A DNA stretch of 64,000 nt from Candidatus Thalassospirochaeta sargassi (GTDB taxonomy: Bacteria > Spirochaetota > Spirochaetia > UBA9216): the NCBI GenBank assembly GCA_028532855.1, contig JAQQAL010000011.1, positions 248,001 through 312,000 on the forward strand, given 5' to 3'. Positions 1-64,000 of the stretch are shown here, one piece after another. The position numbers and the translations under genes were made by a program. Every line of letters starts with the position of its first letter. Position 1 is the first letter of the stretch. The notes under the pieces were generated by a model that saw nothing but the letters and a program-made list of their open reading frames with translations, was not told the origin of the DNA and made no database searches.

Positions 1-1
1 A

Positions 2-427
2 CTGAAACTCGGTCTGGATCAGAGCAGGAGCATTATTCTGAAAACCCTTGAGGCTAATGAGGCCAAGGGGCGGAGAAAATATCTTCGAATCGATTGCTGG
101 CAGCTTCCTAATACCGAACTGAATATGAAATTCGGTGATGAGCTATGCAGCGGAAGAATTCGGGATATCAGCTCAGTTGGTCTGGCTTTCATGTTTGATA
201 AGGAAAGGGTTCTGGAAAAACATACAATGCTGAAAGATATTCAGCTTAAATTACGCGGAAAGATTGCGAGAGTTTCGGGTCCTGTAATAGGAGAGCGGGA
301 AACACCTGAGGGTACAATATATGTAATTCTGTTCAATCAGGATACAGACAGTGCTACAAGAAGCAGAATACACAGCTTCATGTATGAAACCCTTCAGGAA
401 GAAATAAACAGAATAATGCTGCGCTGA
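2..427 (+). CDS. PilZ-like domain protein, 5'-truncated by window edge
   Basis: Frame 2 is open from the left edge (LKLGLDQSRSIILKTLEANEAKGRRKYLRIDCWQLPN...), upstream of the listed ATG at 125; RKYLRID-type start and compact C-terminal domain are PilZ-like. Confidence 0.6.
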   Translation: MKLGLDQSRSIILKTLEANEAKGRRKYLRIDCWQLPNTELNMKFGDELCSGRIRDISSVGLAFMFDKERVLEKHTMLKDIQLKLRGKIARVSGPVIGERETPEGTIYVILFNQDTDSATRSRIHSFMYETLQEEINRIMLR

Positions 428-2172
428 TGTTGAAAGAATACCGAAGACTCCTGCCCTGGTTCAGGAAATATCTGCCCATGTATATCCCCGGGATAATTTG
501 TCTGCTTGTTACAGATGCAGGCCTGCTGTATATTCCACGTCTCACGAAAGAGGCTATCGATATTGTTGCGGCTGGCTCACCGGATCTGCAGCTTGTGCTG
601 AGACTCTGCCTGTTGATGACGGGAATTGCCCTGCTGGTGACAATAGGACGTTTCGGATGGCGGTATTTTATTACCGGCAGTGCACGCAGGATAGAGAGCG
701 GCCTGCGGAGTGCTCTTTTTCAGCATATTCTTGGATTGCAGCCAGATTTTTTTGAAAAACGCAAAACGGGCGATATAATGGCCCGCTTCACGAACGATAT
801 GCGCGCGATACGTATGGCCTGCGGAATGGCCGTTGTGTCGCTTGTCGACGGCGTATTCATGGCCGCCTTCATTCTTGTTATTTTATTTGTAAACTATCCC
901 GCCCTCGCGGGATGGATAATAATCCCTCTGCCGGTTCTTGCCGTTCTTGTCCTGGGTATGGGCCGGATGCTCGGCAGGCGGACAAAGCGCGTCCAGGAGA
1001 GCTTTGCCTCGCTGAGTTCGATTGTTCAGGAGACCTTTTCGGGTATCCGGGTCTTCAAGACGCTGTCCCGTGAAAGCTATGCGGTAGATAAATTCTCGGA
1101 GTCGAATGACGAATACATACGTCGTTCAATGTCGCTGGTCAGGATATGGGGTTTGTTTTTTCCTCTTATAAATTTTCTTGCTGGCTGTACAACCCTGCTC
1201 CTGCTCTGGTTCGGCGGACTTCAGGTTATTGACGGAGTGATAACCCCGGGCGATTTTGCAGCCGTCCTGAGCTATCTAAACCTCCTTGTCTGGCCGATGA
1301 TGGGTGCCGGATTCACGATCAACTGGCTTGAGCGGGGTGCCGCATCGCTGTCCCGTGTTGGAGAGCTCCTGGATGCTGAGTCGGATATAAAAACTGAAAA
1401 CACTTATGGTCAGCCTGATGAGGAGCCCAGGGGCGGACTTGAGGTTAGAAATCTGGAGTTCTGCTGGCCGGAATCTACGGAGCCTGTGCTTGAGGGTATA
1501 AGTTTCAGCCTGCCTCGAGGCTCCACCCTCGGCATTTTCGGCCGGACCGGATCGGGGAAAAGCAGTCTGGTGAACCTGATCCCGAGGCTCTATGATCCGC
1601 CTCCTGAGACGATTTTTATCGGCGGCCGCGATATCAGAAGCTTTGACCTGAAAAAACTGCGCGGCGCTGTAGGTCTTGTTCCGCAGGAGAGCTTCCTTTT
1701 TTCGGAAACGATAAAAGAGAATATCAGTTTTGCCGCGGATGGTGCCCCGGACGAAAAAATAATGGATGCGGCGGAGTTTTCAACTATAGCACGCGACCTT
1801 AATGAGTTCCCCTTCGGCTGGGATACGATGGTCGGCGAGCGCGGACACAGCCTCAGCGGGGGGCAAAAGCAGCGTATTGCTGTTTCAAGGGCCTATCTGA
1901 CGGACCCGGAGATCATTATCTTCGACGACTGTCTCTCCGCTGTGGATGCTGAAACCGAATCGAATATTCTGAATCAGTTTATAAAAAAGCGGGCAGGACG
2001 GACCTCTATCATTATCTCAAACCGGACAGCGTCTCTGGCCTCCGCCGATTTAATAATTGTCCTTGAAGACGGAAGAATAAGCGCAAGGGGTACTCACTCC
2101 GAACTGATTGAGCAGAAGGGACTTTACCGCAGCATCTACAGACTGCAGCAGGTGGAACATGAACGAAGATAA
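427..2172 (+). CDS. ABC transporter, fused permease/ATPase (MdlA-like)
   Basis: Six-TM ABC exporter domain; Walker A GRTGSGKSS, signature LSGGQKQR, Walker B IIIFDDCLS. Confidence 0.93.
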   Translation: MLKEYRRLLPWFRKYLPMYIPGIICLLVTDAGLLYIPRLTKEAIDIVAAGSPDLQLVLRLCLLMTGIALLVTIGRFGWRYFITGSARRIESGLRSALFQHILGLQPDFFEKRKTGDIMARFTNDMRAIRMACGMAVVSLVDGVFMAAFILVILFVNYPALAGWIIIPLPVLAVLVLGMGRMLGRRTKRVQESFASLSSIVQETFSGIRVFKTLSRESYAVDKFSESNDEYIRRSMSLVRIWGLFFPLINFLAGCTTLLLLWFGGLQVIDGVITPGDFAAVLSYLNLLVWPMMGAGFTINWLERGAASLSRVGELLDAESDIKTENTYGQPDEEPRGGLEVRNLEFCWPESTEPVLEGISFSLPRGSTLGIFGRTGSGKSSLVNLIPRLYDPPPETIFIGGRDIRSFDLKKLRGAVGLVPQESFLFSETIKENISFAADGAPDEKIMDAAEFSTIARDLNEFPFGWDTMVGERGHSLSGGQKQRIAVSRAYLTDPEIIIFDDCLSAVDAETESNILNQFIKKRAGRTSIIISNRTASLASADLIIVLEDGRISARGTHSELIEQKGLYRSIYRLQQVEHERR

Positions 2173-3922
2173 AATTGTAAAGAGCTTTGACCCTGCCGTA
2201 ATGCGACGCCTCGTCGGCTATCTTAAGCCCTACAGGATTCAAACCCTTATTGCCTCAGCAGCCCTGCTCCTGCTGATTGCATCCGAGCTGCTGGTTCCTG
2301 TGATAATTCAGCACGCTGTTGATAATCATATCATGACGGAGATTGTTTCAATCGACGGGCTCAGGCGCGACAGCCTGATTCTGCTGCTCCTTCTTGTAGG
2401 CGGGCTTGCTGCATCCTTTGTGCAGGTATACCTGATGTCGGTAGCTGGGCAGGGCATAATGAAAAATCTCCGCGTACAGCTGCTTGAGCACACGGCCGGA
2501 CAGTCTCTGGCCTTTCTCGGCAGCTGTCCGGTAGGCAGTCTTGTCACCAGAATAACCAATGATGTTGAGACAATCAGCGAATTGTTTTCTTCAGTGATCA
2601 TGACGCTTATAAAGAATTTTCTGGTAATGATCGGTGTAATAGGTGTTCTGTTTGTTCTCAATGTTCGCCTGGGGACCGTTGCTGTAATCACTCTTCCTCC
2701 CGTTATTATTATAACGCTTATCTTCCGGAAAAGAGCCCGTAATGCCTACAGGAGGGTCCGGGAGAAAATATCCGCCGTAAACTCGTTTCTGTCGGAGCGT
2801 GTCTCCGGTATGAAGGTTGTGAAGATTTTTGCCCGCGAGACAGAGGTAAACAGGCTGTTTGGAAAGCGAAACGGCGAGCTGCTTGCAGCCGACTTTTCAG
2901 AGATGTATGTTTTTGCGGTGTTCAGGCCGCTGATAAGCTTCATGAGTACGTTTTCGCTCGCCGCCGTCATTTACTTCGGCGCGGGGCTTAATTCCCGCGG
3001 AGCGGTAAGCCTTGGGGTGCTTATTGCGTTCCTTGATCTTGTGCGGAAGTTTTTCCGGCCGCTGCAGCAGATTTCGGAGCAGTTCACCGTTATGCAATCC
3101 GCAATTGCAGGCGGTGAGAGGATTTTTGATCTCCTTGATACCGAAGACCGTATTCCCGACTGCGGCGGAGAATGCCGGGATCTTGATATTGCAGACGGGG
3201 TTTCGCTGAGTTTTGAGGATGTGAAGTTTTCCTACAAGGAAGGTGATCCGGTTCTTAGAGGCGTAAGCTTCGAGGCTGCCGCAGGTGAGACTGTGGCTAT
3301 TGCGGGCTACACCGGTTCGGGTAAATCCACAATAGCAAACCTTGCGGCCCGTTTCTGGGATGCTGACGAGGGGCGGATACTTATTTCGGGAATTGAATCC
3401 CGCAATCTGCCCCTGCAGCTTCTGCGGCGAACCGTACAGGCCGTACAGCAGGATGTTTTTCTTTTTTCAGGGAGTATACGTGAAAATATTGCCCTCGGCA
3501 GGGAATTTACTGACCAGCAGCTGCTTTCTGCGGCAGAAACCTCTATGCTCAGACCTGTACTCGATAATATTGACGGTGGCCTGGATTATCAGCTGACCGA
3601 GGGCGGAACAAACCTCTCCGGCGGACAGCGCCAGCTCATAGCCTTTACAAGGGTTATTGCCCATGATCCGCCGGTGCTTATTCTTGATGAGGCTACCGCG
3701 AGTATTGATACCGAGACTGAAAAACTGATCCAGGCGGGTCTGAAAAACCTTCTGGAAAACAGGACTGCGATAGTAATCGCCCACCGCCTTTCCACCATAC
3801 GCGATGCCGATCGTATTCTCGTTCTGAGTTCAGGGAAGATAATAGAAAGCGGGACCCACCGGCAGCTTCTTGATGCCGACGGCTTTTACAGCAACCTGTA
3901 TAATCTGCAATTCGGGCTTTAA
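2159..3922 (+). CDS. ABC transporter, fused permease/ATPase (MdlB-like)
   Basis: Walker A GYTGSGKST, signature LSGGQRQ, Walker B VLILDEATAS; start MNEDKIVKSF overlaps the end of the previous CDS. Confidence 0.92.
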   Translation: MNEDKIVKSFDPAVMRRLVGYLKPYRIQTLIASAALLLLIASELLVPVIIQHAVDNHIMTEIVSIDGLRRDSLILLLLLVGGLAASFVQVYLMSVAGQGIMKNLRVQLLEHTAGQSLAFLGSCPVGSLVTRITNDVETISELFSSVIMTLIKNFLVMIGVIGVLFVLNVRLGTVAVITLPPVIIITLIFRKRARNAYRRVREKISAVNSFLSERVSGMKVVKIFARETEVNRLFGKRNGELLAADFSEMYVFAVFRPLISFMSTFSLAAVIYFGAGLNSRGAVSLGVLIAFLDLVRKFFRPLQQISEQFTVMQSAIAGGERIFDLLDTEDRIPDCGGECRDLDIADGVSLSFEDVKFSYKEGDPVLRGVSFEAAAGETVAIAGYTGSGKSTIANLAARFWDADEGRILISGIESRNLPLQLLRRTVQAVQQDVFLFSGSIRENIALGREFTDQQLLSAAETSMLRPVLDNIDGGLDYQLTEGGTNLSGGQRQLIAFTRVIAHDPPVLILDEATASIDTETEKLIQAGLKNLLENRTAIVIAHRLSTIRDADRILVLSSGKIIESGTHRQLLDADGFYSNLYNLQFGL

Positions 3923-4617
3923 ACTTTTCCTGTCTCAGGCTGTCGCAGAACTGCTACGTAGCTTATCTCATTTTCAGAATTATATATTGGAACCCAGCGG
4001 GTTCTTATGCCCTTCTTGACGGTTTCGACGGGACGGTGTTTTTTCTCCAGTTTTGAAAGAATTGTACTTATTTCATAACCGTCCGAAAACATAGCATGTT
4101 TTTTGTCTACTATTGCTGATCTGACGGTGTTCTCACTTTCCAGCCAGCCGCGGCTTGCATGAATTACGCATCCGGTTACGTCAATAATCAGTATTGCTTC
4201 CCCGATGTTCTGGCATAACAGTTCGGCCGTCTGTGACAGGGCGCTTATCTTCCGGCCGCGTTTTTCGCTGACTTCGTCAATCTGCCGGTATAGCTCGTGA
4301 AGCCTGCTGCCCGTTTCGCCGAGTCTCAGAAGCCCCTGCTTCGTCGATGCCGGATTCAGCCGGTTCTGTTTGATCAATTTTTCAAGGTCCTTTTTAATAT
4401 TCCGGCTTCTGAGTAGAACAATCCCGAAGGCGGCGGCGGTTATGCAGGTTAAAATTATTCCCGCAAAGAGAATTTTCTCGGCCTGGAAGCGCAGTGATTC
4501 GGTATCCGGCTGCCCGGGCGCAGTCATTAGCATATAGGCCGAAATTGCAACTGAAAACACCGCCGCAGCTGATATTATAAGCAGTAAAACAGCAACCGAT
4601 CTCCGTATTAAAAGCAT
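3919..4617 (-). CDS. Membrane-anchored PAS-like sensory protein
   Basis: Two N-terminal hydrophobic segments and a C-terminal PAS-like segment (GEAILIIDVTGCVIHASRGWL); adjacent to Ktr genes. Confidence 0.55.
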   Translation of the reverse strand: MLLIRRSVAVLLLIISAAAVFSVAISAYMLMTAPGQPDTESLRFQAEKILFAGIILTCITAAAFGIVLLRSRNIKKDLEKLIKQNRLNPASTKQGLLRLGETGSRLHELYRQIDEVSEKRGRKISALSQTAELLCQNIGEAILIIDVTGCVIHASRGWLESENTVRSAIVDKKHAMFSDGYEISTILSKLEKKHRPVETVKKGIRTRWVPIYNSENEISYVAVLRQPETGKV

Positions 4618-4619
4618 TC

Positions 4620-5309
4620 TCAGATCCCCTTCAGCTGTTCAATATCATCGTTGCGCCCTATTACCACAAGAATATCCCCATGCTCAAAGACGGTCTCTGC
4701 ATCAGGGAAGACAACATGTTCGTGTGATACGGGGTTGCCTTCTTCGTCGACTGAGATGCTCTCACGTTTAATAGCGGAGATATTCAGTTTCATTTTACCT
4801 GGAAGATCAACCTCGGCTGCGCTCTGTCCTTCAAAGCCGGCGGGCAGAAAAATTTCTGCAATGCTTATTTCCATGGTTATGGGGACGCTGTCGAGAATAT
4901 CGGGCGACAGAATTTTCTCGGCAAGCTGCCGTCCTGCGTTTTTCTCGATGTCAAGGATGCTGTTTGCGCCTACCTGTTTCAAAACCCTGTGGTGAAGCTC
5001 TGTGGCCGCACGGGCGATGATATAGGGTACTCCTGCCTTTTTCAGAAGGGCGGTTGTAAGAATGTTCGCCTCAATATTGTCGCCGATGGCAATGACGGCC
5101 ATATCTACATCATCCATAGGCAGGCTGGAAAGCTGCAGTTCGTCTGTAGAGTCCAGAAGAACCGCCTGAGCCACCTGATCCTTTATTTTTTCGATTAAAT
5201 CGGCCCTGTTGTCTACTGCTATAACCCTGGCTCCCCTTGCTGAGAGTTCGAGGCAGGTCTCCATTCCGAATGTGCCGAGACCTAATACAAGAAATACGCT
5301 GTCGTTCAT
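4620..5309 (-). CDS. ktrA: K+ uptake regulatory protein, TrkA/KtrA family (RCK_N + RCK_C)
   Basis: Rossmann GLGTFGMETCLELSARGARVIAVD, TrkA_C-like C-terminus; single RCK unit. Confidence 0.9.
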   Translation of the reverse strand: MNDSVFLVLGLGTFGMETCLELSARGARVIAVDNRADLIEKIKDQVAQAVLLDSTDELQLSSLPMDDVDMAVIAIGDNIEANILTTALLKKAGVPYIIARAATELHHRVLKQVGANSILDIEKNAGRQLAEKILSPDILDSVPITMEISIAEIFLPAGFEGQSAAEVDLPGKMKLNISAIKRESISVDEEGNPVSHEHVVFPDAETVFEHGDILVVIGRNDDIEQLKGI

Positions 5310-5313
5310 ATAA

Positions 5314-7050
5314 TCATCCTATTAAAATATCACCCTGGGGATACCTGACCCCGGATTCGCTTCTGCCGGAGAATGTCGACAGAATAGTCAGCGGACCGAG
5401 ACGGCCGTTGAACATCAGAAAAATTATTACCACCTTACCGAAGCTGTTCAATTTTGCAGTCATTCCGGTTGAAAGCCCAACGGTTCCGAAGGCGGAGACC
5501 GCTTCAAACAGTATATCACGCAGCGGGGCGTTGTGGGTAAGGGCGAGGGCTGTCGAGCCTGCTAAAACAGCGGTGACACCATAGAAAAAAACTGCAAAGG
5601 CACGTAAAACCCTGCGCTCGGAGAGCTGGTGTCTGTAAAGGGTAACCCTTGGTGAGTTCAGGGCTATGCATTTGAGATATGCCGCTATGACGGCTGTTGT
5701 ATTTATCTTTATTCCGCCGGCAGTACTGCCTGATGCTGCGCCTATGAACATGAAAAAGCACATTATCAGGATGGTTCCTGTTGAAAATCCTGAGAAGCCT
5801 ATTGAATTGAATCCGGCGGTCCTTAAGGTAACCGATTGGAAAAAGGCTGCAATATACTGTGTCGGAGTGGAATAACTGCGAAGGCTGCCGCCGTGTTCAG
5901 ATGCATAGAAAAAGAAAAATCCGAGCAGAAGCAGTACTGCGGTCCAGCTTAGTACTATGCGGGTATTTATATTGAGTTTTCTCACCTTAGAGGATGGGTT
6001 GAAAAAGGCCGCCAGGTTGAATATGACCGCGAAACTCAAGCCGCCGAGGATGATTAATGCGCTTACGGTAAATATAATCAGCGGCCGGGATACAAAGCCT
6101 TCAAGGCTGTCGGAAAACAGTGAAAATCCGGCGTTACAGAAAGCTGAAATAGAATGGAACACAGCATTAAAAATTGTTCTGCCGCTGAAGCCTGATTCAC
6201 GGCCGAAACCTGTAAACAGCAGCAGTGCACCAGCGGCTTCTATCGAAAATGTAAGATAAATAATCTTTTTCAGGGTTGTTGTTATTCCAGATATATCTGT
6301 GTCGCTGATTACGAATGACAGTCTCTGCTTTTCTGCCAGTGTAGCCTTGCGGCGGAGGATGAACATGGAAAAATACGTCATTATCATTATACCCAGACCG
6401 CCTGTCTGTATAAGGGCAAGAATGATGATTTTACCTGTCAGGCTGAAGACCGCGGCGGTATCAACTACAATAAGTCCGGTTACGCATACGGCTGAGGTTG
6501 CAGTAAACCAGGCGTCCAGGAAGCGAAGACCCCTGCCGTCGGCTGTGGCCGGAGGAAGCATCAGCAGCAGGGTTCCAATGGTTATAATCGCCATAAAACT
6601 GGAGATTATTGATAGCGCCGGACGATCATTGAGCCTGTGCAGTGCCTGCTCAAGTGATTTTACCTCTTCAAACATGCGGTAAAGCAGAAAGAGGCTTCGT
6701 AATACCTTTGCAACCAGGCTGAAGTATCTGCTGCCGTCGCCGGGGGTGCTGATGAAGTCGGCAGTAATCATGTAGCCCAGGATTATAAGATAAACTGAAG
6801 CGAAGATTATCAGGGGGATGTTCCGGAGAAAAAACTGCCGCTTGTAATCAGCGGTTCTAAGGCCTCTGATTATTTCCACGGTTATTATTGCCAGAATAAG
6901 CAGATCAATTATTCTCATGATTAAAGTCGGTATTGCAGCGGAAGCGGAATTAAAGACCAGAGTAAGTATGCTCAGAAAAAATGTAATGATTAAGATGCTG
7001 TTTTTTTTCATCAGTTGATAAACTATAGCCTGAATATTCCTGCGCGGCAA
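5314..7050 (-). CDS. ktrB: K+ uptake membrane subunit, TrkH/KtrB family
   Basis: Polytopic protein with TAVCVTGL, CNAGFS, TAGFN and STAGGIK selectivity-filter-like segments; paired with TrkA-family gene. Confidence 0.9.
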   Translation of the reverse strand: MPRRNIQAIVYQLMKKNSILIITFFLSILTLVFNSASAAIPTLIMRIIDLLILAIITVEIIRGLRTADYKRQFFLRNIPLIIFASVYLIILGYMITADFISTPGDGSRYFSLVAKVLRSLFLLYRMFEEVKSLEQALHRLNDRPALSIISSFMAIITIGTLLLMLPPATADGRGLRFLDAWFTATSAVCVTGLIVVDTAAVFSLTGKIIILALIQTGGLGIMIMTYFSMFILRRKATLAEKQRLSFVISDTDISGITTTLKKIIYLTFSIEAAGALLLFTGFGRESGFSGRTIFNAVFHSISAFCNAGFSLFSDSLEGFVSRPLIIFTVSALIILGGLSFAVIFNLAAFFNPSSKVRKLNINTRIVLSWTAVLLLLGFFFFYASEHGGSLRSYSTPTQYIAAFFQSVTLRTAGFNSIGFSGFSTGTILIMCFFMFIGAASGSTAGGIKINTTAVIAAYLKCIALNSPRVTLYRHQLSERRVLRAFAVFFYGVTAVLAGSTALALTHNAPLRDILFEAVSAFGTVGLSTGMTAKLNSFGKVVIIFLMFNGRLGPLTILSTFSGRSESGVRYPQGDILIG

Positions 7051-7099
7051 TGGGCGGCAGGGTCTTGGTTGAGGGCGGTTTTTACGATATCATCAGGCT

Positions 7100-7711
7100 A
7101 TGCTGATTCCTGACGGATGCTCTGCTTTTGAACTTTTAATAAAAAGATCGCGTTTTATATCTGAGACCGCACCTGTCTCCTCGCCCGAGGCAGCCCGTGA
7201 GCTGTTGAAAAACAAGAAACTTGAGCATCCCGATGCTGCACATGTTGTTCACGCTTTCATTGCCGGGGATGATCGTCAGTATATGGGTATGAGCGACGAT
7301 GGAGAGCCCTCAGGCACGTCCGGTAAGCCGACGCTTGAGGTCCTGAAAGGACGGGGTATTACAAACATCCTGCTGACCACGGTAAGATATTTCGGCGGAA
7401 CCAAACTCGGCACCGGAGGTCTTGTAAAAGCATATTCAGAGGCGGCTGCGGGCGCTCTGGATAAGCTTTCAACGCGGGAGCTGATAAAATACAGGGAATT
7501 TCAGATTACAGCAGACTATCATTTTTATCAGCCGCTGAAGACCATAATACTTGAACATGAATGCAGGATTGAGGATGAAAATTTCGGTATCGGGGTTGAT
7601 CTTGGAGGCTTTGTTCCTGTTGACAAAGCCGACGCGCTGGAGGCTGCCGTAATTGACGCCAGTTCGGGCCGGGCAGAAATTATTATTTCTTCCGATATAT
7701 CTCAAGTCTGA
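7100..7711 (+). CDS. YigZ/IMPACT (UPF0029) family protein
   Basis: DDGEPSGTSGKPTLEVLKGRGITNILLTTVRYFGGTKLGTGGLVKAYSEA signature. Confidence 0.93.
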   Translation: MLIPDGCSAFELLIKRSRFISETAPVSSPEAARELLKNKKLEHPDAAHVVHAFIAGDDRQYMGMSDDGEPSGTSGKPTLEVLKGRGITNILLTTVRYFGGTKLGTGGLVKAYSEAAAGALDKLSTRELIKYREFQITADYHFYQPLKTIILEHECRIEDENFGIGVDLGGFVPVDKADALEAAVIDASSGRAEIIISSDISQV

Positions 7712-8195
7712 AGCCCGGAAAATCCTCTTCGGAGTCCAGAATCCAGTCGGTGTTGCTGATTCCCGGGAAGAACGTGTCTCCCTCAAAATCACCGGGAATC
7801 CTCGAAAGATAGAGTTTCGATGCCCCCCTGATTGCCTGGGCGTATATGCTTGCGCCGCCGGCGATGAATATTTCTTTTTCAGGCTGACGGCCGGCTGTTT
7901 CTATGGCGGCTTCAATTGAAGGAACCGCTATAAGATTATTAGAGCTGTTTGCACGACTGAATTCCCGATGCGCAGATGTAACAACAATTGTGGTTCTTCC
8001 GGGGAGAGGGCGGCCGATTGATTCAAAGGTCTTTCTCCCCATTATAATAAAATTATCAAGGGTAAGGCGTTTAAACAGTTTAAGATCTTCAGGTACATGC
8101 CACGGCATGCGGTTATCTTTGCCTATTACGAGATTATCCGAAACGGCGGCGATAAGACTGTAGTTGCTCAATTTTTTTCCTCTCCATACAGGCAC
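7683..8195 (-). CDS. folA: Dihydrofolate reductase (exact start uncertain)
   Basis: SLIAAVSDNLVIGKDNRMPWHVPEDLKLFKRLT, IIMGRKTFESIGRPLPGR. Confidence 0.93.
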   Translation of the reverse strand: MPVWRGKKLSNYSLIAAVSDNLVIGKDNRMPWHVPEDLKLFKRLTLDNFIIMGRKTFESIGRPLPGRTTIVVTSAHREFSRANSSNNLIAVPSIEAAIETAGRQPEKEIFIAGGASIYAQAIRGASKLYLSRIPGDFEGDTFFPGISNTDWILDSEEDFPGFRLEIYRKK

Positions 8196-9430
8196 ACCCT
8201 GTTTCTGCCGTTTTCTTTTGCATAATAAAGAGCCTGATCCGACTCCTGGGTGAGATCAGCTGATGTATTGTGGTCGGAATCAAATCTTGCAATACCGAAG
8301 CTTGCTGTAAACTGTGGTACCCCGTCTTCCATGGATTCAGATTCGTTTTCTATTCTGGCTCTGATTCTTTCGGCAACAATCTTTGCCTGCTGAGAATTGG
8401 TTTCAGGCAGTATTATGCCGAATTCTTCTCCTCCGAGCCTGCCTGCGGAGTCGGTTTCTCTGAGGCTCGTTTTTACGATCTCAGCAAATCTTATAAGTGC
8501 TTTGTCGCCTGCGTCATGTCCAAAGCTGTCGTTTACTGCTTTGAAGTGATCAATATCGATCATGATAAATGTAAGTTTTTCGCCGTATCTGCTTGCGCGG
8601 GCCCGTTCCTGATCAAGCACTTCTATGAACTTGCGTCGGTTTAGCAGCCCGGTCAGCGGGTCGGTAAATGCAAGCGTATGAAGTTTTTCCTTCGCGTTTT
8701 TCAGCTGAAGATGGGTATTAACTCTGGCAAGCAGTTCGGGGCTGTTGAAGGGTTTTACGACATAATCAATACCGCCGTAAATGAAGCTTTCAATTATTGT
8801 TTTTTCATCCTTTTTCGCGCTTAGAAAAATAACGGGAATATCGATGAAATCCTTATTACTCTGAATTTTTGCACAGGTATCAAATCCGCTCATTCCCGGC
8901 ATAACAATATCCAGAAGGATTAGATCCGGGGTATGCTCGGTAAGCAGATCGAGGGCTGAATCTCCGCTGTTGGCTGATATTGTCCTGAAGCCTGATTTCT
9001 GCAGAATCTTTTCCAGAAAAACAACGTTTTCTATCATATCATCAACGATCATTATCAGGGCTTCGGCTGAGTTATCAAGGCTGTCCTTTGATTTAAGGTC
9101 GGTGCTGCCGTGACTTAAGGCTGCCGAAGTTGTTCTGGAAACCTTGAGGTTCATTTTAATCGCCAGCGCAATTTCTTCAATGATGGCCAGCAGTGTTTCT
9201 CCGCCTGACTTTATAGCCCCGAGAAATTTGGTTTTTTCAGGATCCGTTTCAGTCTGAAGCAGAAGATCTGAAAAACCCATGATTGCATTCAGGGGGGAAC
9301 GCAGATCATGGTTTACCTTAACGCGAATTGCTTCAATGTTGCGCTTACACCGGCTGTTTCTTACCGCGAGTATAATTAAGACCGTCAGCGAAGCAAGCAG
9401 AGCCGCTGACAACAAGAGGATTATAATCAT
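8168..9430 (-). CDS. TM-HisKA(no HATPase)-REC-GGDEF diguanylate cyclase
   Basis: H-box VNHDLRSPLNAIMGFSDLLL; REC DLILLDIVMPGMSG; RLGGEEF (GGDEF variant). Confidence 0.88.
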   Translation of the reverse strand: MIIILLLSAALLASLTVLIILAVRNSRCKRNIEAIRVKVNHDLRSPLNAIMGFSDLLLQTETDPEKTKFLGAIKSGGETLLAIIEEIALAIKMNLKVSRTTSAALSHGSTDLKSKDSLDNSAEALIMIVDDMIENVVFLEKILQKSGFRTISANSGDSALDLLTEHTPDLILLDIVMPGMSGFDTCAKIQSNKDFIDIPVIFLSAKKDEKTIIESFIYGGIDYVVKPFNSPELLARVNTHLQLKNAKEKLHTLAFTDPLTGLLNRRKFIEVLDQERARASRYGEKLTFIMIDIDHFKAVNDSFGHDAGDKALIRFAEIVKTSLRETDSAGRLGGEEFGIILPETNSQQAKIVAERIRARIENESESMEDGVPQFTASFGIARFDSDHNTSADLTQESDQALYYAKENGRNRVCLYGEEKN

Positions 9431-10290
9431 ATTGCAACCGGAAATTTTATAAATGGCTGGGGGTTATATCCCTCAAGCTTAATATCTTCAAAGCTCATTT
9501 CAAGCATCGGTTTGTCGGCAATAACCAGCCGGGGCCTTTCTGTGGGTGTTCGTTTAAGCTGTTCTTTCAGACCGTCAATATGATCAACGTAAACATGCGC
9601 ATCTATGAGGGTGTGGGCAAACTCACCGACCTCAAAACCGGTCTCCTTTGCCAGCAGATAGGTCAGAAGGCTGTAACAGGCGATATTGAAGGGAACTCCC
9701 AGGGCAATATCCGCTGAACGCTGGGTCAGGTGACAGTTCAGCTTGTTCCCGGTCACGTTGAAGCAGAATGTATAATGGCACGGAGGGAGCTTGCTTTCGG
9801 CCGCATTTCCCGGATGCCAGGCCGATACTATCATTCTTCGGAGGTTTGGTGTTTCAGGGTTAACCTTTATTTCCTTCAGGGTATCAATAATATACTGAAT
9901 TTGATCAAAGACTCTGGTTCCGGATTTTTCGTCTCTGCTAATCCATTTTGTACCCCAGTTCTCTCCCGGAAGTCCTTCCTCAGGGACCGGAAAGCGTCTC
10001 CAGAATCTTCCATATGCTGTTTCGAGGCGGCCCTCTTGGTCAGCCCATGCGTCCCATATCTTTGTGTGTTTTCTCAATTCTCTGATATGTTCGTCTCCCG
10101 AAAGATACCAGAACAGTTCATAAAGCATTGAATTAAAAAATACTTTTTTTGTGGTTAGAAGGGGATAGCCTTCTGCAAGATTGATCCTGTAAAAATACGC
10201 GAAGCAGCTGAGCGTGTCAGTACCGGTGCGGTTCTTCTTTAGAACTCCGTTTTCCAGGACATAGTCTACAAGTTCCAGATATTCTTTCAA
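9427..10290 (-). CDS. thyA: Thymidylate synthase
   Basis: RTGTDTLSCF, LPPCHYTFCFNV, QRSADIALGVPFNIACYSLLTYL. Confidence 0.97.
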   Translation of the reverse strand: MKEYLELVDYVLENGVLKKNRTGTDTLSCFAYFYRINLAEGYPLLTTKKVFFNSMLYELFWYLSGDEHIRELRKHTKIWDAWADQEGRLETAYGRFWRRFPVPEEGLPGENWGTKWISRDEKSGTRVFDQIQYIIDTLKEIKVNPETPNLRRMIVSAWHPGNAAESKLPPCHYTFCFNVTGNKLNCHLTQRSADIALGVPFNIACYSLLTYLLAKETGFEVGEFAHTLIDAHVYVDHIDGLKEQLKRTPTERPRLVIADKPMLEMSFEDIKLEGYNPQPFIKFPVAI

Positions 10291-10383
10291 CTTTGACCTC
10301 TTTATTGCTATTCAGTTTATTTTATATTAATAGTCTAACACAATTATTATAGTCGGAAAAGTCCGCTGTTGTCACCGGGTTTC

Positions 10384-12372
10384 TCAGCCCTGATACTTTT
10401 TTAAAAGTGCTTCAGTATCGATAAGGGTCACCGAGTAAAGAGGTTTTCCCTGGTATACCGGATCGTATCGGTATACAGGAATCTCTTCAGTGTTCCGCTG
10501 ATAAAAGGGGCTTGCTTCAGTGTTTATCAGGAAGTCGAGCAGGGACACCAGCATAAGGCTGTATCGCAGAAGATTTTCGTTTGTCGGTGCAATGTTATCC
10601 TTCGCCAGAATTTTACCTAAGCGGTAACTCGTAATATTTTTAATCTCGAAATGAAAGGGTTCGCTGTAATTGCTTATCAGCTTCTGTCTTTCTTTACTGT
10701 TGTCGAATTCTTCCATCAGGGCCTTGAGTGTCCGATAGAAATTAGAAACCTGTTCATGGAATTTGGGCGCTTTCAGCGGTATTGTCTCGGATTTGTACAG
10801 GATTTTAAATTTCATGAAGGGCAGAATGAACTTGCGTTTAAACCAGTAGATATCTGTCAGCAGTTTCTGACCGAATTTGCTTGTTGAATAGTCCACTCCC
10901 TTTTCGATATTCCTGCAATATTCTATCAACAGCTTGTTATAGTTTTTCTGAATCATCTCATCGATGAAAAGATGCCATTTATCCGTTGTTTTCTCTATTT
11001 CTTTCTTGTGATCCGAAACGATGGATATACTCCGAAACCCGTAAAGCAGATCCTGAATAATTGAAGCAAGAACCACTACCTGCTGCAGCGGATCTTCAGC
11101 TGGTATCAGTTCGGTTCCTTTCGGGAATTTAAACAAGGGATGAAAATACGGATAGTAGTCGGGGAACTCGTTCTGTCTGCTCCAGCCTGATTCAGGGAAT
11201 ATCCGTTCAAGAAGAACCAGGGCGTTTGATATCTCTTTTTCGTCCCGCTTCAGTTCTTCTCTTTTCATCTTTTTCAGCTGCTCTTCCCGCTCTTTCTCAA
11301 GCTTCTGCTTAAGGTGGTTTAGCGAATACTGTTTTTTTCCCAGCTCCTGTAGATTTTCCGGCGGAATAACAAGGCTGTCTTCATCAATCTTAAGGTAATT
11401 GAGAATGAGATCACGCTTTCTGTTCATAAACTCACGATAATAATGAAATCTGGTCCCAGTAAGTTTCAGCAGAAGAGGGTAGCAGGTAAATGCAATATCT
11501 TTAAGCACGATCTTAATCTTTTCTTTCACATCGAGATATCTGTTTTTTATGTTCACCAGCTCTTCAGGGTCTTCACTGTAAAGAAGCTGAAGGACTTTAT
11601 ACAGCCTGTCGACTGCAGCGTAGATATGTTTTATATCGACCTGCGATAATGAGATAATCGGTTCATAAATCAGGAAACACAGCCTCCCGCAGTCTCGAAT
11701 TTCCCTGTTTCTAGGTGATTTTTGAAGATCTGATAAAATGCTGCTCATCTCCTTGAGATCCCAGCTGATCAGAATCTTCAGGATATCACGATAATATGGA
11801 TTTATGTAAAGCTTGAATGTGCCGGGGTTAAGCTGTTTTAGAAGTGATTTGAGCTTTGTTTCCAGGTTTTCTATGTGACTGTAGTAAAAGGTATCGCCTT
11901 CAAGTATGAAATCGGGGTTAACCTTATCTTTGCGCTTGATAAGGAAGCTGAAATAGGCTGAAAAGAGGTCTGATCTGCTTTTTACCCTGTGCTCAGGGCG
12001 GGCGGCCATCCTGTCAATTTTAATGCGATCGAAATATCCCGGTTTTGTCTTAGCCGTTTTTTTTCTGTTGTAGTGACCGGTATATGCATCAGAATGCGGT
12101 TTCTGTTTTTTTTCAGAAGAGGCTGCTGCCGATGGTTCACCCGCCTTGCGGGAGCCTCCTCCTGAGCCCTTACCGGAGGGTCGGTGAGAGGACGTGACCT
12201 TTTTAAGATGATCATATTTCTGTTTAAGGGCCTCATCAGTTTTTTCAAAACCCACCTCACCGCCCAGGATGGATGCCATTCTGTCGGCTTCTTCTTTTGA
12301 GAGTTCCCCGAGATTATTTCTTGTACGGTCCAGATCACCCGGGTTGTATATTTCAGGCCGGCTCTTTGCCAT
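10384..12372 (-). CDS. Large conserved-looking protein of unknown function
   Basis: Long ORF (about 660 aa), charged coiled-coil centre; likely start MAKSRPEIYNPGDL at 12372; no recognisable domain. Confidence 0.75.
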   Translation of the reverse strand: MAKSRPEIYNPGDLDRTRNNLGELSKEEADRMASILGGEVGFEKTDEALKQKYDHLKKVTSSHRPSGKGSGGGSRKAGEPSAAASSEKKQKPHSDAYTGHYNRKKTAKTKPGYFDRIKIDRMAARPEHRVKSRSDLFSAYFSFLIKRKDKVNPDFILEGDTFYYSHIENLETKLKSLLKQLNPGTFKLYINPYYRDILKILISWDLKEMSSILSDLQKSPRNREIRDCGRLCFLIYEPIISLSQVDIKHIYAAVDRLYKVLQLLYSEDPEELVNIKNRYLDVKEKIKIVLKDIAFTCYPLLLKLTGTRFHYYREFMNRKRDLILNYLKIDEDSLVIPPENLQELGKKQYSLNHLKQKLEKEREEQLKKMKREELKRDEKEISNALVLLERIFPESGWSRQNEFPDYYPYFHPLFKFPKGTELIPAEDPLQQVVVLASIIQDLLYGFRSISIVSDHKKEIEKTTDKWHLFIDEMIQKNYNKLLIEYCRNIEKGVDYSTSKFGQKLLTDIYWFKRKFILPFMKFKILYKSETIPLKAPKFHEQVSNFYRTLKALMEEFDNSKERQKLISNYSEPFHFEIKNITSYRLGKILAKDNIAPTNENLLRYSLMLVSLLDFLINTEASPFYQRNTEEIPVYRYDPVYQGKPLYSVTLIDTEALLKKYQG

Positions 12373-12436
12373 ATCTGTACTTCCCCATATCAATATCGGC
12401 GGGTATCATTCTTAAGTTTAGTACTTTTTAAAAAAA

Positions 12437-12464
12437 AATCCCGCTTTTTATTAAAGGCGGGATT
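12437..12464 (-). terminator. Intrinsic terminator of trxB
   Basis: AATCCCGC-loop-GCGGGATT followed on the minus strand by a run of T. Confidence 0.8.
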
Positions 12465-12483
12465 CAAGTCGGGATTTTTGATC

Positions 12484-13425
12484 CTACAACGGATTTTCGT
12501 TCATGTATTTTTCAGCCTCAAGTGCCGCCATACATCCCGTGCCGGCCGATGTAATTGCCTGTCTGTAGGTTTTGTCCTGTACATCACCTGCTGCAAAAAC
12601 TCCAGCTACCGAGGTTTTTGTTGTTCCCTTCTCGGTAATGATGTAGCCGTCGCTATCCATTTCAAGCTGGCCGTTCAAAAAGCCCGTATTTGGATTGTGT
12701 CCGATTGCGTAGAACAGACCCTTTGCCTCGTGATCGAATTCCTTACCTGTTTTAACGTCCTTCAGCACAACATGGGTGAGAGCACTGTCACCCTTAACGT
12801 CGATCAGGGTTGTACTCCAGAGTACTTCAATCTTCGGGTTTGCAAGAACCCTGTCCTGCATTGCTTTGCTTGCACGCAGTTCGTCACGGCGATGAACAAT
12901 ATATACTTTTGAGCCGAATTTTGAGAGGTGCATTGCTTCTTCCATTGCTGAGTCTCCCCCGCCGATTACAACAAGCGGCTGATCGCGGAAGACTGGAAGA
13001 GCGCCGTCACAGACTGCACAGGCAGAGATTCCGCGCTGCCAGAAGTCGTCTTCATGTGGAACCCGCATCCTCCTCGCAATCGCACCGGTTGCGACAATAA
13101 CGGTTTCAGCTTCAACCTCACCCTCGGAGGTTTTTACTGTGAAGGGTCGTTTAGACATGTCTACCGATTCTACTGTTTCGGTCAGTACCTCGACCCCGGC
13201 GTTGACCGACTGGGCTCTCATCATCATGGTCAGCTCTGTTCCGCCTACACCTTCGGGAAATCCCGGGAAATTCTCAACTGTTCCGGTTGTGGTCAGCTGT
13301 CCGCCCGGGGCTATTCCCCCTGCCATCCAGCCTTCATATAATAGGGGTTCAAGACCCGCACGTGCCGCATAAATTCCGGCTGTATGTCCGGCGGGGCCGG
13401 ATCCGATAATTACTACCTTCTTCAT
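12484..13425 (-). CDS. trxB: Thioredoxin reductase
   Basis: [16 protein letters not shown], redox CAVC motif, [20 protein letters not shown]. Confidence 0.96.
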
Positions 13426-13569
13426 TTTCTGGTCTCCTGTATTTCTAATAAGGTGAATTTAACACAAAACATTTCAAATATGAAGGAAAAAACCTTCTAT
13501 TTGGTGTTAGAATATAATTGCTTTTATTTAATATAATAATAAAAACCATATATAGCAAAATAATTTTTT

Positions 13570-13597
13570 GTTACTTTTGAGGGGGCCCTCCGTAGTA
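13570..13597 (+). promoter_or_regulatory. Candidate ECF-type promoter immediately upstream of the sigma gene
   Basis: GTTACT (13570-13575), 15-nt spacer, CGTA (13591-13594), then ATG at 13602. Confidence 0.4.
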
Positions 13598-13601
13598 TTC
13601 A

Positions 13602-14204
13602 ATGATGAACATGGAAAGAAACGGAAAAGAGACTGATTATGATGCCTCAAAACTTGCGCCGGCTGCGGCAGGCGGAGACAGCGCCGCCTTCGGAAAGCTG
13701 TATGAGCTGTACTTCGACAGGATTTACCGATACCTCTATTATCGCACCCTCCATAGAGAAACAGCGGAAGATCTCTGTTCGAAAACCTTTCTGAAGGCTC
13801 TCGACAAGCTATCGGGATTCAAGCCTTCTAAGGGATCGTTTGGAAGCTGGATATACCGAATAGCATTAAACAGTCTGATCGATCACTACAGGGCCTCATC
13901 GAAGATAGAATTTCACTCCGGAGTTTGGGATCACCCTTCGGATGGGGATCATGTGATGGATGTGCACAACAAGCTGTACTGGGAAAAGCTTAAACCCGCG
14001 TTGGAAGAACTTCCGTCTGAAAAAAGAGAACTTATTATTCTGAGGGTTTGGGATGATCTTAGTTTTCGGGAAATTGCCGAGCTGACGGGAAAGAGCGAAG
14101 CCGCCTGCAAGATGTCGTTCAGCAGAACATTAAAGTTCCTGAAAGATTCCGTACCATTTTCCGTTCTGATGATGTTTATCGCCTTTAAAACAACTGTAAT
14201 ATGA
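13602..14204 (+). CDS. ECF-type RNA polymerase sigma factor
   Basis: Sigma70 region 2 (DRIYRYLYYRTLHRETAEDLCSKTFLKAL) and region 4 (LPSEKRELIILRVWDDLSFREIAELTGKSEAACKMSFSR). Confidence 0.93.
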   Translation: MMNMERNGKETDYDASKLAPAAAGGDSAAFGKLYELYFDRIYRYLYYRTLHRETAEDLCSKTFLKALDKLSGFKPSKGSFGSWIYRIALNSLIDHYRASSKIEFHSGVWDHPSDGDHVMDVHNKLYWEKLKPALEELPSEKRELIILRVWDDLSFREIAELTGKSEAACKMSFSRTLKFLKDSVPFSVLMMFIAFKTTVI

Positions 14205-14206
14205 AG

Positions 14207-16069
14207 GAGATGAATATGAGTATTAAAGAGATTCTTGAAGATTTATATAAACTCGATCCTGCGTTGAGATCTGAGGAGGCGGAGTTGAAGGAAATAATCG
14301 AAAAACTGCTTGCACAAAAACCGGATGCAGAAGCTGACGAGGATTTTAAGATAAGACTGAAAGAAGAGCTTCTTTCTGGGGCTGAAAGAAAGAAAAAGCG
14401 TGCCGGTTTCTTTCTTGTCCACCGCAAAGAGGTTATCAGGGCTGCCGGTCTTGCCGCGGCAGTTGTTGCTGTGCTGACCTTTTCTGTCCGGTCTGAGCTG
14501 ATAACGGATATTATGAATCCGGTGAAGATGGAGTTAGAAGAAACAGCCATGGCGCCTGTGCCGCTCCCGTCTGCAGAAGCTGAATCAACGCTTGCAGACG
14601 CTGTCGATATAGACGAGGAGCGGGTTTTGACGGCGGACGCCCCCATGATGAAGCGCTCCCTTGCGCCTGCCTCAGAGCATTTTTTTGATGACGGTCCTGA
14701 TCAAGATCTGGTCAGTACTGAGGAGTATCGCGAAATTACCGGGAATGGCTTTATCCTGACCGCTGAGCAACCCGTTTCGACATTCTCAATAGATGTAGAT
14801 ACCGCCTCATATTCAAACGTACGCAGGTTTATTACCAGCGGAGCGCTTCCAGACCCGGATGCGGTTAGAATTGAAGAGCTCATAAACTATTTCAGCTATG
14901 ACTATCCTGAACCGGACGGAGACCAGCCGTTCAGTATTTCAACAGAATATTCGGCCTGCCCGTGGAATGAGAATAACCGGCTGCTGCATATCGGACTTCA
15001 GGGCTGGGATATAGACCCTGCAGAATTGCCGCCGGCAAACCTCGTTTTTCTACTCGATTCGTCAGGATCGATGCAGGATGAGAACAAACTTCCGCTGCTG
15101 AAGGACTCGCTTTCTCTGCTGATAGAGACCCTCAGGCCTGAGGACCGGGTTTCAATAGTAGCCTATGCGGGGTCGGCCGGACTTGTTCTGCCGCCGACTG
15201 CGGGAAATCTTAAAAGCAAAATACTGCAGGCAGTTGACCGGCTTGAAGCTGGCGGTTCAACAGCCGGAGGCGAAGGCCTCGAGCTTGTATATCATACAGC
15301 TGCTGAGAATTTTTTCCCCGACGGCAACAACCGGGTAATACTGGCCACCGACGGTGACTTCAATGTGGGACAGAGCTCTGAGGAGGAGTTGACCGACTTT
15401 ATAGAGAAAAAGCGCGACGAGGGGATCTCACTTACGGTTCTGGGGCTTGGCATGGGCAACTACAAGGATGCCCGGATGGAAGCTCTTGCCGACAACGGCA
15501 ACGGTAATTATTCCTATATAGACACTATTAATGAGGCTAACAAGGTTTTGATAACCGAACTCAGCAGTACGATGCTTACAATCGCCAAAGACGTTAAAAT
15601 TCAGGTAGTTTTTAATAAGTCAGCAGTAGGTTCCTACCGCCTTATAGGCTATGAAAACAGGCATCTGACCGCTGCAGATTTCAATGATGATATGAAGGAT
15701 GCCGGTGATATTGGCGCGGGACACAGTGTGACAGCCCTCTATGAAATAATTCCGGCAGCAGGTTCACTCCGGGCGGAAAATCTTGCTGAAATACGTTTCC
15801 GTTATAAAAAGCCTGAGGAAGATCAGAGCAGGCTGATTACGTCGACTGTTGACAATGTTGTTCGACCGCTGAGCGAAGCTTCCGATAACTTCATTTTCTC
15901 AGCTGCGGTCGCGGAATGGGGAATGCTGCTGCGCGGTTCGGAGTATGCTGCAGATTCCGATATTAGCCGTCTTAGATTACAGGCTTCCGAGGCCGCAGGT
16001 GATGACAGATTCGGATACAGGGCAGAGTTTATCGGGCTAATTGAGGAAACTGAAAAACTGCTTGATTAG
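14207..16069 (+). CDS. Membrane-anchored von Willebrand factor A (YfbK-like) protein
   Basis: VWA MIDAS LVFLLDSSGSMQDENKL; N-terminal cytoplasmic segment plus one TM; directly downstream of sigma gene. Confidence 0.9.
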   Translation, partial: EMNMSIKEILEDLYKLDPALRSEEAELKEIIEKLLAQKPDAEADEDFKIRLKEELLSGAERKKKRAGFFLVHRKEVIRAAGLAAAVVAVLTFSVRSELITDIMNPVKMELEETAMAPVPLPSAEAESTLADAVDIDEERVLTADAPMMKRSLAPASEHFFDDGPDQDLVSTEEYREITGNGFILTAEQPVSTFSIDVDTASYSNVRRFITSGALPDPDAVRIEELINYFSYDYPEPDGDQPFSISTEYSACPWNENNRLLHIGLQGWDIDPAELPPANLVFLLDSSGSMQDENKLPLLKDSLSLLIETLRPEDRVSIVAYAGSAGLVLPPTAGNLKSKILQAVDRLEAGGSTAGGEGLELVYHTAAENFFPDGNNRVILATDGDFNVGQSSEEELTDFIEKKRDEGISLTVLGLGMGNYKDARMEALADNGNGNYSYIDTINEANKVLITELSSTMLTIAKDVKIQVVFNKSAVGSYRLIGYENRHLTAADFNDDMKDAGDIGAGHSVTALYEIIPAAGSLRAENLAEIRFRYKKPEEDQSRLITSTVDNVVRPLSEASDNFIFSAAVAEWGMLLRGSEYAADSDISRLRLQASEAAGDDRFGYRAEFIGLIEETEKLLD

Positions 16070-16105
16070 ATTGTTGAATATAGCTGTAATATAGAGAAAA
16101 CAGAG

Positions 16106-16137
16106 CGGAGCATCCGACTCCGGTGCTCCGTTTTTTT
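16106..16137 (+). terminator. Intrinsic terminator after VWA gene
   Basis: CGGAGCA-11 nt loop-TGCTCCG followed by TTTTTTT. Confidence 0.85.
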
Positions 16138-16147
16138 CTCTCTTTTT

Positions 16148-16176
16148 TTGACTTTTCTTATTTGATCAATAATAAT
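16148..16176 (+). promoter_or_regulatory. Candidate sigma70 promoter of the chemotaxis operon
   Basis: TTGACT, 17-nt spacer, AATAAT about 25 nt upstream of the STAS gene. Confidence 0.45.
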
Positions 16177-16200
16177 TAAGTTAGAGAATCGGAGATTATC

Positions 16201-16512
16201 ATGAAAAAAGATCTTGAAAGTAATCTAACAATTGAATATGCGGCTCAGGCTGCTGAATCACTTAAAACTTATATTAGATCGGAAGACAATCCGGTTATTG
16301 ATCTATCCGTTGTAGAAAGGATAGATCTTGCGGGTATACAGCTATTGCTTTCCGTGGAAAAAACCGGAGAAAACATCTCTAAAGATGTCTTTTTTACCGG
16401 AGATCTGGTCAGCAGTGTGTACGAAAGAATATTCAACTGTGGATTTAACACAGTATTTTCCGATGCTTCCGAAAAATTATTTAAAATAAGGAGGAACAGC
16501 AGTGAATTCTGA
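16201..16512 (+). CDS. STAS-domain protein
   Basis: NPVIDLSVVERIDLAGIQLLLSVEK STAS-like core; overlaps cheA. Confidence 0.75.
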   Translation: MKKDLESNLTIEYAAQAAESLKTYIRSEDNPVIDLSVVERIDLAGIQLLLSVEKTGENISKDVFFTGDLVSSVYERIFNCGFNTVFSDASEKLFKIRRNSSEF

Positions 16513-18622
16513 TCAATTTCGTCAGGCCTTTATTGAAGAATCAACCGAACTGTTGAGTTCTCTTGAAGCAAAACTCCTCGAAATGGAAGAAGCCCCCGAA
16601 GACAAGGAGAAAATCTCGGCGGTTTTCAGGATAATTCATACAATCAAGGGTTCTTCTGCAATGTTCGGTTTCAATGAAATCTCCGAATTCACCCACCATG
16701 TAGAAAATATTCTCGATGCTGTTCGGGAGAAGAAGATCAGTGTCAGCAGGGATCTCATTGACTGGACGCTTAGATCTGGAGATCACATTACCGCTTTAAT
16801 TGAAGCGGATGAAATTGTAGATAAGAAAATGCTGCTTGCCGGCCAGTCGGCTGGGATTGTGAATGCATTTCGTGAGGCTGTAGGAATGGAAGGAGCCCCC
16901 CTGCCGGAAAATACCGTAGAACAATCTCACCCGGATGAACAGGGGCTTACTGATAAGCTCTGGAGAATAAAATTCAAACCGGCGGATAATATATTCCTCA
17001 GTGGAACGAACCCTCTCCTTCTACTTGATGAACTCGGGGAGTTCGGCGACAGTCTGTTTCTTCCCCATATTGAAGATGTTCCCGACCTTGATTCAATAAA
17101 TGCCGAGGTTTGCTATACAAGCTGGGATATACTCCTGCTGACCGATAGATCGGAGAATGATATCAGGGATGTTTTTATCTTTGTCGAAAACGATTCTGAA
17201 CTTATAGTTCAGGAAATTCCTTTTGAAGAACTCAGTGCTTTTGACGGCGAAGCGCCGAAGTTGGGTACGATTCTGCTGAACAGGGGGGATATCAGCGAAA
17301 ATGCACTTAAGGCCCTGCTTCAGAAACAAAAGCGTCTTGGGGAATTAATTCTCGAAAACAAAGCCGCCAGTTCCGAGGCGGTTGATGATGCGCTTAAGGA
17401 ACAGAACTTCATCAAGACAGTCAATGAAAAGCGCACAGAGAAAGCCGGTACGGCATCTCTGCGGGTCAGCTCTGACAAGCTTGATGAGCTTGTTAATCTT
17501 GTCGGCGAACTGGTTACTGTCCATGCCCAGATAGATCGTGAAAGCAACGGGGCGAATACCGAGCTGCGTTCCATGGTGGAACAGCTCGGACGTATTACTG
17601 AAAATCTCCGTGAGAACACAATGAGCATGAGGCTTCTGCCTATTGGTACAACCTTCAGCCGCTTTAAACGTCTTGTGCGGGATCTCTCGAACGAGATGGG
17701 TAAAAGTATCAATCTGGTTATGGCCGGAGAAGAAACGGAGCTGGATAAAACCGTTATAGAAAAGCTGAATGATCCCCTTGTTCATATTATTAGAAACTCA
17801 GTGGATCATGGGATTGAAACACCTGAAGAGCGGGTGAAGAAAGGTAAACCCGCCGAAGGAATGGTAAAGCTTACGGCCGAACATGCCGGAGCCTCCGTCC
17901 GAATTACAATTGAGGACGACGGCGGCGGTCTGAATAAAGAGAAGATCTTTAAAAAAGCAGTGCAGAATCATTTAATCGAAAGTGATGCCGTACTCAGCGA
18001 CGAAGAGCTCTATGCTATGATCTTCGCGGCCGGCTTTTCAACCGCAACCAGGGTTACCTCCGTATCAGGTCGAGGTGTCGGGATGGATGTGGTGCGAAGG
18101 CAGATTGAAAGTCTGAACGGAAACATCAGGGTAGAAAGCCGCGAAAACGAGTATACGAAAATTATCCTTTCTCTGCCGCTTACTCTTGCGATAATTGACG
18201 GATTTCTTGTGAATATCGGTGAAGACAGCTATATATTTCCGCTGTCGGTTGTTGAAGCTTGTATTGAGAGCCGGTACGAAGAGCGAATTAACACCGGGAA
18301 GAAGATGGTTCCGTACCGGGAGACCATGCTTCCCTATGTTGATTTACGTGAAGAATTCGATGATGATTCTCAACGCCCTGAGATTGATCAGATTGTTGTT
18401 GTAAATTCTGACAATCGGCAGATAGGGTTCTGCGTGGACAGGGTAGTCGGAGAGCATCAGACGGTAATCAAATCTCTGTCAGGCGTTTTTAAGAACGCTG
18501 ACGGATTTTCCGGAGCAACAATCCTCGGTGACGGCAGTGTCGCGCTGATTCTGGATACCGAGGGAATTATAAAACGTTCCGTATTGAGAAATGAGGCGCT
18601 GAGAAATGAATCACGCTATTGA
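16502..18622 (+). CDS. cheA: Chemotaxis histidine kinase CheA with MshEN-like repeat insert
   Basis: HPt IIHTIKGSSAMFGF; HATPase NSVDHGIETPEER; CheW-like C-terminus; insert KLGTILLNRGDISENALKALLQKQ-KRLGELILEN. Confidence 0.95.
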   Translation: MNSDQFRQAFIEESTELLSSLEAKLLEMEEAPEDKEKISAVFRIIHTIKGSSAMFGFNEISEFTHHVENILDAVREKKISVSRDLIDWTLRSGDHITALIEADEIVDKKMLLAGQSAGIVNAFREAVGMEGAPLPENTVEQSHPDEQGLTDKLWRIKFKPADNIFLSGTNPLLLLDELGEFGDSLFLPHIEDVPDLDSINAEVCYTSWDILLLTDRSENDIRDVFIFVENDSELIVQEIPFEELSAFDGEAPKLGTILLNRGDISENALKALLQKQKRLGELILENKAASSEAVDDALKEQNFIKTVNEKRTEKAGTASLRVSSDKLDELVNLVGELVTVHAQIDRESNGANTELRSMVEQLGRITENLRENTMSMRLLPIGTTFSRFKRLVRDLSNEMGKSINLVMAGEETELDKTVIEKLNDPLVHIIRNSVDHGIETPEERVKKGKPAEGMVKLTAEHAGASVRITIEDDGGGLNKEKIFKKAVQNHLIESDAVLSDEELYAMIFAAGFSTATRVTSVSGRGVGMDVVRRQIESLNGNIRVESRENEYTKIILSLPLTLAIIDGFLVNIGEDSYIFPLSVVEACIESRYEERINTGKKMVPYRETMLPYVDLREEFDDDSQRPEIDQIVVVNSDNRQIGFCVDRVVGEHQTVIKSLSGVFKNADGFSGATILGDGSVALILDTEGIIKRSVLRNEALRNESRY

Positions 18623-19448
18623 TAATTCTGTTCGCAAGATAGGCGACAGAGAATTTCATAAACTCAGCAGTTTTATAGAGCAGGAAGTGGGTATCAAGCT
18701 TCCTCCGGTAAAAAGGACACTTCTTGAGTCAAGGCTGCAGAAGCGACTGAAATCATTGAGCATTCCTGATTTTGGAGAATACTGTGATTTTGTCTTCAAT
18801 ACCGATGAGGGGGCCCTGGAGGTTATTGAAATGATCGATGCCGTCACCACGAATAAGACGGATTTCATGCGTGAATCGGCTCATTTTGAATTTATGGTAC
18901 ACACAGCCCTGCCGGAACTCATGAAGAACAAATCGGAAATTAAGCTCTGGTCGGCTGCCTGTTCATCAGGACAGGAACCCTACAACATGGCGATGTTCAT
19001 GGAAGAGTTCATCGAACGTACCCATAGGGTTGACTACAGCATTACTGCTACTGACATAAGCAAAAGCTCACTTGTGAAGGCGCGGCGTGCTGTTTACCAA
19101 ATGAGGGATATTGAAATAGTTTCGGAACAGTTTAAAAAGAAATATTTCCTTAGAAGCCGGAATCCGGAAAGTTCTGAGATAAGAATAAAACCCGATATCA
19201 GAAATAAGGTTTTTTTCCAGCCGATAAATCTCATGAAGGAAGATTATGGTTTGAATGTAAAATTCGATATCGTCTTCTGCAGGAATGTTTTGATTTATTT
19301 CAACAAGGAAAACCAGTCCGAGGTAATCAGGCGGATTCTTAACCATATGAACAGTGGTGCCTACCTTTTTCTCGGACATTCAGAAAGCCTGGCAGGGATG
19401 CGTCAAAATCTTCGCAGCGTCGGTGCATCAGTTTATCGAAAGGAGTGA
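18606..19448 (+). CDS. cheR: Chemotaxis protein methyltransferase CheR
   Basis: ELIKLWSAACSSGQEPYNMAM-like and VFCRNVLIYFN motifs. Confidence 0.95.
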   Translation: MNHAIDNSVRKIGDREFHKLSSFIEQEVGIKLPPVKRTLLESRLQKRLKSLSIPDFGEYCDFVFNTDEGALEVIEMIDAVTTNKTDFMRESAHFEFMVHTALPELMKNKSEIKLWSAACSSGQEPYNMAMFMEEFIERTHRVDYSITATDISKSSLVKARRAVYQMRDIEIVSEQFKKKYFLRSRNPESSEIRIKPDIRNKVFFQPINLMKEDYGLNVKFDIVFCRNVLIYFNKENQSEVIRRILNHMNSGAYLFLGHSESLAGMRQNLRSVGASVYRKE

Positions 19449-19454
19449 GCCGTA

Positions 19455-20552
19455 TTGAAAGAGAAGATTAAGGTTCTGGTTGTTGACGATTCTGCAGTAG
19501 TAAGACAGACAATGTCTGAGATATTGAATTCTACCCCGGATATTGAGGTTGTTGCAGTTGCAAGAGATCCGCTGGTAGCTGCTGATAAACTGAAAACAAT
19601 CAAACCTGATGTTATTACCCTTGATATTGAGATGCCGCGAATGGACGGGCTGACCTTTCTCCAGCAGATTATGAATACAAATCCAATTCCTGTAATAATG
19701 TGTTCAAGTCAGGCCGAGGAGCATTCACAGAACGCATTGGCGGCTCTGGAAAACGGTGCCGTCGATATAATAAGAAAACCTAAACTGGGTACTAAACAGT
19801 TTATTGAAGAGTCAAAGATTATTATTTCTGATGCGGTACGCAGTGCCGCTGCAGCCGGTCCCGTTAAGCACCCGGCAAAGGCCGCCCAGGCAAAGGCTGC
19901 CCCGTCAAAGCTGAGGGTCGCGCCCAAGCTCTCCGCTGATGTTATACTTTCGGGTAATGCCGGCCATGTGTTTGAGACCACGGAAAAGGTTGTCGCTGTC
20001 GGTGCGTCAACCGGCGGCACTGAAGCCCTGAGGGCATTCCTTGAAGCGCTGCCCGGGAACAGTCCCGGGATAGTTATTGTTCAGCACATGCCTGAAAAAT
20101 TTACAGCCAGCTTTGCGGAGAGGCTCAACAGTCTGTGTGAGGTTAAGGTTAAGGAGGCTGCGAATAACGATTCCGTGCTGCGTGGACATGTCCTGATTGC
20201 ACCCGGCAATAAACACATGCTGCTGAAACGCAGTGGTGCCCGATATTATGTAGAGGTTAAAGACGGGCCATTGGTAAGCCGCCATCGACCCTCTGTAGAC
20301 GTTCTCTTCAGATCAACCGCCCGTTATGCCGGGAAAAATGCTATAGGTATAATAATGACCGGGATGGGAGACGACGGAGCCGTTGGTATGCTTGAAATGA
20401 AGCAGGCCGGAGCCTATAATATAGCTCAGGACGAAGCAAGCTGTGTGGTTTTTGGAATGCCGAACGAAGCTATAAAAAAGGGCGGCGTAGACTCTGTTAT
20501 TCCATTGAAAGAAATACCAGCTGTAATGCTGAAGGAGTCGGTTTCTTACTGA
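19455..20552 (+). CDS. cheB: Chemotaxis response regulator methylesterase CheB
   Basis: [17 protein letters not shown]; catalytic [33 protein letters not shown]. Confidence 0.96.
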
Positions 20553-20554
20553 TT

Positions 20555-22309
20555 ATGGAACCTAAAAATATTCTTCAAAAAGTAATCAACAATTCTGAAA
20601 AAATCTTCGCAGGTATAGCCGAAAATTATCCCGTACTCCTAAGCGAATTTGAAACGGGGATCGATTCCGCTTCCCGATCAATTGAGAGTTTTTCAATTGT
20701 TGAAGATGTTTCCGGTGGGGGTGAAATTAAGCTCGATAATTTCCTTCTGAGCTGCAGGCAGGAATCAAATAAATCTCTTTCCATGCTGGATAAGTTTAAA
20801 GAACAGAACGAGATAGTTCTGAACAGGCTCTCCGCCGCAATGAAGGAATACCATCATTCTCAAAAATATATCGAAGAAATACGGGATATTTCTGAATCAT
20901 TGCAGATTGTATCGCTTAACGCACTCTGTAACGCTGTCAAGGCGGGAAGGGGAGGGGAGGGTTTTTCAGTCATAACCGGAAATCTGAAAAGTGTTACGGA
21001 ACAGACAATAGAAAAAACCTCCGTTCTTGAGAATCTGGGATCGACTGTAAATAACTCGCTGGATGATTTTTTTGTAAACGAGAGATCAACGGATGAGAAA
21101 GGAAAGGCCCTCTTCTCTGAATTTGAACAAAAGATAATGAGTGGAATTACGGGCTTTCAGGCAGAATCCGAAACAATAGAAAAGCTTTTTCGGGAGCTGA
21201 GCGCTGAGACCGGCGGAATTCGAAAAAGTATTCTGCGCATAATGGAAGAGTTGCAGCAACAGGATCTTATCCGACAGTCCCTTGATCAGGTGATTTTATC
21301 AATTGATGAACTGCCCGATAGCTGCAATAGCTGCGGGGAGGACAGTGAGGATCCTGTAATCGATGAAATCGTGTTTTATAAAAGGCTGCTTGACCTTGCA
21401 GTATTAATAATTGGGGATGTTGAGGAAAAGGTAGGCATTACAATTAATGTCTTCGCCGATAATTTTCTCACCGCACGTAAAAAACTCGAGTTTATTGAAG
21501 CTGAAAAAGAGCGGGCAATAAACAGTTTTATCAATAATCTCGAATCATTTTCTACTTTGATAGAAAATGGAAATAATTTCCGCTCTGAGACGGGGGTTCT
21601 TAGCACAGAACGAAGCAGTCTAATTGATTTAATTGAGGCTATCATTCGGCGTGTGGGTGAAATAGTAGAAGAATTCGCATCGTTTGAAAAAATCTCAGGA
21701 TGGCTGCAGAATGTTTCGGTATTGTCTCGGATTGAGCTGTCACGAAGTAAGAGCCTTTCGGGTATGAAAGAGTCCGTTGACGATATGTCGATGCTCGTTG
21801 AGAGAATTCAGATGCAGATTTCAGCCGGAGAGAAAGAGCTCCTGCAGTTCATAGGGAATATTTCAGAGATATCAGGTGAATACAGAACCTTTGTCGAAAA
21901 GGAATTGAACTTTTTAAACGGATTCACGAATCAATTTCTGAAAAATATTACCACTATCAGCTGTGCAAATAACAAAATTTCGAATGTTCTTTCGACTTTC
22001 GTTTTCTTTTCATCCGAATTTCGAGGTTTATTCGATGATTCAGAAAAAGATCTTGACCAGTTGAAAGAAATATCGGAGGATTTGAAAAGAGTGAGAGAAG
22101 ATCTGCAGCAGAAAGAAGCCGGCATCAGCAGACAGCTCTCAGAGCTTCTTGATGGTAAGCCTGTTTCCGACTGGACGATTGCGGATGAAAATATGAACAG
22201 GATAATCAACAAATTTACTATTTTCAGTCATAAGAGGACTGCAGGAGAAGTAACCGGTCTTAATGTTGAAGGGGCTGCCCTTGAAGAGGGTGAAATTACC
22301 TTATTCTAG
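20555..22309 (+). CDS. Cytoplasmic methyl-accepting-chemotaxis-like coiled-coil protein
   Basis: Long coiled coil with degenerate MCP tip LQIVSLNALCNAVKAGRGGEGFSVITGNLKSV; position in che operon. Confidence 0.7.
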   Translation: MEPKNILQKVINNSEKIFAGIAENYPVLLSEFETGIDSASRSIESFSIVEDVSGGGEIKLDNFLLSCRQESNKSLSMLDKFKEQNEIVLNRLSAAMKEYHHSQKYIEEIRDISESLQIVSLNALCNAVKAGRGGEGFSVITGNLKSVTEQTIEKTSVLENLGSTVNNSLDDFFVNERSTDEKGKALFSEFEQKIMSGITGFQAESETIEKLFRELSAETGGIRKSILRIMEELQQQDLIRQSLDQVILSIDELPDSCNSCGEDSEDPVIDEIVFYKRLLDLAVLIIGDVEEKVGITINVFADNFLTARKKLEFIEAEKERAINSFINNLESFSTLIENGNNFRSETGVLSTERSSLIDLIEAIIRRVGEIVEEFASFEKISGWLQNVSVLSRIELSRSKSLSGMKESVDDMSMLVERIQMQISAGEKELLQFIGNISEISGEYRTFVEKELNFLNGFTNQFLKNITTISCANNKISNVLSTFVFFSSEFRGLFDDSEKDLDQLKEISEDLKRVREDLQQKEAGISRQLSELLDGKPVSDWTIADENMNRIINKFTIFSHKRTAGEVTGLNVEGAALEEGEITLF

Positions 22310-22321
22310 AAAGGAGATCTT

Positions 22322-22687
22322 ATGGATCAGACAATAATGATAGTGGATGATTCGAACGCAATCAGACAGAGTGTGAGTTTTATTCTTAAAGAAAATGGAT
22401 ATGACACTATGGAAGCCTGTGATGGTCAGGATGGGTTAAATAAATTGAAAGACCAGAAGGTTGATCTTATAATTACCGATGTAAATATGCCGAATAAAGA
22501 CGGAATAACGATGGTGAAGGAGCTGCGCGCAACGGATACTCATAAATTCACTCCAATCCTTGTTTTAACAACCGAGTCCCAGGCTTCAATTATGCAGGAA
22601 GGGAAGAGTGCCGGGGCAACCGGTTGGATAGTCAAACCGTTTTCAAACGATAAGCTTATCTCTACAATCAAGAAGGTTCTCGGTTGA
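22322..22687 (+). CDS. cheY: CheY-like response regulator
   Basis: MIVDDSNAIRQSV, LIITDVNMPNKDG, KPFSNDKL. Confidence 0.94.
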   Translation: MDQTIMIVDDSNAIRQSVSFILKENGYDTMEACDGQDGLNKLKDQKVDLIITDVNMPNKDGITMVKELRATDTHKFTPILVLTTESQASIMQEGKSAGATGWIVKPFSNDKLISTIKKVLG

Positions 22688-22697
22688 GAGCCTTTTA

Positions 22698-23279
22698 ATG
22701 TATAAATATTATGATAATACATTAAAAAAAGAATCTGTAAATCTTGCTCCGGGAGAGTTTTTTGTCTCCAGCGAGGATATAATTATCAATACAATACTAG
22801 GCTCCTGCGTGGCTGTCGCTCTGTATGATCCGGAATTGAAAGCTGCGGGTCTAAATCATTTCATGCTTGCTGAATCAAAAACTCCGCATACCGCGGGATC
22901 TGTGTTCAATATAGAACGCTACGGTTTGTATGCAATGGACGCCTTAATAAACGGGTTTATCAAACGCGGTAGCCGGCGAAGCAGGCTTCAGGCGAAGATT
23001 TTCGGCGGCAGTTCGGTTCTTGAGTCGTCCGGTGGAAAAATGAACATCGGAGCTGATAATATTGCCTTTGCTGAAGAATATCTTTCGGCTGAGAATATCC
23101 CTGTAATAAATCATGATACCGGCGGGGACAGAGCCAGACGGATCTACCTTTTTCCGCAGAGTTTTAGAGTTTTGTTGAGGAGGATTCAGCCGGGTTCCCA
23201 ACTCAGGCGGCAAATGGATAGTTACCGAACCAGGCTGGAACAAATAAAGGGAAGGGGAGGCGACAGCATTTTATTCTAA
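22698..23279 (+). CDS. cheD: Chemoreceptor glutamine deamidase CheD
   Basis: TILGSCVAVALYDPELKAAGLNHFML and AKIFGGSSVL motifs. Confidence 0.94.
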   Translation: MYKYYDNTLKKESVNLAPGEFFVSSEDIIINTILGSCVAVALYDPELKAAGLNHFMLAESKTPHTAGSVFNIERYGLYAMDALINGFIKRGSRRSRLQAKIFGGSSVLESSGGKMNIGADNIAFAEEYLSAENIPVINHDTGGDRARRIYLFPQSFRVLLRRIQPGSQLRRQMDSYRTRLEQIKGRGGDSILF

Positions 23280-23767
23280 TAATTTGAATTATGAATGCTT
23301 TGTTTGAAAACGGAGAACCCTAGTTCTGAAGATGTCAGGATCCCTTTTTTTATAAAATAGAGACCGAAGAGGTAGCTTTTATTGCCGTCGCTATTCTGTC
23401 GTTGCCACGTTATGGCTGCTATAAGTTCTTTCCAGCTGATTTTACCGGTATAGTACAGGTATTCTCCAAGTCTCAGTTTCCGGTTGGGGATAGTTTTTTC
23501 ATCGTTTTTCGGGTTCCCTACAGTTTTGGGTGCTGATTTGGCAGAGATTAAAAAATCATATGCATCCTTCAGTTTTAGAAAATTTTCCTGAAGTGCCGGT
23601 TCTCCGTCGCCTGTTATATCGGGATGGCATTCTTTTGCTCTTTCGCGAAATGCATGTTTTATACCTGAAAGCTGTAGGTATTCTATTGTTGATTTATCAA
23701 CAGCAAAGCTGTCGCCGAAAAGAATGCTGCATGCTTCTGCCAGTTTATTATCTTGTACTGCGGTCAT
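23276..23767 (-). CDS. J-domain protein with C-terminal MshEN-like repeats
   Basis: HPD motif (FRERAKECHPDITGDG); C-terminal RLGEYLYYTGKISWKELIAAITWQ and FGLYFIKKGILTSSELGFSVFKQ. Confidence 0.75.
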   Translation of the reverse strand: MTAVQDNKLAEACSILFGDSFAVDKSTIEYLQLSGIKHAFRERAKECHPDITGDGEPALQENFLKLKDAYDFLISAKSAPKTVGNPKNDEKTIPNRKLRLGEYLYYTGKISWKELIAAITWQRQNSDGNKSYLFGLYFIKKGILTSSELGFSVFKQSIHNSNY

Positions 23768-23823
23768 ACTTTTTTTTCGACTTTTTGAAATAATTCTTTA
23801 GGGTGTGTTTGATAGAATGAAGC

Positions 23824-24318
23824 CTAAGCTTCTTTTGCGGGTGTTCCGGATATCGCGACCTGTGAAATCTCATCCTCTGAAAGAATTTTATCAATATTGA
23901 GGATTATTATAAATTCCTCGTTTACCTTACCCATTCCGCTAAGATACTTATTATCAATGAAGATTCCGAGTCTCGGCGGTTCTTCAAAATCCTCCGCTTC
24001 GAGGGTGATTACCTCTCTGGCGGCATCTACAATGATCCCGATTTGAACGATACCGTCCGCATTAGTTATCTCAGTAACTATAACAGCTGTATCCTGGGTC
24101 TCTTCGGTCTGCTCCAGGCCGAATTTCATCTTCATATCCAGGACAGGTACAACTGAACCCCTGATGTTTATGACCCCTCTTATCATCGGCGGCATGCCGG
24201 GAACCCTGGTAATGTCCGGGACCTCCAGGATTTCACGTACCTTGAAAACATCGACTGCATATATTTCGTTTTCTATTTTAAAAGTGACAAACTGATTGGT
24301 CTGAGGATTCTCCTGCAT
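23824..24318 (-). CDS. cheW: Chemotaxis coupling protein CheW
   Basis: FVTFKIENEIYAVDVFKVREIL, GVINIRGSVVPVLDMKMKFGL. Confidence 0.95.
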   Translation of the reverse strand: MQENPQTNQFVTFKIENEIYAVDVFKVREILEVPDITRVPGMPPMIRGVINIRGSVVPVLDMKMKFGLEQTEETQDTAVIVTEITNADGIVQIGIIVDAAREVITLEAEDFEEPPRLGIFIDNKYLSGMGKVNEEFIIILNIDKILSEDEISQVAISGTPAKEA

Positions 24319-24401
24319 TCTTGACTCCTTGCTATATATATACTAATAAATGAGGATCGTGAATTTCAAGTTTCATGGGTAAAAAAGTGGGAATTGTATT
24401 A

Positions 24402-24475
24402 TGGAGCTGATGGGAGTCGAACCCACGGCCTGTTGATTGCGAACCAACCGCTCTAGCCAGCTGAGCTACAGCCCC
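24402..24475 (-). tRNA. tRNA-Ala(CGC)
   Basis: Reverse complement GGGGCTGTAGCTCAGCTGGCTAGAGCGGTTGGTTCGCAATCAAC...CAGCTCCA folds as a cloverleaf; anticodon CGC; G3:U70 alanine identity pair present. Confidence 0.95.
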
Positions 24476-24584
24476 TTGTTAGAAAGATATTAACTTATTG
24501 TTAACGGCCGCGTCAATCATGTTTTTAGAAGCAATCGGTGTTCGAGCTTGTGAAAAAAATCGATGCCGTGATATAGTAGCTGCT

Positions 24585-25106
24585 ATGAGCAAACGAAAAG
24601 GGTTTATTCTCTTAATTATAGTAATACTTATCTCAGGTTTGAATTTCACGGCAGACAGAATCACCAAGATCTACGCCGTAGATCATATCAAGGGCGGGGG
24701 CACCATAGAGGTTGTAGGCAGGGTCTTTATAATGCACTATGCTGAAAACGACGGCGCGTTCCTTGGTTTCGGCGGTAATATGCCTAAGCCCGTGAAGTCG
24801 GTTCTCCTTGTGCTTCTGCCTTCAATTATTGTACTTGCTGCAATATTCTATACGGCCTTCAGCGGCAATATCCCGCCGGGACAGCTAATCAGCTTATCCT
24901 GTGTTATCGGCGGAGGGGCAGGAAATCTGTGGGACAGGATTTTTAACGACGGGATTGTAATAGATTTTCTTAATTTCGGCATTGGAAACCTGCGAACGGG
25001 TATTCTGAATGTTGCCGACCTTTCTGTTACTTTCGGCGCCATTGCTTTTATAATTCTTCAGTTCAGAGCGGAAAGCAAAAAAGAGAATGCGGCAGAGTCT
25101 GAATAA
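24585..25106 (+). CDS. lspA: Lipoprotein signal peptidase (signal peptidase II)
   Basis: Catalytic-region motifs GGGAGNLWDRIFNDGIVIDFLNF and NVADLSVTFG. Confidence 0.94.
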   Translation: MSKRKGFILLIIVILISGLNFTADRITKIYAVDHIKGGGTIEVVGRVFIMHYAENDGAFLGFGGNMPKPVKSVLLVLLPSIIVLAAIFYTAFSGNIPPGQLISLSCVIGGGAGNLWDRIFNDGIVIDFLNFGIGNLRTGILNVADLSVTFGAIAFIILQFRAESKKENAAESE

Positions 25107-25120
25107 GATCAGCATATATA

Positions 25121-25168
25121 AAAAAGGGCCGTTTCCTCCGGTTAAATCCGGTTGAAGCGGCCCTTTTT
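25121..25168. terminator. Bidirectional intrinsic terminator between lspA and trx-trxR
   Basis: AAAAAGGGCCGTTTC...GAAGCGGCCCTTTTT imperfect inverted repeat with A/T tracts on both sides. Confidence 0.75.
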
Positions 25169-25187
25169 AGCAGTGTGATATTTAGGA

Positions 25188-26471
25188 TCAGGTCAGTTCT
25201 TTTGATATTGTTATTGCTGCTATCGTTCCATCTGAAACAGCGGTAGTTATCTGACGGTACTGCTTTGTGCGCACATCGCCGGCAGCAAAAACACCCGGAA
25301 TGTTAGTTTCCATTGTTTCGTCTGTTTCCAGATATCCCCACTGATCAAGTTCGAGGTTATCATGAAATACCTCTAGATTGGGAATGAAACCTACAAAAAC
25401 GAAAACACCATTTGTTCTGATTTCCGATTTCTCTCCGGTTTTAAGGTTTTCAACAACTACGGCCATGTCCATATTTCCGTATTTTTTGAATTCTCTCGGC
25501 TCATGCTCGAACATGATGTTGACCTTTTCATCGGCAAATATCTTTTTCTGGGCCACTTTGTTAGCCTGAAGGGTCTCAAACTGATGAATTATTGTTATCT
25601 TCTTTGCAAATTTTGAGAGAAACAATGATTCTTCGATTGATGAATTTCCGCCGCCGATAACTACAATCTCTTTATCTTCAAAGTATTTGCCATCGCAGGT
25701 TGCGCAGTAGCTGATTCCCTGACCTGCAAATTCCTTCTCACCAGGAATATTCAGTGGGCGGGGTCTTGAGCCGGTGGCAATTACAATTTTTTTGGCTTCG
25801 ATAGTTTCAAATCCGTCCACAACAAGGCTCTTGCTGTTCAGGTCTACCTTTGATACCTCGACTGCGGATCTGAACTCAACACCGTTTTCCCTGGCCTGCT
25901 CGCTCATGAAATGACTGAGCATGAATCCCTGCTGGGCTTCGATAAAACCCGGGTAGTTTGATACCTGGTGGGTTGTTGCAACATAACCACCGGGAAGCGC
26001 AGTATCGACGACTATTGTGTTCAGATGTGCCTGGGCAAGGTAAATACCTGCTGTCAAACCGGCAGGGCCTCCGCCTAATACGACTACATCTGTGTTCGTA
26101 ACGACAGGTTCTATCTTCCCATGCAGTTCTGCAGCCTTGTCGGCTGGAAGCATTGCATCAAGACCTTCCATTAGTTCTGAGCGGAGTATTCCTCCGGTCA
26201 GTGTTTTACCTGTCCGTTCACCGTTCTGGTAAAAGAGAACTGTCGGCGACCCGCTGACATCCAGCTGCGCGGCAAGGTCTCTGTTGCCCTGTCTGAATAT
26301 TTTAACGAAACTGATGTCGTCGCCGTATATATTGCTCAGGCTTTCATACTTAGCAGCAAGCGCCTCACAGGGCGGACATTCAGTTGAATAAAAGTCTACT
26401 ACGACTTTATCTTTTGCGAGTACTTCTTTTTCAAAATCAGCAGCCTGTATTTCCTTAATCTTTCCAGCCAT
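25188..26471 (-). CDS. Thioredoxin-thioredoxin reductase fusion
   Basis: N-terminal VVVDFYSTECPPCEALAAKYESL (CPPC) followed by FAD/NAD reductase with GGGPAGLTAGIYLAQA, CATC and [10 protein letters not shown]. Confidence 0.93.
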   Translation of the reverse strand: MAGKIKEIQAADFEKEVLAKDKVVVDFYSTECPPCEALAAKYESLSNIYGDDISFVKIFRQGNRDLAAQLDVSGSPTVLFYQNGERTGKTLTGGILRSELMEGLDAMLPADKAAELHGKIEPVVTNTDVVVLGGGPAGLTAGIYLAQAHLNTIVVDTALPGGYVATTHQVSNYPGFIEAQQGFMLSHFMSEQARENGVEFRSAVEVSKVDLNSKSLVVDGFETIEAKKIVIATGSRPRPLNIPGEKEFAGQGISYCATCDGKYFEDKEIVVIGGGNSSIEESLFLSKFAKKITIIHQFETLQANKVAQKKIFADEKVNIMFEHEPREFKKYGNMDMAVVVENLKTGEKSEIRTNGVFVFVGFIPNLEVFHDNLELDQWGYLETDETMETNIPGVFAAGDVRTKQYRQITTAVSDGTIAAITISKELT

Positions 26472-26472
26472 C

Positions 26473-27786
26473 TTAGTTCTCCTTGAAATATAGTGAAAGT
26501 CCCAGGGACATCAATCCGGCAACCGGCCTGCAGTCCGGGGAATTGATTTCTCCATTACGATTTTTTGCTGCGGAAGCGCAGCCGCCACCGCAGGCAAGTC
26601 TCAGTTCGCAGTTCCGGCATTCAGGGATAGAGGTAACATCTCTGTCCTGCCATGCCGCAGCTGCATCTTCCTTCAGCGTTTTCTCGGGGTAGAATGTTCC
26701 AAGGCTCTCACCTGGTTTTCCTACCGTTGCTGTACAGGAGAATATCTGTCCGCTGTAGTCAAACGCCCATTCCGTTTTGCAGCCCGGACAGGAATCATAC
26801 AGCGGTTCCGGCATCTCTCCGTTATCAAAGAGAAATCGGGATATCGAGTACGCCGGTCTGTGAAACTCCATTACGACCGGATGTTTCTTTATCAGATCGT
26901 AAAGATCCTCATACATTGATAATCTGTCATAGAGTTTATTTGAGTTCTCCTGACAGTAATGCAGTTCATAATTTCTGCCAAGCTGTGTTTTAAACAATTT
27001 GCTTGCAGTCCAGCCTCTTTCAACCGCGAGTTCAGCAAGTGCCGGCAGATGCGGCATGTTTTCCTTATCCATAACCGCCCGGAGGTTCACGGGAAGGCCG
27101 GCTTCCAGCGCAGCGTCAACGCCGGCTGCTACCTCGCTGAAGGTTCCTTTGCCGCTGTGAAGGGGTCTTCTCTGGTTGTGGATATCCGCAGGACCGTCGA
27201 TGGTTATCTGCAGTTCTCGGACAGAAGCAGTTTTCAGCATCGGAATGTAGCTTTCCAGCGAATAACCGTTGGTTACAAAGGCCAGAGATAAACCGCGCTT
27301 ATTGGCTTCTTCAATGATCAACTCAATCTTGGCTCTTGTTGTCGGGTCGGGCAGCAGGGGTTCCCCGCCGAATACGGTTATATATTTTCGTCGGCCTGCA
27401 AATTCGGAATCTACATATTCGAAAAACGCTTTTATAACCGGTTTATAATCAGACGGTTTTTCGTTTTCATATCCTTCCTGATAGCAATATGTACAGTTGA
27501 AATTACATGTATATGTAGGCACATAAAATATCTGAACCTCATCTTCATCCCGGCTGTCCAGGAAGTCGAGATATCCTGAACGAAAGAGCTTTTCCTCTTC
27601 TTCCGGTATCGACAGATAACCTTTTTCAATCAGCTCCTCTTTATTCGGGGGACTTCCGTCCATGATTGCCCCGGCTGTCTCAGCATCAAGAATGTCCGCG
27701 TTTCTGCTCAGCGGGTTGATTATAAAGTATTCATCCGAATTCTTTATTTGTGAAATTATATTATGTTTAGACAGTCTGTAATCCAT
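26473..27786 (-). CDS. Radical SAM/SPASM peptide-maturase-like protein
   Basis: CNFNCTYCYQ (CxxxCxxC), TVFGGEPLL, SPASM-like CPGC...C...CRNCELRLACGGGC...C; likely start MDYRLSKHN at 27786 with GAGGAA RBS. Confidence 0.93.
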   Translation of the reverse strand: MDYRLSKHNIISQIKNSDEYFIINPLSRNADILDAETAGAIMDGSPPNKEELIEKGYLSIPEEEEKLFRSGYLDFLDSRDEDEVQIFYVPTYTCNFNCTYCYQEGYENEKPSDYKPVIKAFFEYVDSEFAGRRKYITVFGGEPLLPDPTTRAKIELIIEEANKRGLSLAFVTNGYSLESYIPMLKTASVRELQITIDGPADIHNQRRPLHSGKGTFSEVAAGVDAALEAGLPVNLRAVMDKENMPHLPALAELAVERGWTASKLFKTQLGRNYELHYCQENSNKLYDRLSMYEDLYDLIKKHPVVMEFHRPAYSISRFLFDNGEMPEPLYDSCPGCKTEWAFDYSGQIFSCTATVGKPGESLGTFYPEKTLKEDAAAAWQDRDVTSIPECRNCELRLACGGGCASAAKNRNGEINSPDCRPVAGLMSLGLSLYFKEN

Positions 27787-27806
27787 TAATTCCTCTTCTC
27801 CGGGTA

Positions 27807-27840
27807 ATAAAAATCCGGGCCGAAACCTTCTCCGGCCCGG
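27807..27840 (-). terminator. Intrinsic terminator/attenuator between peptide gene and radical SAM gene
   Basis: Minus strand CCGGGCCG-GAGAAGGTTT-CGGCCCGG followed by ATTTTTAT; 8-bp perfect GC-rich stem. Confidence 0.75.
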
Positions 27841-27847
27841 AAATTGT

Positions 27848-27943
27848 TTAGTCGTGACAGCCTGCCACAACCTTGGAAGTCTTGGCGCAGCACTGTGCTA
27901 CAGCCTTATTGCCTTCCGGTTTCTTTTTGATCAGTGATTTCAT
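27848..27943 (-). CDS. Candidate RiPP precursor, 31-aa peptide MKSLIKKKPEGNKAVAQCCAKTSKVVAGCHD
   Basis: Read directly from the minus strand (absent from the ORF track because of size); AGGAG RBS about 11 nt upstream; lies between methyltransferase and radical SAM gene. Confidence 0.75.
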   Translation of the reverse strand: MKSLIKKKPEGNKAVAQCCAKTSKVVAGCHD

Positions 27944-27966
27944 CTTAAAGCATGCTCCTTGATCAT

Positions 27967-28623
27967 TTATTTACAACAGCAACACCCGGCTTTATATCCG
28001 AGTATTGTCCAGCTGCTGACAGTTATTTTCCCCTTGGGGTACGGATCGCTTTCTTCGAGAATTTCAACACTCGTGAACCCCGCATTTTCAAGCTGTTTGA
28101 GATATTCTTCACGTGTTACCGACCCAGCCCAGCACTCTGCGACTGCTTCCGGATCATTTTTGTATTCTTCCGGAACAGGTGCGCTTGAATAGATGTCGCT
28201 GACGACAAATCGGCCTCCGGCCTTAAGAATTCTATGAACCTCATTCCATACATTCTGCTTGTTTTCCGCATGGTTGATAACACAGTTTGATATGACAAGG
28301 TCTACCGTGTTTTCTTCAAGCGGCATATCTTCCAGATCAGTTTTGATAAATTTTATGTTCTCAATTCCCAGTCTTGAGGCTGTTTTTTCAGCCGTCTTGA
28401 GCATTCCGTCGGAAATATCAAGGCCGTAGACCATTCCTTCGCGGCCTACCGACTCGGCCATTCTTATGGCGTCTGTTCCGCGGCCGCTTCCGAGATCTAC
28501 ACAGATCTCATTTTTTCCCGCCTTGGCGTGGTTTACAGCACCTCCGCAAGAAAGACAGCAGCTTGTATCGGCAAGCTCGGAATAACGAATATTAATTGCG
28601 CTTTCGGTTTTAATTTCCGACAT
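27967..28623 (-). CDS. ArsM-like SAM methyltransferase with Cys-rich tail
   Basis: VDLGSGRGTDA SAM motif; SNCVINH and AECWAGSVTREEYLKQLENAGF as in arsenite methyltransferases; N-terminal SCCLSC and C-terminal GCCCCK. Confidence 0.85.
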   Translation of the reverse strand: MSEIKTESAINIRYSELADTSCCLSCGGAVNHAKAGKNEICVDLGSGRGTDAIRMAESVGREGMVYGLDISDGMLKTAEKTASRLGIENIKFIKTDLEDMPLEENTVDLVISNCVINHAENKQNVWNEVHRILKAGGRFVVSDIYSSAPVPEEYKNDPEAVAECWAGSVTREEYLKQLENAGFTSVEILEESDPYPKGKITVSSWTILGYKAGCCCCK

Positions 28624-28636
28624 AAATTCCTCTCTT

Positions 28637-29044
28637 TTACATTTTTTTCAAAAGAATATTCAAACCCTGTTTGACTGTTTCTCTTTCATTTTCTGATAAA
28701 CCGTTGAGCAAATCATTTTCACATTGCTCTTTTTCTCGGTTTATACCTTTAACGCAGTCTTTGCCTTTTTGTGTGAGTCTGAGCTTAACAAGCCTGCGGT
28801 CGGTCTCGTCATGCTTCATAATGATGAAGCCCTTTTCATGAAGTGCAGAAATTACCCTGCTTGCACGGGACGGTGATAGTCCTGCAAGTGTCGACAGATG
28901 TTTCGATGTGATATCAGATTCATTCGCTATAGCTGAAAGAAATGTTATTTCCTTTTCTCTCAGATTCAGCGATTGTCCAATTTCGCTGTCGAATCTGCAT
29001 CTCTGTTTCAGTTCCAGGATTAATTCAATCACAAAATACTCCAA
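28637..29044 (-). CDS. MarR-family transcriptional regulator
   Basis: wHTH LSTLAGLSPSRASRVISALHEKGFIIMKHDETDRRLVKLRLTQKG. Confidence 0.9.
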   Translation of the reverse strand: MEYFVIELILELKQRCRFDSEIGQSLNLREKEITFLSAIANESDITSKHLSTLAGLSPSRASRVISALHEKGFIIMKHDETDRRLVKLRLTQKGKDCVKGINREKEQCENDLLNGLSENERETVKQGLNILLKKM

Positions 29045-29064
29045 AGCCGCCGGAAACAGGTACT

Positions 29065-29095
29065 GTTGCCATGTGCAACTGTTGCGCCCAGCAAC
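29065..29095. promoter_or_regulatory. Tandem palindromic operator GTTGC-N5-GCAAC x2
   Basis: GTTGCCATGTGCAAC t GTTGCGCCCAGCAAC between MarR start and promoter. Confidence 0.75.
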
Positions 29096-29103
29096 TGAAT
29101 CTA

Positions 29104-29132
29104 AATATATACCGGATATGCTATATAGTCAA
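29104..29132 (-). promoter_or_regulatory. Sigma70-type promoter of the MarR-methyltransferase-peptide-rSAM-TrxR operon
   Basis: Minus strand TTGACT-17 nt-TATATT. Confidence 0.7.
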
Positions 29133-29207
29133 GAGTAATTAATATGATTTCAGTCAGTTATTCTCTATGCTTGATTGTTGACTTGGGAATGATTATTATC
29201 AGACAAG

Positions 29208-30245
29208 ATGGATAATCAATTAGCCGATTTCGATAATTTAACTCCTGATCTTGTAATTGAAGCAGTTGAAGCTGTTCTTGATGTTGAGCTCACAAATTAC
29301 ACACAGCCGATGCCCAGTTATATCAACCGTGTTTATGAATTGAAAGATATTGATGATAAATACTATATAGTCAAATTTTATCGTCCGGGACGGTGGTCGC
29401 ACAATGCCCTGCTTGAAGAGCATGCATTCATGCTTGACTGTGCGCATGCTGACATCCCGCTTGCAGTCCCCTTGCCTCTTTCGGGGCTGATTGACGGAAG
29501 CCCAGAAATGGATGCCCCTACCCTGGGAAGTATCGATGGTTTTCCGTTCGCGGTCTTCGAGCGCAAGGGTGGAAGGCTCTGGGAGGCGGAAGATTTCGAG
29601 TCCTGGTTCAGGATAGGAAGCCTCCTTGGAAGGATGCATAATGCCGGAGCCCTTCGTTCCGCTGATAACAGGCCCCTACTGTCTGCACGTCACAGCTTTA
29701 ATGCCGATCTCGAAGAGCTTAAGGCTTCGTCATGGATTCACCCAGATGCTAAGGATGAGGTTGTTACCGTTCTGGAAAAGCTGCGTGTTCCGGTGGATGC
29801 GATGTTTGATGAGTACAGTCCGTCGGAAGAAAGTTTTATCCGCGTCCACGGTGATTTTCACTCCGGCAACATCCTTGATCGTCCAGGCGAAGGGCTTATG
29901 CTGATGGATTTCGACGACATGGCCATGTCGCTGCCGGTTCAGGATCTCTGGCTGCTTCTGCCGGATCACGCCCCCGAATGCGGTGCCGAGCTTGCCGCAA
30001 TTATTGACGGCTATAGAGAGTTCCGTGCTTTCGAAACAGAAACTCTGATGCTTATCGAGCCCCTGCGTGCAATCAGGATGGTTTATTTCTTATGCTGGTG
30101 CGGCAGGCAGAAAAATGATTTTCGATTTCAGCACAGCTTCCCCGACTGGGGAAGCAAGGCTTTCTGGCAGAAAGAAGCCCAGGATCTAGAAGCCCAGTAT
30201 GATCAGATTAAACGGGCTATGGAAGAACAGAAAATCATCTATTAA
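29208..30245 (+). CDS. srkA: SrkA/YihE-like kinase (APH-fold)
   Basis: VHGDFHSGNILDR catalytic loop, MDFDDMAMSLPVQDLWLLL. Confidence 0.9.
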   Translation: MDNQLADFDNLTPDLVIEAVEAVLDVELTNYTQPMPSYINRVYELKDIDDKYYIVKFYRPGRWSHNALLEEHAFMLDCAHADIPLAVPLPLSGLIDGSPEMDAPTLGSIDGFPFAVFERKGGRLWEAEDFESWFRIGSLLGRMHNAGALRSADNRPLLSARHSFNADLEELKASSWIHPDAKDEVVTVLEKLRVPVDAMFDEYSPSEESFIRVHGDFHSGNILDRPGEGLMLMDFDDMAMSLPVQDLWLLLPDHAPECGAELAAIIDGYREFRAFETETLMLIEPLRAIRMVYFLCWCGRQKNDFRFQHSFPDWGSKAFWQKEAQDLEAQYDQIKRAMEEQKIIY

Positions 30246-31264
30246 TTAAAATATTCATTTCCGTCGTCGGTCATCTCAACAAACCAGTATTTACCCTTGT
30301 TTGAACTGCGCACAAGGCCTCGTTTTTCGGCGTCTTTAACGAGGCGTTTCATCTGTGAATACTGTGACTGCTTGATGTCATAGTTCTGTTCCAGCATTCG
30401 ATTATTAACCTGTGAGAAGGGCACCAGAGATTTACCGGTTTTTTCGGCACAGTCCCGGGTGGCCTTCATCATACTGTACATTATATTCGGCAGGCGGACG
30501 CGTGAACGGTTTGTGTCTTTCTGATCAGATTCAGGTAACCTGATTATTTGATCTTTCTCTGACTGATCGAGTTCAATTACACCTTCTTTTTCAGCGTGCA
30601 TTATGAATTTTTTCCAGCTTCTAAAGCCCAGAGCAGTCTCGTTAAAAGTGTCGTTCAGGAGTTTCATTCTGACCTTTACTGCGCCGAGTGTTGTTACTTT
30701 TTTTCTGCGGTTCATAACGACAATGGCTTCTTTCAGAAGATCCATCGCATCAGGCAGGCTTATCTTGTCAGTTTTTACCCCGTCTTTGCTGTCTCCGCTG
30801 TCCTCATCCTCGGTGTCCGGAATAAGATCACGGAAATCTTTGTAATCGTCGGCAAGCAGAAGCAGGTCTTCACTCGCACTCTGTGAATCACAGATTATTA
30901 TTGTTTCAATACCGTGTTTTCGCAGGCTCTGCAGCAGGGGCCTGAAATCGGCATCGCCTGTTACGAGGATGATCTTTTTTATATGCGGATACATGTAGAT
31001 AAGTTCTACTGCGTGGGTGCTTAAAGCCATATCCGCCGAATTCTTCTGTTTTTTGTTGTAGGGCACATGGACCATCTCAAAGGAGTTCTCGGCCAATGCC
31101 TCGGAAGTCTTCCTGATTGAGCCTCTGGCCCAGTCTCCATATGCTGTAGCGACCGATACTTTTCCAAGTTCGCTTGCGTATTCAATAAGTCCGTTCACAA
31201 AGAGTGAATCGGAGCGTGGGGTTACGTTTTCTATATCCCAAAGGATTGCTATTGATTCTTTCAT
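30242..31264 (-). CDS. NYN (PIN-like nuclease) protein with OST-HTH/LOTUS-like C-terminal domains
   Basis: LWDIENV, KNSADMAL, LVTGDADFRPLL; two downstream winged-helix-like segments. Confidence 0.85.
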   Translation of the reverse strand: MKESIAILWDIENVTPRSDSLFVNGLIEYASELGKVSVATAYGDWARGSIRKTSEALAENSFEMVHVPYNKKQKNSADMALSTHAVELIYMYPHIKKIILVTGDADFRPLLQSLRKHGIETIIICDSQSASEDLLLLADDYKDFRDLIPDTEDEDSGDSKDGVKTDKISLPDAMDLLKEAIVVMNRRKKVTTLGAVKVRMKLLNDTFNETALGFRSWKKFIMHAEKEGVIELDQSEKDQIIRLPESDQKDTNRSRVRLPNIMYSMMKATRDCAEKTGKSLVPFSQVNNRMLEQNYDIKQSQYSQMKRLVKDAEKRGLVRSSNKGKYWFVEMTDDGNEYFN

Positions 31265-31342
31265 ATAATACCTGAATTTATTATATATTTTTTTTCTATA
31301 TTATTATAGAATAAATTAAATAAATTTTATAGTATATAATAC

Positions 31343-31359
31343 TGTAGTATTGTACTACA
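31343..31359. promoter_or_regulatory. Palindrome TGTAGTA-TTG-TACTACA upstream of nuoE-like gene
   Basis: 7-bp perfect arms with 3-nt spacer, 3 nt downstream of TATAAT. Confidence 0.5.
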
Positions 31360-31385
31360 AAGAGACACCATACCAAGGAGATAAT

Positions 31386-31868
31386 ATGTCTTGTGCTGAT
31401 TGCGGTAATATCGCAAAAGAAGCTCGGGAAATAGTTGCGGAGGTTGGATCAGAACCTGAAAAGGTAATCCCTCTGCTGCAGGAGATCCAGAATCGACATG
31501 GATACCTTTCCCAGGAGCTTGTAGAAGCCGTCGCCGAAGAAATTAAACTTCCGGTTTCCAGACTTTACGGGGTCGCAACTTTTTATTCTCAATTCCGGTT
31601 TGAGCCTATCGGGAAAAATCTTATAAAGGTTTGTAAAGGTACAGCCTGCCACGTAGCAGGTGCTGAAAAAGTATATTCGATTATTTCCGAGAAACTCGGT
31701 ATCGAAGAAGGTGAAACAACCGATGATCAATTGTTCACGCTCGAATCGGTAGCCTGTCTTGGTTGCTGTTCACTGGCCCCTGTTGTTATGATAAACGATA
31801 GTATTTACGGAAAATTGAATCCGGCCAAAATGGGTAAAATACTGAAGGAATATGCTGATGGGAAATAG
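31386..31868 (+). CDS. NuoE/HydC-like [2Fe-2S] subunit
   Basis: QNRHGYLSQELVEAVAEEIKLPVSRLYGVATFYSQF; four-Cys 2Fe-2S ligand pattern; RBS AAGGAG. Confidence 0.93.
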   Translation: MSCADCGNIAKEAREIVAEVGSEPEKVIPLLQEIQNRHGYLSQELVEAVAEEIKLPVSRLYGVATFYSQFRFEPIGKNLIKVCKGTACHVAGAEKVYSIISEKLGIEEGETTDDQLFTLESVACLGCCSLAPVVMINDSIYGKLNPAKMGKILKEYADGK

Positions 31869-33606
31869 AGTAATTGTGGGAATGGGTTCCTGCGGTATAG
31901 CTGCCGGGGCCAAGGCTGTGTACGATCAGCTTGAAAAAGCTGATCTGGGCGCTGAACTCTGTATGACATCCTGTGTGGGAATGTGTTACGCAGAACCGAT
32001 TGTCGAGGTTGAGAATGAAGCCGGCAGAATAATGTACGGGTACGTAGATTCAAAATTTGCAGAGGTTCTGATTCAGTCGGTTAAATCAGGCAGTGAGCTG
32101 CCTGCAGAGAATAGAATCAAGGAAGATGAAGAGGGTAAGAAGTATCTGGACCGTCAGGTAAAGATAGCCTTGAAGAATTGTGGAGTAATTGATCCTGAAA
32201 GCATCGATGAATATATTGCCGAAGGCGGATACGAAGGCATAAAGAAGTGCATCAGCTCTATGAAGCCTGAAGAGGTTATTGAAGCTGTCAAAGAATCAGG
32301 CCTTCGGGGCCGTGGCGGTGCTGGTTTTACGACCGGTGTGAAATGGTCTTTTCTTGCCGGAGCAAAAAACAACCCGAAGTATCTGGTCTGTAATGCAGAT
32401 GAGGGAGACCCGGGTGCGTTCATGGACCGGGCGGTGCTGGAAGGTGATCCGCATGCTGTTATTGAGGGAATGCTGACCGCTGCCTATGCAACCGGTGCAT
32501 CATTCGGTTATGTATACTGCCGTGCTGAGTATCCGCTTGCAATCAAGCGTCTCGAAAAGGCAATTGTAGATGCTAAGGCGAAAAACCTTCTTGGTGATAA
32601 CATTCTGGGTAGTGATTTTTCATTCAACCTGAAGGTCAAAGAGGGAGCAGGTGCGTTCGTATGTGGTGAGGAAACAGCTTTAATGGCTTCAATTGAAGGC
32701 CGCCGCGGAATGCCGGCGCTCAGGCCTCCCTTTCCCGCCGAAGCAGGAATAAACGCTAAACCGACCAACATCAATAATGTTGAAACATATGCGAATGTTC
32801 CGTTTATCATGCGTGAAGGTCCCGCAGCCTTTAATAAATACAGATATGAGAAAAGTATCGGTACTAAGGTTTTTGCCCTTGCAGGCAAGATAAAGAGGGT
32901 CGGGCTTGTTGAAGTACCCATGGGGCTGACACTTCGTGAAGTAATAGAAGAAATCGGGGGCGGAAGTTCAACCGGCAGGCCTTTGAAGGCTGTCCAGATG
33001 GGCGGTCCTGCAGGCGGATGTATTCCCGAAAGCCTTTTTGATACACCTATCGATTATGATGCAATAAATGCTACCGGTGCAATTATGGGCTCGGGCGGTA
33101 TGGTTGTAATGGATGATCAAACCTGTATGGTTGATGTTGCAAGGTATTTCCTGAATTTTACCCAGAAAGAAAGCTGCGGTAAGTGTACATTCTGCCGAAT
33201 CGGAACAAAGCGGATGCTTGAAATACTGACCCGGATAACAGAAGGTAAGGGTGTAGAATCTGACATAAGCCTGCTTGAAGAGCTTGCCGGACATGTCAGT
33301 AAAACATCTCTTTGCGGTTTGGGCCAGCTTGCTCCGAATCCTGTTCTTACAACACTGAAATACTTCCGTGATGAATATGAAGCTCATATTAAAGACAAGA
33401 AATGTCCGGCGGGAGTCTGTAAACCTCTTATCACTTTTAAAATAAACCCCGATAAGTGTGTCGGTTGTACAGCCTGTGCGAAGGCCTGTCCGACTAAATG
33501 TATCAGCGGAGAACGTAAAGAGGTTCATGTCATTGATCAGGAAAAATGCGTTAAATGCGGAATCTGCCGCGACACATGTAAGTTTGACGCTATAGATATC
33601 GATTAG
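31852..33606 (+). CDS. NuoF/HydB-like NADH-binding flavoprotein with C-terminal 2x[4Fe-4S]
   Basis: GLRGRGGAGFTTGVKW, NADEGDPGAFMDR, ESCGKCTFCRIG, ferredoxin repeats at C-terminus. Confidence 0.95.
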   Translation: MLMGNRVIVGMGSCGIAAGAKAVYDQLEKADLGAELCMTSCVGMCYAEPIVEVENEAGRIMYGYVDSKFAEVLIQSVKSGSELPAENRIKEDEEGKKYLDRQVKIALKNCGVIDPESIDEYIAEGGYEGIKKCISSMKPEEVIEAVKESGLRGRGGAGFTTGVKWSFLAGAKNNPKYLVCNADEGDPGAFMDRAVLEGDPHAVIEGMLTAAYATGASFGYVYCRAEYPLAIKRLEKAIVDAKAKNLLGDNILGSDFSFNLKVKEGAGAFVCGEETALMASIEGRRGMPALRPPFPAEAGINAKPTNINNVETYANVPFIMREGPAAFNKYRYEKSIGTKVFALAGKIKRVGLVEVPMGLTLREVIEEIGGGSSTGRPLKAVQMGGPAGGCIPESLFDTPIDYDAINATGAIMGSGGMVVMDDQTCMVDVARYFLNFTQKESCGKCTFCRIGTKRMLEILTRITEGKGVESDISLLEELAGHVSKTSLCGLGQLAPNPVLTTLKYFRDEYEAHIKDKKCPAGVCKPLITFKINPDKCVGCTACAKACPTKCISGERKEVHVIDQEKCVKCGICRDTCKFDAIDID

Positions 33607-33615
33607 AGGAATACT

Positions 33616-35682
33616 ATGTCTGAAGTTACAGTAAAGATAAATAATAAAGATGTCAGCGTCGAAGATGGATCAACTATACTTGATGCTGCACGAAAAGCGG
33701 GGTTTGATATCCCGACTTTCTGTCATTCCGAAAACCTTAAACCCTTTACCAGCTGTTTTATCTGCGCAGTAAAGGTGGAAGGCGGCAGGGGAAACCTTGT
33801 ACCCTCCTGCTCTACCAAGGTTCGAGACGGAATGGCTGTTACAGTTGAATCGGAAGAGGTTGATGCGGCGAGAAGAATGGCACTGAATCTGATGCTTTCA
33901 GATCACTGCGGTGACTGTCTGCCTCCCTGTGAGGATGCATGTCCGGCCTCAATCGATATCAAGGGTTTTATGGGCCTTGTTGCTGAAGGCCGTGAGCTGG
34001 ACGCTGCGAAGCTGATAAGAGAGAAGGCACCCATAGGCGGGGCTCTGGGGCGTATCTGTCCGCGCCCCTGCGAGGATGCCTGCAGAAGAAACAGGGTTGA
34101 AGAAGCAATGTCAATCTGTTCCATGAAGCGCTATATTTCCGATAGCGAATACAGGGAGCTTCAGGGGAAACGAGATCTTCCGGCACCGGGAGCCGACACT
34201 GGGAAAAAGGTTGCTATTATAGGAGCCGGACCCGCGGGTATGACTGCGGCATATTTTCTGCGGCTGCAGGGGCATGCGGTAACTGTATTTGAAGCCCACA
34301 AAAAGTCGGGCGGAATGCTGAGATACGGTATTCCTTATTACAGACTGCCTGATGTTGTCCTCAATGATCAGTTTGGTAATATTGAAAATCTTGGTGTTGA
34401 GGTTAGATACAATACAAAGGTAGGCGAAGATATCTCACTTAAGGCTATTGAGAGTGAATATGATTCACTTATTGTAGCTGTTGGTGCTCAGAGTGCTTCT
34501 TCGGCAAGGGTTCCCGGTGAAGACCTTGAGGGTGTTTATGCCGGAATTGACTATCTTGCAAGCCTTGCAGACCATTGTCAGCCGGATATAGGAAATAAGG
34601 TTGTCGTAATAGGTGGTGGAAATACAGCAATTGACGCTGCTAGATCAGCTCTTCGTGAAGGTGCGGATGTAACAATCCTCTATCGTCGAACAAGGGCAGA
34701 AATGCCTGCAAGCGAATGGGAAATTGATGAGGCGCTTGAGGAAGGTGTTAAAATTCAGTATCTTGCCGCGCCGACATTGATTGAAAAAGACGGCAACGGA
34801 CTATCAGTCGAATGTATAAAGATGGAGCTTGGTGAAGCGGATGCCAGCGGCAGAAGACGCCCTGTTCCCGTTGAAGGTTCTGAATATAAAATTAATGTTG
34901 ATTCAGTAATAACTGCAATCGGACAAAAAGTTGATGCCGTTTTTGTAAATGAAGCTGGTATAGAACTGACCAGATGGGGAACTGTTCTCTCTGATAATAA
35001 GACCTTTATGACAAATCGTCCCGGCGTATTTGCCTGCGGTGATTGTCAAACCGGTGCCGATATTGCTGTGAAGGCTGTCGGAGCTGGACGAAAGACTGCT
35101 GTCTCGGTAGACCAGTTTCTCAAGGGTGAAGAAGTAAAAGGAGAGCCTGTACTTTTTAATTCACGAATGGGTGAACTGAATGATGTCAGTGAGAAACTTT
35201 TTGAAGGTGTTGAAGAATGCCCCAGAGTCGAGATGCCGATTATATCTGAGGCAAAACGTGTTTCTTCCTTTGAGGAAGTTGAAACAGGTTTCTCAGTTGA
35301 AGAAGCCAGAAAGGAAGCTGCCCGGTGTCTGCAGTGCGGCTGTGATGCAGCGAACGACTGTAAGCTGCGAGACTATGCCACCCGCTACGGTGCCGACCAG
35401 AATTATTTTGGCGGCGAGCGCCGTGAATTTGAAGTGGATAAGTCGCATGAGCTTGTAAAAATGGAGTTCAGCAAATGCATCAACTGCGGTAGCTGTGTCC
35501 GGGCCTGTGCCGAGATTAAGGGTCTGGATGTTCTGGCCTACGTAGATAGAGGCTTCGTTACCAGAATGAAGGCTCCGTTCGGCCGATCACTCGTAGATAC
35601 TGCATGTGACGGCTGCGGTGAATGTGTTAAGGTTTGTCCGACAGGGGCAATCGTAATGAAAAAAGAAGCTCAGCCGGTATAA
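33616..35682 (+). CDS. [2Fe-2S]-GltD/NfnB-like-[4Fe-4S] flavoprotein (StnC-like)
   Basis: N-terminal Fe2S2 ferredoxin domain, GAGPAGMTAAYFLRLQGHAVTVFE FAD site, VVIGGGNTAIDAAR, C-terminal CINCGSCVRAC and CDGCGECVKVCP. Confidence 0.9.
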   Translation: MSEVTVKINNKDVSVEDGSTILDAARKAGFDIPTFCHSENLKPFTSCFICAVKVEGGRGNLVPSCSTKVRDGMAVTVESEEVDAARRMALNLMLSDHCGDCLPPCEDACPASIDIKGFMGLVAEGRELDAAKLIREKAPIGGALGRICPRPCEDACRRNRVEEAMSICSMKRYISDSEYRELQGKRDLPAPGADTGKKVAIIGAGPAGMTAAYFLRLQGHAVTVFEAHKKSGGMLRYGIPYYRLPDVVLNDQFGNIENLGVEVRYNTKVGEDISLKAIESEYDSLIVAVGAQSASSARVPGEDLEGVYAGIDYLASLADHCQPDIGNKVVVIGGGNTAIDAARSALREGADVTILYRRTRAEMPASEWEIDEALEEGVKIQYLAAPTLIEKDGNGLSVECIKMELGEADASGRRRPVPVEGSEYKINVDSVITAIGQKVDAVFVNEAGIELTRWGTVLSDNKTFMTNRPGVFACGDCQTGADIAVKAVGAGRKTAVSVDQFLKGEEVKGEPVLFNSRMGELNDVSEKLFEGVEECPRVEMPIISEAKRVSSFEEVETGFSVEEARKEAARCLQCGCDAANDCKLRDYATRYGADQNYFGGERREFEVDKSHELVKMEFSKCINCGSCVRACAEIKGLDVLAYVDRGFVTRMKAPFGRSLVDTACDGCGECVKVCPTGAIVMKKEAQPV

Positions 35683-35700
35683 GGGTTCAGCTAAAAATCG

Positions 35701-35728
35701 GGCTCTCCTGACGAAGGAGAGCCTTTAT
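35701..35728 (+). terminator. Intrinsic terminator/attenuator upstream of transketolase
   Basis: GGCTCTCCT-GACGA-AGGAGAGCC-TTTATAT. Confidence 0.75.
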
Positions 35729-35750
35729 ATAATCAAGAAGGGGTATTAAT

Positions 35751-37721
35751 ATGGATTTAAACGGACTTAAAGCTGCCGCGAAAAGTGTCAGAGCTCTGTC
35801 TATAGACGGTGTCCAGAAAGCTAATTCCGGGCATCCGGGAATGCCGATGGGAAATGCTGAGGTTGCTTCACTGCTTTACGGTGAAATTATGAAACATAAT
35901 CCTGCTGATTCATCATGGATCGACCGCGACAGATTTGTCTTGTCTGCTGGCCATGGATCTATGCTGCTTTATTCAATTTTGCATCTTGCCGGATACAAGC
36001 TTACGCTTGAGGATCTGAAGAATTTCAGACAACTTGGTTCAAAAACTCCCGGACATCCGGAATACGGGTATACAGACGGGGTTGATACCACAACCGGGCC
36101 CCTCGGAGCAGGAATCAGCAATGCAGTAGGTATGGCTGTTGCTGAAACAATTCTCGCGGAAAAATTCAATACACCGGAGCATACTGTAATTGATCACTAC
36201 ACCTATGCGATTAACGGCGACGGATGTATGATGGAAGGCGTGGCCTCTGAGGCTGCATCACTTGCTGGACATCTGGGACTCGGCAAGCTTATTCTGTTTT
36301 ATGACTCAAACAGGATTACCATTGAAGGCGAGACAGACCTTGCTTTCTCTGAAGATGTAGCAAAACGCTTCGATGCCTACGGGTGGCAGGTCCTTAACGC
36401 AGACGCCTTCGATTTTGAAGAGCTTTCCGCAAAGGTTGCCGAAGCAAAGGCAGAAACATCAAAACCGACAATGATTATCATGAAGGGTGTTATAGGTAAA
36501 GGCGCTGCTACTATGGAAGGCAGTCACCACACTCACGGGGCTCCTCTTGGTGATGAAGAGATAAAGAAAACAAGAGAGAAACTTGGAATCCCTGTCAGTC
36601 AGGATTTTTATGTTGATCCCGAAGCTGTTAAGTTTTTTGAGGATGTAAGAGCAAAGGGCGCTTCAGCTTATGAAGCCTGGAATAAAACCTTTGAGGCCTG
36701 GGCTGCTGCGAATAAAGAACTTAAGGCTGAATGGGATGCATGGCTGGCAGATGAAATTAAAATAGCGGACAGTGCAATGCCCGAATATAAAATTGGAGAC
36801 AGCGTTGCAACCCGAGTTTCCGGTGAGAAAGCTATTAATGCAGTTGCTGATGTAATGCCTAATCTCTTCGGCGGTTCCGCTGACCTTGGTCCTTCGAACA
36901 AGACTGTTCTTAAGAGTAAGGGGGATTACTCCGCTACTGATAGAAGTGGAAGAAACTTCCACTTCGGAATTCGGGAACATGGAATGGGCGGTATTGTCAA
37001 CGGAATGACTCTGCATGGCGGAATCAGGGGATACGGATCAACTTTCCTCGTTTTTGCTGACTATATGAGACCTGCTGTAAGACTGGCCGCACTTATGGGG
37101 CTTCCGACAATCTGGGTTTTTACTCATGATTCTATATTCGTAGGAGAAGACGGGCCCACGCATCAGCCAATAGAGCACCTTGCCTCGCTGCGTGTTATCC
37201 CGAATGTTCAGGTATTAAGACCTGCAGATGGAGAAGAAACAAATGTCGCATGGCAGATGGCTGCAGAGGCAACAGATAAGCCGACTGTTCTTGCTCTCAC
37301 ACGTCAGAACCTGACTGTTTTTGAAAAGGCCGATAAAGACTGGAAGGCTAATTACAGACGTGGTGCTTATATAGTAAAAGACTGCGAGGGAACTCCTGAT
37401 CTGGTTATAGCTGCAACAGGTTCTGAAGTAAATCTGGCGCTTGATGCTTCAGAAGGATCAGCAATGAAGATTAGAATTGTGTCTATTGCGGATCTGAATA
37501 CCTTCATGGCCCAGGATAAGGCTTTCCGCGAAAGTGTTATTCCTGCGGGAGTAAGGGTTGTTACCGCTGAAGCCGGAGTTTCATACGGCTGGGAAAAGCT
37601 TGCCAGTTCTTCTGATGATGTTTTCTGCATTGAGCGTTTCGGTGAATCCGGTCCGGCGGCAAAGGTTGCTGAACATCTCGGGTTCGATGCTGCAGGGCTT
37701 AAAAAGGTTATTGAAAAATAA
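35751..37721 (+). CDS. tkt: Transketolase
   Basis: NSGHPGMPMG, GPLGAGISNAVGMA, GDGCMMEGVASEAASLAGHL, GPTHQPIEHLASLR. Confidence 0.96.
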   Translation: MDLNGLKAAAKSVRALSIDGVQKANSGHPGMPMGNAEVASLLYGEIMKHNPADSSWIDRDRFVLSAGHGSMLLYSILHLAGYKLTLEDLKNFRQLGSKTPGHPEYGYTDGVDTTTGPLGAGISNAVGMAVAETILAEKFNTPEHTVIDHYTYAINGDGCMMEGVASEAASLAGHLGLGKLILFYDSNRITIEGETDLAFSEDVAKRFDAYGWQVLNADAFDFEELSAKVAEAKAETSKPTMIIMKGVIGKGAATMEGSHHTHGAPLGDEEIKKTREKLGIPVSQDFYVDPEAVKFFEDVRAKGASAYEAWNKTFEAWAAANKELKAEWDAWLADEIKIADSAMPEYKIGDSVATRVSGEKAINAVADVMPNLFGGSADLGPSNKTVLKSKGDYSATDRSGRNFHFGIREHGMGGIVNGMTLHGGIRGYGSTFLVFADYMRPAVRLAALMGLPTIWVFTHDSIFVGEDGPTHQPIEHLASLRVIPNVQVLRPADGEETNVAWQMAAEATDKPTVLALTRQNLTVFEKADKDWKANYRRGAYIVKDCEGTPDLVIAATGSEVNLALDASEGSAMKIRIVSIADLNTFMAQDKAFRESVIPAGVRVVTAEAGVSYGWEKLASSSDDVFCIERFGESGPAAKVAEHLGFDAAGLKKVIEK

Positions 37722-37745
37722 TTATTACTGAAATCTTAACTCAGG

Positions 37746-37778
37746 ACCGCCAAATATAAATTTGGCGGTTTTTTTTTT
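37746..37778 (+). terminator. Intrinsic terminator after transketolase
   Basis: ACCGCCAAAT-ATAA-ATTTGGCGGT followed by T9. Confidence 0.9.
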
Positions 37779-37825
37779 ATATTAAAACTAAAAGATGGAA
37801 CATGAGTCCCTGTGAAATGAAATGT

Positions 37826-39754
37826 TTACAGACCGCCGCCTGATGAGGATTCCTCTTCGTCGGTATTGTTCTCGGATTCTCCTCCGGCTGCAGGCTGCTG
37901 CGGTACTTCGGGCTGGTCGGTATAAATCAGAATCTCCTCGGTTTTCATTCGGTGTTTAACCTTTACGAAGAGAGTATTGTGCTGTCTGTCGTACCACCAA
38001 CCGCTTGAGTATGTGAGAAAACGGTGGTCTGAATTCCATTTATAACCGAGCAGATGCATCTGGTAAAACGGAGCTATATTCCGTATTGCAAACATATGTG
38101 TCTGATCTGCAGGAAAATCGAAAGTCATTCGATAACCGAAATCGGTTGTTTCTATATTGAATTGTTCAGCCTGGTTAAGGACAGATATTTTTTTACCTGT
38201 TTCTTCAAAGAAATAATCAGCTGCTGGATAATAGGCGTTTTCAGTTATAAGCGGATATATACTCTCAGGTGTTATTATGCCGCTTTTCGAAGCTGTTTCG
38301 CCTTCCTTCGCCGATATTTCTGCAGGTAAAAAGCCGTCTTTATCAGCAAGAAGCAATACTGAGTGAATTAGTTCCCGACCTACTGCTTCATAATCATCAT
38401 CTCCGCTATTGATTATTCTGCTTATTAACAGACAACCGGCAGTGAGTGTTTTCCGTATATCTGCGGATTCTCCCGTTTCTGAAAGATAGAGTCTGCCGTC
38501 CAGAACCTTCACATCAGGCAGGATTACAGTTTCAATCATATCGGCTGCCGCAGAAAATCGACTTGATATATCCGGATAAATTTCAGAGATAGACTTATGG
38601 AAAGACATTATCGCCAGACAGTCGGATAGTGAGGTGTCTTCTGATTCAGCTGCGGTTTTTATCATTTCTGACAGGATTTTTATCAGTTCGTCTGAATCCT
38701 CGGTAAGAACCACGGCTATCAAATCAGGATCAGTGAAGATGGAATAATCGCTGTTGCGGGCTGCTCTGGTGAGTTCAGTTGTCCGTCTATTTAAATTCTG
38801 TTCATAAGCCCAGCCTTCGTTGACTATGTTGCCGAAAAGAGAAGAGCTGAGGATTGTAAGTTCTCTACTGTGACTTTCCGCGGCCTTACTCAGCAGATTT
38901 GCTGCATTCCAGTATGAGGGTTTACCGATAGTCTCGACTGCGCCCATTACCAGGGCACTTTCACTAAAAGATGAGACCCCTGTTCCCATTGTCCAGGTGC
39001 CCCTGGTTGAATTGTAACGGCTGCCGAGCAGGCTGTCTGCGGCATCGGCAATGTAACGTTCAGTCATTTTTGAAAGCTCTTCTGCGTTTATCAATTCGGC
39101 CCCACTGCTGATCCAGTAGATGAAAGCATCAAGGCCGGATCCTGCAGTGCGTTCAAGTACAATTTCGGAAGCGCCTTCCCTCTCGGGAATCAGAACTATT
39201 TTTTCTTCTTCAGTATTAAAAGTGCCGGATTTCGGGAGAGTGAGAAAGAAGTTTCCGAGGGACTCAGAGCGTACTGAGAGTACGGGTGAGTCGCCGTCTG
39301 CATTAATCTGAGATTCTTCACCTATAACAGGCAGATGAATATATTTAATTGATTCAGGGTCTCCGGCTGATACTGAAATATGCAGGCTGTCGCTGTCATT
39401 CTGAGTGCGGTAAAAGCTGACTACAAGCCCTTTGGTCAGACGGATATCAATGCCCGATGCGGTTACACGGTAATCTTCAGGCACCGTATTATGAATAAGT
39501 CCGTCCTGGGTATAAACAAGGGCGGGATTTTCTTCACCGAAAGAGAACATCAATCCGCAGCTGCGGATTGAGAGCTCGGTGATCACATCGTCCCGTCCCG
39601 GAGCGCCGGAATTTTTTTCGCCGACTATTGAGATTCCCGACACCTCAGCGGCAAAGCTGCTGGAGCCCGAGAACTGCATGTATAAAAGAAAAATTATTAC
39701 CGCCAGATAAAGGACGGGAATAAGAAAGTATGCCTTGTTTACCTTTGTGTTCAT
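37826..39754 (-). CDS. Membrane-anchored extracytoplasmic protein of unknown function
   Basis: N-terminal TM (AYFLIPVLYLAVIIFLLYM), long extracytoplasmic region, acidic low-complexity C-terminus; likely start MNTKVNKAYF. Confidence 0.65.
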   Translation of the reverse strand: MNTKVNKAYFLIPVLYLAVIIFLLYMQFSGSSSFAAEVSGISIVGEKNSGAPGRDDVITELSIRSCGLMFSFGEENPALVYTQDGLIHNTVPEDYRVTASGIDIRLTKGLVVSFYRTQNDSDSLHISVSAGDPESIKYIHLPVIGEESQINADGDSPVLSVRSESLGNFFLTLPKSGTFNTEEEKIVLIPEREGASEIVLERTAGSGLDAFIYWISSGAELINAEELSKMTERYIADAADSLLGSRYNSTRGTWTMGTGVSSFSESALVMGAVETIGKPSYWNAANLLSKAAESHSRELTILSSSLFGNIVNEGWAYEQNLNRRTTELTRAARNSDYSIFTDPDLIAVVLTEDSDELIKILSEMIKTAAESEDTSLSDCLAIMSFHKSISEIYPDISSRFSAAADMIETVILPDVKVLDGRLYLSETGESADIRKTLTAGCLLISRIINSGDDDYEAVGRELIHSVLLLADKDGFLPAEISAKEGETASKSGIITPESIYPLITENAYYPAADYFFEETGKKISVLNQAEQFNIETTDFGYRMTFDFPADQTHMFAIRNIAPFYQMHLLGYKWNSDHRFLTYSSGWWYDRQHNTLFVKVKHRMKTEEILIYTDQPEVPQQPAAGGESENNTDEEESSSGGGL

Positions 39755-39859
39755 ATTCGAGCTTATATTATCAACAGCAGGATAAAGATGCAAGCTTAGT
39801 ATTTTTTGTTGCAGCTATCGAAGTTTGAAATACTCAAACTATTCTGTTATCCTTGTGAA

Positions 39860-41869
39860 ATGAAGATACCAGTCAGCTGCAACAAAGATTGCGGTGCCGG
39901 TTGTCCGCTTCAGGCGGAGGTTGAGAACGGCCGGATTATAAAAATAAACGACAGTGATGAAAAAGGTGAATGGATGAGCGGCTGCGGTCGGGGCTACCGT
40001 GCTCATAGGCTCATTTATCATCCAGACCGTCTTAAAAAACCGCTTATCAAAGACCCTTCCTCGGGTAGTTTTCGAGAAGCCGGCTGGGATGAAGCTCTGA
40101 ATTACACTGCCGAAAACCTCTTGCGCATCAGGGATTCATACGGCCCCCGATCTATTCTGCATTCCGGCGGCAGCGGTTCCTGCAGAGGGGCTCTTCATAA
40201 CAGCCACAAGCTGGCAGTCCGTTTTCTTTCTCTATTTGGTGGATGTACAAGCTCATCCGATTCATACAGCTCAGCGGCAACATCCTTTGCCGCCCCCTAT
40301 GTTTACGGCACTTCCTACTGCGGGTTCGACGCCGCAGCTATCAAAGATTCCCGCTTTGTTTTCATGCCCGGCGCGAATATTGCTGATCTGCGCTTCGGCT
40401 GTGAGCTGTTTAACCGGCTGAGGGCACTGCGGAAGTCGGGTGTACCTATGATAATATTGGATCCTAGAAAGACCCGCAGCGTAAGCGGTCTGGATGCGGA
40501 ATGGATACAGATACTTCCCGGCACAGATGCAGCATTTGTCGCAGCTGTTATCTATGAGCTTCTCGAGCATGGCGGCGCTGATGAGGTATTTATTGAGCGC
40601 TGTACCCATGGTTTTGAACTCTTCAGGAGCTGGCTCTATGAGCAGCCGGTAAAAAATGCTGAGTGGGCATCGGGGATCTGCGGCTGCCCTGCGACCTCCG
40701 TCCGGACGGTGGCGGAGCACTATCGCAGGTACAGCCCGGCCGCACTCATTCCCGGGCTGTCCATACAGCGTAACCTTGGAGGAGAAGACGCAGCGAGGAT
40801 GATGGCCGTACTTCAGGCTGTAACAGGCAATGCCGGGCGGTCCGGCGGCTCAAGCGGTATTAATCCCTGGGGTCGTCTGCCTGGTCCGCGCTGCGGTAAA
40901 CTAGGCCGCAGCCCCGAATCTGCGGGTGCCCGAATGCGCTTCAGTCCTGTCTATGTCTGGCCGGATATGGTTCTTGATCCCGACCTCGAGCCGCCGCTCA
41001 AGGCTTCTTATAATATAGGCGGCAACTATCTTGTGCAGGGCGCGGACACGAATAAATCCGTCAGGGCCTGGAATTCACTTGAATTCAGCGTCACCCATGA
41101 ACTGTTTATGACTCCTACCGCGGCCGCGTCGGATGTCGTTCTGCCGGTAGCTGATTTCCTGGAGCGTAATGATATTGTGTTCCCGGAAGGCAACTTTCTG
41201 CTGTATTCCTCCAGGGCTGTCGAGCCGCCGGCCGGAGTAAAAACTGATTATGAAATTCTATGCCTGCTTGCAGGGAAACTCGGCTTCGGCGAGGCCTTCA
41301 GCGAAGGACGTACGGAAGATGACTGGCTGGATTTTTTTATTGAAGCATCCGATATAGAAGACTCTGCTGAGTTCAAGTCTCGAGGCATCTGGTTTGGTAA
41401 AGATTGCAGCCGCACGGCATTTACCGACTTCGCCGCCGACCCTTTGGCCCACCCGCTTCAAACCCCCTCCGGCAGGATTGAAATATCGTCAATTGAGTTT
41501 GAGAAGGCAGGAGGCAATCTTTTTCCTGTGTATACACCGATAAAAACAGGCCGGGCATTCAGGATGGTTACCCCTCATTCAGGCCGTAGAATCAATTCAC
41601 AGTTTAAGATGATGGAGTCGCCTGTAAATGGCAGCCTGTTTATGAATGCGGAAGATGCAGCAGCAATGGGAATTGAGCAGGGAAGTCCCGTGCGTGTCAT
41701 CAGCAGCAGCGGTTCTATTGAGACTGTAGCTGATATCTCGATGGAAATGATGAGGGGGACAGCCTGTCTCGACTGCAGCTATTCGAACGTCCTTACCTCT
41801 TCTGTTCCGACCCTGCCGTCAAAAGGTGCAAGAACACATTCGACTTTTGTTGACATTGAGCCCGCTTAA
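39860..41869 (+). CDS. Molybdopterin-dependent oxidoreductase (DMSO reductase family)
   Basis: CNKDCGAGCPL Fe-S site, GRGYRAHRLIYHPDRLKKPLI, DSYSSA ligand-type region, C-terminal molydopterin dinucleotide-binding domain. Confidence 0.9.
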   Translation: MKIPVSCNKDCGAGCPLQAEVENGRIIKINDSDEKGEWMSGCGRGYRAHRLIYHPDRLKKPLIKDPSSGSFREAGWDEALNYTAENLLRIRDSYGPRSILHSGGSGSCRGALHNSHKLAVRFLSLFGGCTSSSDSYSSAATSFAAPYVYGTSYCGFDAAAIKDSRFVFMPGANIADLRFGCELFNRLRALRKSGVPMIILDPRKTRSVSGLDAEWIQILPGTDAAFVAAVIYELLEHGGADEVFIERCTHGFELFRSWLYEQPVKNAEWASGICGCPATSVRTVAEHYRRYSPAALIPGLSIQRNLGGEDAARMMAVLQAVTGNAGRSGGSSGINPWGRLPGPRCGKLGRSPESAGARMRFSPVYVWPDMVLDPDLEPPLKASYNIGGNYLVQGADTNKSVRAWNSLEFSVTHELFMTPTAAASDVVLPVADFLERNDIVFPEGNFLLYSSRAVEPPAGVKTDYEILCLLAGKLGFGEAFSEGRTEDDWLDFFIEASDIEDSAEFKSRGIWFGKDCSRTAFTDFAADPLAHPLQTPSGRIEISSIEFEKAGGNLFPVYTPIKTGRAFRMVTPHSGRRINSQFKMMESPVNGSLFMNAEDAAAMGIEQGSPVRVISSSGSIETVADISMEMMRGTACLDCSYSNVLTSSVPTLPSKGARTHSTFVDIEPA

Positions 41870-41884
41870 TATCAAAATACATTT

Positions 41885-43075
41885 ATGAATCTAAGCGATG
41901 TGAAAAAAAGAGCCTTTGAAGCTATTGATTCTGAAAAGGATGTAATCTTCAGGCTCAGCAGATATATAAATTTACACCCCGAAACAGCTTATAAGGAAGA
42001 AAAGGCCGCCACAGCTCTGAAGGACTTTCTTTCGGAAAGAGGTTTTGAGATACATTCGCCAGCAGGCGGTATTTCCACTGCGTTTACGGCAGACTTTGAT
42101 TTAGCGGAGTCCGGCAGTTCAGAGCTCTCCGGAGGGGAGTCCCCTGTCCCTGTTGCATTAATTGCGGAATATGATGCGCTGGAGGGACTGGGGCACGGCT
42201 GTGGTCATAACCTGATAGCTGCAGCCGCTGCTTCAGCTGCCATTGGTACTGCCGATGCTCTGAAGGCGGCAGGAGCATCCGGAGTAGAGCAGCCGGCTTT
42301 CAGGGTGATAGGTTCCCCCGCCGAAGAGGTGATGACAGAGCCAGCCGGAAAGACAAGGCTGATAGAAGCCGGGGTATTCAGGAATGTTGGGGCAGCGCTG
42401 ATGTTTCACCCGTGGACTGAAACAGGAGTCGCCCGTAAGGATTTGGGGTGTACCGCCTATAGAATTGTATACCAGGGCAGACCGGCCCATGCCGCAGCAG
42501 ATCCCTGGAACGGTCTGAACGCCCTTGATGCGGCCATTGGTTTCTATAACTCTATAAGTATGCTCCGGCAGCAGCTGCCCTCAGGTTTTAAGCTGCACTG
42601 CATCCTGCCCGAGGCCGGATCGGTGTTGAATATAATACCAGAGAAAGCCGTTGTCGAGGTAATGCTGCGCTCCACGGAGCTGGAGGAATTAAAGGCTTTC
42701 GGCAAGCGAATCATAGACTGTGCCGAAGCATCTGCCTCCGCAACCGGCTGCAGTATTGAGATTAATCTTATGGCCGACCTGAAGCCTATTTTGTTTAATG
42801 AAAAGCTCTTCAGCCTTGCCTCGGAAAACACCTTACTTCTTGGTGAAGGACTCCTGCCGCTTCCTGTCTGGGAGGCCTCATCCGATTTCGGTGATGTCAG
42901 CAGGATGATCCCTTCGCTCTCGCTGCTTTATGCTACACACGGGTCCGATATCTGCTGGCATTCAACAGATGTTGCCAGGTTGTCGGGTAAGGCTGATGCT
43001 AATGATGCCATGCTGAGAGCCTCCAAAATTCTGGCCGCAACCGCTCTGGATCTTATCCTGGGAAAAGCATTATAA
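41885..43075 (+). CDS. M20-family amidohydrolase/aminoacylase
   Basis: EYDALEGLGHGCGHNLIAAAA, HAAADPWNGLNALDA. Confidence 0.92.
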   Translation: MNLSDVKKRAFEAIDSEKDVIFRLSRYINLHPETAYKEEKAATALKDFLSERGFEIHSPAGGISTAFTADFDLAESGSSELSGGESPVPVALIAEYDALEGLGHGCGHNLIAAAAASAAIGTADALKAAGASGVEQPAFRVIGSPAEEVMTEPAGKTRLIEAGVFRNVGAALMFHPWTETGVARKDLGCTAYRIVYQGRPAHAAADPWNGLNALDAAIGFYNSISMLRQQLPSGFKLHCILPEAGSVLNIIPEKAVVEVMLRSTELEELKAFGKRIIDCAEASASATGCSIEINLMADLKPILFNEKLFSLASENTLLLGEGLLPLPVWEASSDFGDVSRMIPSLSLLYATHGSDICWHSTDVARLSGKADANDAMLRASKILAATALDLILGKAL

Positions 43076-43118
43076 AAATAATAATAAATATGCCCGTTCA
43101 CAAGTGAATTATTTATCG

Positions 43119-43153
43119 ATAACGTTGACAACGTTATTTTGCATCTTTATACT
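43119..43153 (+). promoter_or_regulatory. Sigma70 promoter with palindromic operator overlapping the -35
   Basis: Perfect palindrome ATAACGTTG-A-CAACGTTAT (43119-43137); TTGACA-17 nt-TATACT. Confidence 0.75.
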
Positions 43154-43187
43154 TTTAATATAATTATATTTATATAGGCAGGATGCA

Positions 43188-45698
43188 ATGAAGATACTGA
43201 TAATTGGAGGCGTAGCGGGCGGAGCCAGCGCGGCTGCCAGACTAAGGCGCCTTGATGAAGATGCTGAAATAATAATGTTTGAAAAAGGACCGTATATCTC
43301 CTATGCGAACTGCGGTCTTCCATATTACATAAGCGAAACAATTTCTGAGCGGGATAATCTCCTGCTGCAGACTCCTGAATCATTTAACAATAGATTCAAT
43401 GTTGATGTAAGGGTGCTGAACGAGGTTCTCAAGATTGACCGTGAAGCAAAGAGCGTGACAGTGGTTGAAAAAACCATGTCCGGCGAGATTGTCCGCGAAT
43501 ACACAGAAAACTACGATAAGCTGATCCTTTCACCGGGGTCAACCCCGATGAGACCTCCGATTCCGGGGATAGAACGTGATAATGTACACACCCTCTGGAC
43601 TGTTCCCGATGCGGACAAGATGAAATCATATCTCGACGACGAAGATCCCTGTCATGCAGTAGTTGTCGGCGGGGGCTTTATCGGGCTTGAACTGGCCGAG
43701 AACCTGGTAGAGCGTAATATCCAGGTTACTCTTGTGGAGGCGGCTCCTCAGGTTATGATGCCGCTGGATTTTGAAATGGCTCAGATTGTTCACCGCCATC
43801 TGCATGAAGAGGGCGTTGATTTGCATCTCGGCAGTATGGTTAAGTCTTTTGAAGCCTGTGATGAACCCCGGAAAACAGCTGTTGTAACGGGTGACGGTTT
43901 CAGGATTGAAGCCGACATCATTATGCTTGCCATCGGTGTTCAGCCGCAGACGGCCCTTGCAAAGGACGCCGGACTTGAGCTTAACCAGCGCGGCGGTATC
44001 ATTGTAGACTCTAAAATGACAACCTCAGATCCCGATATTTTTGCAGTTGGCGATGCTGTCGAGGTAAACAACTACATGACTGACATTCCAACCATGATTC
44101 CCCTTGCCGGACCGGCAAACAAACAGGGAAGAATGGCTGCTGCCAATGTGCTCGGAGGAAACGAGGAGTATAAGGGTACAATGGGAACCAGTATCGTAAA
44201 GATTTTTGATATTACAGCCGGATCGACCGGCCTCAATGAAAAGGCGCTGAAGGCTGCCGGAAAGGTTCATGGCAAGGATTACCTGTTTACAATGGGGCAT
44301 TCCAAATCACATGCCGGTTATTATCCCGGGGCATTTCCCCTTGATCTGAAAATGATCTTTGATCCGACAAGCCGCAGGGTGCTGGGCGCACAGGTTGTAG
44401 GATGGGAAGGTGTTGATAAACGAATAGATGTTCTTGCAACGTTGATTAGAATGGGCGGGTCGATCGATGATCTGACTGAACTTGAACTTGCCTATGCTCC
44501 GCCGTATTCTTCAGCGAAGGATCCGGTTAATATGGCCGGCTTTGTAGCTGAAAATATGCTTGAGGGCCTCGTAGAAAATGTCAACTGGAATGAACTTGGC
44601 AATTATCCGGATGCTGTTCTGCTTGATGTGCGTGACCCGGAAGAAAATGAGCTTGGTGAGATACCCGGCTCCATACTGGTTCCGCTGTATGAGCTGCGAA
44701 AACGTCTTGATGAACTTGATAAGGATAAACAGTACATTGTCTACTGTGCAACAGGCATTCGTGCTTACATTGCAGTAAGAATGATGAAGCAGCATGGCTT
44801 CAAGGATGCCAGAAACCTGGCCGGAGGATTCAGTACATGGCAGCCGGCCATGTGGAATAAGGCTGATGCCTGCGGTGTAGCTGATGCGGGGCTTAAAACC
44901 GTTAATCTTGAGGAGGTAGCTGTCAAAATGGCTGATATACATAAAGGGAACGTTGTTATTGTCGATGCATGCGGACTTTCATGTCCAGGTCCAATAAAAA
45001 AGGTTGCAGAAAAAATTGCAGAATTACCGGAGGGGGATGTTCTTGAGGTTCATGTTACGGATCCCGGATTTAAATCGGATATAGCCTCCTGGTGTAAGCG
45101 TACAGGTAATACCCTGCTGAACGTTGAAAAGAAGGATAAAGCCTTTGTTGCAAGGATTCGAAAAGGTGATCTTGAAGCGGCCCTCCATGATCTTGGCGGC
45201 GGACATCAGGTTCAGGCAGCACCAATTGCAAACGACAAGACAATGGTATGTTTCAGCGGTGATCTGGACAAGGCCATAGCCTCTTTTATAATTGCAAACG
45301 GCGCCCTGGCTATGGGCCGTAAGGTTACTATGTTCTTCACATTCTGGGGTTTGAATATCATCAGAAAGACTGAGAAGGTGCCTGTTAAAAAAGATTTTGT
45401 CAGCAAAATGTTCGGGGGAATGATGCCCCGTGGTGCTGATAATCTAAAGCTTTCCCAAATGAACATGGGCGGTGCAGGAGCTGGTATGATTAAGGGGCTC
45501 ATGAAAAAGCATAATGTACCAATGCTTGAAGAGCTGATTCAACAGGCTATTGACGGCGGTGCAAATATTATTGCCTGTACAATGAGTATGGATTTAATGG
45601 GGATAAAGTCTGAAGAGCTGATTGACGGTATTGAGTACGGTGGGGTTGCCGCCTACCTCGATGCTGCTGAAGACGCAAACGTCAACCTGTTTATCTAA
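43188..45698 (+). CDS. CoA-disulfide reductase-like - rhodanese - TusA - DsrE fusion protein
   Basis: GGVAGGASAAARLRRL and SYANCGLPYY; rhodanese YCATGIRAYIA; TusA DACGLSCPGPIKKV; C-terminal DsrE-like domain. Confidence 0.93.
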   Translation: MKILIIGGVAGGASAAARLRRLDEDAEIIMFEKGPYISYANCGLPYYISETISERDNLLLQTPESFNNRFNVDVRVLNEVLKIDREAKSVTVVEKTMSGEIVREYTENYDKLILSPGSTPMRPPIPGIERDNVHTLWTVPDADKMKSYLDDEDPCHAVVVGGGFIGLELAENLVERNIQVTLVEAAPQVMMPLDFEMAQIVHRHLHEEGVDLHLGSMVKSFEACDEPRKTAVVTGDGFRIEADIIMLAIGVQPQTALAKDAGLELNQRGGIIVDSKMTTSDPDIFAVGDAVEVNNYMTDIPTMIPLAGPANKQGRMAAANVLGGNEEYKGTMGTSIVKIFDITAGSTGLNEKALKAAGKVHGKDYLFTMGHSKSHAGYYPGAFPLDLKMIFDPTSRRVLGAQVVGWEGVDKRIDVLATLIRMGGSIDDLTELELAYAPPYSSAKDPVNMAGFVAENMLEGLVENVNWNELGNYPDAVLLDVRDPEENELGEIPGSILVPLYELRKRLDELDKDKQYIVYCATGIRAYIAVRMMKQHGFKDARNLAGGFSTWQPAMWNKADACGVADAGLKTVNLEEVAVKMADIHKGNVVIVDACGLSCPGPIKKVAEKIAELPEGDVLEVHVTDPGFKSDIASWCKRTGNTLLNVEKKDKAFVARIRKGDLEAALHDLGGGHQVQAAPIANDKTMVCFSGDLDKAIASFIIANGALAMGRKVTMFFTFWGLNIIRKTEKVPVKKDFVSKMFGGMMPRGADNLKLSQMNMGGAGAGMIKGLMKKHNVPMLEELIQQAIDGGANIIACTMSMDLMGIKSEELIDGIEYGGVAAYLDAAEDANVNLFI

Positions 45699-46114
45699 CC
45701 GAGTACAGTAACTACTATTCTGCGGGCTCCGCCGTGATTGCGGTGTTCGCAGAGGTAGATTCCCTGCCAGGTTCCGAGGTTGAATCTTCCCGAACTTACC
45801 GGAAGTGAAAGCTGGGGCCCGATAATGGAACTTTTAGCATGGGCCGGCATGTCATCCGATCCTTCAAATGTATGTGTATACCATGGCTGATTTTCCCGCA
45901 CAATATTATTGAATATCGATTCCATATCCCGCCGAACATCCGGATCAGCATTTTCATTTAATGTAAGTGATGCTGAAGTGTGTTTCAGATGAATAAACGC
46001 CATCCCGGCATCTATCTCCCTTATTTCGGGAATTGCTTCTTCTATTTCGCGGGTAATGAGGTGAAAGCCTCTGCTGCGCGGTTTGAGTTTCAATTCTTTC
46101 TGAATAATCTTCAT
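45695..46114 (-). CDS. YjbQ (UPF0047) family protein
   Basis: GMAFIHLKHTSASLTLNENADPDVRRDM, GTWQGIYLCEHRNHGGARRI. Confidence 0.93.
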   Translation of the reverse strand: MKIIQKELKLKPRSRGFHLITREIEEAIPEIREIDAGMAFIHLKHTSASLTLNENADPDVRRDMESIFNNIVRENQPWYTHTFEGSDDMPAHAKSSIIGPQLSLPVSSGRFNLGTWQGIYLCEHRNHGGARRIVVTVLG

Positions 46115-46123
46115 AACTGCATT

Positions 46124-48334
46124 TTACATGATTCCAAGGCAGCGCTCAATCTCAAAGATTGAGCTGTATGAAAGAACCTCGTCAGCAAGTGTTTTAGCCT
46201 CATCAAGTCTGGTTTTACTTATTATCTGCTGAGTATCGTGGAGAAACCCTGAGGATACACTGAGGTTCTGTATCCCGATGCCCAGCAGAAACGGGATATA
46301 TTCACGCTGGTGAGCCATTTCTCCGCAGACTGTTAGTTCAACATTGTGAGCATTGCAGGCCTCAGCGATCATCTTGAGTCCACGTAAAACGGACGGGTTA
46401 TGCGGGGTGTAGTGATCCTTGAGCTTTTCATTATTACGGTCGACGGCAAGCATGTACTGAATGAAGTCGTTTGTCCCTATCGATAGAAAGTCCACCTCTT
46501 CACAAAGATGGTCGAGTATCGCCAGCAAAGACGGAATCTCTACCATTGCACCAATCTCGGGCAGAACCGGGGAAAGTCCCTCTTTCTCAAGTTCCTCCTT
46601 CGATTGATATACCATCTCTTTTGCCGTGCGAAGCTCCTCCATAGTGGAGATCATAGGGAACATCAGTTTTACCCTCCTTCCACCCGCTGCTCTGAGAATA
46701 GCTCTGATCTGCTGTCGGAATATTGCTGGATTTTTAAGACTGAAGCGGATGGAGCGAAGCCCCAGGAATGGATTCTCTTCCGTATAGTCGCGGTAATATG
46801 AAAGAATCTTGTCGCCGCCTACATCAAGAGTTCTGAAGGTGATAGGTTTTTCCCCCGCGAGTTCAATTATCTGTTGATAAATAACATACTGTTCTTCTTC
46901 GGTTGGAAAGCTGTTACGCAGCAGAAAGGGAAACTCGGTCCGGTAGAGCCCGACCCCCTCGGCGTTAAGATTCATAGCCTCCTGAAGATCCGGGATAAGG
47001 TTTATGTTTGTGAGCAGTCCGATTTTTTTTCCGCATTTTGTCTGTGTTACATCAGAAAGCGGTTCTTTTTCGGTACTCCTGGTTTGCTTGGTAATCTCAC
47101 TGAAGTCATTTATGATCTCCTGACTCGGGTTGACGCATATCCTTCCAGATTCACCATCAAGCACTATCGGAAGAGGTTTGTCGGTTTTCATTAAATCAGG
47201 AAAATCGATAATGACCATCGGAATCTTCAGCGACTGAGCGAGTATCGAGATATGTGCTGTTACACCACCTGCTACAAGCAGGATACCGGCAGCTTTCTCA
47301 GTGGCAAGCATCAGGATATCAGAGGGGTAGAGGCTTTTAGCAATAACTATCCTTCCCGCGGCGTTAACAGGTGCGGAATCTTCACCGAGCAGGTTCGCAA
47401 ATATCCTTTGTATAAGGTCCTCAAGGTCTTCAACCTTCTCATGCACAAAGGGGTTATCACTTTCCGAAAAAATCTTGATATAGTTTTCCGCAACCGACAG
47501 CAGGGCCGCGGGCGGGTTTATTCCGGTGCTGATCCTGTTTGTTATCTCATTAATAAAACTCTTGTCTTTGAGCATCATCAGGTGAGAGGTGAAAATAAGT
47601 GAAGCGCTGTCGGAGAGATTTTTCTCAACACCCTTCTGAAGATCAAGAAGCTGCGCTTCGGTTTTATCAATTGCTTCCGTCAGCTCTGCAAGGGTATAAA
47701 CCCTGTCGAAACGGAGCCTTCGCAGTTCGGAGAAGCTTCTTTTCCGGTCAAGGGTAAAGCTGTCGCCATATGCAGGTCCGGGCGATGCGGCATTCCCCTG
47801 AAGCATTATCTGGGTATTAAACTCCAGTGAGTTGTATCCCGGCTCAAGGCCTGTTTTTGCAGAATCCATGAAATAGGTTCGGGCGTTATCGAGAATGTTC
47901 GCAAGCTGAGATGCCAGGAAGCGTACGGTTCCGGCATCCAGTCTATGAAAGGGTTTTCTTGAGCGCTCAAGAAGGATGACGCCAATTACTATCTGCCCAC
48001 GCATAATGGGTACCGCCATGGTAACGCGTTTCAGAGAGGCAAACTCTATTTTTCCTGATTTAACGGCCTTGCCGCAGAGCCCCTCATCTCTCTTGATGTG
48101 GCGCTCCTGTCTGTCGATTGTTTCATTAGAACTTCCGGCAGTCTGTTCCGATGCCATGAATACCAGCTGATCAGAGCTTTCATCAAGAAGATAAATTGAG
48201 CAGCCTGAGATTCGCATGTGCTTATAGAAGAGATCGATTATCCTGTTAAGAAAGGACTCGATGTCTTCTGTATCGTGGAAAAGCCAGTCAAGTTCACTGA
48301 ACTCGAAGAGCATATTATATCTGGGTCCGAGCAT
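46124..48334 (-). CDS. ptsP: GAF-domain PEP-protein phosphotransferase (EI-Ntr-like)
   Basis: N-terminal GAF; GGVTAHISILAQSLKIP; RTEFPFLLR; EIGAMVEIPS; SIGTNDFIQYMLAVDRNN. Confidence 0.93.
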   Translation of the reverse strand: MLGPRYNMLFEFSELDWLFHDTEDIESFLNRIIDLFYKHMRISGCSIYLLDESSDQLVFMASEQTAGSSNETIDRQERHIKRDEGLCGKAVKSGKIEFASLKRVTMAVPIMRGQIVIGVILLERSRKPFHRLDAGTVRFLASQLANILDNARTYFMDSAKTGLEPGYNSLEFNTQIMLQGNAASPGPAYGDSFTLDRKRSFSELRRLRFDRVYTLAELTEAIDKTEAQLLDLQKGVEKNLSDSASLIFTSHLMMLKDKSFINEITNRISTGINPPAALLSVAENYIKIFSESDNPFVHEKVEDLEDLIQRIFANLLGEDSAPVNAAGRIVIAKSLYPSDILMLATEKAAGILLVAGGVTAHISILAQSLKIPMVIIDFPDLMKTDKPLPIVLDGESGRICVNPSQEIINDFSEITKQTRSTEKEPLSDVTQTKCGKKIGLLTNINLIPDLQEAMNLNAEGVGLYRTEFPFLLRNSFPTEEEQYVIYQQIIELAGEKPITFRTLDVGGDKILSYYRDYTEENPFLGLRSIRFSLKNPAIFRQQIRAILRAAGGRRVKLMFPMISTMEELRTAKEMVYQSKEELEKEGLSPVLPEIGAMVEIPSLLAILDHLCEEVDFLSIGTNDFIQYMLAVDRNNEKLKDHYTPHNPSVLRGLKMIAEACNAHNVELTVCGEMAHQREYIPFLLGIGIQNLSVSSGFLHDTQQIISKTRLDEAKTLADEVLSYSSIFEIERCLGIM

Positions 48335-48569
48335 GGGTTAAATATAATAAAAAAACAGAGAAACGCACAGGGCGATTTATTTTTTGGAGGATTTACCGCC
48401 GAAGAGTTCGGAACTAAAAGGAAATAAAAGTCTCAGATGAGTTCAGTAGGTTCCGGGTCATAACGGAAATTTTCACATATCGGGGATCTTCCTGTGCTGA
48501 AGATTCTGTATTTCTGACTTAGTGACACAGGACACCGATTTCAAGTCAAATACGGAAAAACCCCTTGAG

Positions 48570-49844
48570 TCAGCCTAGAATTCCCTCGGCTGCACGTATC
48601 CCGCTGGCCCAGGCAGCAGTTATTCCCCGGCTGGTGCCCGCTCCATCACCTGCAAAATAGATATTGTCATATGCCTTGAAGTTTCCGTCGAGATACTCCG
48701 GTTTGTTTGCATAGAGCTTTATTTCCGGGTAATACATTATTGTGCCCGGATGCAGAACCCCGGGGATAATAGTATCCAGCGCCTTCATCGATTTCCATAT
48801 GCCCCGTAGAATCTTAGCAGGCATTGACAGGCTGATGTCGCCCGGGGTGCAGTTAGGCTGGGTCGGTTCAAAATTGTATAGATCATCATTAAAAGATTCC
48901 GCTTTCGAGCGTTTACCCAGCCTGAAGTCACCAACCCTCTGCATGATAGGTTTTCCGCCGCCCATCAGCATTGCCTGGAGCCCGAGATTTTCGGCAAACT
49001 CCTGCCCGCTTGCAAGGGGCTGGGTGAAGGTGACGGTTTTAAGCATCGCGAAGTTTACAAGCCCGTTTGGGGCCCTGTCACCTGAGAATGCATGCCCGTT
49101 TACGCTGAAATAGGGTTTGCCGGAGGCTGTGCCGTATTTTTCCCGAACAACGTGGGCGGCACCGCTGTTTGTACAGAAGGTTCTGACCTTATCGGGAAAT
49201 AGAAACTTGGGATCATAGTAGTCGGTTACTATAGGATAGTTCTCGAGTTTTGTTTCAATTCTGACCCCGATGTCCACAATGTGATCAATATACTGGACTT
49301 CAAGGCTGTCCATTACGGACTGAAGGAATCTGAAACCCTTTCTGCCGGGTGCAATGAGAAGCTTTTCGTATCTGAACTCACCCTTGTCGGTGATAATTGA
49401 TTTTCCTGCGGCATCTATTCCCGTCATTTCAGTTTCAAGCTTGATATCCACCCCGCATTCCTGAAGCTCCGCAATAAGTTGCTTTATAAGTCTCAGCCCA
49501 CCATCGGTACCAAGGTGGGTCTGTTTGATATCAAGGAGTTCAACACCTAGATTTTCCGCGCGTTTAAAATAGGTTGAAAGGTTCTTTTTTTTGAAGATGT
49601 CGGGTTTAAGTTCATGGATAACCATTTCAAGATAATGTTCCGCCTGTTCACGGGTCCAGTTCTCCAGGGGGAACCCGATTGGGAATGTAAAGTTCATCTT
49701 GCAGTCGTTGCGCAGTCCGCCTGTAGAAACCTTCTCTCTTTCAAGCATCATGATTTTAAGATTACTGTTCTTCTTTAATAGATGGAATGCTGCACCTAGT
49801 CCCGCAGGCCCTGAGCCTACAATAATCACGTCGTATTTTTCCAT
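48570..49844 (-). CDS. FAD-dependent dehydrogenase/oxidoreductase
   Basis: VIIVGSGPAGLGAAFHLLKK; YFAGDGAGTSRGITAAWASG. Confidence 0.85.
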   Translation of the reverse strand: MEKYDVIIVGSGPAGLGAAFHLLKKNSNLKIMMLEREKVSTGGLRNDCKMNFTFPIGFPLENWTREQAEHYLEMVIHELKPDIFKKKNLSTYFKRAENLGVELLDIKQTHLGTDGGLRLIKQLIAELQECGVDIKLETEMTGIDAAGKSIITDKGEFRYEKLLIAPGRKGFRFLQSVMDSLEVQYIDHIVDIGVRIETKLENYPIVTDYYDPKFLFPDKVRTFCTNSGAAHVVREKYGTASGKPYFSVNGHAFSGDRAPNGLVNFAMLKTVTFTQPLASGQEFAENLGLQAMLMGGGKPIMQRVGDFRLGKRSKAESFNDDLYNFEPTQPNCTPGDISLSMPAKILRGIWKSMKALDTIIPGVLHPGTIMYYPEIKLYANKPEYLDGNFKAYDNIYFAGDGAGTSRGITAAWASGIRAAEGILG

Positions 49845-49889
49845 TCTGTGCCCCCGATCGGGGATCTTAGTTTAAATGTATCCGAATGT

Positions 49890-50897
49890 CTACCATTCCG
49901 GGTTGCTGCGGATAAAATCTAACATGGATTGTTTATGCCTGTCCCATATTTCTTCAAGCAGGACGGCGTCGCCGGTTGTAAAGTACTGATCTCCATAGAG
50001 CTCTACTGAGTAGAGAACAGAACCTGTAACTCCAAGCGCCCAGTCATTTACCGATCCGTATAGAATATACCAGTCGGCACCGGCTTCATAGTGGAAGTGC
50101 ATGCTGTAGGGATAACCAGCCGTTGCCGTAAGGGTCTCAGAATAGGCTTCGCCCGTGCTTTCAATAACAGCATAACTTGCCCCATCCATGTTTCCAGTAT
50201 AGAAGTCTTCATCATCGGAGGGTATCGAGTCCCATGGTCCGTAGATTCCTATGCCGCTTTGAAAGGATGCCGTGTGTAGAATCAACCCGCTGCTGTAGCC
50301 TTCTTCAATGATATCGTCGCGAAGTGCAGCGGATTCGGGCTGGTCAAATGCCTCCTCTCCGTTGTAGTTCTCAGATTCCGACCAGTGAAAGCCGAAGTTG
50401 CGGTTAATATCGACTCCGTTGGAATTGTATCTATTCCCGTCATCGAGGCCGTCGGGGTTGATGGCAGGCATTATATTAAGCTTGTAATTATCGATAATAT
50501 CGGCCGCCTCAGGGTTATCGGGGTAGGCTTCAAGGAGATCCTCAAGCAGATGCATGGCTGTACCGGCTGAGACCTGCTCATGTCCGTGTATGCCACCGCC
50601 TATGAAAACTGCAGGTTCCTCTTCATCTGTTCCGGGATTATCTGAAATCTCGATGACGTAAAGTGTTCTGCCGTCGACACTTCTTCCTATTTCACGCAGA
50701 TCCGTCAGGGCAGGGTAGGTTTCGGCGATATACGCGAGGTAGACCTCGATGCCTTCGGCGTCACAGAAGGTTTTCGATATTTCCGGCGGATCCCCGTAAT
50801 CGGGCGGCTCCGTAGTATCGTTGTCACAGGATAATGCCGATAATATAAGAAGGACGGCGGGGATGAATAATTTTAACGATTTTGGGAACCGGCTCAT
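49890..50897 (-). CDS. M14 zinc carboxypeptidase, predicted lipoprotein
   Basis: Lipobox-like LSALSC; GGGIHGHEQVSAG (HxxE), NPDGLDDGNRYNSNGVDINRNFG. Confidence 0.92.
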   Translation of the reverse strand: MSRFPKSLKLFIPAVLLILSALSCDNDTTEPPDYGDPPEISKTFCDAEGIEVYLAYIAETYPALTDLREIGRSVDGRTLYVIEISDNPGTDEEEPAVFIGGGIHGHEQVSAGTAMHLLEDLLEAYPDNPEAADIIDNYKLNIMPAINPDGLDDGNRYNSNGVDINRNFGFHWSESENYNGEEAFDQPESAALRDDIIEEGYSSGLILHTASFQSGIGIYGPWDSIPSDDEDFYTGNMDGASYAVIESTGEAYSETLTATAGYPYSMHFHYEAGADWYILYGSVNDWALGVTGSVLYSVELYGDQYFTTGDAVLLEEIWDRHKQSMLDFIRSNPEW

Positions 50898-50983
50898 AAT
50901 TCAAGGGTAGCACCGAAGATGCCCCGGTTCAAGGTGTGTGGATATCCTTGACCGTGAAAGATAAAAGTTTTACTTTATTAACT

Positions 50984-51625
50984 ATGAATAATCCACTTAG
51001 AAAACCCTTCAGATACACCTACTCAAGTCTCTCATTCATTCTGATTGGTTTGAACCTTGCAGTTTACATGCTTAATATGCTTGTACCGAATACGATGTAT
51101 TATATGGCAATGATTCCTTCTTTCGTGCTTAACGGCTACATCTGGCAGTTTGTCACCTATATGTTTGTTCACTCAGGTATTAGCCATATAGCCTTCAATA
51201 TGCTGGCTCTATTTTTCTTCGGTCAGGCAGTAGAGCGCCAGATGGGCAGCCGTGAGTTTCTGCTTTTTTATCTCGTAACCGGAACTCTTGCGGGCATATT
51301 TTCGTTTATAGTATATTTTCTGACCGGCTCAAATGTTGTACTGCTTGGCGCTTCTGGTGCAGTCTATGCGGTACTTCTGGCCTATGCTGTATATTTCCCT
51401 GATTCAAGAATCTTCATCTTCGGCATAGTTCCTATAAAAGCCAGAAGCCTCGTGTTAATTTATACTGCGATTGAGCTTCTTTCACAGTTCGGTAGTTTCC
51501 GCAGTGGAATTTCGCATCTGACTCACCTTGCAGGTTTCGGGTTTGCATTCCTGTACTTTATTATCAGGCTGGGGGTCAACCCAATCGACAGCCTGACCGG
51601 GCGGAGGGGTAATCCCTGGAATTGA
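50984..51625 (+). CDS. Rhomboid-family intramembrane protease
   Basis: FVHSGISHIAFNMLALFFFG, catalytic GASGAVYAV, SHLTHLAGFGFAF. Confidence 0.92.
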   Translation: MNNPLRKPFRYTYSSLSFILIGLNLAVYMLNMLVPNTMYYMAMIPSFVLNGYIWQFVTYMFVHSGISHIAFNMLALFFFGQAVERQMGSREFLLFYLVTGTLAGIFSFIVYFLTGSNVVLLGASGAVYAVLLAYAVYFPDSRIFIFGIVPIKARSLVLIYTAIELLSQFGSFRSGISHLTHLAGFGFAFLYFIIRLGVNPIDSLTGRRGNPWN

Positions 51626-52311
51626 GAAGTCTATACAGATTTATGACGGCAGCTGCGTTTCTCTTTGTCGCGGCTGCAGGCGGAGTTTTTGGCTACACTG
51701 ATCCGGAACTTGACCCCGTCAGTTATAAGGGAAATTTTTTTGTAGAACTTGAACCCGCCGGACCCTTTGATCTTGAAGAATATGATGAGCAGGCGGCCAT
51801 TGAGCAACTGCTTGTTGAAGCACAGTATGTTTTTTCGGGGATGATTTACGGCTTTGAGTTTGAATACATCCCGATGGACAGCAGCCGCGGTGTCGCGGAG
51901 GAGTTCGCGCTGCGGCCGATTCACAGCATTCCCTGGGGAGATCCCGGGCTTTCGGTTTCGGCAGGTAAATATGAAAACGGGCGCTATGTCGCCGAACTGA
52001 GGTATGATCTCGCAGACTATCAAAAGCCCTGGGAGGCAAGCTGGAATACCAACATCCTACCCGGTATTACGGCGACGGGTGCGGGCAGTGTTTACGACGG
52101 CTTCGACGGCAAGAAGGCCGCAATCGAAGATTCAGTGCGTGAAAGCCTCCGAAGCTATCTGCGGCCGCGGATCTATGATAAACCACGGCGAATTTCCGGC
52201 CGGGCCAGGTTAGCCGGGGTCCCGTACATTACAATAGATGAAGGGCTGTATCACTGCAAGGCAAAAATCACCCTGCAGATTGAAGAAATCCTTGAGTACA
52301 GGGCCTACTGA
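51622..52311 (+). CDS. Secreted hypothetical protein
   Basis: Signal peptide MRSLYRFMTAAAFLFVAAAGGVFG; coupled to rhomboid gene. Confidence 0.65.
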   Translation: MRSLYRFMTAAAFLFVAAAGGVFGYTDPELDPVSYKGNFFVELEPAGPFDLEEYDEQAAIEQLLVEAQYVFSGMIYGFEFEYIPMDSSRGVAEEFALRPIHSIPWGDPGLSVSAGKYENGRYVAELRYDLADYQKPWEASWNTNILPGITATGAGSVYDGFDGKKAAIEDSVRESLRSYLRPRIYDKPRRISGRARLAGVPYITIDEGLYHCKAKITLQIEEILEYRAY

Positions 52312-52313
52312 CA

Positions 52314-52898
52314 TTGAGTACTGATTTTGAATGCCGCTGCTGCGGGGAATGCTGCCGCGGAGAAATGCATGTATATCTGAACCCTGATGACCTGAAGCTT
52401 ATCGCAAAATTTCTGGGCTACCCTGATACGAGGCGTCTGTTTGAAGAATCAATTATTATTATCGATTATGAGCGGAACGCTGCGCCCGTGCCGAGGCTCA
52501 GGTTCAGCTCCGGGGCTTTTGGATGCTGTCCATTTCTTGAAAACAGGCTGGAGGAGCATTCCGGGGAGTATCAGCTAAAGGGGCTCTGCAGGCTGCACCC
52601 GGATTTCAAGCCCCTGGTCTGCTGGCTTGCGCCCTTACACAGGACGGTGGAGCTGGAAACCGGAACCGATAGCTGGGGGTTCAAGCCGCCCCTGCCCGGA
52701 TGTCCCGGCTGTGATAGTGGTAATGATACTGAAGAGAAGACTCCTGCAGCTGAAATTACTGCACCTGAGGAGTTTTTTGCAAGGCTTGAATCAGAAAAAG
52801 AATTTTTCAGAAGACTGGCTGTAATGCTCGATTCGGGTATTGATGAGGATCAGATTATCAAGTCATTGTATCATCTTGATTCTGATTGTCAAAAATAA
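52314..52898 (+). CDS. YkgJ-type cysteine cluster protein
   Basis: FECRCCGECCRGEMHVYLNPDDL; downstream conserved Cys. Confidence 0.8.
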   Translation: MSTDFECRCCGECCRGEMHVYLNPDDLKLIAKFLGYPDTRRLFEESIIIIDYERNAAPVPRLRFSSGAFGCCPFLENRLEEHSGEYQLKGLCRLHPDFKPLVCWLAPLHRTVELETGTDSWGFKPPLPGCPGCDSGNDTEEKTPAAEITAPEEFFARLESEKEFFRRLAVMLDSGIDEDQIIKSLYHLDSDCQK

Positions 52899-52960
52899 GC
52901 GATACTGATATAAAATAAATGATGTAAATCAATTGAACATAATCAATTGCAGGAGAAGTC

Positions 52961-53359
52961 TTGGCTGATATAAAAGAGATAGGCGTTATTCCCTATATTG
53001 AGAGGAACAACAGTTTTCGATTCATAATTGTAACCGCCCGTAAACACCCAAATAGATGGATATTCCCGAAAGGTCAGCCCGAAAATGATAAACATGATCG
53101 TGAGGTTGCAATCAATGAGGCCTTTGAAGAAGCAGGCATTATCGGTACGATAAAGGGCAAGGCGATAAAAATTACCCATGAGAAGATGGGGAGGCGGGTT
53201 GAGTACAAGCTTTATCCCTTTAAGATCAGCAAAATATGCCGCAGGTGGCCGGAAAAAAAGGTTAGAAAGCGCAGGTTTATCAAGCCTGAAAAGGCCTTAA
53301 AGCAGCTTGAAAAAAAAACCTATGCCGCTGCACTGCGGGAATTTATTAAGAAACAGTAA
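52961..53359 (+). CDS. NUDIX hydrolase
   Basis: RWIFPKGQPENDKHDREVAINEAFEEAGI NUDIX box. Confidence 0.9.
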   Translation: MADIKEIGVIPYIERNNSFRFIIVTARKHPNRWIFPKGQPENDKHDREVAINEAFEEAGIIGTIKGKAIKITHEKMGRRVEYKLYPFKISKICRRWPEKKVRKRRFIKPEKALKQLEKKTYAAALREFIKKQ

Positions 53360-53361
53360 TC

Positions 53362-55419
53362 TCAGGGAATGTTGTTATCCAGAAGGTATTGATATACGGC
53401 ATCCTGAGACCGGATAACTTTTTCATTATTTTGCTGTGGAACCAGATTGTTTTTCATTTCCGGTTCCAGAATTCTGGCCTTGTAATTATCCTTCCACTGA
53501 ATGTCAAAGATGTCCTCAAGTTTCTGCTTCAGCCTTTTACGATATATCGGGCAGGTTACTTCAACCCTTCGGTCAATGTTTCTCGTCTGCCAGTCGGCTG
53601 AACCTATGTAGGTAAGGTTGTCGCCTGAATGATGGAAAATGCAGAACCGTGCATGTTCAAGATATTTATCTATAATGCTTATTGCCTTGATGTTGGAGCT
53701 CAATCCCTCAATTCCAGTCTTCATTATGAATCTGCTTCGGCAGATTATTTTGATTATAACGCCGGCGCTGCTTGCCTCATACAGCTTATCAGCAAGTTCC
53801 TTGTCCGCCATATTGTTTATTTTAATCTTTATCCATGCCGGTTGGCCCTTTTTAGCCTGCTTGATCTCATGATCTATCATCTCAATGAGTTTTTTACGGG
53901 CATTTATGGGTGATACCAGCAGGTGATTGAATATGCCGCTGTAGTTTATATTGCGCTCAAGGAAGTCGAAAAGATTACTCACCTCAGCACAGATATCCTG
54001 ATTTGCTGTAAGCAGATTACAGTCGGTGTAGAGTTTTGCCGTGTCTTCATTCATATTTCCGGTACCGATACTGCAGTAGCGGACGAGTTCTTTCTTCTCG
54101 CGGCGTGTTACCAGGCATAGCTTAGAGTGAACCTTAAGTCCGCTTATACCGAAGAGGACCTTTACTCCCTCGTTTTTCAGTCTGTTTGCCCAGTATATAT
54201 TGTTTTCTTCGTCAAACCGGGCCTGAAGTTCAAGCAGTACGGTGACTTCTTTTCTGTTTCTTCGGGCATTTATAAGTGCATTTGCAATACTTGAAAATTT
54301 TGCGACCCTGTAGAGGGTGACCTTGATACTCTCAACACTTGGATCTATGGATGCATCGCGGATAAAGTCGATGATGGTGCTGAAGGTATGATATGGAAAA
54401 TAAAGGAGCATATCATCTTTCTTTATCGAGTTGAAGATTCTTTTTTTCTGATCAATCGATGCATGTCTGAAGGGAGGGTTAAGACTGGTCGTTTCAAGAC
54501 CGGCGACGCTTGGAAAGCTCAGGAAATCCTTCAGCTTGTGATATCTGCCTCCGGCTGAGAGGGTGTCGAGCCTGTGAATTTTATTTTTCTTTATAAAGAG
54601 ATTCAGCATCTTAAGGGGCATTTTTTCATCATGTACTATCCTGATTATGCCGCCTTCCTTTCTCTTTTTTACTCCCTCGGAGATTTTATTCAGATAGCTT
54701 ATTGAAATGTCGTCTTCATCGATTTCAAGTTCTGCATCTCTGGTTATTTTGAAGTTGTAGGAGTGATAACTGTCGAAATTGTGTACGGCATAGATGCTCG
54801 GAAGGCCTACACGTACAATTTCGTCAATAAGTATGATGTGGGTCTCGTCCCCTGAGTGAGGGAGTTTTATAAATCTCGGTAGTTCACGGGTAGGAATTTC
54901 AATTATACTGTATCTAACTGCATCCTTGCCTTTCTTTCTTAGTTCTACAGCCAGGTAGAGTGAGTTGTCTTTGAGGTATGGGAAATCAAGTCTGCTGTCA
55001 ATTATCATCGGAAAAATCTGCGGACGCACGTGGTTGTAAAAATAGTCGAGAACGTACTGATGCTGATCATAACTGAGTTCTTTCTGTTGAAGAATGAAGA
55101 TTTTTTCTTCTTTCAGTTCCTCGATGAGTTCCCTGTAAATTTGCTCAGAACGAATTCGCTGTTGCTTAACTATTCGCTGAACATCATGCATAACCTCTTC
55201 AGGATCTTCAGCAAGGTATCGGCGGCTGTTTCTGCTCATTAGGCAGAATTTTTTAAGCATGGCAACACGAACCCTGAAAAACTCGTCCTGGTTTGAAGAG
55301 AATATTCCTACAAACTTGATTCTGTCACCGAGAAGGTTTCGTTTGTCCTCCGCCTCCTGTAAAACCCTTTCATTGAAAGAGAGCCAGCTGACTTCCTTAT
55401 TGATAAACCTGTTTTCCAT
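53362..55419 (-). CDS. ppk1: Polyphosphate kinase 1
   Basis: FINKEVSWLSFNERVLQEA, DMLLYFPYHTFSTIIDFIRDAS, GLKVHSKLCLV, YIGSADWQTRNIDRRVE. Confidence 0.95.
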   Translation of the reverse strand: MENRFINKEVSWLSFNERVLQEAEDKRNLLGDRIKFVGIFSSNQDEFFRVRVAMLKKFCLMSRNSRRYLAEDPEEVMHDVQRIVKQQRIRSEQIYRELIEELKEEKIFILQQKELSYDQHQYVLDYFYNHVRPQIFPMIIDSRLDFPYLKDNSLYLAVELRKKGKDAVRYSIIEIPTRELPRFIKLPHSGDETHIILIDEIVRVGLPSIYAVHNFDSYHSYNFKITRDAELEIDEDDISISYLNKISEGVKKRKEGGIIRIVHDEKMPLKMLNLFIKKNKIHRLDTLSAGGRYHKLKDFLSFPSVAGLETTSLNPPFRHASIDQKKRIFNSIKKDDMLLYFPYHTFSTIIDFIRDASIDPSVESIKVTLYRVAKFSSIANALINARRNRKEVTVLLELQARFDEENNIYWANRLKNEGVKVLFGISGLKVHSKLCLVTRREKKELVRYCSIGTGNMNEDTAKLYTDCNLLTANQDICAEVSNLFDFLERNINYSGIFNHLLVSPINARKKLIEMIDHEIKQAKKGQPAWIKIKINNMADKELADKLYEASSAGVIIKIICRSRFIMKTGIEGLSSNIKAISIIDKYLEHARFCIFHHSGDNLTYIGSADWQTRNIDRRVEVTCPIYRKRLKQKLEDIFDIQWKDNYKARILEPEMKNNLVPQQNNEKVIRSQDAVYQYLLDNNIP

Positions 55420-55460
55420 ATTTTTCCATTATAAAAATATAAGCTTAATGCTGCCTTGGC

Positions 55461-56522
55461 TTATAATCTGGCCCCGAAGCAGGTGTCAAGCGCACGGGCC
55501 TGATTAATAAGCGGGAGATCCGCGGGCACAACCTTCAGCTTTCCGGCAACCTCTTTAAGAGGAACGGCGACAACCTTGTTGTTTTTAGAGGCTGCCATAT
55601 GTCCGAATTTACCCTCCGAGATCATCTGTGCAGTGTAAGAACCGAGTTTTGATGCAAGAATTCTATCAGCCGGCGACGGGCTGCCTCCGCGCTGTATATA
55701 ACCTAGAATCGTCGGTCGGGTTTCAAGGCCGGTGTCCTTCTGAATTATTTCAGCGATGTAGTTGCCGGCGGACTTGTTTCGCTTCTCGCCGTTTTTTTTG
55801 GGCGGCACATTTATGCCCTCAGCGACTACAACTATAGAGTAGGGTTTACCTTCTTCATACCGTTTAAGAATGTATTCTTTAAGTACCGCTCTTTCGTACG
55901 GAATTTCCGGGATCAGAATAACATCTCCGCCGCCTGCAACCCCTGAAAAAAGTGTAAGCCATCCTGCGTCGTGTCCCATCACCTCTACAACCATAATTCT
56001 CTTATGCGAGTTTGCTGTTGTATGAATCCGGTCAATTGCCTCTGTTGCGATGTTCACGGCAGAATCAAAACCGAATGTTCTGTCGGTTCCCCATATATCA
56101 TTGTCGATAGTTTTCGGAACACCTATGACATTAATGCCCGCCTGCTGGAGTTTCCATGCAGTTTTCATAGTACCGTTTCCGCCTATACATACGACACAGT
56201 CGAGCCCGAGTTTTTCAACGTTTTCTTTTATCTGTTCAGGCTTGCTCCTGATGTATTTGTTGTAATCGTTTTTCTTGAAGGGCTTTTCCCGTGATGTTCC
56301 GAGGATTGTTCCGCCTACTGTCAGGATTCCCGACATATCACGTACCGATAGCTTTTTATATTCATTGTTAACCAGTCCGAGATATCCGGACGAGAATCCG
56401 TAGACTTCCATGCCGTATTTGAGGGCTGCGGTTTTTCCAATTCCGCGTATTGCTGCATTCAGTCCGGGGCAGTCTCCTCCAGCTGTAAGTATTCCTATTT
56501 TCATATTTTTGCTTGAAGTCAT
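55461..56522 (-). CDS. pfkA: 6-phosphofructokinase (ATP- or PPi-dependent)
   Basis: ILTAGGDCPGLNAAIRG, GGNGTMKTA, GVPKTIDNDI, VVEVMGHDAGWL, LGYIQRGGSPSPADRILAS. Confidence 0.95.
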   Translation of the reverse strand: MTSSKNMKIGILTAGGDCPGLNAAIRGIGKTAALKYGMEVYGFSSGYLGLVNNEYKKLSVRDMSGILTVGGTILGTSREKPFKKNDYNKYIRSKPEQIKENVEKLGLDCVVCIGGNGTMKTAWKLQQAGINVIGVPKTIDNDIWGTDRTFGFDSAVNIATEAIDRIHTTANSHKRIMVVEVMGHDAGWLTLFSGVAGGGDVILIPEIPYERAVLKEYILKRYEEGKPYSIVVVAEGINVPPKKNGEKRNKSAGNYIAEIIQKDTGLETRPTILGYIQRGGSPSPADRILASKLGSYTAQMISEGKFGHMAASKNNKVVAVPLKEVAGKLKVVPADLPLINQARALDTCFGARL

Positions 56523-56583
56523 AATCCTACCTCTCTTGGGTTGATGTTTTAATATTAAGACATATCGTTCTGTTTTTCCAACA

Positions 56584-57348
56584 TTATTTCATGGGGTTTT
56601 TGTTTGAACAGGGCATTCCGGCTATGCATTTGCCGCAGACGTCGGCAATACTTCCGATATTATGATGAGCGTCGTTTTCAAGCAGCATCTCATAGCATTT
56701 AAAACGATCAAACCCGTCAAATGTAAGGGCGCCGTTTACACAATTCCTAACACAGAGCCCGCATGCACCTTTTGCCTTATAAAGACAGTTTTCAGTGTCA
56801 GAACGTTTCCCTGGTTTGAGTTTCAGGTTCGTGACACAGCTTCCAAAACGTCCGGCTGTCCCAGCCTCGGTTATCAGCATGTTGTTAAGGCCAAAGGTCC
56901 CAAGTCCCGCGATGTAGGCGAGGTGGCGGTGCGACCAGTAGCTTATAAGAACCTCCGGATCGAAGTTGTGGGTGGCTGGTGTAGTTTCACAGGCATAGCC
57001 CTCTGATGATAGAAAATCTTTCAATCTGTTATTTATTACAGCAATAAGCTTGTTGGTCTCCACATAGGCGTCTACCCACTCTCGGGATGCAATGCGTTCG
57101 CCGCGATTGGATTTGGGGATGTCGGGATTAAATGGAAGATACCAGCATATAACTGACTCGGCTCCGGGCAGCATGTCGCCCGGCAGCAGATGTTTTGTAT
57201 CTACCCATTCTTTAAGTTTAAGCATAAGCGGGTCAGCAGCTGCTGCAAATGAAACAAGGGGCGGGCGCCATCTTTCAATACCGTTTGTGTCCCGGGTGTT
57301 TTGTTCGATAGTTGTTCTCCGGATTACTTCTGCTATTCTATGTTCCAT
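56584..57348 (-). CDS. Epoxyqueuosine reductase-like 4Fe-4S protein
   Basis: AGLGTFGLNNMLITEAGTAGRFGS; CLYKAKGACGLCVRNCVNGAL. Confidence 0.8.
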   Translation of the reverse strand: MEHRIAEVIRRTTIEQNTRDTNGIERWRPPLVSFAAAADPLMLKLKEWVDTKHLLPGDMLPGAESVICWYLPFNPDIPKSNRGERIASREWVDAYVETNKLIAVINNRLKDFLSSEGYACETTPATHNFDPEVLISYWSHRHLAYIAGLGTFGLNNMLITEAGTAGRFGSCVTNLKLKPGKRSDTENCLYKAKGACGLCVRNCVNGALTFDGFDRFKCYEMLLENDAHHNIGSIADVCGKCIAGMPCSNKNPMK

Positions 57349-57407
57349 GGCGGGATTATAGCATGGACTTATCTTGCGGGTAACCTGTGTGAGAAGGGAT
57401 AAAAACT

Positions 57408-57435
57408 CCCCGTATCAGCGGTCGCGGATACGGGG
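57408..57435 (-). terminator. Intrinsic terminator of the outer-membrane protein gene
   Basis: CCCCGTATC-10 nt-GATACGGGG followed on the minus strand by AGTTTTT. Confidence 0.8.
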
Positions 57436-57447
57436 AAGAGAATTGTA

Positions 57448-58299
57448 TTATCTTACAGTCAGGCCAAAAGAAAGATTTGTTGTTGCAAGGTAATTTGATG
57501 TTGTGGGACTATCGCTGTCGGTCCAATTGTTTCTGTCATATCCGCTTGTGCCGGATGCTGAACCGCCTATAAAACGCAGGTTCAGAAAGAGATCAATATT
57601 GTTTTTAAGTGTATATCCGGTTCTGAGGGAAGCATCCAGCAGCGAGCCAGCAAACTCAAAATCTGCTCCGTTAAAGAATGCGGATGACGCATACGATCCG
57701 GTAATATCTGTTGAAAGATAAAATCTGTTGTTGAAACGATATGCTCCGATGAAGTTCAGCGCGGGCACCAGGCCGAGGTTCTGGCTGACTGTCATCTGTT
57801 CTCCGTTAAGCTGTTTGAAAATAATTGATGCATTCCGGAGCTGCAGCGCGGCACCCAATCCAAGATCTATATTATCCTCGGCAAAGAAATCGTAGGCGTA
57901 GGTTATTCTGTAAAAAGGAAAGCTGTATGTCATCTCCATCTCTGTGCCGGCTGTAAATGTTACGCCGTCTATGGTTCTATCTTCCTCGAAGACACTTTCC
58001 GTAACCACTTCAAGCGGCTGATATAGAAATGATATCCTGTGATGATTCTTGATTGTCATCCCGAGGTTGAAGCGTTCAAAGGGGTAGAGAATCTCCTGTC
58101 CCCCTTCCGTAACAAAATTGAAGGTGTCGGCTGTTCCCGCATCTCCGATTGTGATTGTGTGATACTGGATCCCTGTTGTTCCCAGTTCGGTCTCGAGAAA
58201 GAATTTTATATTGCTGTCGCTGTGATTGATAAGCGATCCCTCTGCAAATACGAGAAATGGAATGAATAGCAGTGCGAAAATTATTGAAAACTTTTTCAT
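57448..58299 (-). CDS. Predicted outer-membrane beta-barrel protein
   Basis: Signal peptide and alternating amphipathic strands ending in TTNLSFGLTVR. Confidence 0.65.
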   Translation of the reverse strand: MKKFSIIFALLFIPFLVFAEGSLINHSDSNIKFFLETELGTTGIQYHTITIGDAGTADTFNFVTEGGQEILYPFERFNLGMTIKNHHRISFLYQPLEVVTESVFEEDRTIDGVTFTAGTEMEMTYSFPFYRITYAYDFFAEDNIDLGLGAALQLRNASIIFKQLNGEQMTVSQNLGLVPALNFIGAYRFNNRFYLSTDITGSYASSAFFNGADFEFAGSLLDASLRTGYTLKNNIDLFLNLRFIGGSASGTSGYDRNNWTDSDSPTTSNYLATTNLSFGLTVR

Positions 58300-58480
58300 T
58301 TATAGACTCCTTTAAAATTGATATTTAAAAGATAACTCACTTAGTTTCCTAAGTAAAGAAAGATTTTTTTTCGGTATAAGCCAAGAAGAAACATGGTTCC
58401 CCCCTGTTGCCTAAAGTCAACAAAATCAGGCAGCATAGGGTTACGAAAAAATGGTTAGTCATGGTCATAGTGATGTGTAT

Positions 58481-59632
58481 TTAACTTGTTATCTTTTGTA
58501 AAGAGTCATCATAGAGAATTATATCGTTTTTATTTTTTTTAGCCTGATACAATGCGATATCAGAATTTTCTATAAGATCATGGGGAGAAATGTTTTCTGT
58601 GTACTGGGCAATGCCTATGCTGACAGAAATCGGCTGAGGTGTTTTATACGTTTCTGCGAGAATATTGATTTCCGTCTGTATCTGGTTACAAATATATAAA
58701 ACTTCTTCTTTTGAAGAGTTTTTAAATAGAAGTGAAAACTCGTCACCTCCATAGCGAAAGGCCATAGCATCTTCGCCGGCATTCATTAAAACTTTTCCCA
58801 AACTTTTTAGGTAATTATCACCGGCAACATGTCCCAGGCTGTCGTTAAGCTGCTTGAAATGGTCCACATCTATCATTGCAAAGAAATAGCTGCCTGCAGT
58901 CCCGTCCTTTGTCATTTGCTCTATGGCGCTTCTGAACGCATTTCGATTATAGATACCGGTTAAATCATCAATTTCCAGCTTTTTTTGAAGTTTAAGTCTT
59001 TCAGTTTCTTTTCGGAGTACAACCTGATTTTTCTTATCCTCAAAGTAAATAATAATAAGGCATACAACTGCTAAAGATAGAAGTGTAAACAGGGATATAA
59101 GAAAATTACCAAGACGCATGCCGTCTTCAAGTATTGTAGAGCTGTCTGGATCCCATTTTATAAAAATTTCAGAGAGTATTAAGGCGAGGTTTGATGACAG
59201 AGATGTCAGCACTGAGAGGTTGTATTGTCCATAGATTGCCGGTATCAGAATCGGCACGGAAAAGATATAAAAGAGGGAGGTGAAAGATCCATGAATGGTG
59301 AAAATGACAAAGCAGATGGCTACCATGGTTAACGAGACTGTATAAGTTTTATGTACCTGGGAAAATTTATTGGAAAACAGAACGATGGAGGTTGAAAATA
59401 TAAGTAGGAGATTAACTGCCGTCGGGAGTAAAAGGTACTTAAAGATGTATCGAAAAAAAGTAGTCGTTATTTCTCCAGAAACATACATTAGCCAGCCTAT
59501 CCCGATCTCGAGAATTAGTGTAAGTAATACTAGTCCTGCTGATATGTAAAAGTGATAATACAGCCATTTCCCGTTTATTTTCAGATATTCCTGTTCAATA
59601 TCTTCTTCCAGTGTCTGTTGAGTAGTCCGCAT
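58481..59632 (-). CDS. Membrane diguanylate cyclase (GGDEF)
   Basis: Six or so TM segments; DDLTGIYNRNAFRSAIEQM, FRYGGDEFSLLF. Confidence 0.93.
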   Translation of the reverse strand: MRTTQQTLEEDIEQEYLKINGKWLYYHFYISAGLVLLTLILEIGIGWLMYVSGEITTTFFRYIFKYLLLPTAVNLLLIFSTSIVLFSNKFSQVHKTYTVSLTMVAICFVIFTIHGSFTSLFYIFSVPILIPAIYGQYNLSVLTSLSSNLALILSEIFIKWDPDSSTILEDGMRLGNFLISLFTLLSLAVVCLIIIYFEDKKNQVVLRKETERLKLQKKLEIDDLTGIYNRNAFRSAIEQMTKDGTAGSYFFAMIDVDHFKQLNDSLGHVAGDNYLKSLGKVLMNAGEDAMAFRYGGDEFSLLFKNSSKEEVLYICNQIQTEINILAETYKTPQPISVSIGIAQYTENISPHDLIENSDIALYQAKKNKNDIILYDDSLQKITS

Positions 59633-59844
59633 TTAAGGGTGTATCCTCTGGTGAGTGATAACAAAATATATCTACGAAGAAATTAAATGTCAATTAGACA
59701 TTAGTAGAAGTGGAAGGCTGTCATGTAAACATGTGGTGAATCTGGCCGGTCTTTCCTGTCCTTGACGCCGAGAGAGTTTATCAAGAGTTCTATGTTTTAT
59801 CCCAATAGTTTATCTCTATTATGAATAGAGAGTCCTGTTCTGAT

Positions 59845-60726
59845 TCAGGTTTTTATTACTGGAATGTAAATATCTACAATACTGCTGTGTCTGTCATCAC
59901 TCTTTGCGTTCGTCGGGTACAGTTCAAAGCTGAAGCCATCGGCGGGTTTGAGTTTCAGTTCAGGCAGCAGGTCGCGATATACCCGATTCCATGCCTTGCC
60001 GTAGTCTTCATCCCGGAGGCTGAATCTGCTTACCAGATAATCTCCGCCGTCAATATTAATTTTACCGATATCGCGGCTGGTCTTTGTATCGATCGGGACT
60101 GATATACCGATGGATATTCTTGTTCTGGATTCTTCGGCTATTTTTTCAGGATGGTGGTACAGCACAACATTCTGCTGTTCAGATCCCAGGAGGTCTTTTG
60201 AGCCGGCCCAGGTCGTCAGTTTATTGTAGAGGTAGATGAACAGAGCTGAATCTCCGGCGTATGCTTCATTATGTCTGATGTAGGCAATTGTGAATCCGTC
60301 GAGGGCTGCTACTTTGGATGAAATAAGTTTTGCTTCGCTATAGTCTACTCCTGAATCGGTTAGCATGGTTTTAAGCGGCTGGTATGTAACAGGTAGTTTT
60401 CTGTTTTTTCTAAAAGCGGATGGTGAGATTGAAAAAAGCCTGCGGAATTCTTTTCCGAATTCTGCCGGATCTGAAAAACCGCATAGAATCGCAATGTCTT
60501 TCACTGTTTTTGAGGTGGTGGTAAGAAGTTCCGATGCTTTCTCCAGTCTCAGCTGTGTGACAGCATCAAAAACCTTACATCCTGTATATGCCATGAAAAT
60601 ATTGTGAAAGTGATATTTTGACAGACCGGATGCTTCGGATATTCCTGCAAGGGTTATCCTTTTATTTAGATTGTTTTCGATGTAGTCTACAGCGTTGGTA
60701 ATACTCTCAATATAAAAACCATTCAT
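59845..60726 (-). CDS. AraC-family regulator with GyrI-like effector domain
   Basis: ITLAGISEASGLSKYHFHNIFMAYTG, AILCGFSDPAEFGKEFRRLFSISPSAFRK. Confidence 0.92.
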   Translation of the reverse strand: MNGFYIESITNAVDYIENNLNKRITLAGISEASGLSKYHFHNIFMAYTGCKVFDAVTQLRLEKASELLTTTSKTVKDIAILCGFSDPAEFGKEFRRLFSISPSAFRKNRKLPVTYQPLKTMLTDSGVDYSEAKLISSKVAALDGFTIAYIRHNEAYAGDSALFIYLYNKLTTWAGSKDLLGSEQQNVVLYHHPEKIAEESRTRISIGISVPIDTKTSRDIGKINIDGGDYLVSRFSLRDEDYGKAWNRVYRDLLPELKLKPADGFSFELYPTNAKSDDRHSSIVDIYIPVIKT

Positions 60727-60758
60727 AATTAACGGAATTATAACATATAAACATTATC

Positions 60759-61727
60759 TTAATCATCAGTTTTACGCCTGATTTCTGCCAGTTTAAGGCT
60801 GTCGTCAAGCGTCGGGATCGATGTTCGTGCCCCCGGGGTCACGACCGATAAAGCGGCTGCGGCGGAAGCAAGTTTCAGGTTTTCATTAAAACTATATCCG
60901 TTTAAAAGACCGAACGAGAAGGCCCCGTGAAAAATATCTCCGGCTCCGGTTGAGTCGACAGCCTCAACATTATAGGCCGGCATGCTTACAGCCAGGGTTT
61001 TGTCAGAACTGCGCCTGTCGTAGAAAAGCCCCCCGGCGCCTAGCGTAACGATCACGTGTCCCGGAAAGCGTTCTCCGAGCAGCTCTATGCAGCGTTGCCG
61101 TCCGTCTTCATTCTCAATATCATCAATTCCCGTGCAGACCTCAGCAAAGCGTTTACTGCATACAGCATAATCTGCTGCAGAGCAGAGCCTGTCGGTTGCC
61201 TCGCGGTATGATCCGGCGTCTACGACAACCTTCGCTTCAGGAAACATCTCCATCATTTTAAGGCTCAGCTCAAGCGCGTGACCATCAAAATGAAGTACTT
61301 TGGGCTGCATTTTTTCAAGCTTTCGTAATAGATTTTTGGTGACGGCCGGCTGATCATTTTCATTACGCCGATTCAAAAGGGTCCGGCTGCCGTTTTTTGT
61401 GTTTACTATTACCGCAGACAGGGGGGTGCTCTTTTTGCCGTCCATGCATACGAGTGACGTGTCGACTTTAGAGGCTTTAAGCTCTTCAATAATAAGCCGT
61501 CCGTAGATATCGTCCCCAATCATCCCGGCAAAAGCAGCTGCGGCCCCCCACTGAGCCACCAGGGTTGCGGCATTTGAGGCCGGTCCACCGCCGGTCTGTA
61601 CAAGTTCATCTATCCTGTATTTACGATCTTCAATCGGAAACTCATCCATCATAAAGTTGAGGTCATAGGCTGCATGTCCGCAACAGATAACATCGGGATT
61701 TTTGCTCATGTCTATAGTGAAAAGCAT
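60759..61727 (-). CDS. PfkB-family carbohydrate kinase
   Basis: GGGPASNAATLVAQWG; AVDSTGAGDIFHGAFSFGLL. Confidence 0.93.
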   Translation of the reverse strand: MLFTIDMSKNPDVICCGHAAYDLNFMMDEFPIEDRKYRIDELVQTGGGPASNAATLVAQWGAAAAFAGMIGDDIYGRLIIEELKASKVDTSLVCMDGKKSTPLSAVIVNTKNGSRTLLNRRNENDQPAVTKNLLRKLEKMQPKVLHFDGHALELSLKMMEMFPEAKVVVDAGSYREATDRLCSAADYAVCSKRFAEVCTGIDDIENEDGRQRCIELLGERFPGHVIVTLGAGGLFYDRRSSDKTLAVSMPAYNVEAVDSTGAGDIFHGAFSFGLLNGYSFNENLKLASAAAALSVVTPGARTSIPTLDDSLKLAEIRRKTDD

Positions 61728-61793
61728 TAGTCGGCGATTGTCAATTCAAAAGTGAGAAGATTAATGAGAAGATTGAAGTTAGCCTTTTAAAGG

Positions 61794-62684
61794 CTACCTG
61801 CCGTTTTGGCGGATGATTTTTTCCACTGCCGGAATGAAATCCCGATAGTTGTTCAGGTTGAATTTCTCAAGTCTGCCTGTATCAAGCTTTGCATTCTGGG
61901 GGCGTGGAGCGGCGTTCGTGTCGGCTTCTGCTGCTTTGATGAGTTCAGGGTTTATTCCCATTATCTTCGCCATGATTTTTGCCATCCCGTATTTAGTATA
62001 GGGTTTTTCAGAGCTGCACTGGAAGATTCCGCTTAATCTCTCTCCCCTGCGCAGGCGGCGACAGAGGCCTGCGATTATTTTTGCAATATCCTCCGAATGG
62101 GTCGGAAAGCGCACCAGATTATTATCGAAGAACGACGGTTTGTCGGCAGATATTTCTTCCGCAATCAGGGTGACTGCACTTTCGCCGAGATATTCGCAAG
62201 GGCCGTAAAGGATAGGTATTCGAAGAATGAAAGCGTCGGGACATTTTCCCACTACAGCTTTTTCACCTGCAAGTTTCATCTCTCCGTAGGTATTAAGCGG
62301 ATTGGTTTCTGAATCCGGGTAGTAGGGTGGGGCGGTGCCGTCAAAGACGTAATTTGTAGAGATGTATAATAACGATGCGCCAACCCCCGCCGCCGCGGCT
62401 GCAAGGGTTACTGTAGCGCCTACATTGACCCGGGCTGCCTTTTCAGGATCGGCTTTTACCTCATCGGGGCGCCTTTCAGCTGCGGCATGAATAATCATAT
62501 CCGGGGAAAAATCGGTTACAAATGTATTAACAGCAGCTGAGTCGGTAATATCAAGTTTTTTAAGTTTTCCTGCGGAGCGGGAAAAAGCGGTGCCGATAAC
62601 ATTAAAAGCAGTACCATTTGCACAGAGTTCTTTATAAAGAGGCCGGCCCAGCAGTCCTGAGGCCCCGGTCAGTAATATCTTCAT
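61794..62684 (-). CDS. NAD-dependent sugar epimerase/RmlD-like reductase
   Basis: MKILLTGASGLLGRPLYKEL; YISTNYVFDGTAPPYYPDSETNPLNTYGEMKLAGEKAV. Confidence 0.9.
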   Translation of the reverse strand: MKILLTGASGLLGRPLYKELCANGTAFNVIGTAFSRSAGKLKKLDITDSAAVNTFVTDFSPDMIIHAAAERRPDEVKADPEKAARVNVGATVTLAAAAAGVGASLLYISTNYVFDGTAPPYYPDSETNPLNTYGEMKLAGEKAVVGKCPDAFILRIPILYGPCEYLGESAVTLIAEEISADKPSFFDNNLVRFPTHSEDIAKIIAGLCRRLRRGERLSGIFQCSSEKPYTKYGMAKIMAKIMGINPELIKAAEADTNAAPRPQNAKLDTGRLEKFNLNNYRDFIPAVEKIIRQNGR

Positions 62685-62721
62685 AGAGTGATTGTAGCAT
62701 GATGTTTTTCATTGTGAAAGC

Positions 62722-64000
62722 TTAGGTGGATTTTTCTGTGAATTCGATCCTGTATCTTGTTCCGTCCGAGTTATCTATTGTCATTGTTCCGTCAAGCTGT
62801 CTGCTCAGGTTACGGATTAGATTAATCCCCAGGCTTCCCTGTTTTCCCTGTATATATTCATCCGGCAGGCCGCTGCCGTTGTCGGTAATTGTAAAAATAA
62901 GGCTCCCGGCTTTGTTATGCAGCCCAATGCTGACAATCCCGCTTTCATTTTCTTTGAATGCGTATTTTACTGAATTGGTCAGTGTTTCGTTAGTTATCAT
63001 ACCAATGGTTACCGCCTGATCAATCGAAAATTCCATGCTGTCAATCGAATACATGATATCAATCTTCTGATCAGCGCCGAAGCTGTGAATAATGTATTCA
63101 GCAAGATTTTTCAGGTAGGTTTCAGCTGAAACTGATGAATAGTTTTCATTTGAATAAAGCATGTTGTGTATGATGCTGATAGATTCAAGTCGGCTGATAA
63201 GTTCAAGAAAGGATTCTCTTGTTACAGGATCCTGATTTTCCGATAGCTCAAGTTTCAACAGCGATATGATTATCTGAAAATTGTTTTTGACCCTATGGTT
63301 GATTTCCTTCAGCATCATCTCTTTTTCCGATAAGGACTCTTCGATAATTCTGATGTGTTCTTCCCGTAAAGAGTCCCTTTCTTCCGAAGCAGCAATAATC
63401 TCTCGATTTCTTGCTGCAAGCCTTCGGACAATATCGTTAAAGCCTGATACGAGATAGTATGCGTCACTGTTCTTTTTGAATTTAATCGGTTTTGACACGG
63501 GGGCTTGAAGAAGCGGACTTTCATCAAGTTCTGTCATACTTGCTGTAATTGTTCTCACTGATGCGACAATAGGGTAGGTTATTAGAGCCGCCAATCCTAT
63601 TAATATTATGACTGTTATAGAGAATATGATGGAAAGAGTTAAAAAATAGTTTCTTGTTGCAGTTTGGATATCACCTGAATAAATACCTGTGCCTATATAG
63701 CAGTCAAATTCCTGTAGTCCCGTTATGTAGGATAGCTTTTCCTGCGCTTCTGCAACGCCTGGTGGATGATATCGGTAGCTCACCCAGCCGGGTTCACTTT
63801 TGGCTTGTTTTATCAATTCCCTGATAATGAAATTTCCATCCGCATCCCTTAGATTAAGTTGATTAGAGCCTTCAAGTTCGGGTTCGAAGGGCTGAACGAG
63901 CATTATCCCATCGTAAGTACTCATGAAAAGGTAGTTTGGCTGTGTTTCATCGTCAAAAGTAAGTAGCCGAACCTGTGATGCAATAAGCTCCAGCGCCTCT
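62722..64000 (-). CDS. Cache-like sensor histidine kinase (HisKA_2/HWE type), truncated by right edge
   Basis: EINHRVKNNFQIIISLLKL; NSVKYAF; frame stays open beyond the listed ATG (LELIASQVRLLTFDDETQPNYLF...) to base 64000. Confidence 0.88.
   Translation of the reverse strand, partial: EALELIASQVRLLTFDDETQPNYLFMSTYDGIMLVQPFEPELEGSNQLNLRDADGNFIIRELIKQAKSEPGWVSYRYHPPGVAEAQEKLSYITGLQEFDCYIGTGIYSGDIQTATRNYFLTLSIIFSITVIILIGLAALITYPIVASVRTITASMTELDESPLLQAPVSKPIKFKKNSDAYYLVSGFNDIVRRLAARNREIIAASEERDSLREEHIRIIEESLSEKEMMLKEINHRVKNNFQIIISLLKLELSENQDPVTRESFLELISRLESISIIHNMLYSNENYSSVSAETYLKNLAEYIIHSFGADQKIDIMYSIDSMEFSIDQAVTIGMITNETLTNSVKYAFKENESGIVSIGLHNKAGSLIFTITDNGSGLPDEYIQGKQGSLGINLIRNLSRQLDGTMTIDNSDGTRYRIEFTEKST

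Follow-up and report, generated by a model that had tools for sequence, protein, structure and literature searches.

A probable new radical SAM RiPP family encoded with an ArsM-like methyltransferase and a thioredoxin–thioredoxin reductase fusion

The window analysed here, a 64-kb stretch of a contig of Candidatus Thalassospirochaeta sargassi, encodes a radical SAM protein behind a very short cysteine-containing reading frame, in the company of enzymes that recall arsenic methylation and disulfide reduction. This raises the question of what such a set of genes makes and what the product does. The five genes lie on the minus strand between 29044 and 25188, closely packed behind a single promoter:

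29104–29132, minus strand: sigma-70-type promoter, TTGACT-17-TATATT (sequence motif)
29066–29094, no strand assigned: tandem palindrome TTGC-N5-GCAA-N3-TTGC-N5-GCAA, probable MarR operator
28637–29044, minus strand: MarR-family regulator, TTG start
27967–28623, minus strand: ArsM-like class I SAM methyltransferase, 218 aa
27848–27943, minus strand: putative RiPP precursor MKSLIKKKPEGNKAVAQCCAKTSKVVAGCHD, 31 aa
27814–27841, minus strand: terminator-like hairpin in the gap between precursor and maturase genes, 12 bp plus T tail
26473–27786, minus strand: radical SAM/SPASM peptide maturase, 437 aa
25188–26471, minus strand: thioredoxin–thioredoxin reductase (Trx-TrxR) fusion, 427 aa, with CPPC and CATC motifs

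From MarR to Trx-TrxR the intergenic gaps are 13, 23, 61 and 1 nt. The initial annotation had described five co-directional, tightly packed genes behind one promoter, with a small Cys ORF just 5' of the radical SAM gene, and all five ORFs, the promoter and the position of the ORF (27943–27848 against 27786–26473) were confirmed. It had also failed to recognise the combination as a named system; the peptide and the gene combination are indeed absent from the databases searched, and the open literature searched contained nothing relevant to the five-gene combination. An anti-phage library gave no hits beyond generic ones to methyltransferases, viperin and HTH proteins.

The radical SAM gene is present in 38 of 394 Spirochaetota genomes, and a search with a peptide HMM likewise gave 38, with both genes found together in 37. 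In both genomes where the two disagree the maturase lies at a contig end. The cassette is also found in 18 of 348 genomes of the phylum of Tissierella (Bacillota), and many of its carriers are anaerobic spirochaetes and clostridia. ArsM-like and Trx-TrxR genes accompany the peptide and maturase almost throughout, so that four members of the proposed five-gene set recur, whereas MarR is optional and missing in many relatives. The pairwise distances of the radical SAM protein, methyltransferase and Trx-TrxR correlate (r 0.79–0.87) and these proteins therefore evolve together. Related radical SAM genes occur in Tissierella sp. P1 (L149, 250 bits), where the neighbouring peptide is of a different kind, in Desulfobacterota (208 bits) and in Chloroflexota (at most 242 bits).

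The precursors have the organisation of leader and core known from radical SAM RiPPs. All 61 sequences collected keep the C-terminal pattern AQCC[AST]Kx[STA]xxxxGCH[DN], and the nearly invariant core of 16 residues with three cysteines follows variable leaders of 14 to about 36 residues. Comparison with the relative L001 gave a dN/dS of 0.028/0.383, which shows purifying selection on a genuine conserved gene; a chance ORF is ruled out by this conservation and by the co-occurrence with the radical SAM gene. The peptide has no match among the Pfam and NCBIfam models. The hairpin at 27841–27814, which has a similar counterpart in 20 of 57 loci, would raise the precursor mRNA above that of the maturase. 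In one genome (G690), where the peptide lies next to SelD, a possible selenocysteine (UGA) variant proved to be a normal Cys precursor ending in GCHN. The prediction that a small Cys ORF should be conserved beside homologous radical SAM genes was borne out across the relatives. This conservation, the co-occurrence and the adjacency across relatives strongly support the RiPP reading of the initial annotation, and we consider it very probable that the cassette represents a new radical SAM RiPP family.

The sequence and predicted structure of the maturase fit this assignment. The radical SAM motif C94xxxC98xxC101 and seven SPASM cysteines (C333-x12-G-x4-C351; C390-x2-C393-x5-C399-x3-C403; C419) are invariant in 22 members, as expected from the CxxxCxxC and SPASM-like cluster noted at the outset. 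The predicted model (pLDDT 91) matches CteB best among solved structures, over about its full length, followed by SuiB and anSME. Its N-terminal strand-strand-strand-helix-helix-helix domain, modelled with high confidence, appears to be a RiPP recognition element (RRE)-like domain. CteB/SCIFF and ranthipeptide maturases (TIGR03974, PapB NF047865) have the radical SAM and SPASM domains, an N-terminal RRE-like domain and an adjoining Cys-containing precursor in common with our system. CteB (5why, 5wgg), the closest structure, is 17% identical and forms a thioether of the sactipeptide and ranthipeptide type (Cys to C-alpha, C-beta or C-gamma); our maturase may make a comparable bond. Our precursor has three core cysteines where SCIFF has six in forty-five, and the ArsM-like and Trx-TrxR partners are not part of those systems. 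No NCBIfam model reaches its cut-off with the maturase, which scores 67 bits against 425 for SCIFF and 99 against 340 for PapB. TIGR04463 (rSAM_vs_C_rich) and CefB NF038107, maturases of Cys-rich peptides with a different precursor family, gave the top NCBIfam scores for the maturase of the window and for two further members of its family, but at 146 bits or less these fall below the cut-offs of 525 and 600. Membership of the curated SCIFF, PapB, TIGR04463 and CefB families is thus ruled out.

The methyltransferase is the member that suggests a link to arsenic. Its Cys26, Cys114 and Cys164, invariant in 26 members, align with Cys72, Cys174 and Cys224 of CmArsM, which are As(III) ligands (PMC3877260). 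Each of the 13 closest solved structures is an arsenite methyltransferase, and the fold is shared with ArsM/AS3MT (NF008823; CmArsM 4fs8, 4fsd). The protein scores 192 bits against the NF008823 cut-off of 263, and differs from ArsM in being compact (218 aa, without the C-terminal region), in carrying an invariant Asn-His behind the SNC motif where ArsM has Asn-Leu, and in always adjoining a RiPP precursor. A paralogue search found no second ArsM in its own genome. ArsM-like methyltransferases of anaerobes also occur in DVU_1556-type clusters (NF045667), where they may be paired with DUF5714 proteins, but ours scores 89 bits against a cut-off of 155.

In the Trx-TrxR fusion a CPPC thioredoxin is joined to a CATC reductase. 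The NADPH motif HRRxxxR is replaced by HQFxxLQAN, leaving only CATC of the two motifs of NADPH-dependent thioredoxin reductases, and the score of 320.7 is below the cut-off for that family (343.45). A separate housekeeping TrxR with the HRR NADPH motif is encoded in the window at 12484–13425.

The genomic context of arsenic is less uniform. In one genome (G011) the cassette lies inside an ArsP_1/ArsR/ACR3/ArsC locus, the one clear arsenic linkage among about 56 cassette loci; elsewhere ACR3 is unlinked. The best NCBIfam match of the G011 ArsP_1 permease is SaoE. Sao systems have a vicinal Cys pair near a C-terminus and a suspected metal or metalloid role (PMC13188914), as we suspect for ours, but consist of transporters and a protein ending in CC or CU instead of a radical SAM RiPP. 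ACR3 is modestly enriched in cassette genomes (23 of 36 against 80 of 211, p 0.006, without correction for lineage) and is missing from several of them. These limits of the genomic linkage count against an arsenic role, as do the MarR instead of ArsR regulator in the window and, in the methyltransferase, the score below the NF008823 cut-off and the Asn-His. The reading of the initial annotation, thiol redox or metalloid handling instead of a classic bacteriocin, is supported indirectly by this arsenic locus, the invariant As(III)-site cysteines, the exclusively ArsM-type nearest structures, the dedicated CPPC Trx-TrxR, two conserved cysteines in MarR and the lack of a recurrent exporter or protease.

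In view of the above, a mechanism can be considered. The gene set, its conservation and co-occurrence, the catalytic motifs, the invariant As-site cysteines and the operator can be read from the sequences themselves. The product would be an intracellular RiPP, whose short basic leader would be bound by the RRE-like domain of the maturase. The maturase would then install at least one crosslink in the core, for which a thioether is the likelier type, while one or more thiols would stay free. The dedicated Trx-TrxR fusion could hold the peptide, the methyltransferase or both in the reduced state, a role that we slightly favour. The peptide might be a partner or ligand for the ArsM-type enzyme, which would act on a thiol-held thiophilic substrate, with trivalent arsenic or a related metalloid as the likeliest candidate; both this metalloid role and the joint action of an intracellular thiol peptide and the methyltransferase on such a substrate are put forward tentatively. 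In the lineage of the window a MarR repressor with two conserved cysteines would sense thiol or metalloid stress through the tandem palindromic operator. As a whole this is the best explanation we can offer, though it falls a little short of being probable. A more specific version is speculative and unlikely: the matured peptide would be a ribosomally made three-Cys ligand, crosslinked by the radical SAM enzyme, from which the compact ArsM receives As(III) or a different soft metalloid and which the dedicated Trx-TrxR recycles.

Alternatively, the methyltransferase could be a tailoring enzyme that acts on the crosslinked peptide, for instance on a Cys thiol or the C-terminal carboxylate, with Trx-TrxR only reducing precursor thiols for the maturase. 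The product could then be a redox cofactor like mycofactocin or PQQ, which are also intracellular SPASM-made RiPPs with redox partners, although in these the RRE is a separate PqqD-type protein and the chemistry is of the Tyr/Val or Glu/Tyr type, where ours has a Cys core and Trx-TrxR. The position of the methyltransferase gene directly 5' of the precursor in most loci, its evolution in step with the maturase and the lack of arsenic genes beside most cassettes agree with tailoring. We nevertheless regard it as rather unlikely, for the invariant cysteines are exactly the CmArsM As(III) ligands, needless in a peptide methyltransferase, and the nearest structures are all ArsM. A quite improbable option is general thiol or disulfide stress, with the peptide as a redox shuttle (mini-thioredoxin) from Trx-TrxR to targets and the ArsM-like protein detoxifying a non-arsenic thiol binder (Sb, Bi, Se, Te, Hg or an organic electrophile). 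It would be consistent with the CPPC Trx fused to TrxR throughout the family, the two MarR cysteines, CcdA/DsbD-type genes near four cassettes and Cys-rich DUF5714 and DUF1847 proteins near some, but does not by itself explain the invariance of a specific three-Cys As site, and the ACR3 enrichment, though weak, favours arsenic.

SPASM maturases and Cys peptides often yield sactipeptides and ranthipeptides with established roles as bacteriocins or signals. For our cassette an exported product of this kind is very improbable. The operon had been described as lacking an exporter and a protease, and the surroundings of about 55 loci contain neither a recurrent family of exporters or proteases nor a recurrent cluster of dedicated exporter, protease or immunity genes; the ArsM and Trx-TrxR partners are constant. 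The near-invariant core, unlike that of bacteriocins, extends over at least two phyla and therefore probably serves a shared housekeeping-like function, not warfare. That the small ORF is no maturase substrate and its neighbours are coincidental is scarcely credible, given the agreement of peptide and maturase in 37 genomes with mismatches only at contig ends, the adjacency and invariant core across phyla, the RRE-like domain and the precursor-type attenuator.

The cassette contributes a RiPP family that neither Pfam nor NCBIfam contains. Should arsenic be the substrate of the ArsM-type partner, RiPP chemistry would be tied to metalloid metabolism and the system could bear on arsenic methylation by anaerobes, in which a three-Cys ligand, if real, would be a gene-encoded substitute for glutathione. 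The small size and constant make-up of the cassette allow a direct test of the idea by co-expression.

The promoter sequence TTGACTATAT...TATATATT is also found 5' of the cassette in two relatives (L001, L002). The tandem palindrome directly downstream of it, probably the MarR operator, is present as a single copy in the 64 kb and in none of 100 shuffles (0 expected by chance). Among 203 loci it occurs elsewhere only 5' of the cassette in L001, L002 and G330 (L103). Alignment of the cassette MarRs places the two conserved cysteines in the first and the C-terminal helix. The regulator of the window's cassette is a MarR and not an ArsR protein.

The cassette shows the testable features of a radical SAM RiPP system and probably operates like one. 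Its genes in the window and their control elements are arranged as follows.

29132-29104, promoter TTGACT-17-TATATT
29066-29094, tandem palindrome TTGC-N5-GCAA-N3-TTGC-N5-GCAA, after the promoter
29044-28637, minus strand, MarR
28623-27967, minus strand, ArsM-like methyltransferase
27943-27848, minus strand, 31-codon ORF (peptide precursor)
27841-27814, strong terminator-like hairpin between precursor and maturase
27786-26473, minus strand, radical SAM/SPASM protein
26471-25188, minus strand, thioredoxin-thioredoxin reductase (Trx-TrxR) fusion

The five co-directional genes reported in the initial annotation all lie on the minus strand (29044-25188) behind one promoter, and the plus-strand flanking genes, lspA-like and phosphotransferase-like, are outside the unit. 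The tandem palindrome occurs once in 64 kb and in none of 100 shuffles; it is also present upstream of the cassette in L001, L002 and genome G330. Such a hairpin is seen in 20 of 57 loci and would fit a need for more precursor than enzyme.

Judged from its sequence, the 31-codon ORF is a true gene; relative to L001, dN is 0.028 and dS 0.383. The order methyltransferase, peptide, radical SAM is kept in four Spirochaetales relatives, with Trx-TrxR next in line in three; the L001 contig stops within the radical SAM gene. HMM searches of 394 genomes of the phylum, taken as Spirochaetota (nearest named records Spirochaeta sp. and Spirochaetales), found the radical SAM gene in 38, the peptide in 38 and both in 37, as anticipated for a small Cys ORF conserved beside its maturase. 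The mismatching genomes, G062 and G185, both have the radical SAM gene at a contig end, and apart from G185 no peptide without this gene was found in the 394. Reading all loci gave 61 precursors with a leader of variable length, often with a second CC, and the last 16 residues AQCC[AST]Kx[STA]xxxxGCH[DN]. Only the G690 precursor lacks the HD end, having GCHN; at this locus (L187:7910-8821) selD (selenophosphate synthetase) ends ~450 bases before the precursor start. The precursor matches no family in Pfam or NCBIfam.

In the maturase, the radical SAM motif C94xxxC98xxC101 and the full SPASM pattern, the latter described earlier as a SPASM-like Cys cluster, are invariant in 22 members. Its AlphaFold model (pLDDT 91) has an N-terminal RRE-like domain of three strands and three helices. 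The best solved match over nearly the full length is CteB, the thioether-forming maturase for a SCIFF peptide, followed by SuiB, anSME and ChlB. No NCBIfam maturase model came close to its cut-off, and the enzyme belongs to no curated maturase family among those tested.

The assignment of the methyltransferase as ArsM-like holds. By sequence it matches arsenite methyltransferases best in the PDB, and 13 of 13 top structural matches of the model are ArsM or AS3MT. Cys26, Cys114 and Cys164, the sole invariant cysteines among 26 family members, align with Cys72, Cys174 and Cys224 of the arsenite methyltransferase CmArsM. These are its As(III) ligands, and CmArsM mutated in them no longer methylates inorganic As(III) (PMC3877260). 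We use ArsM-like rather than ArsM because the protein differs in length, has Asn-His after SNC and scores below the NCBIfam cut-off. Upstream of the ArsM-like gene, L170-L172 have a free-standing Trx and an additional methyltransferase that lacks the As-site cysteines.

The Trx half carries CPPC in the window and most relatives, and the TrxR half CATC. The HRRxxxR motif of NADPH-dependent TrxRs is replaced by HQFxxLQAN, or by a sequence close to it, in nearly all cassette members, whereas the housekeeping TrxR of the window (12484-13425) retains HRRDELR. The fusion is therefore a second enzyme and, as had been supposed, a dedicated one; it may use a different electron donor. The MarR alignment (seven rows, six distinct) shows two conserved cysteines, one in the first helix and the other in the C-terminal helix. 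Comparison with two-Cys OhrR regulators suggests that MarR may be a thiol-reactive sensor. A further thiol/sulfur module, a fused CoA-disulfide reductase, rhodanese, TusA and DsrE-like protein, lies at 43188-45698 of the window.

Clustering of the neighbourhoods of ~55 cassettes left only the methyltransferase, peptide, radical SAM and Trx-TrxR as constant, the last either upstream or downstream; MarR accompanies a subset. Pairwise distances of the radical SAM, methyltransferase and Trx-TrxR proteins correlate (r = 0.87, 0.87, 0.79; 42 loci). The operon had been noted to lack an exporter or protease, and no exporter or peptidase family recurs around the ~55 cassettes either. The Cys-rich DUF5714 (PF18978), in 14 neighbourhoods and mostly adjoining, is a candidate fifth component; it occurs in or near the cassette in L125, L126, L129, L131 and ten Tissierella-phylum loci (e.g. 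L164, L184, L186). DUF1847 (PF08901) is found in five neighbourhoods, at a cassette end or start in L103:2030-2599, L105:8031-8579, L173:7851-8756 and L003:8665-9219.

We favour a peptide that would be thioether-crosslinked and intracellular with some thiols left; Trx-TrxR would keep these reduced, and the peptide would be a partner of the ArsM-like enzyme in acting on something thiophilic, e.g. As(III). The next best explanation is that the methyltransferase modifies the peptide itself. The cassette of genome G011 (L118, G011:C75:1-18000) lies in an arsenic locus, flanked by the first five genes of this list.

507-1565, ArsP_1 permease
2352-3089, CcdA-like
3664-4053, ArsR
4861-5916, ACR3 (437 bits)
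5895-6440, ArsC-like reductase of Trx type
6370-6666, broken TrxR fragment
10401-10499, opposite strand, precursor peptide
12434-13726, intact Trx-TrxR

The ArsC-like gene is followed by radical SAM, ArsM-like, CcdA, Trx-like lipoprotein and ArsR genes. No arsenic genes adjoin the cassette at the other cassette loci. ACR3 at or above cut-off is present in 23 of 36 cassette genomes vs 80 of 211 others (p 0.006), a weak enrichment since lineage is uncontrolled.

The five-gene combination, not recognised initially as a named system, is described in none of the open-access papers searched (the search did not extend to subscription journals or preprints). At a radical SAM score of at least 500 bits, the cassette occurs in 18 of 348 genomes of the Tissierella sp. 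P1 phylum (Bacillota) and was not found in 247 Desulfobacterota-type and 141 Chloroflexota-type genomes. The phylum of Marinifilum has it in 1 of 139 genomes; the contig there is 2.7 kb long and may be a binning error.

Tissierella sp. P1 has other RiPP-like loci. In L149 a different, uncharacterised radical SAM/SPASM maturase (8392-9738) lies beside a peptide ORF (7975-8088) ending MGMGNQWCCAC, together with an aminotransferase class V gene. L150, with two radical SAM maturases, two related Cys peptides (MKSLNDIIWNEDIDLEEEK...), repeated lipoprotein genes and an ABC transporter, looks like a further RiPP cluster.
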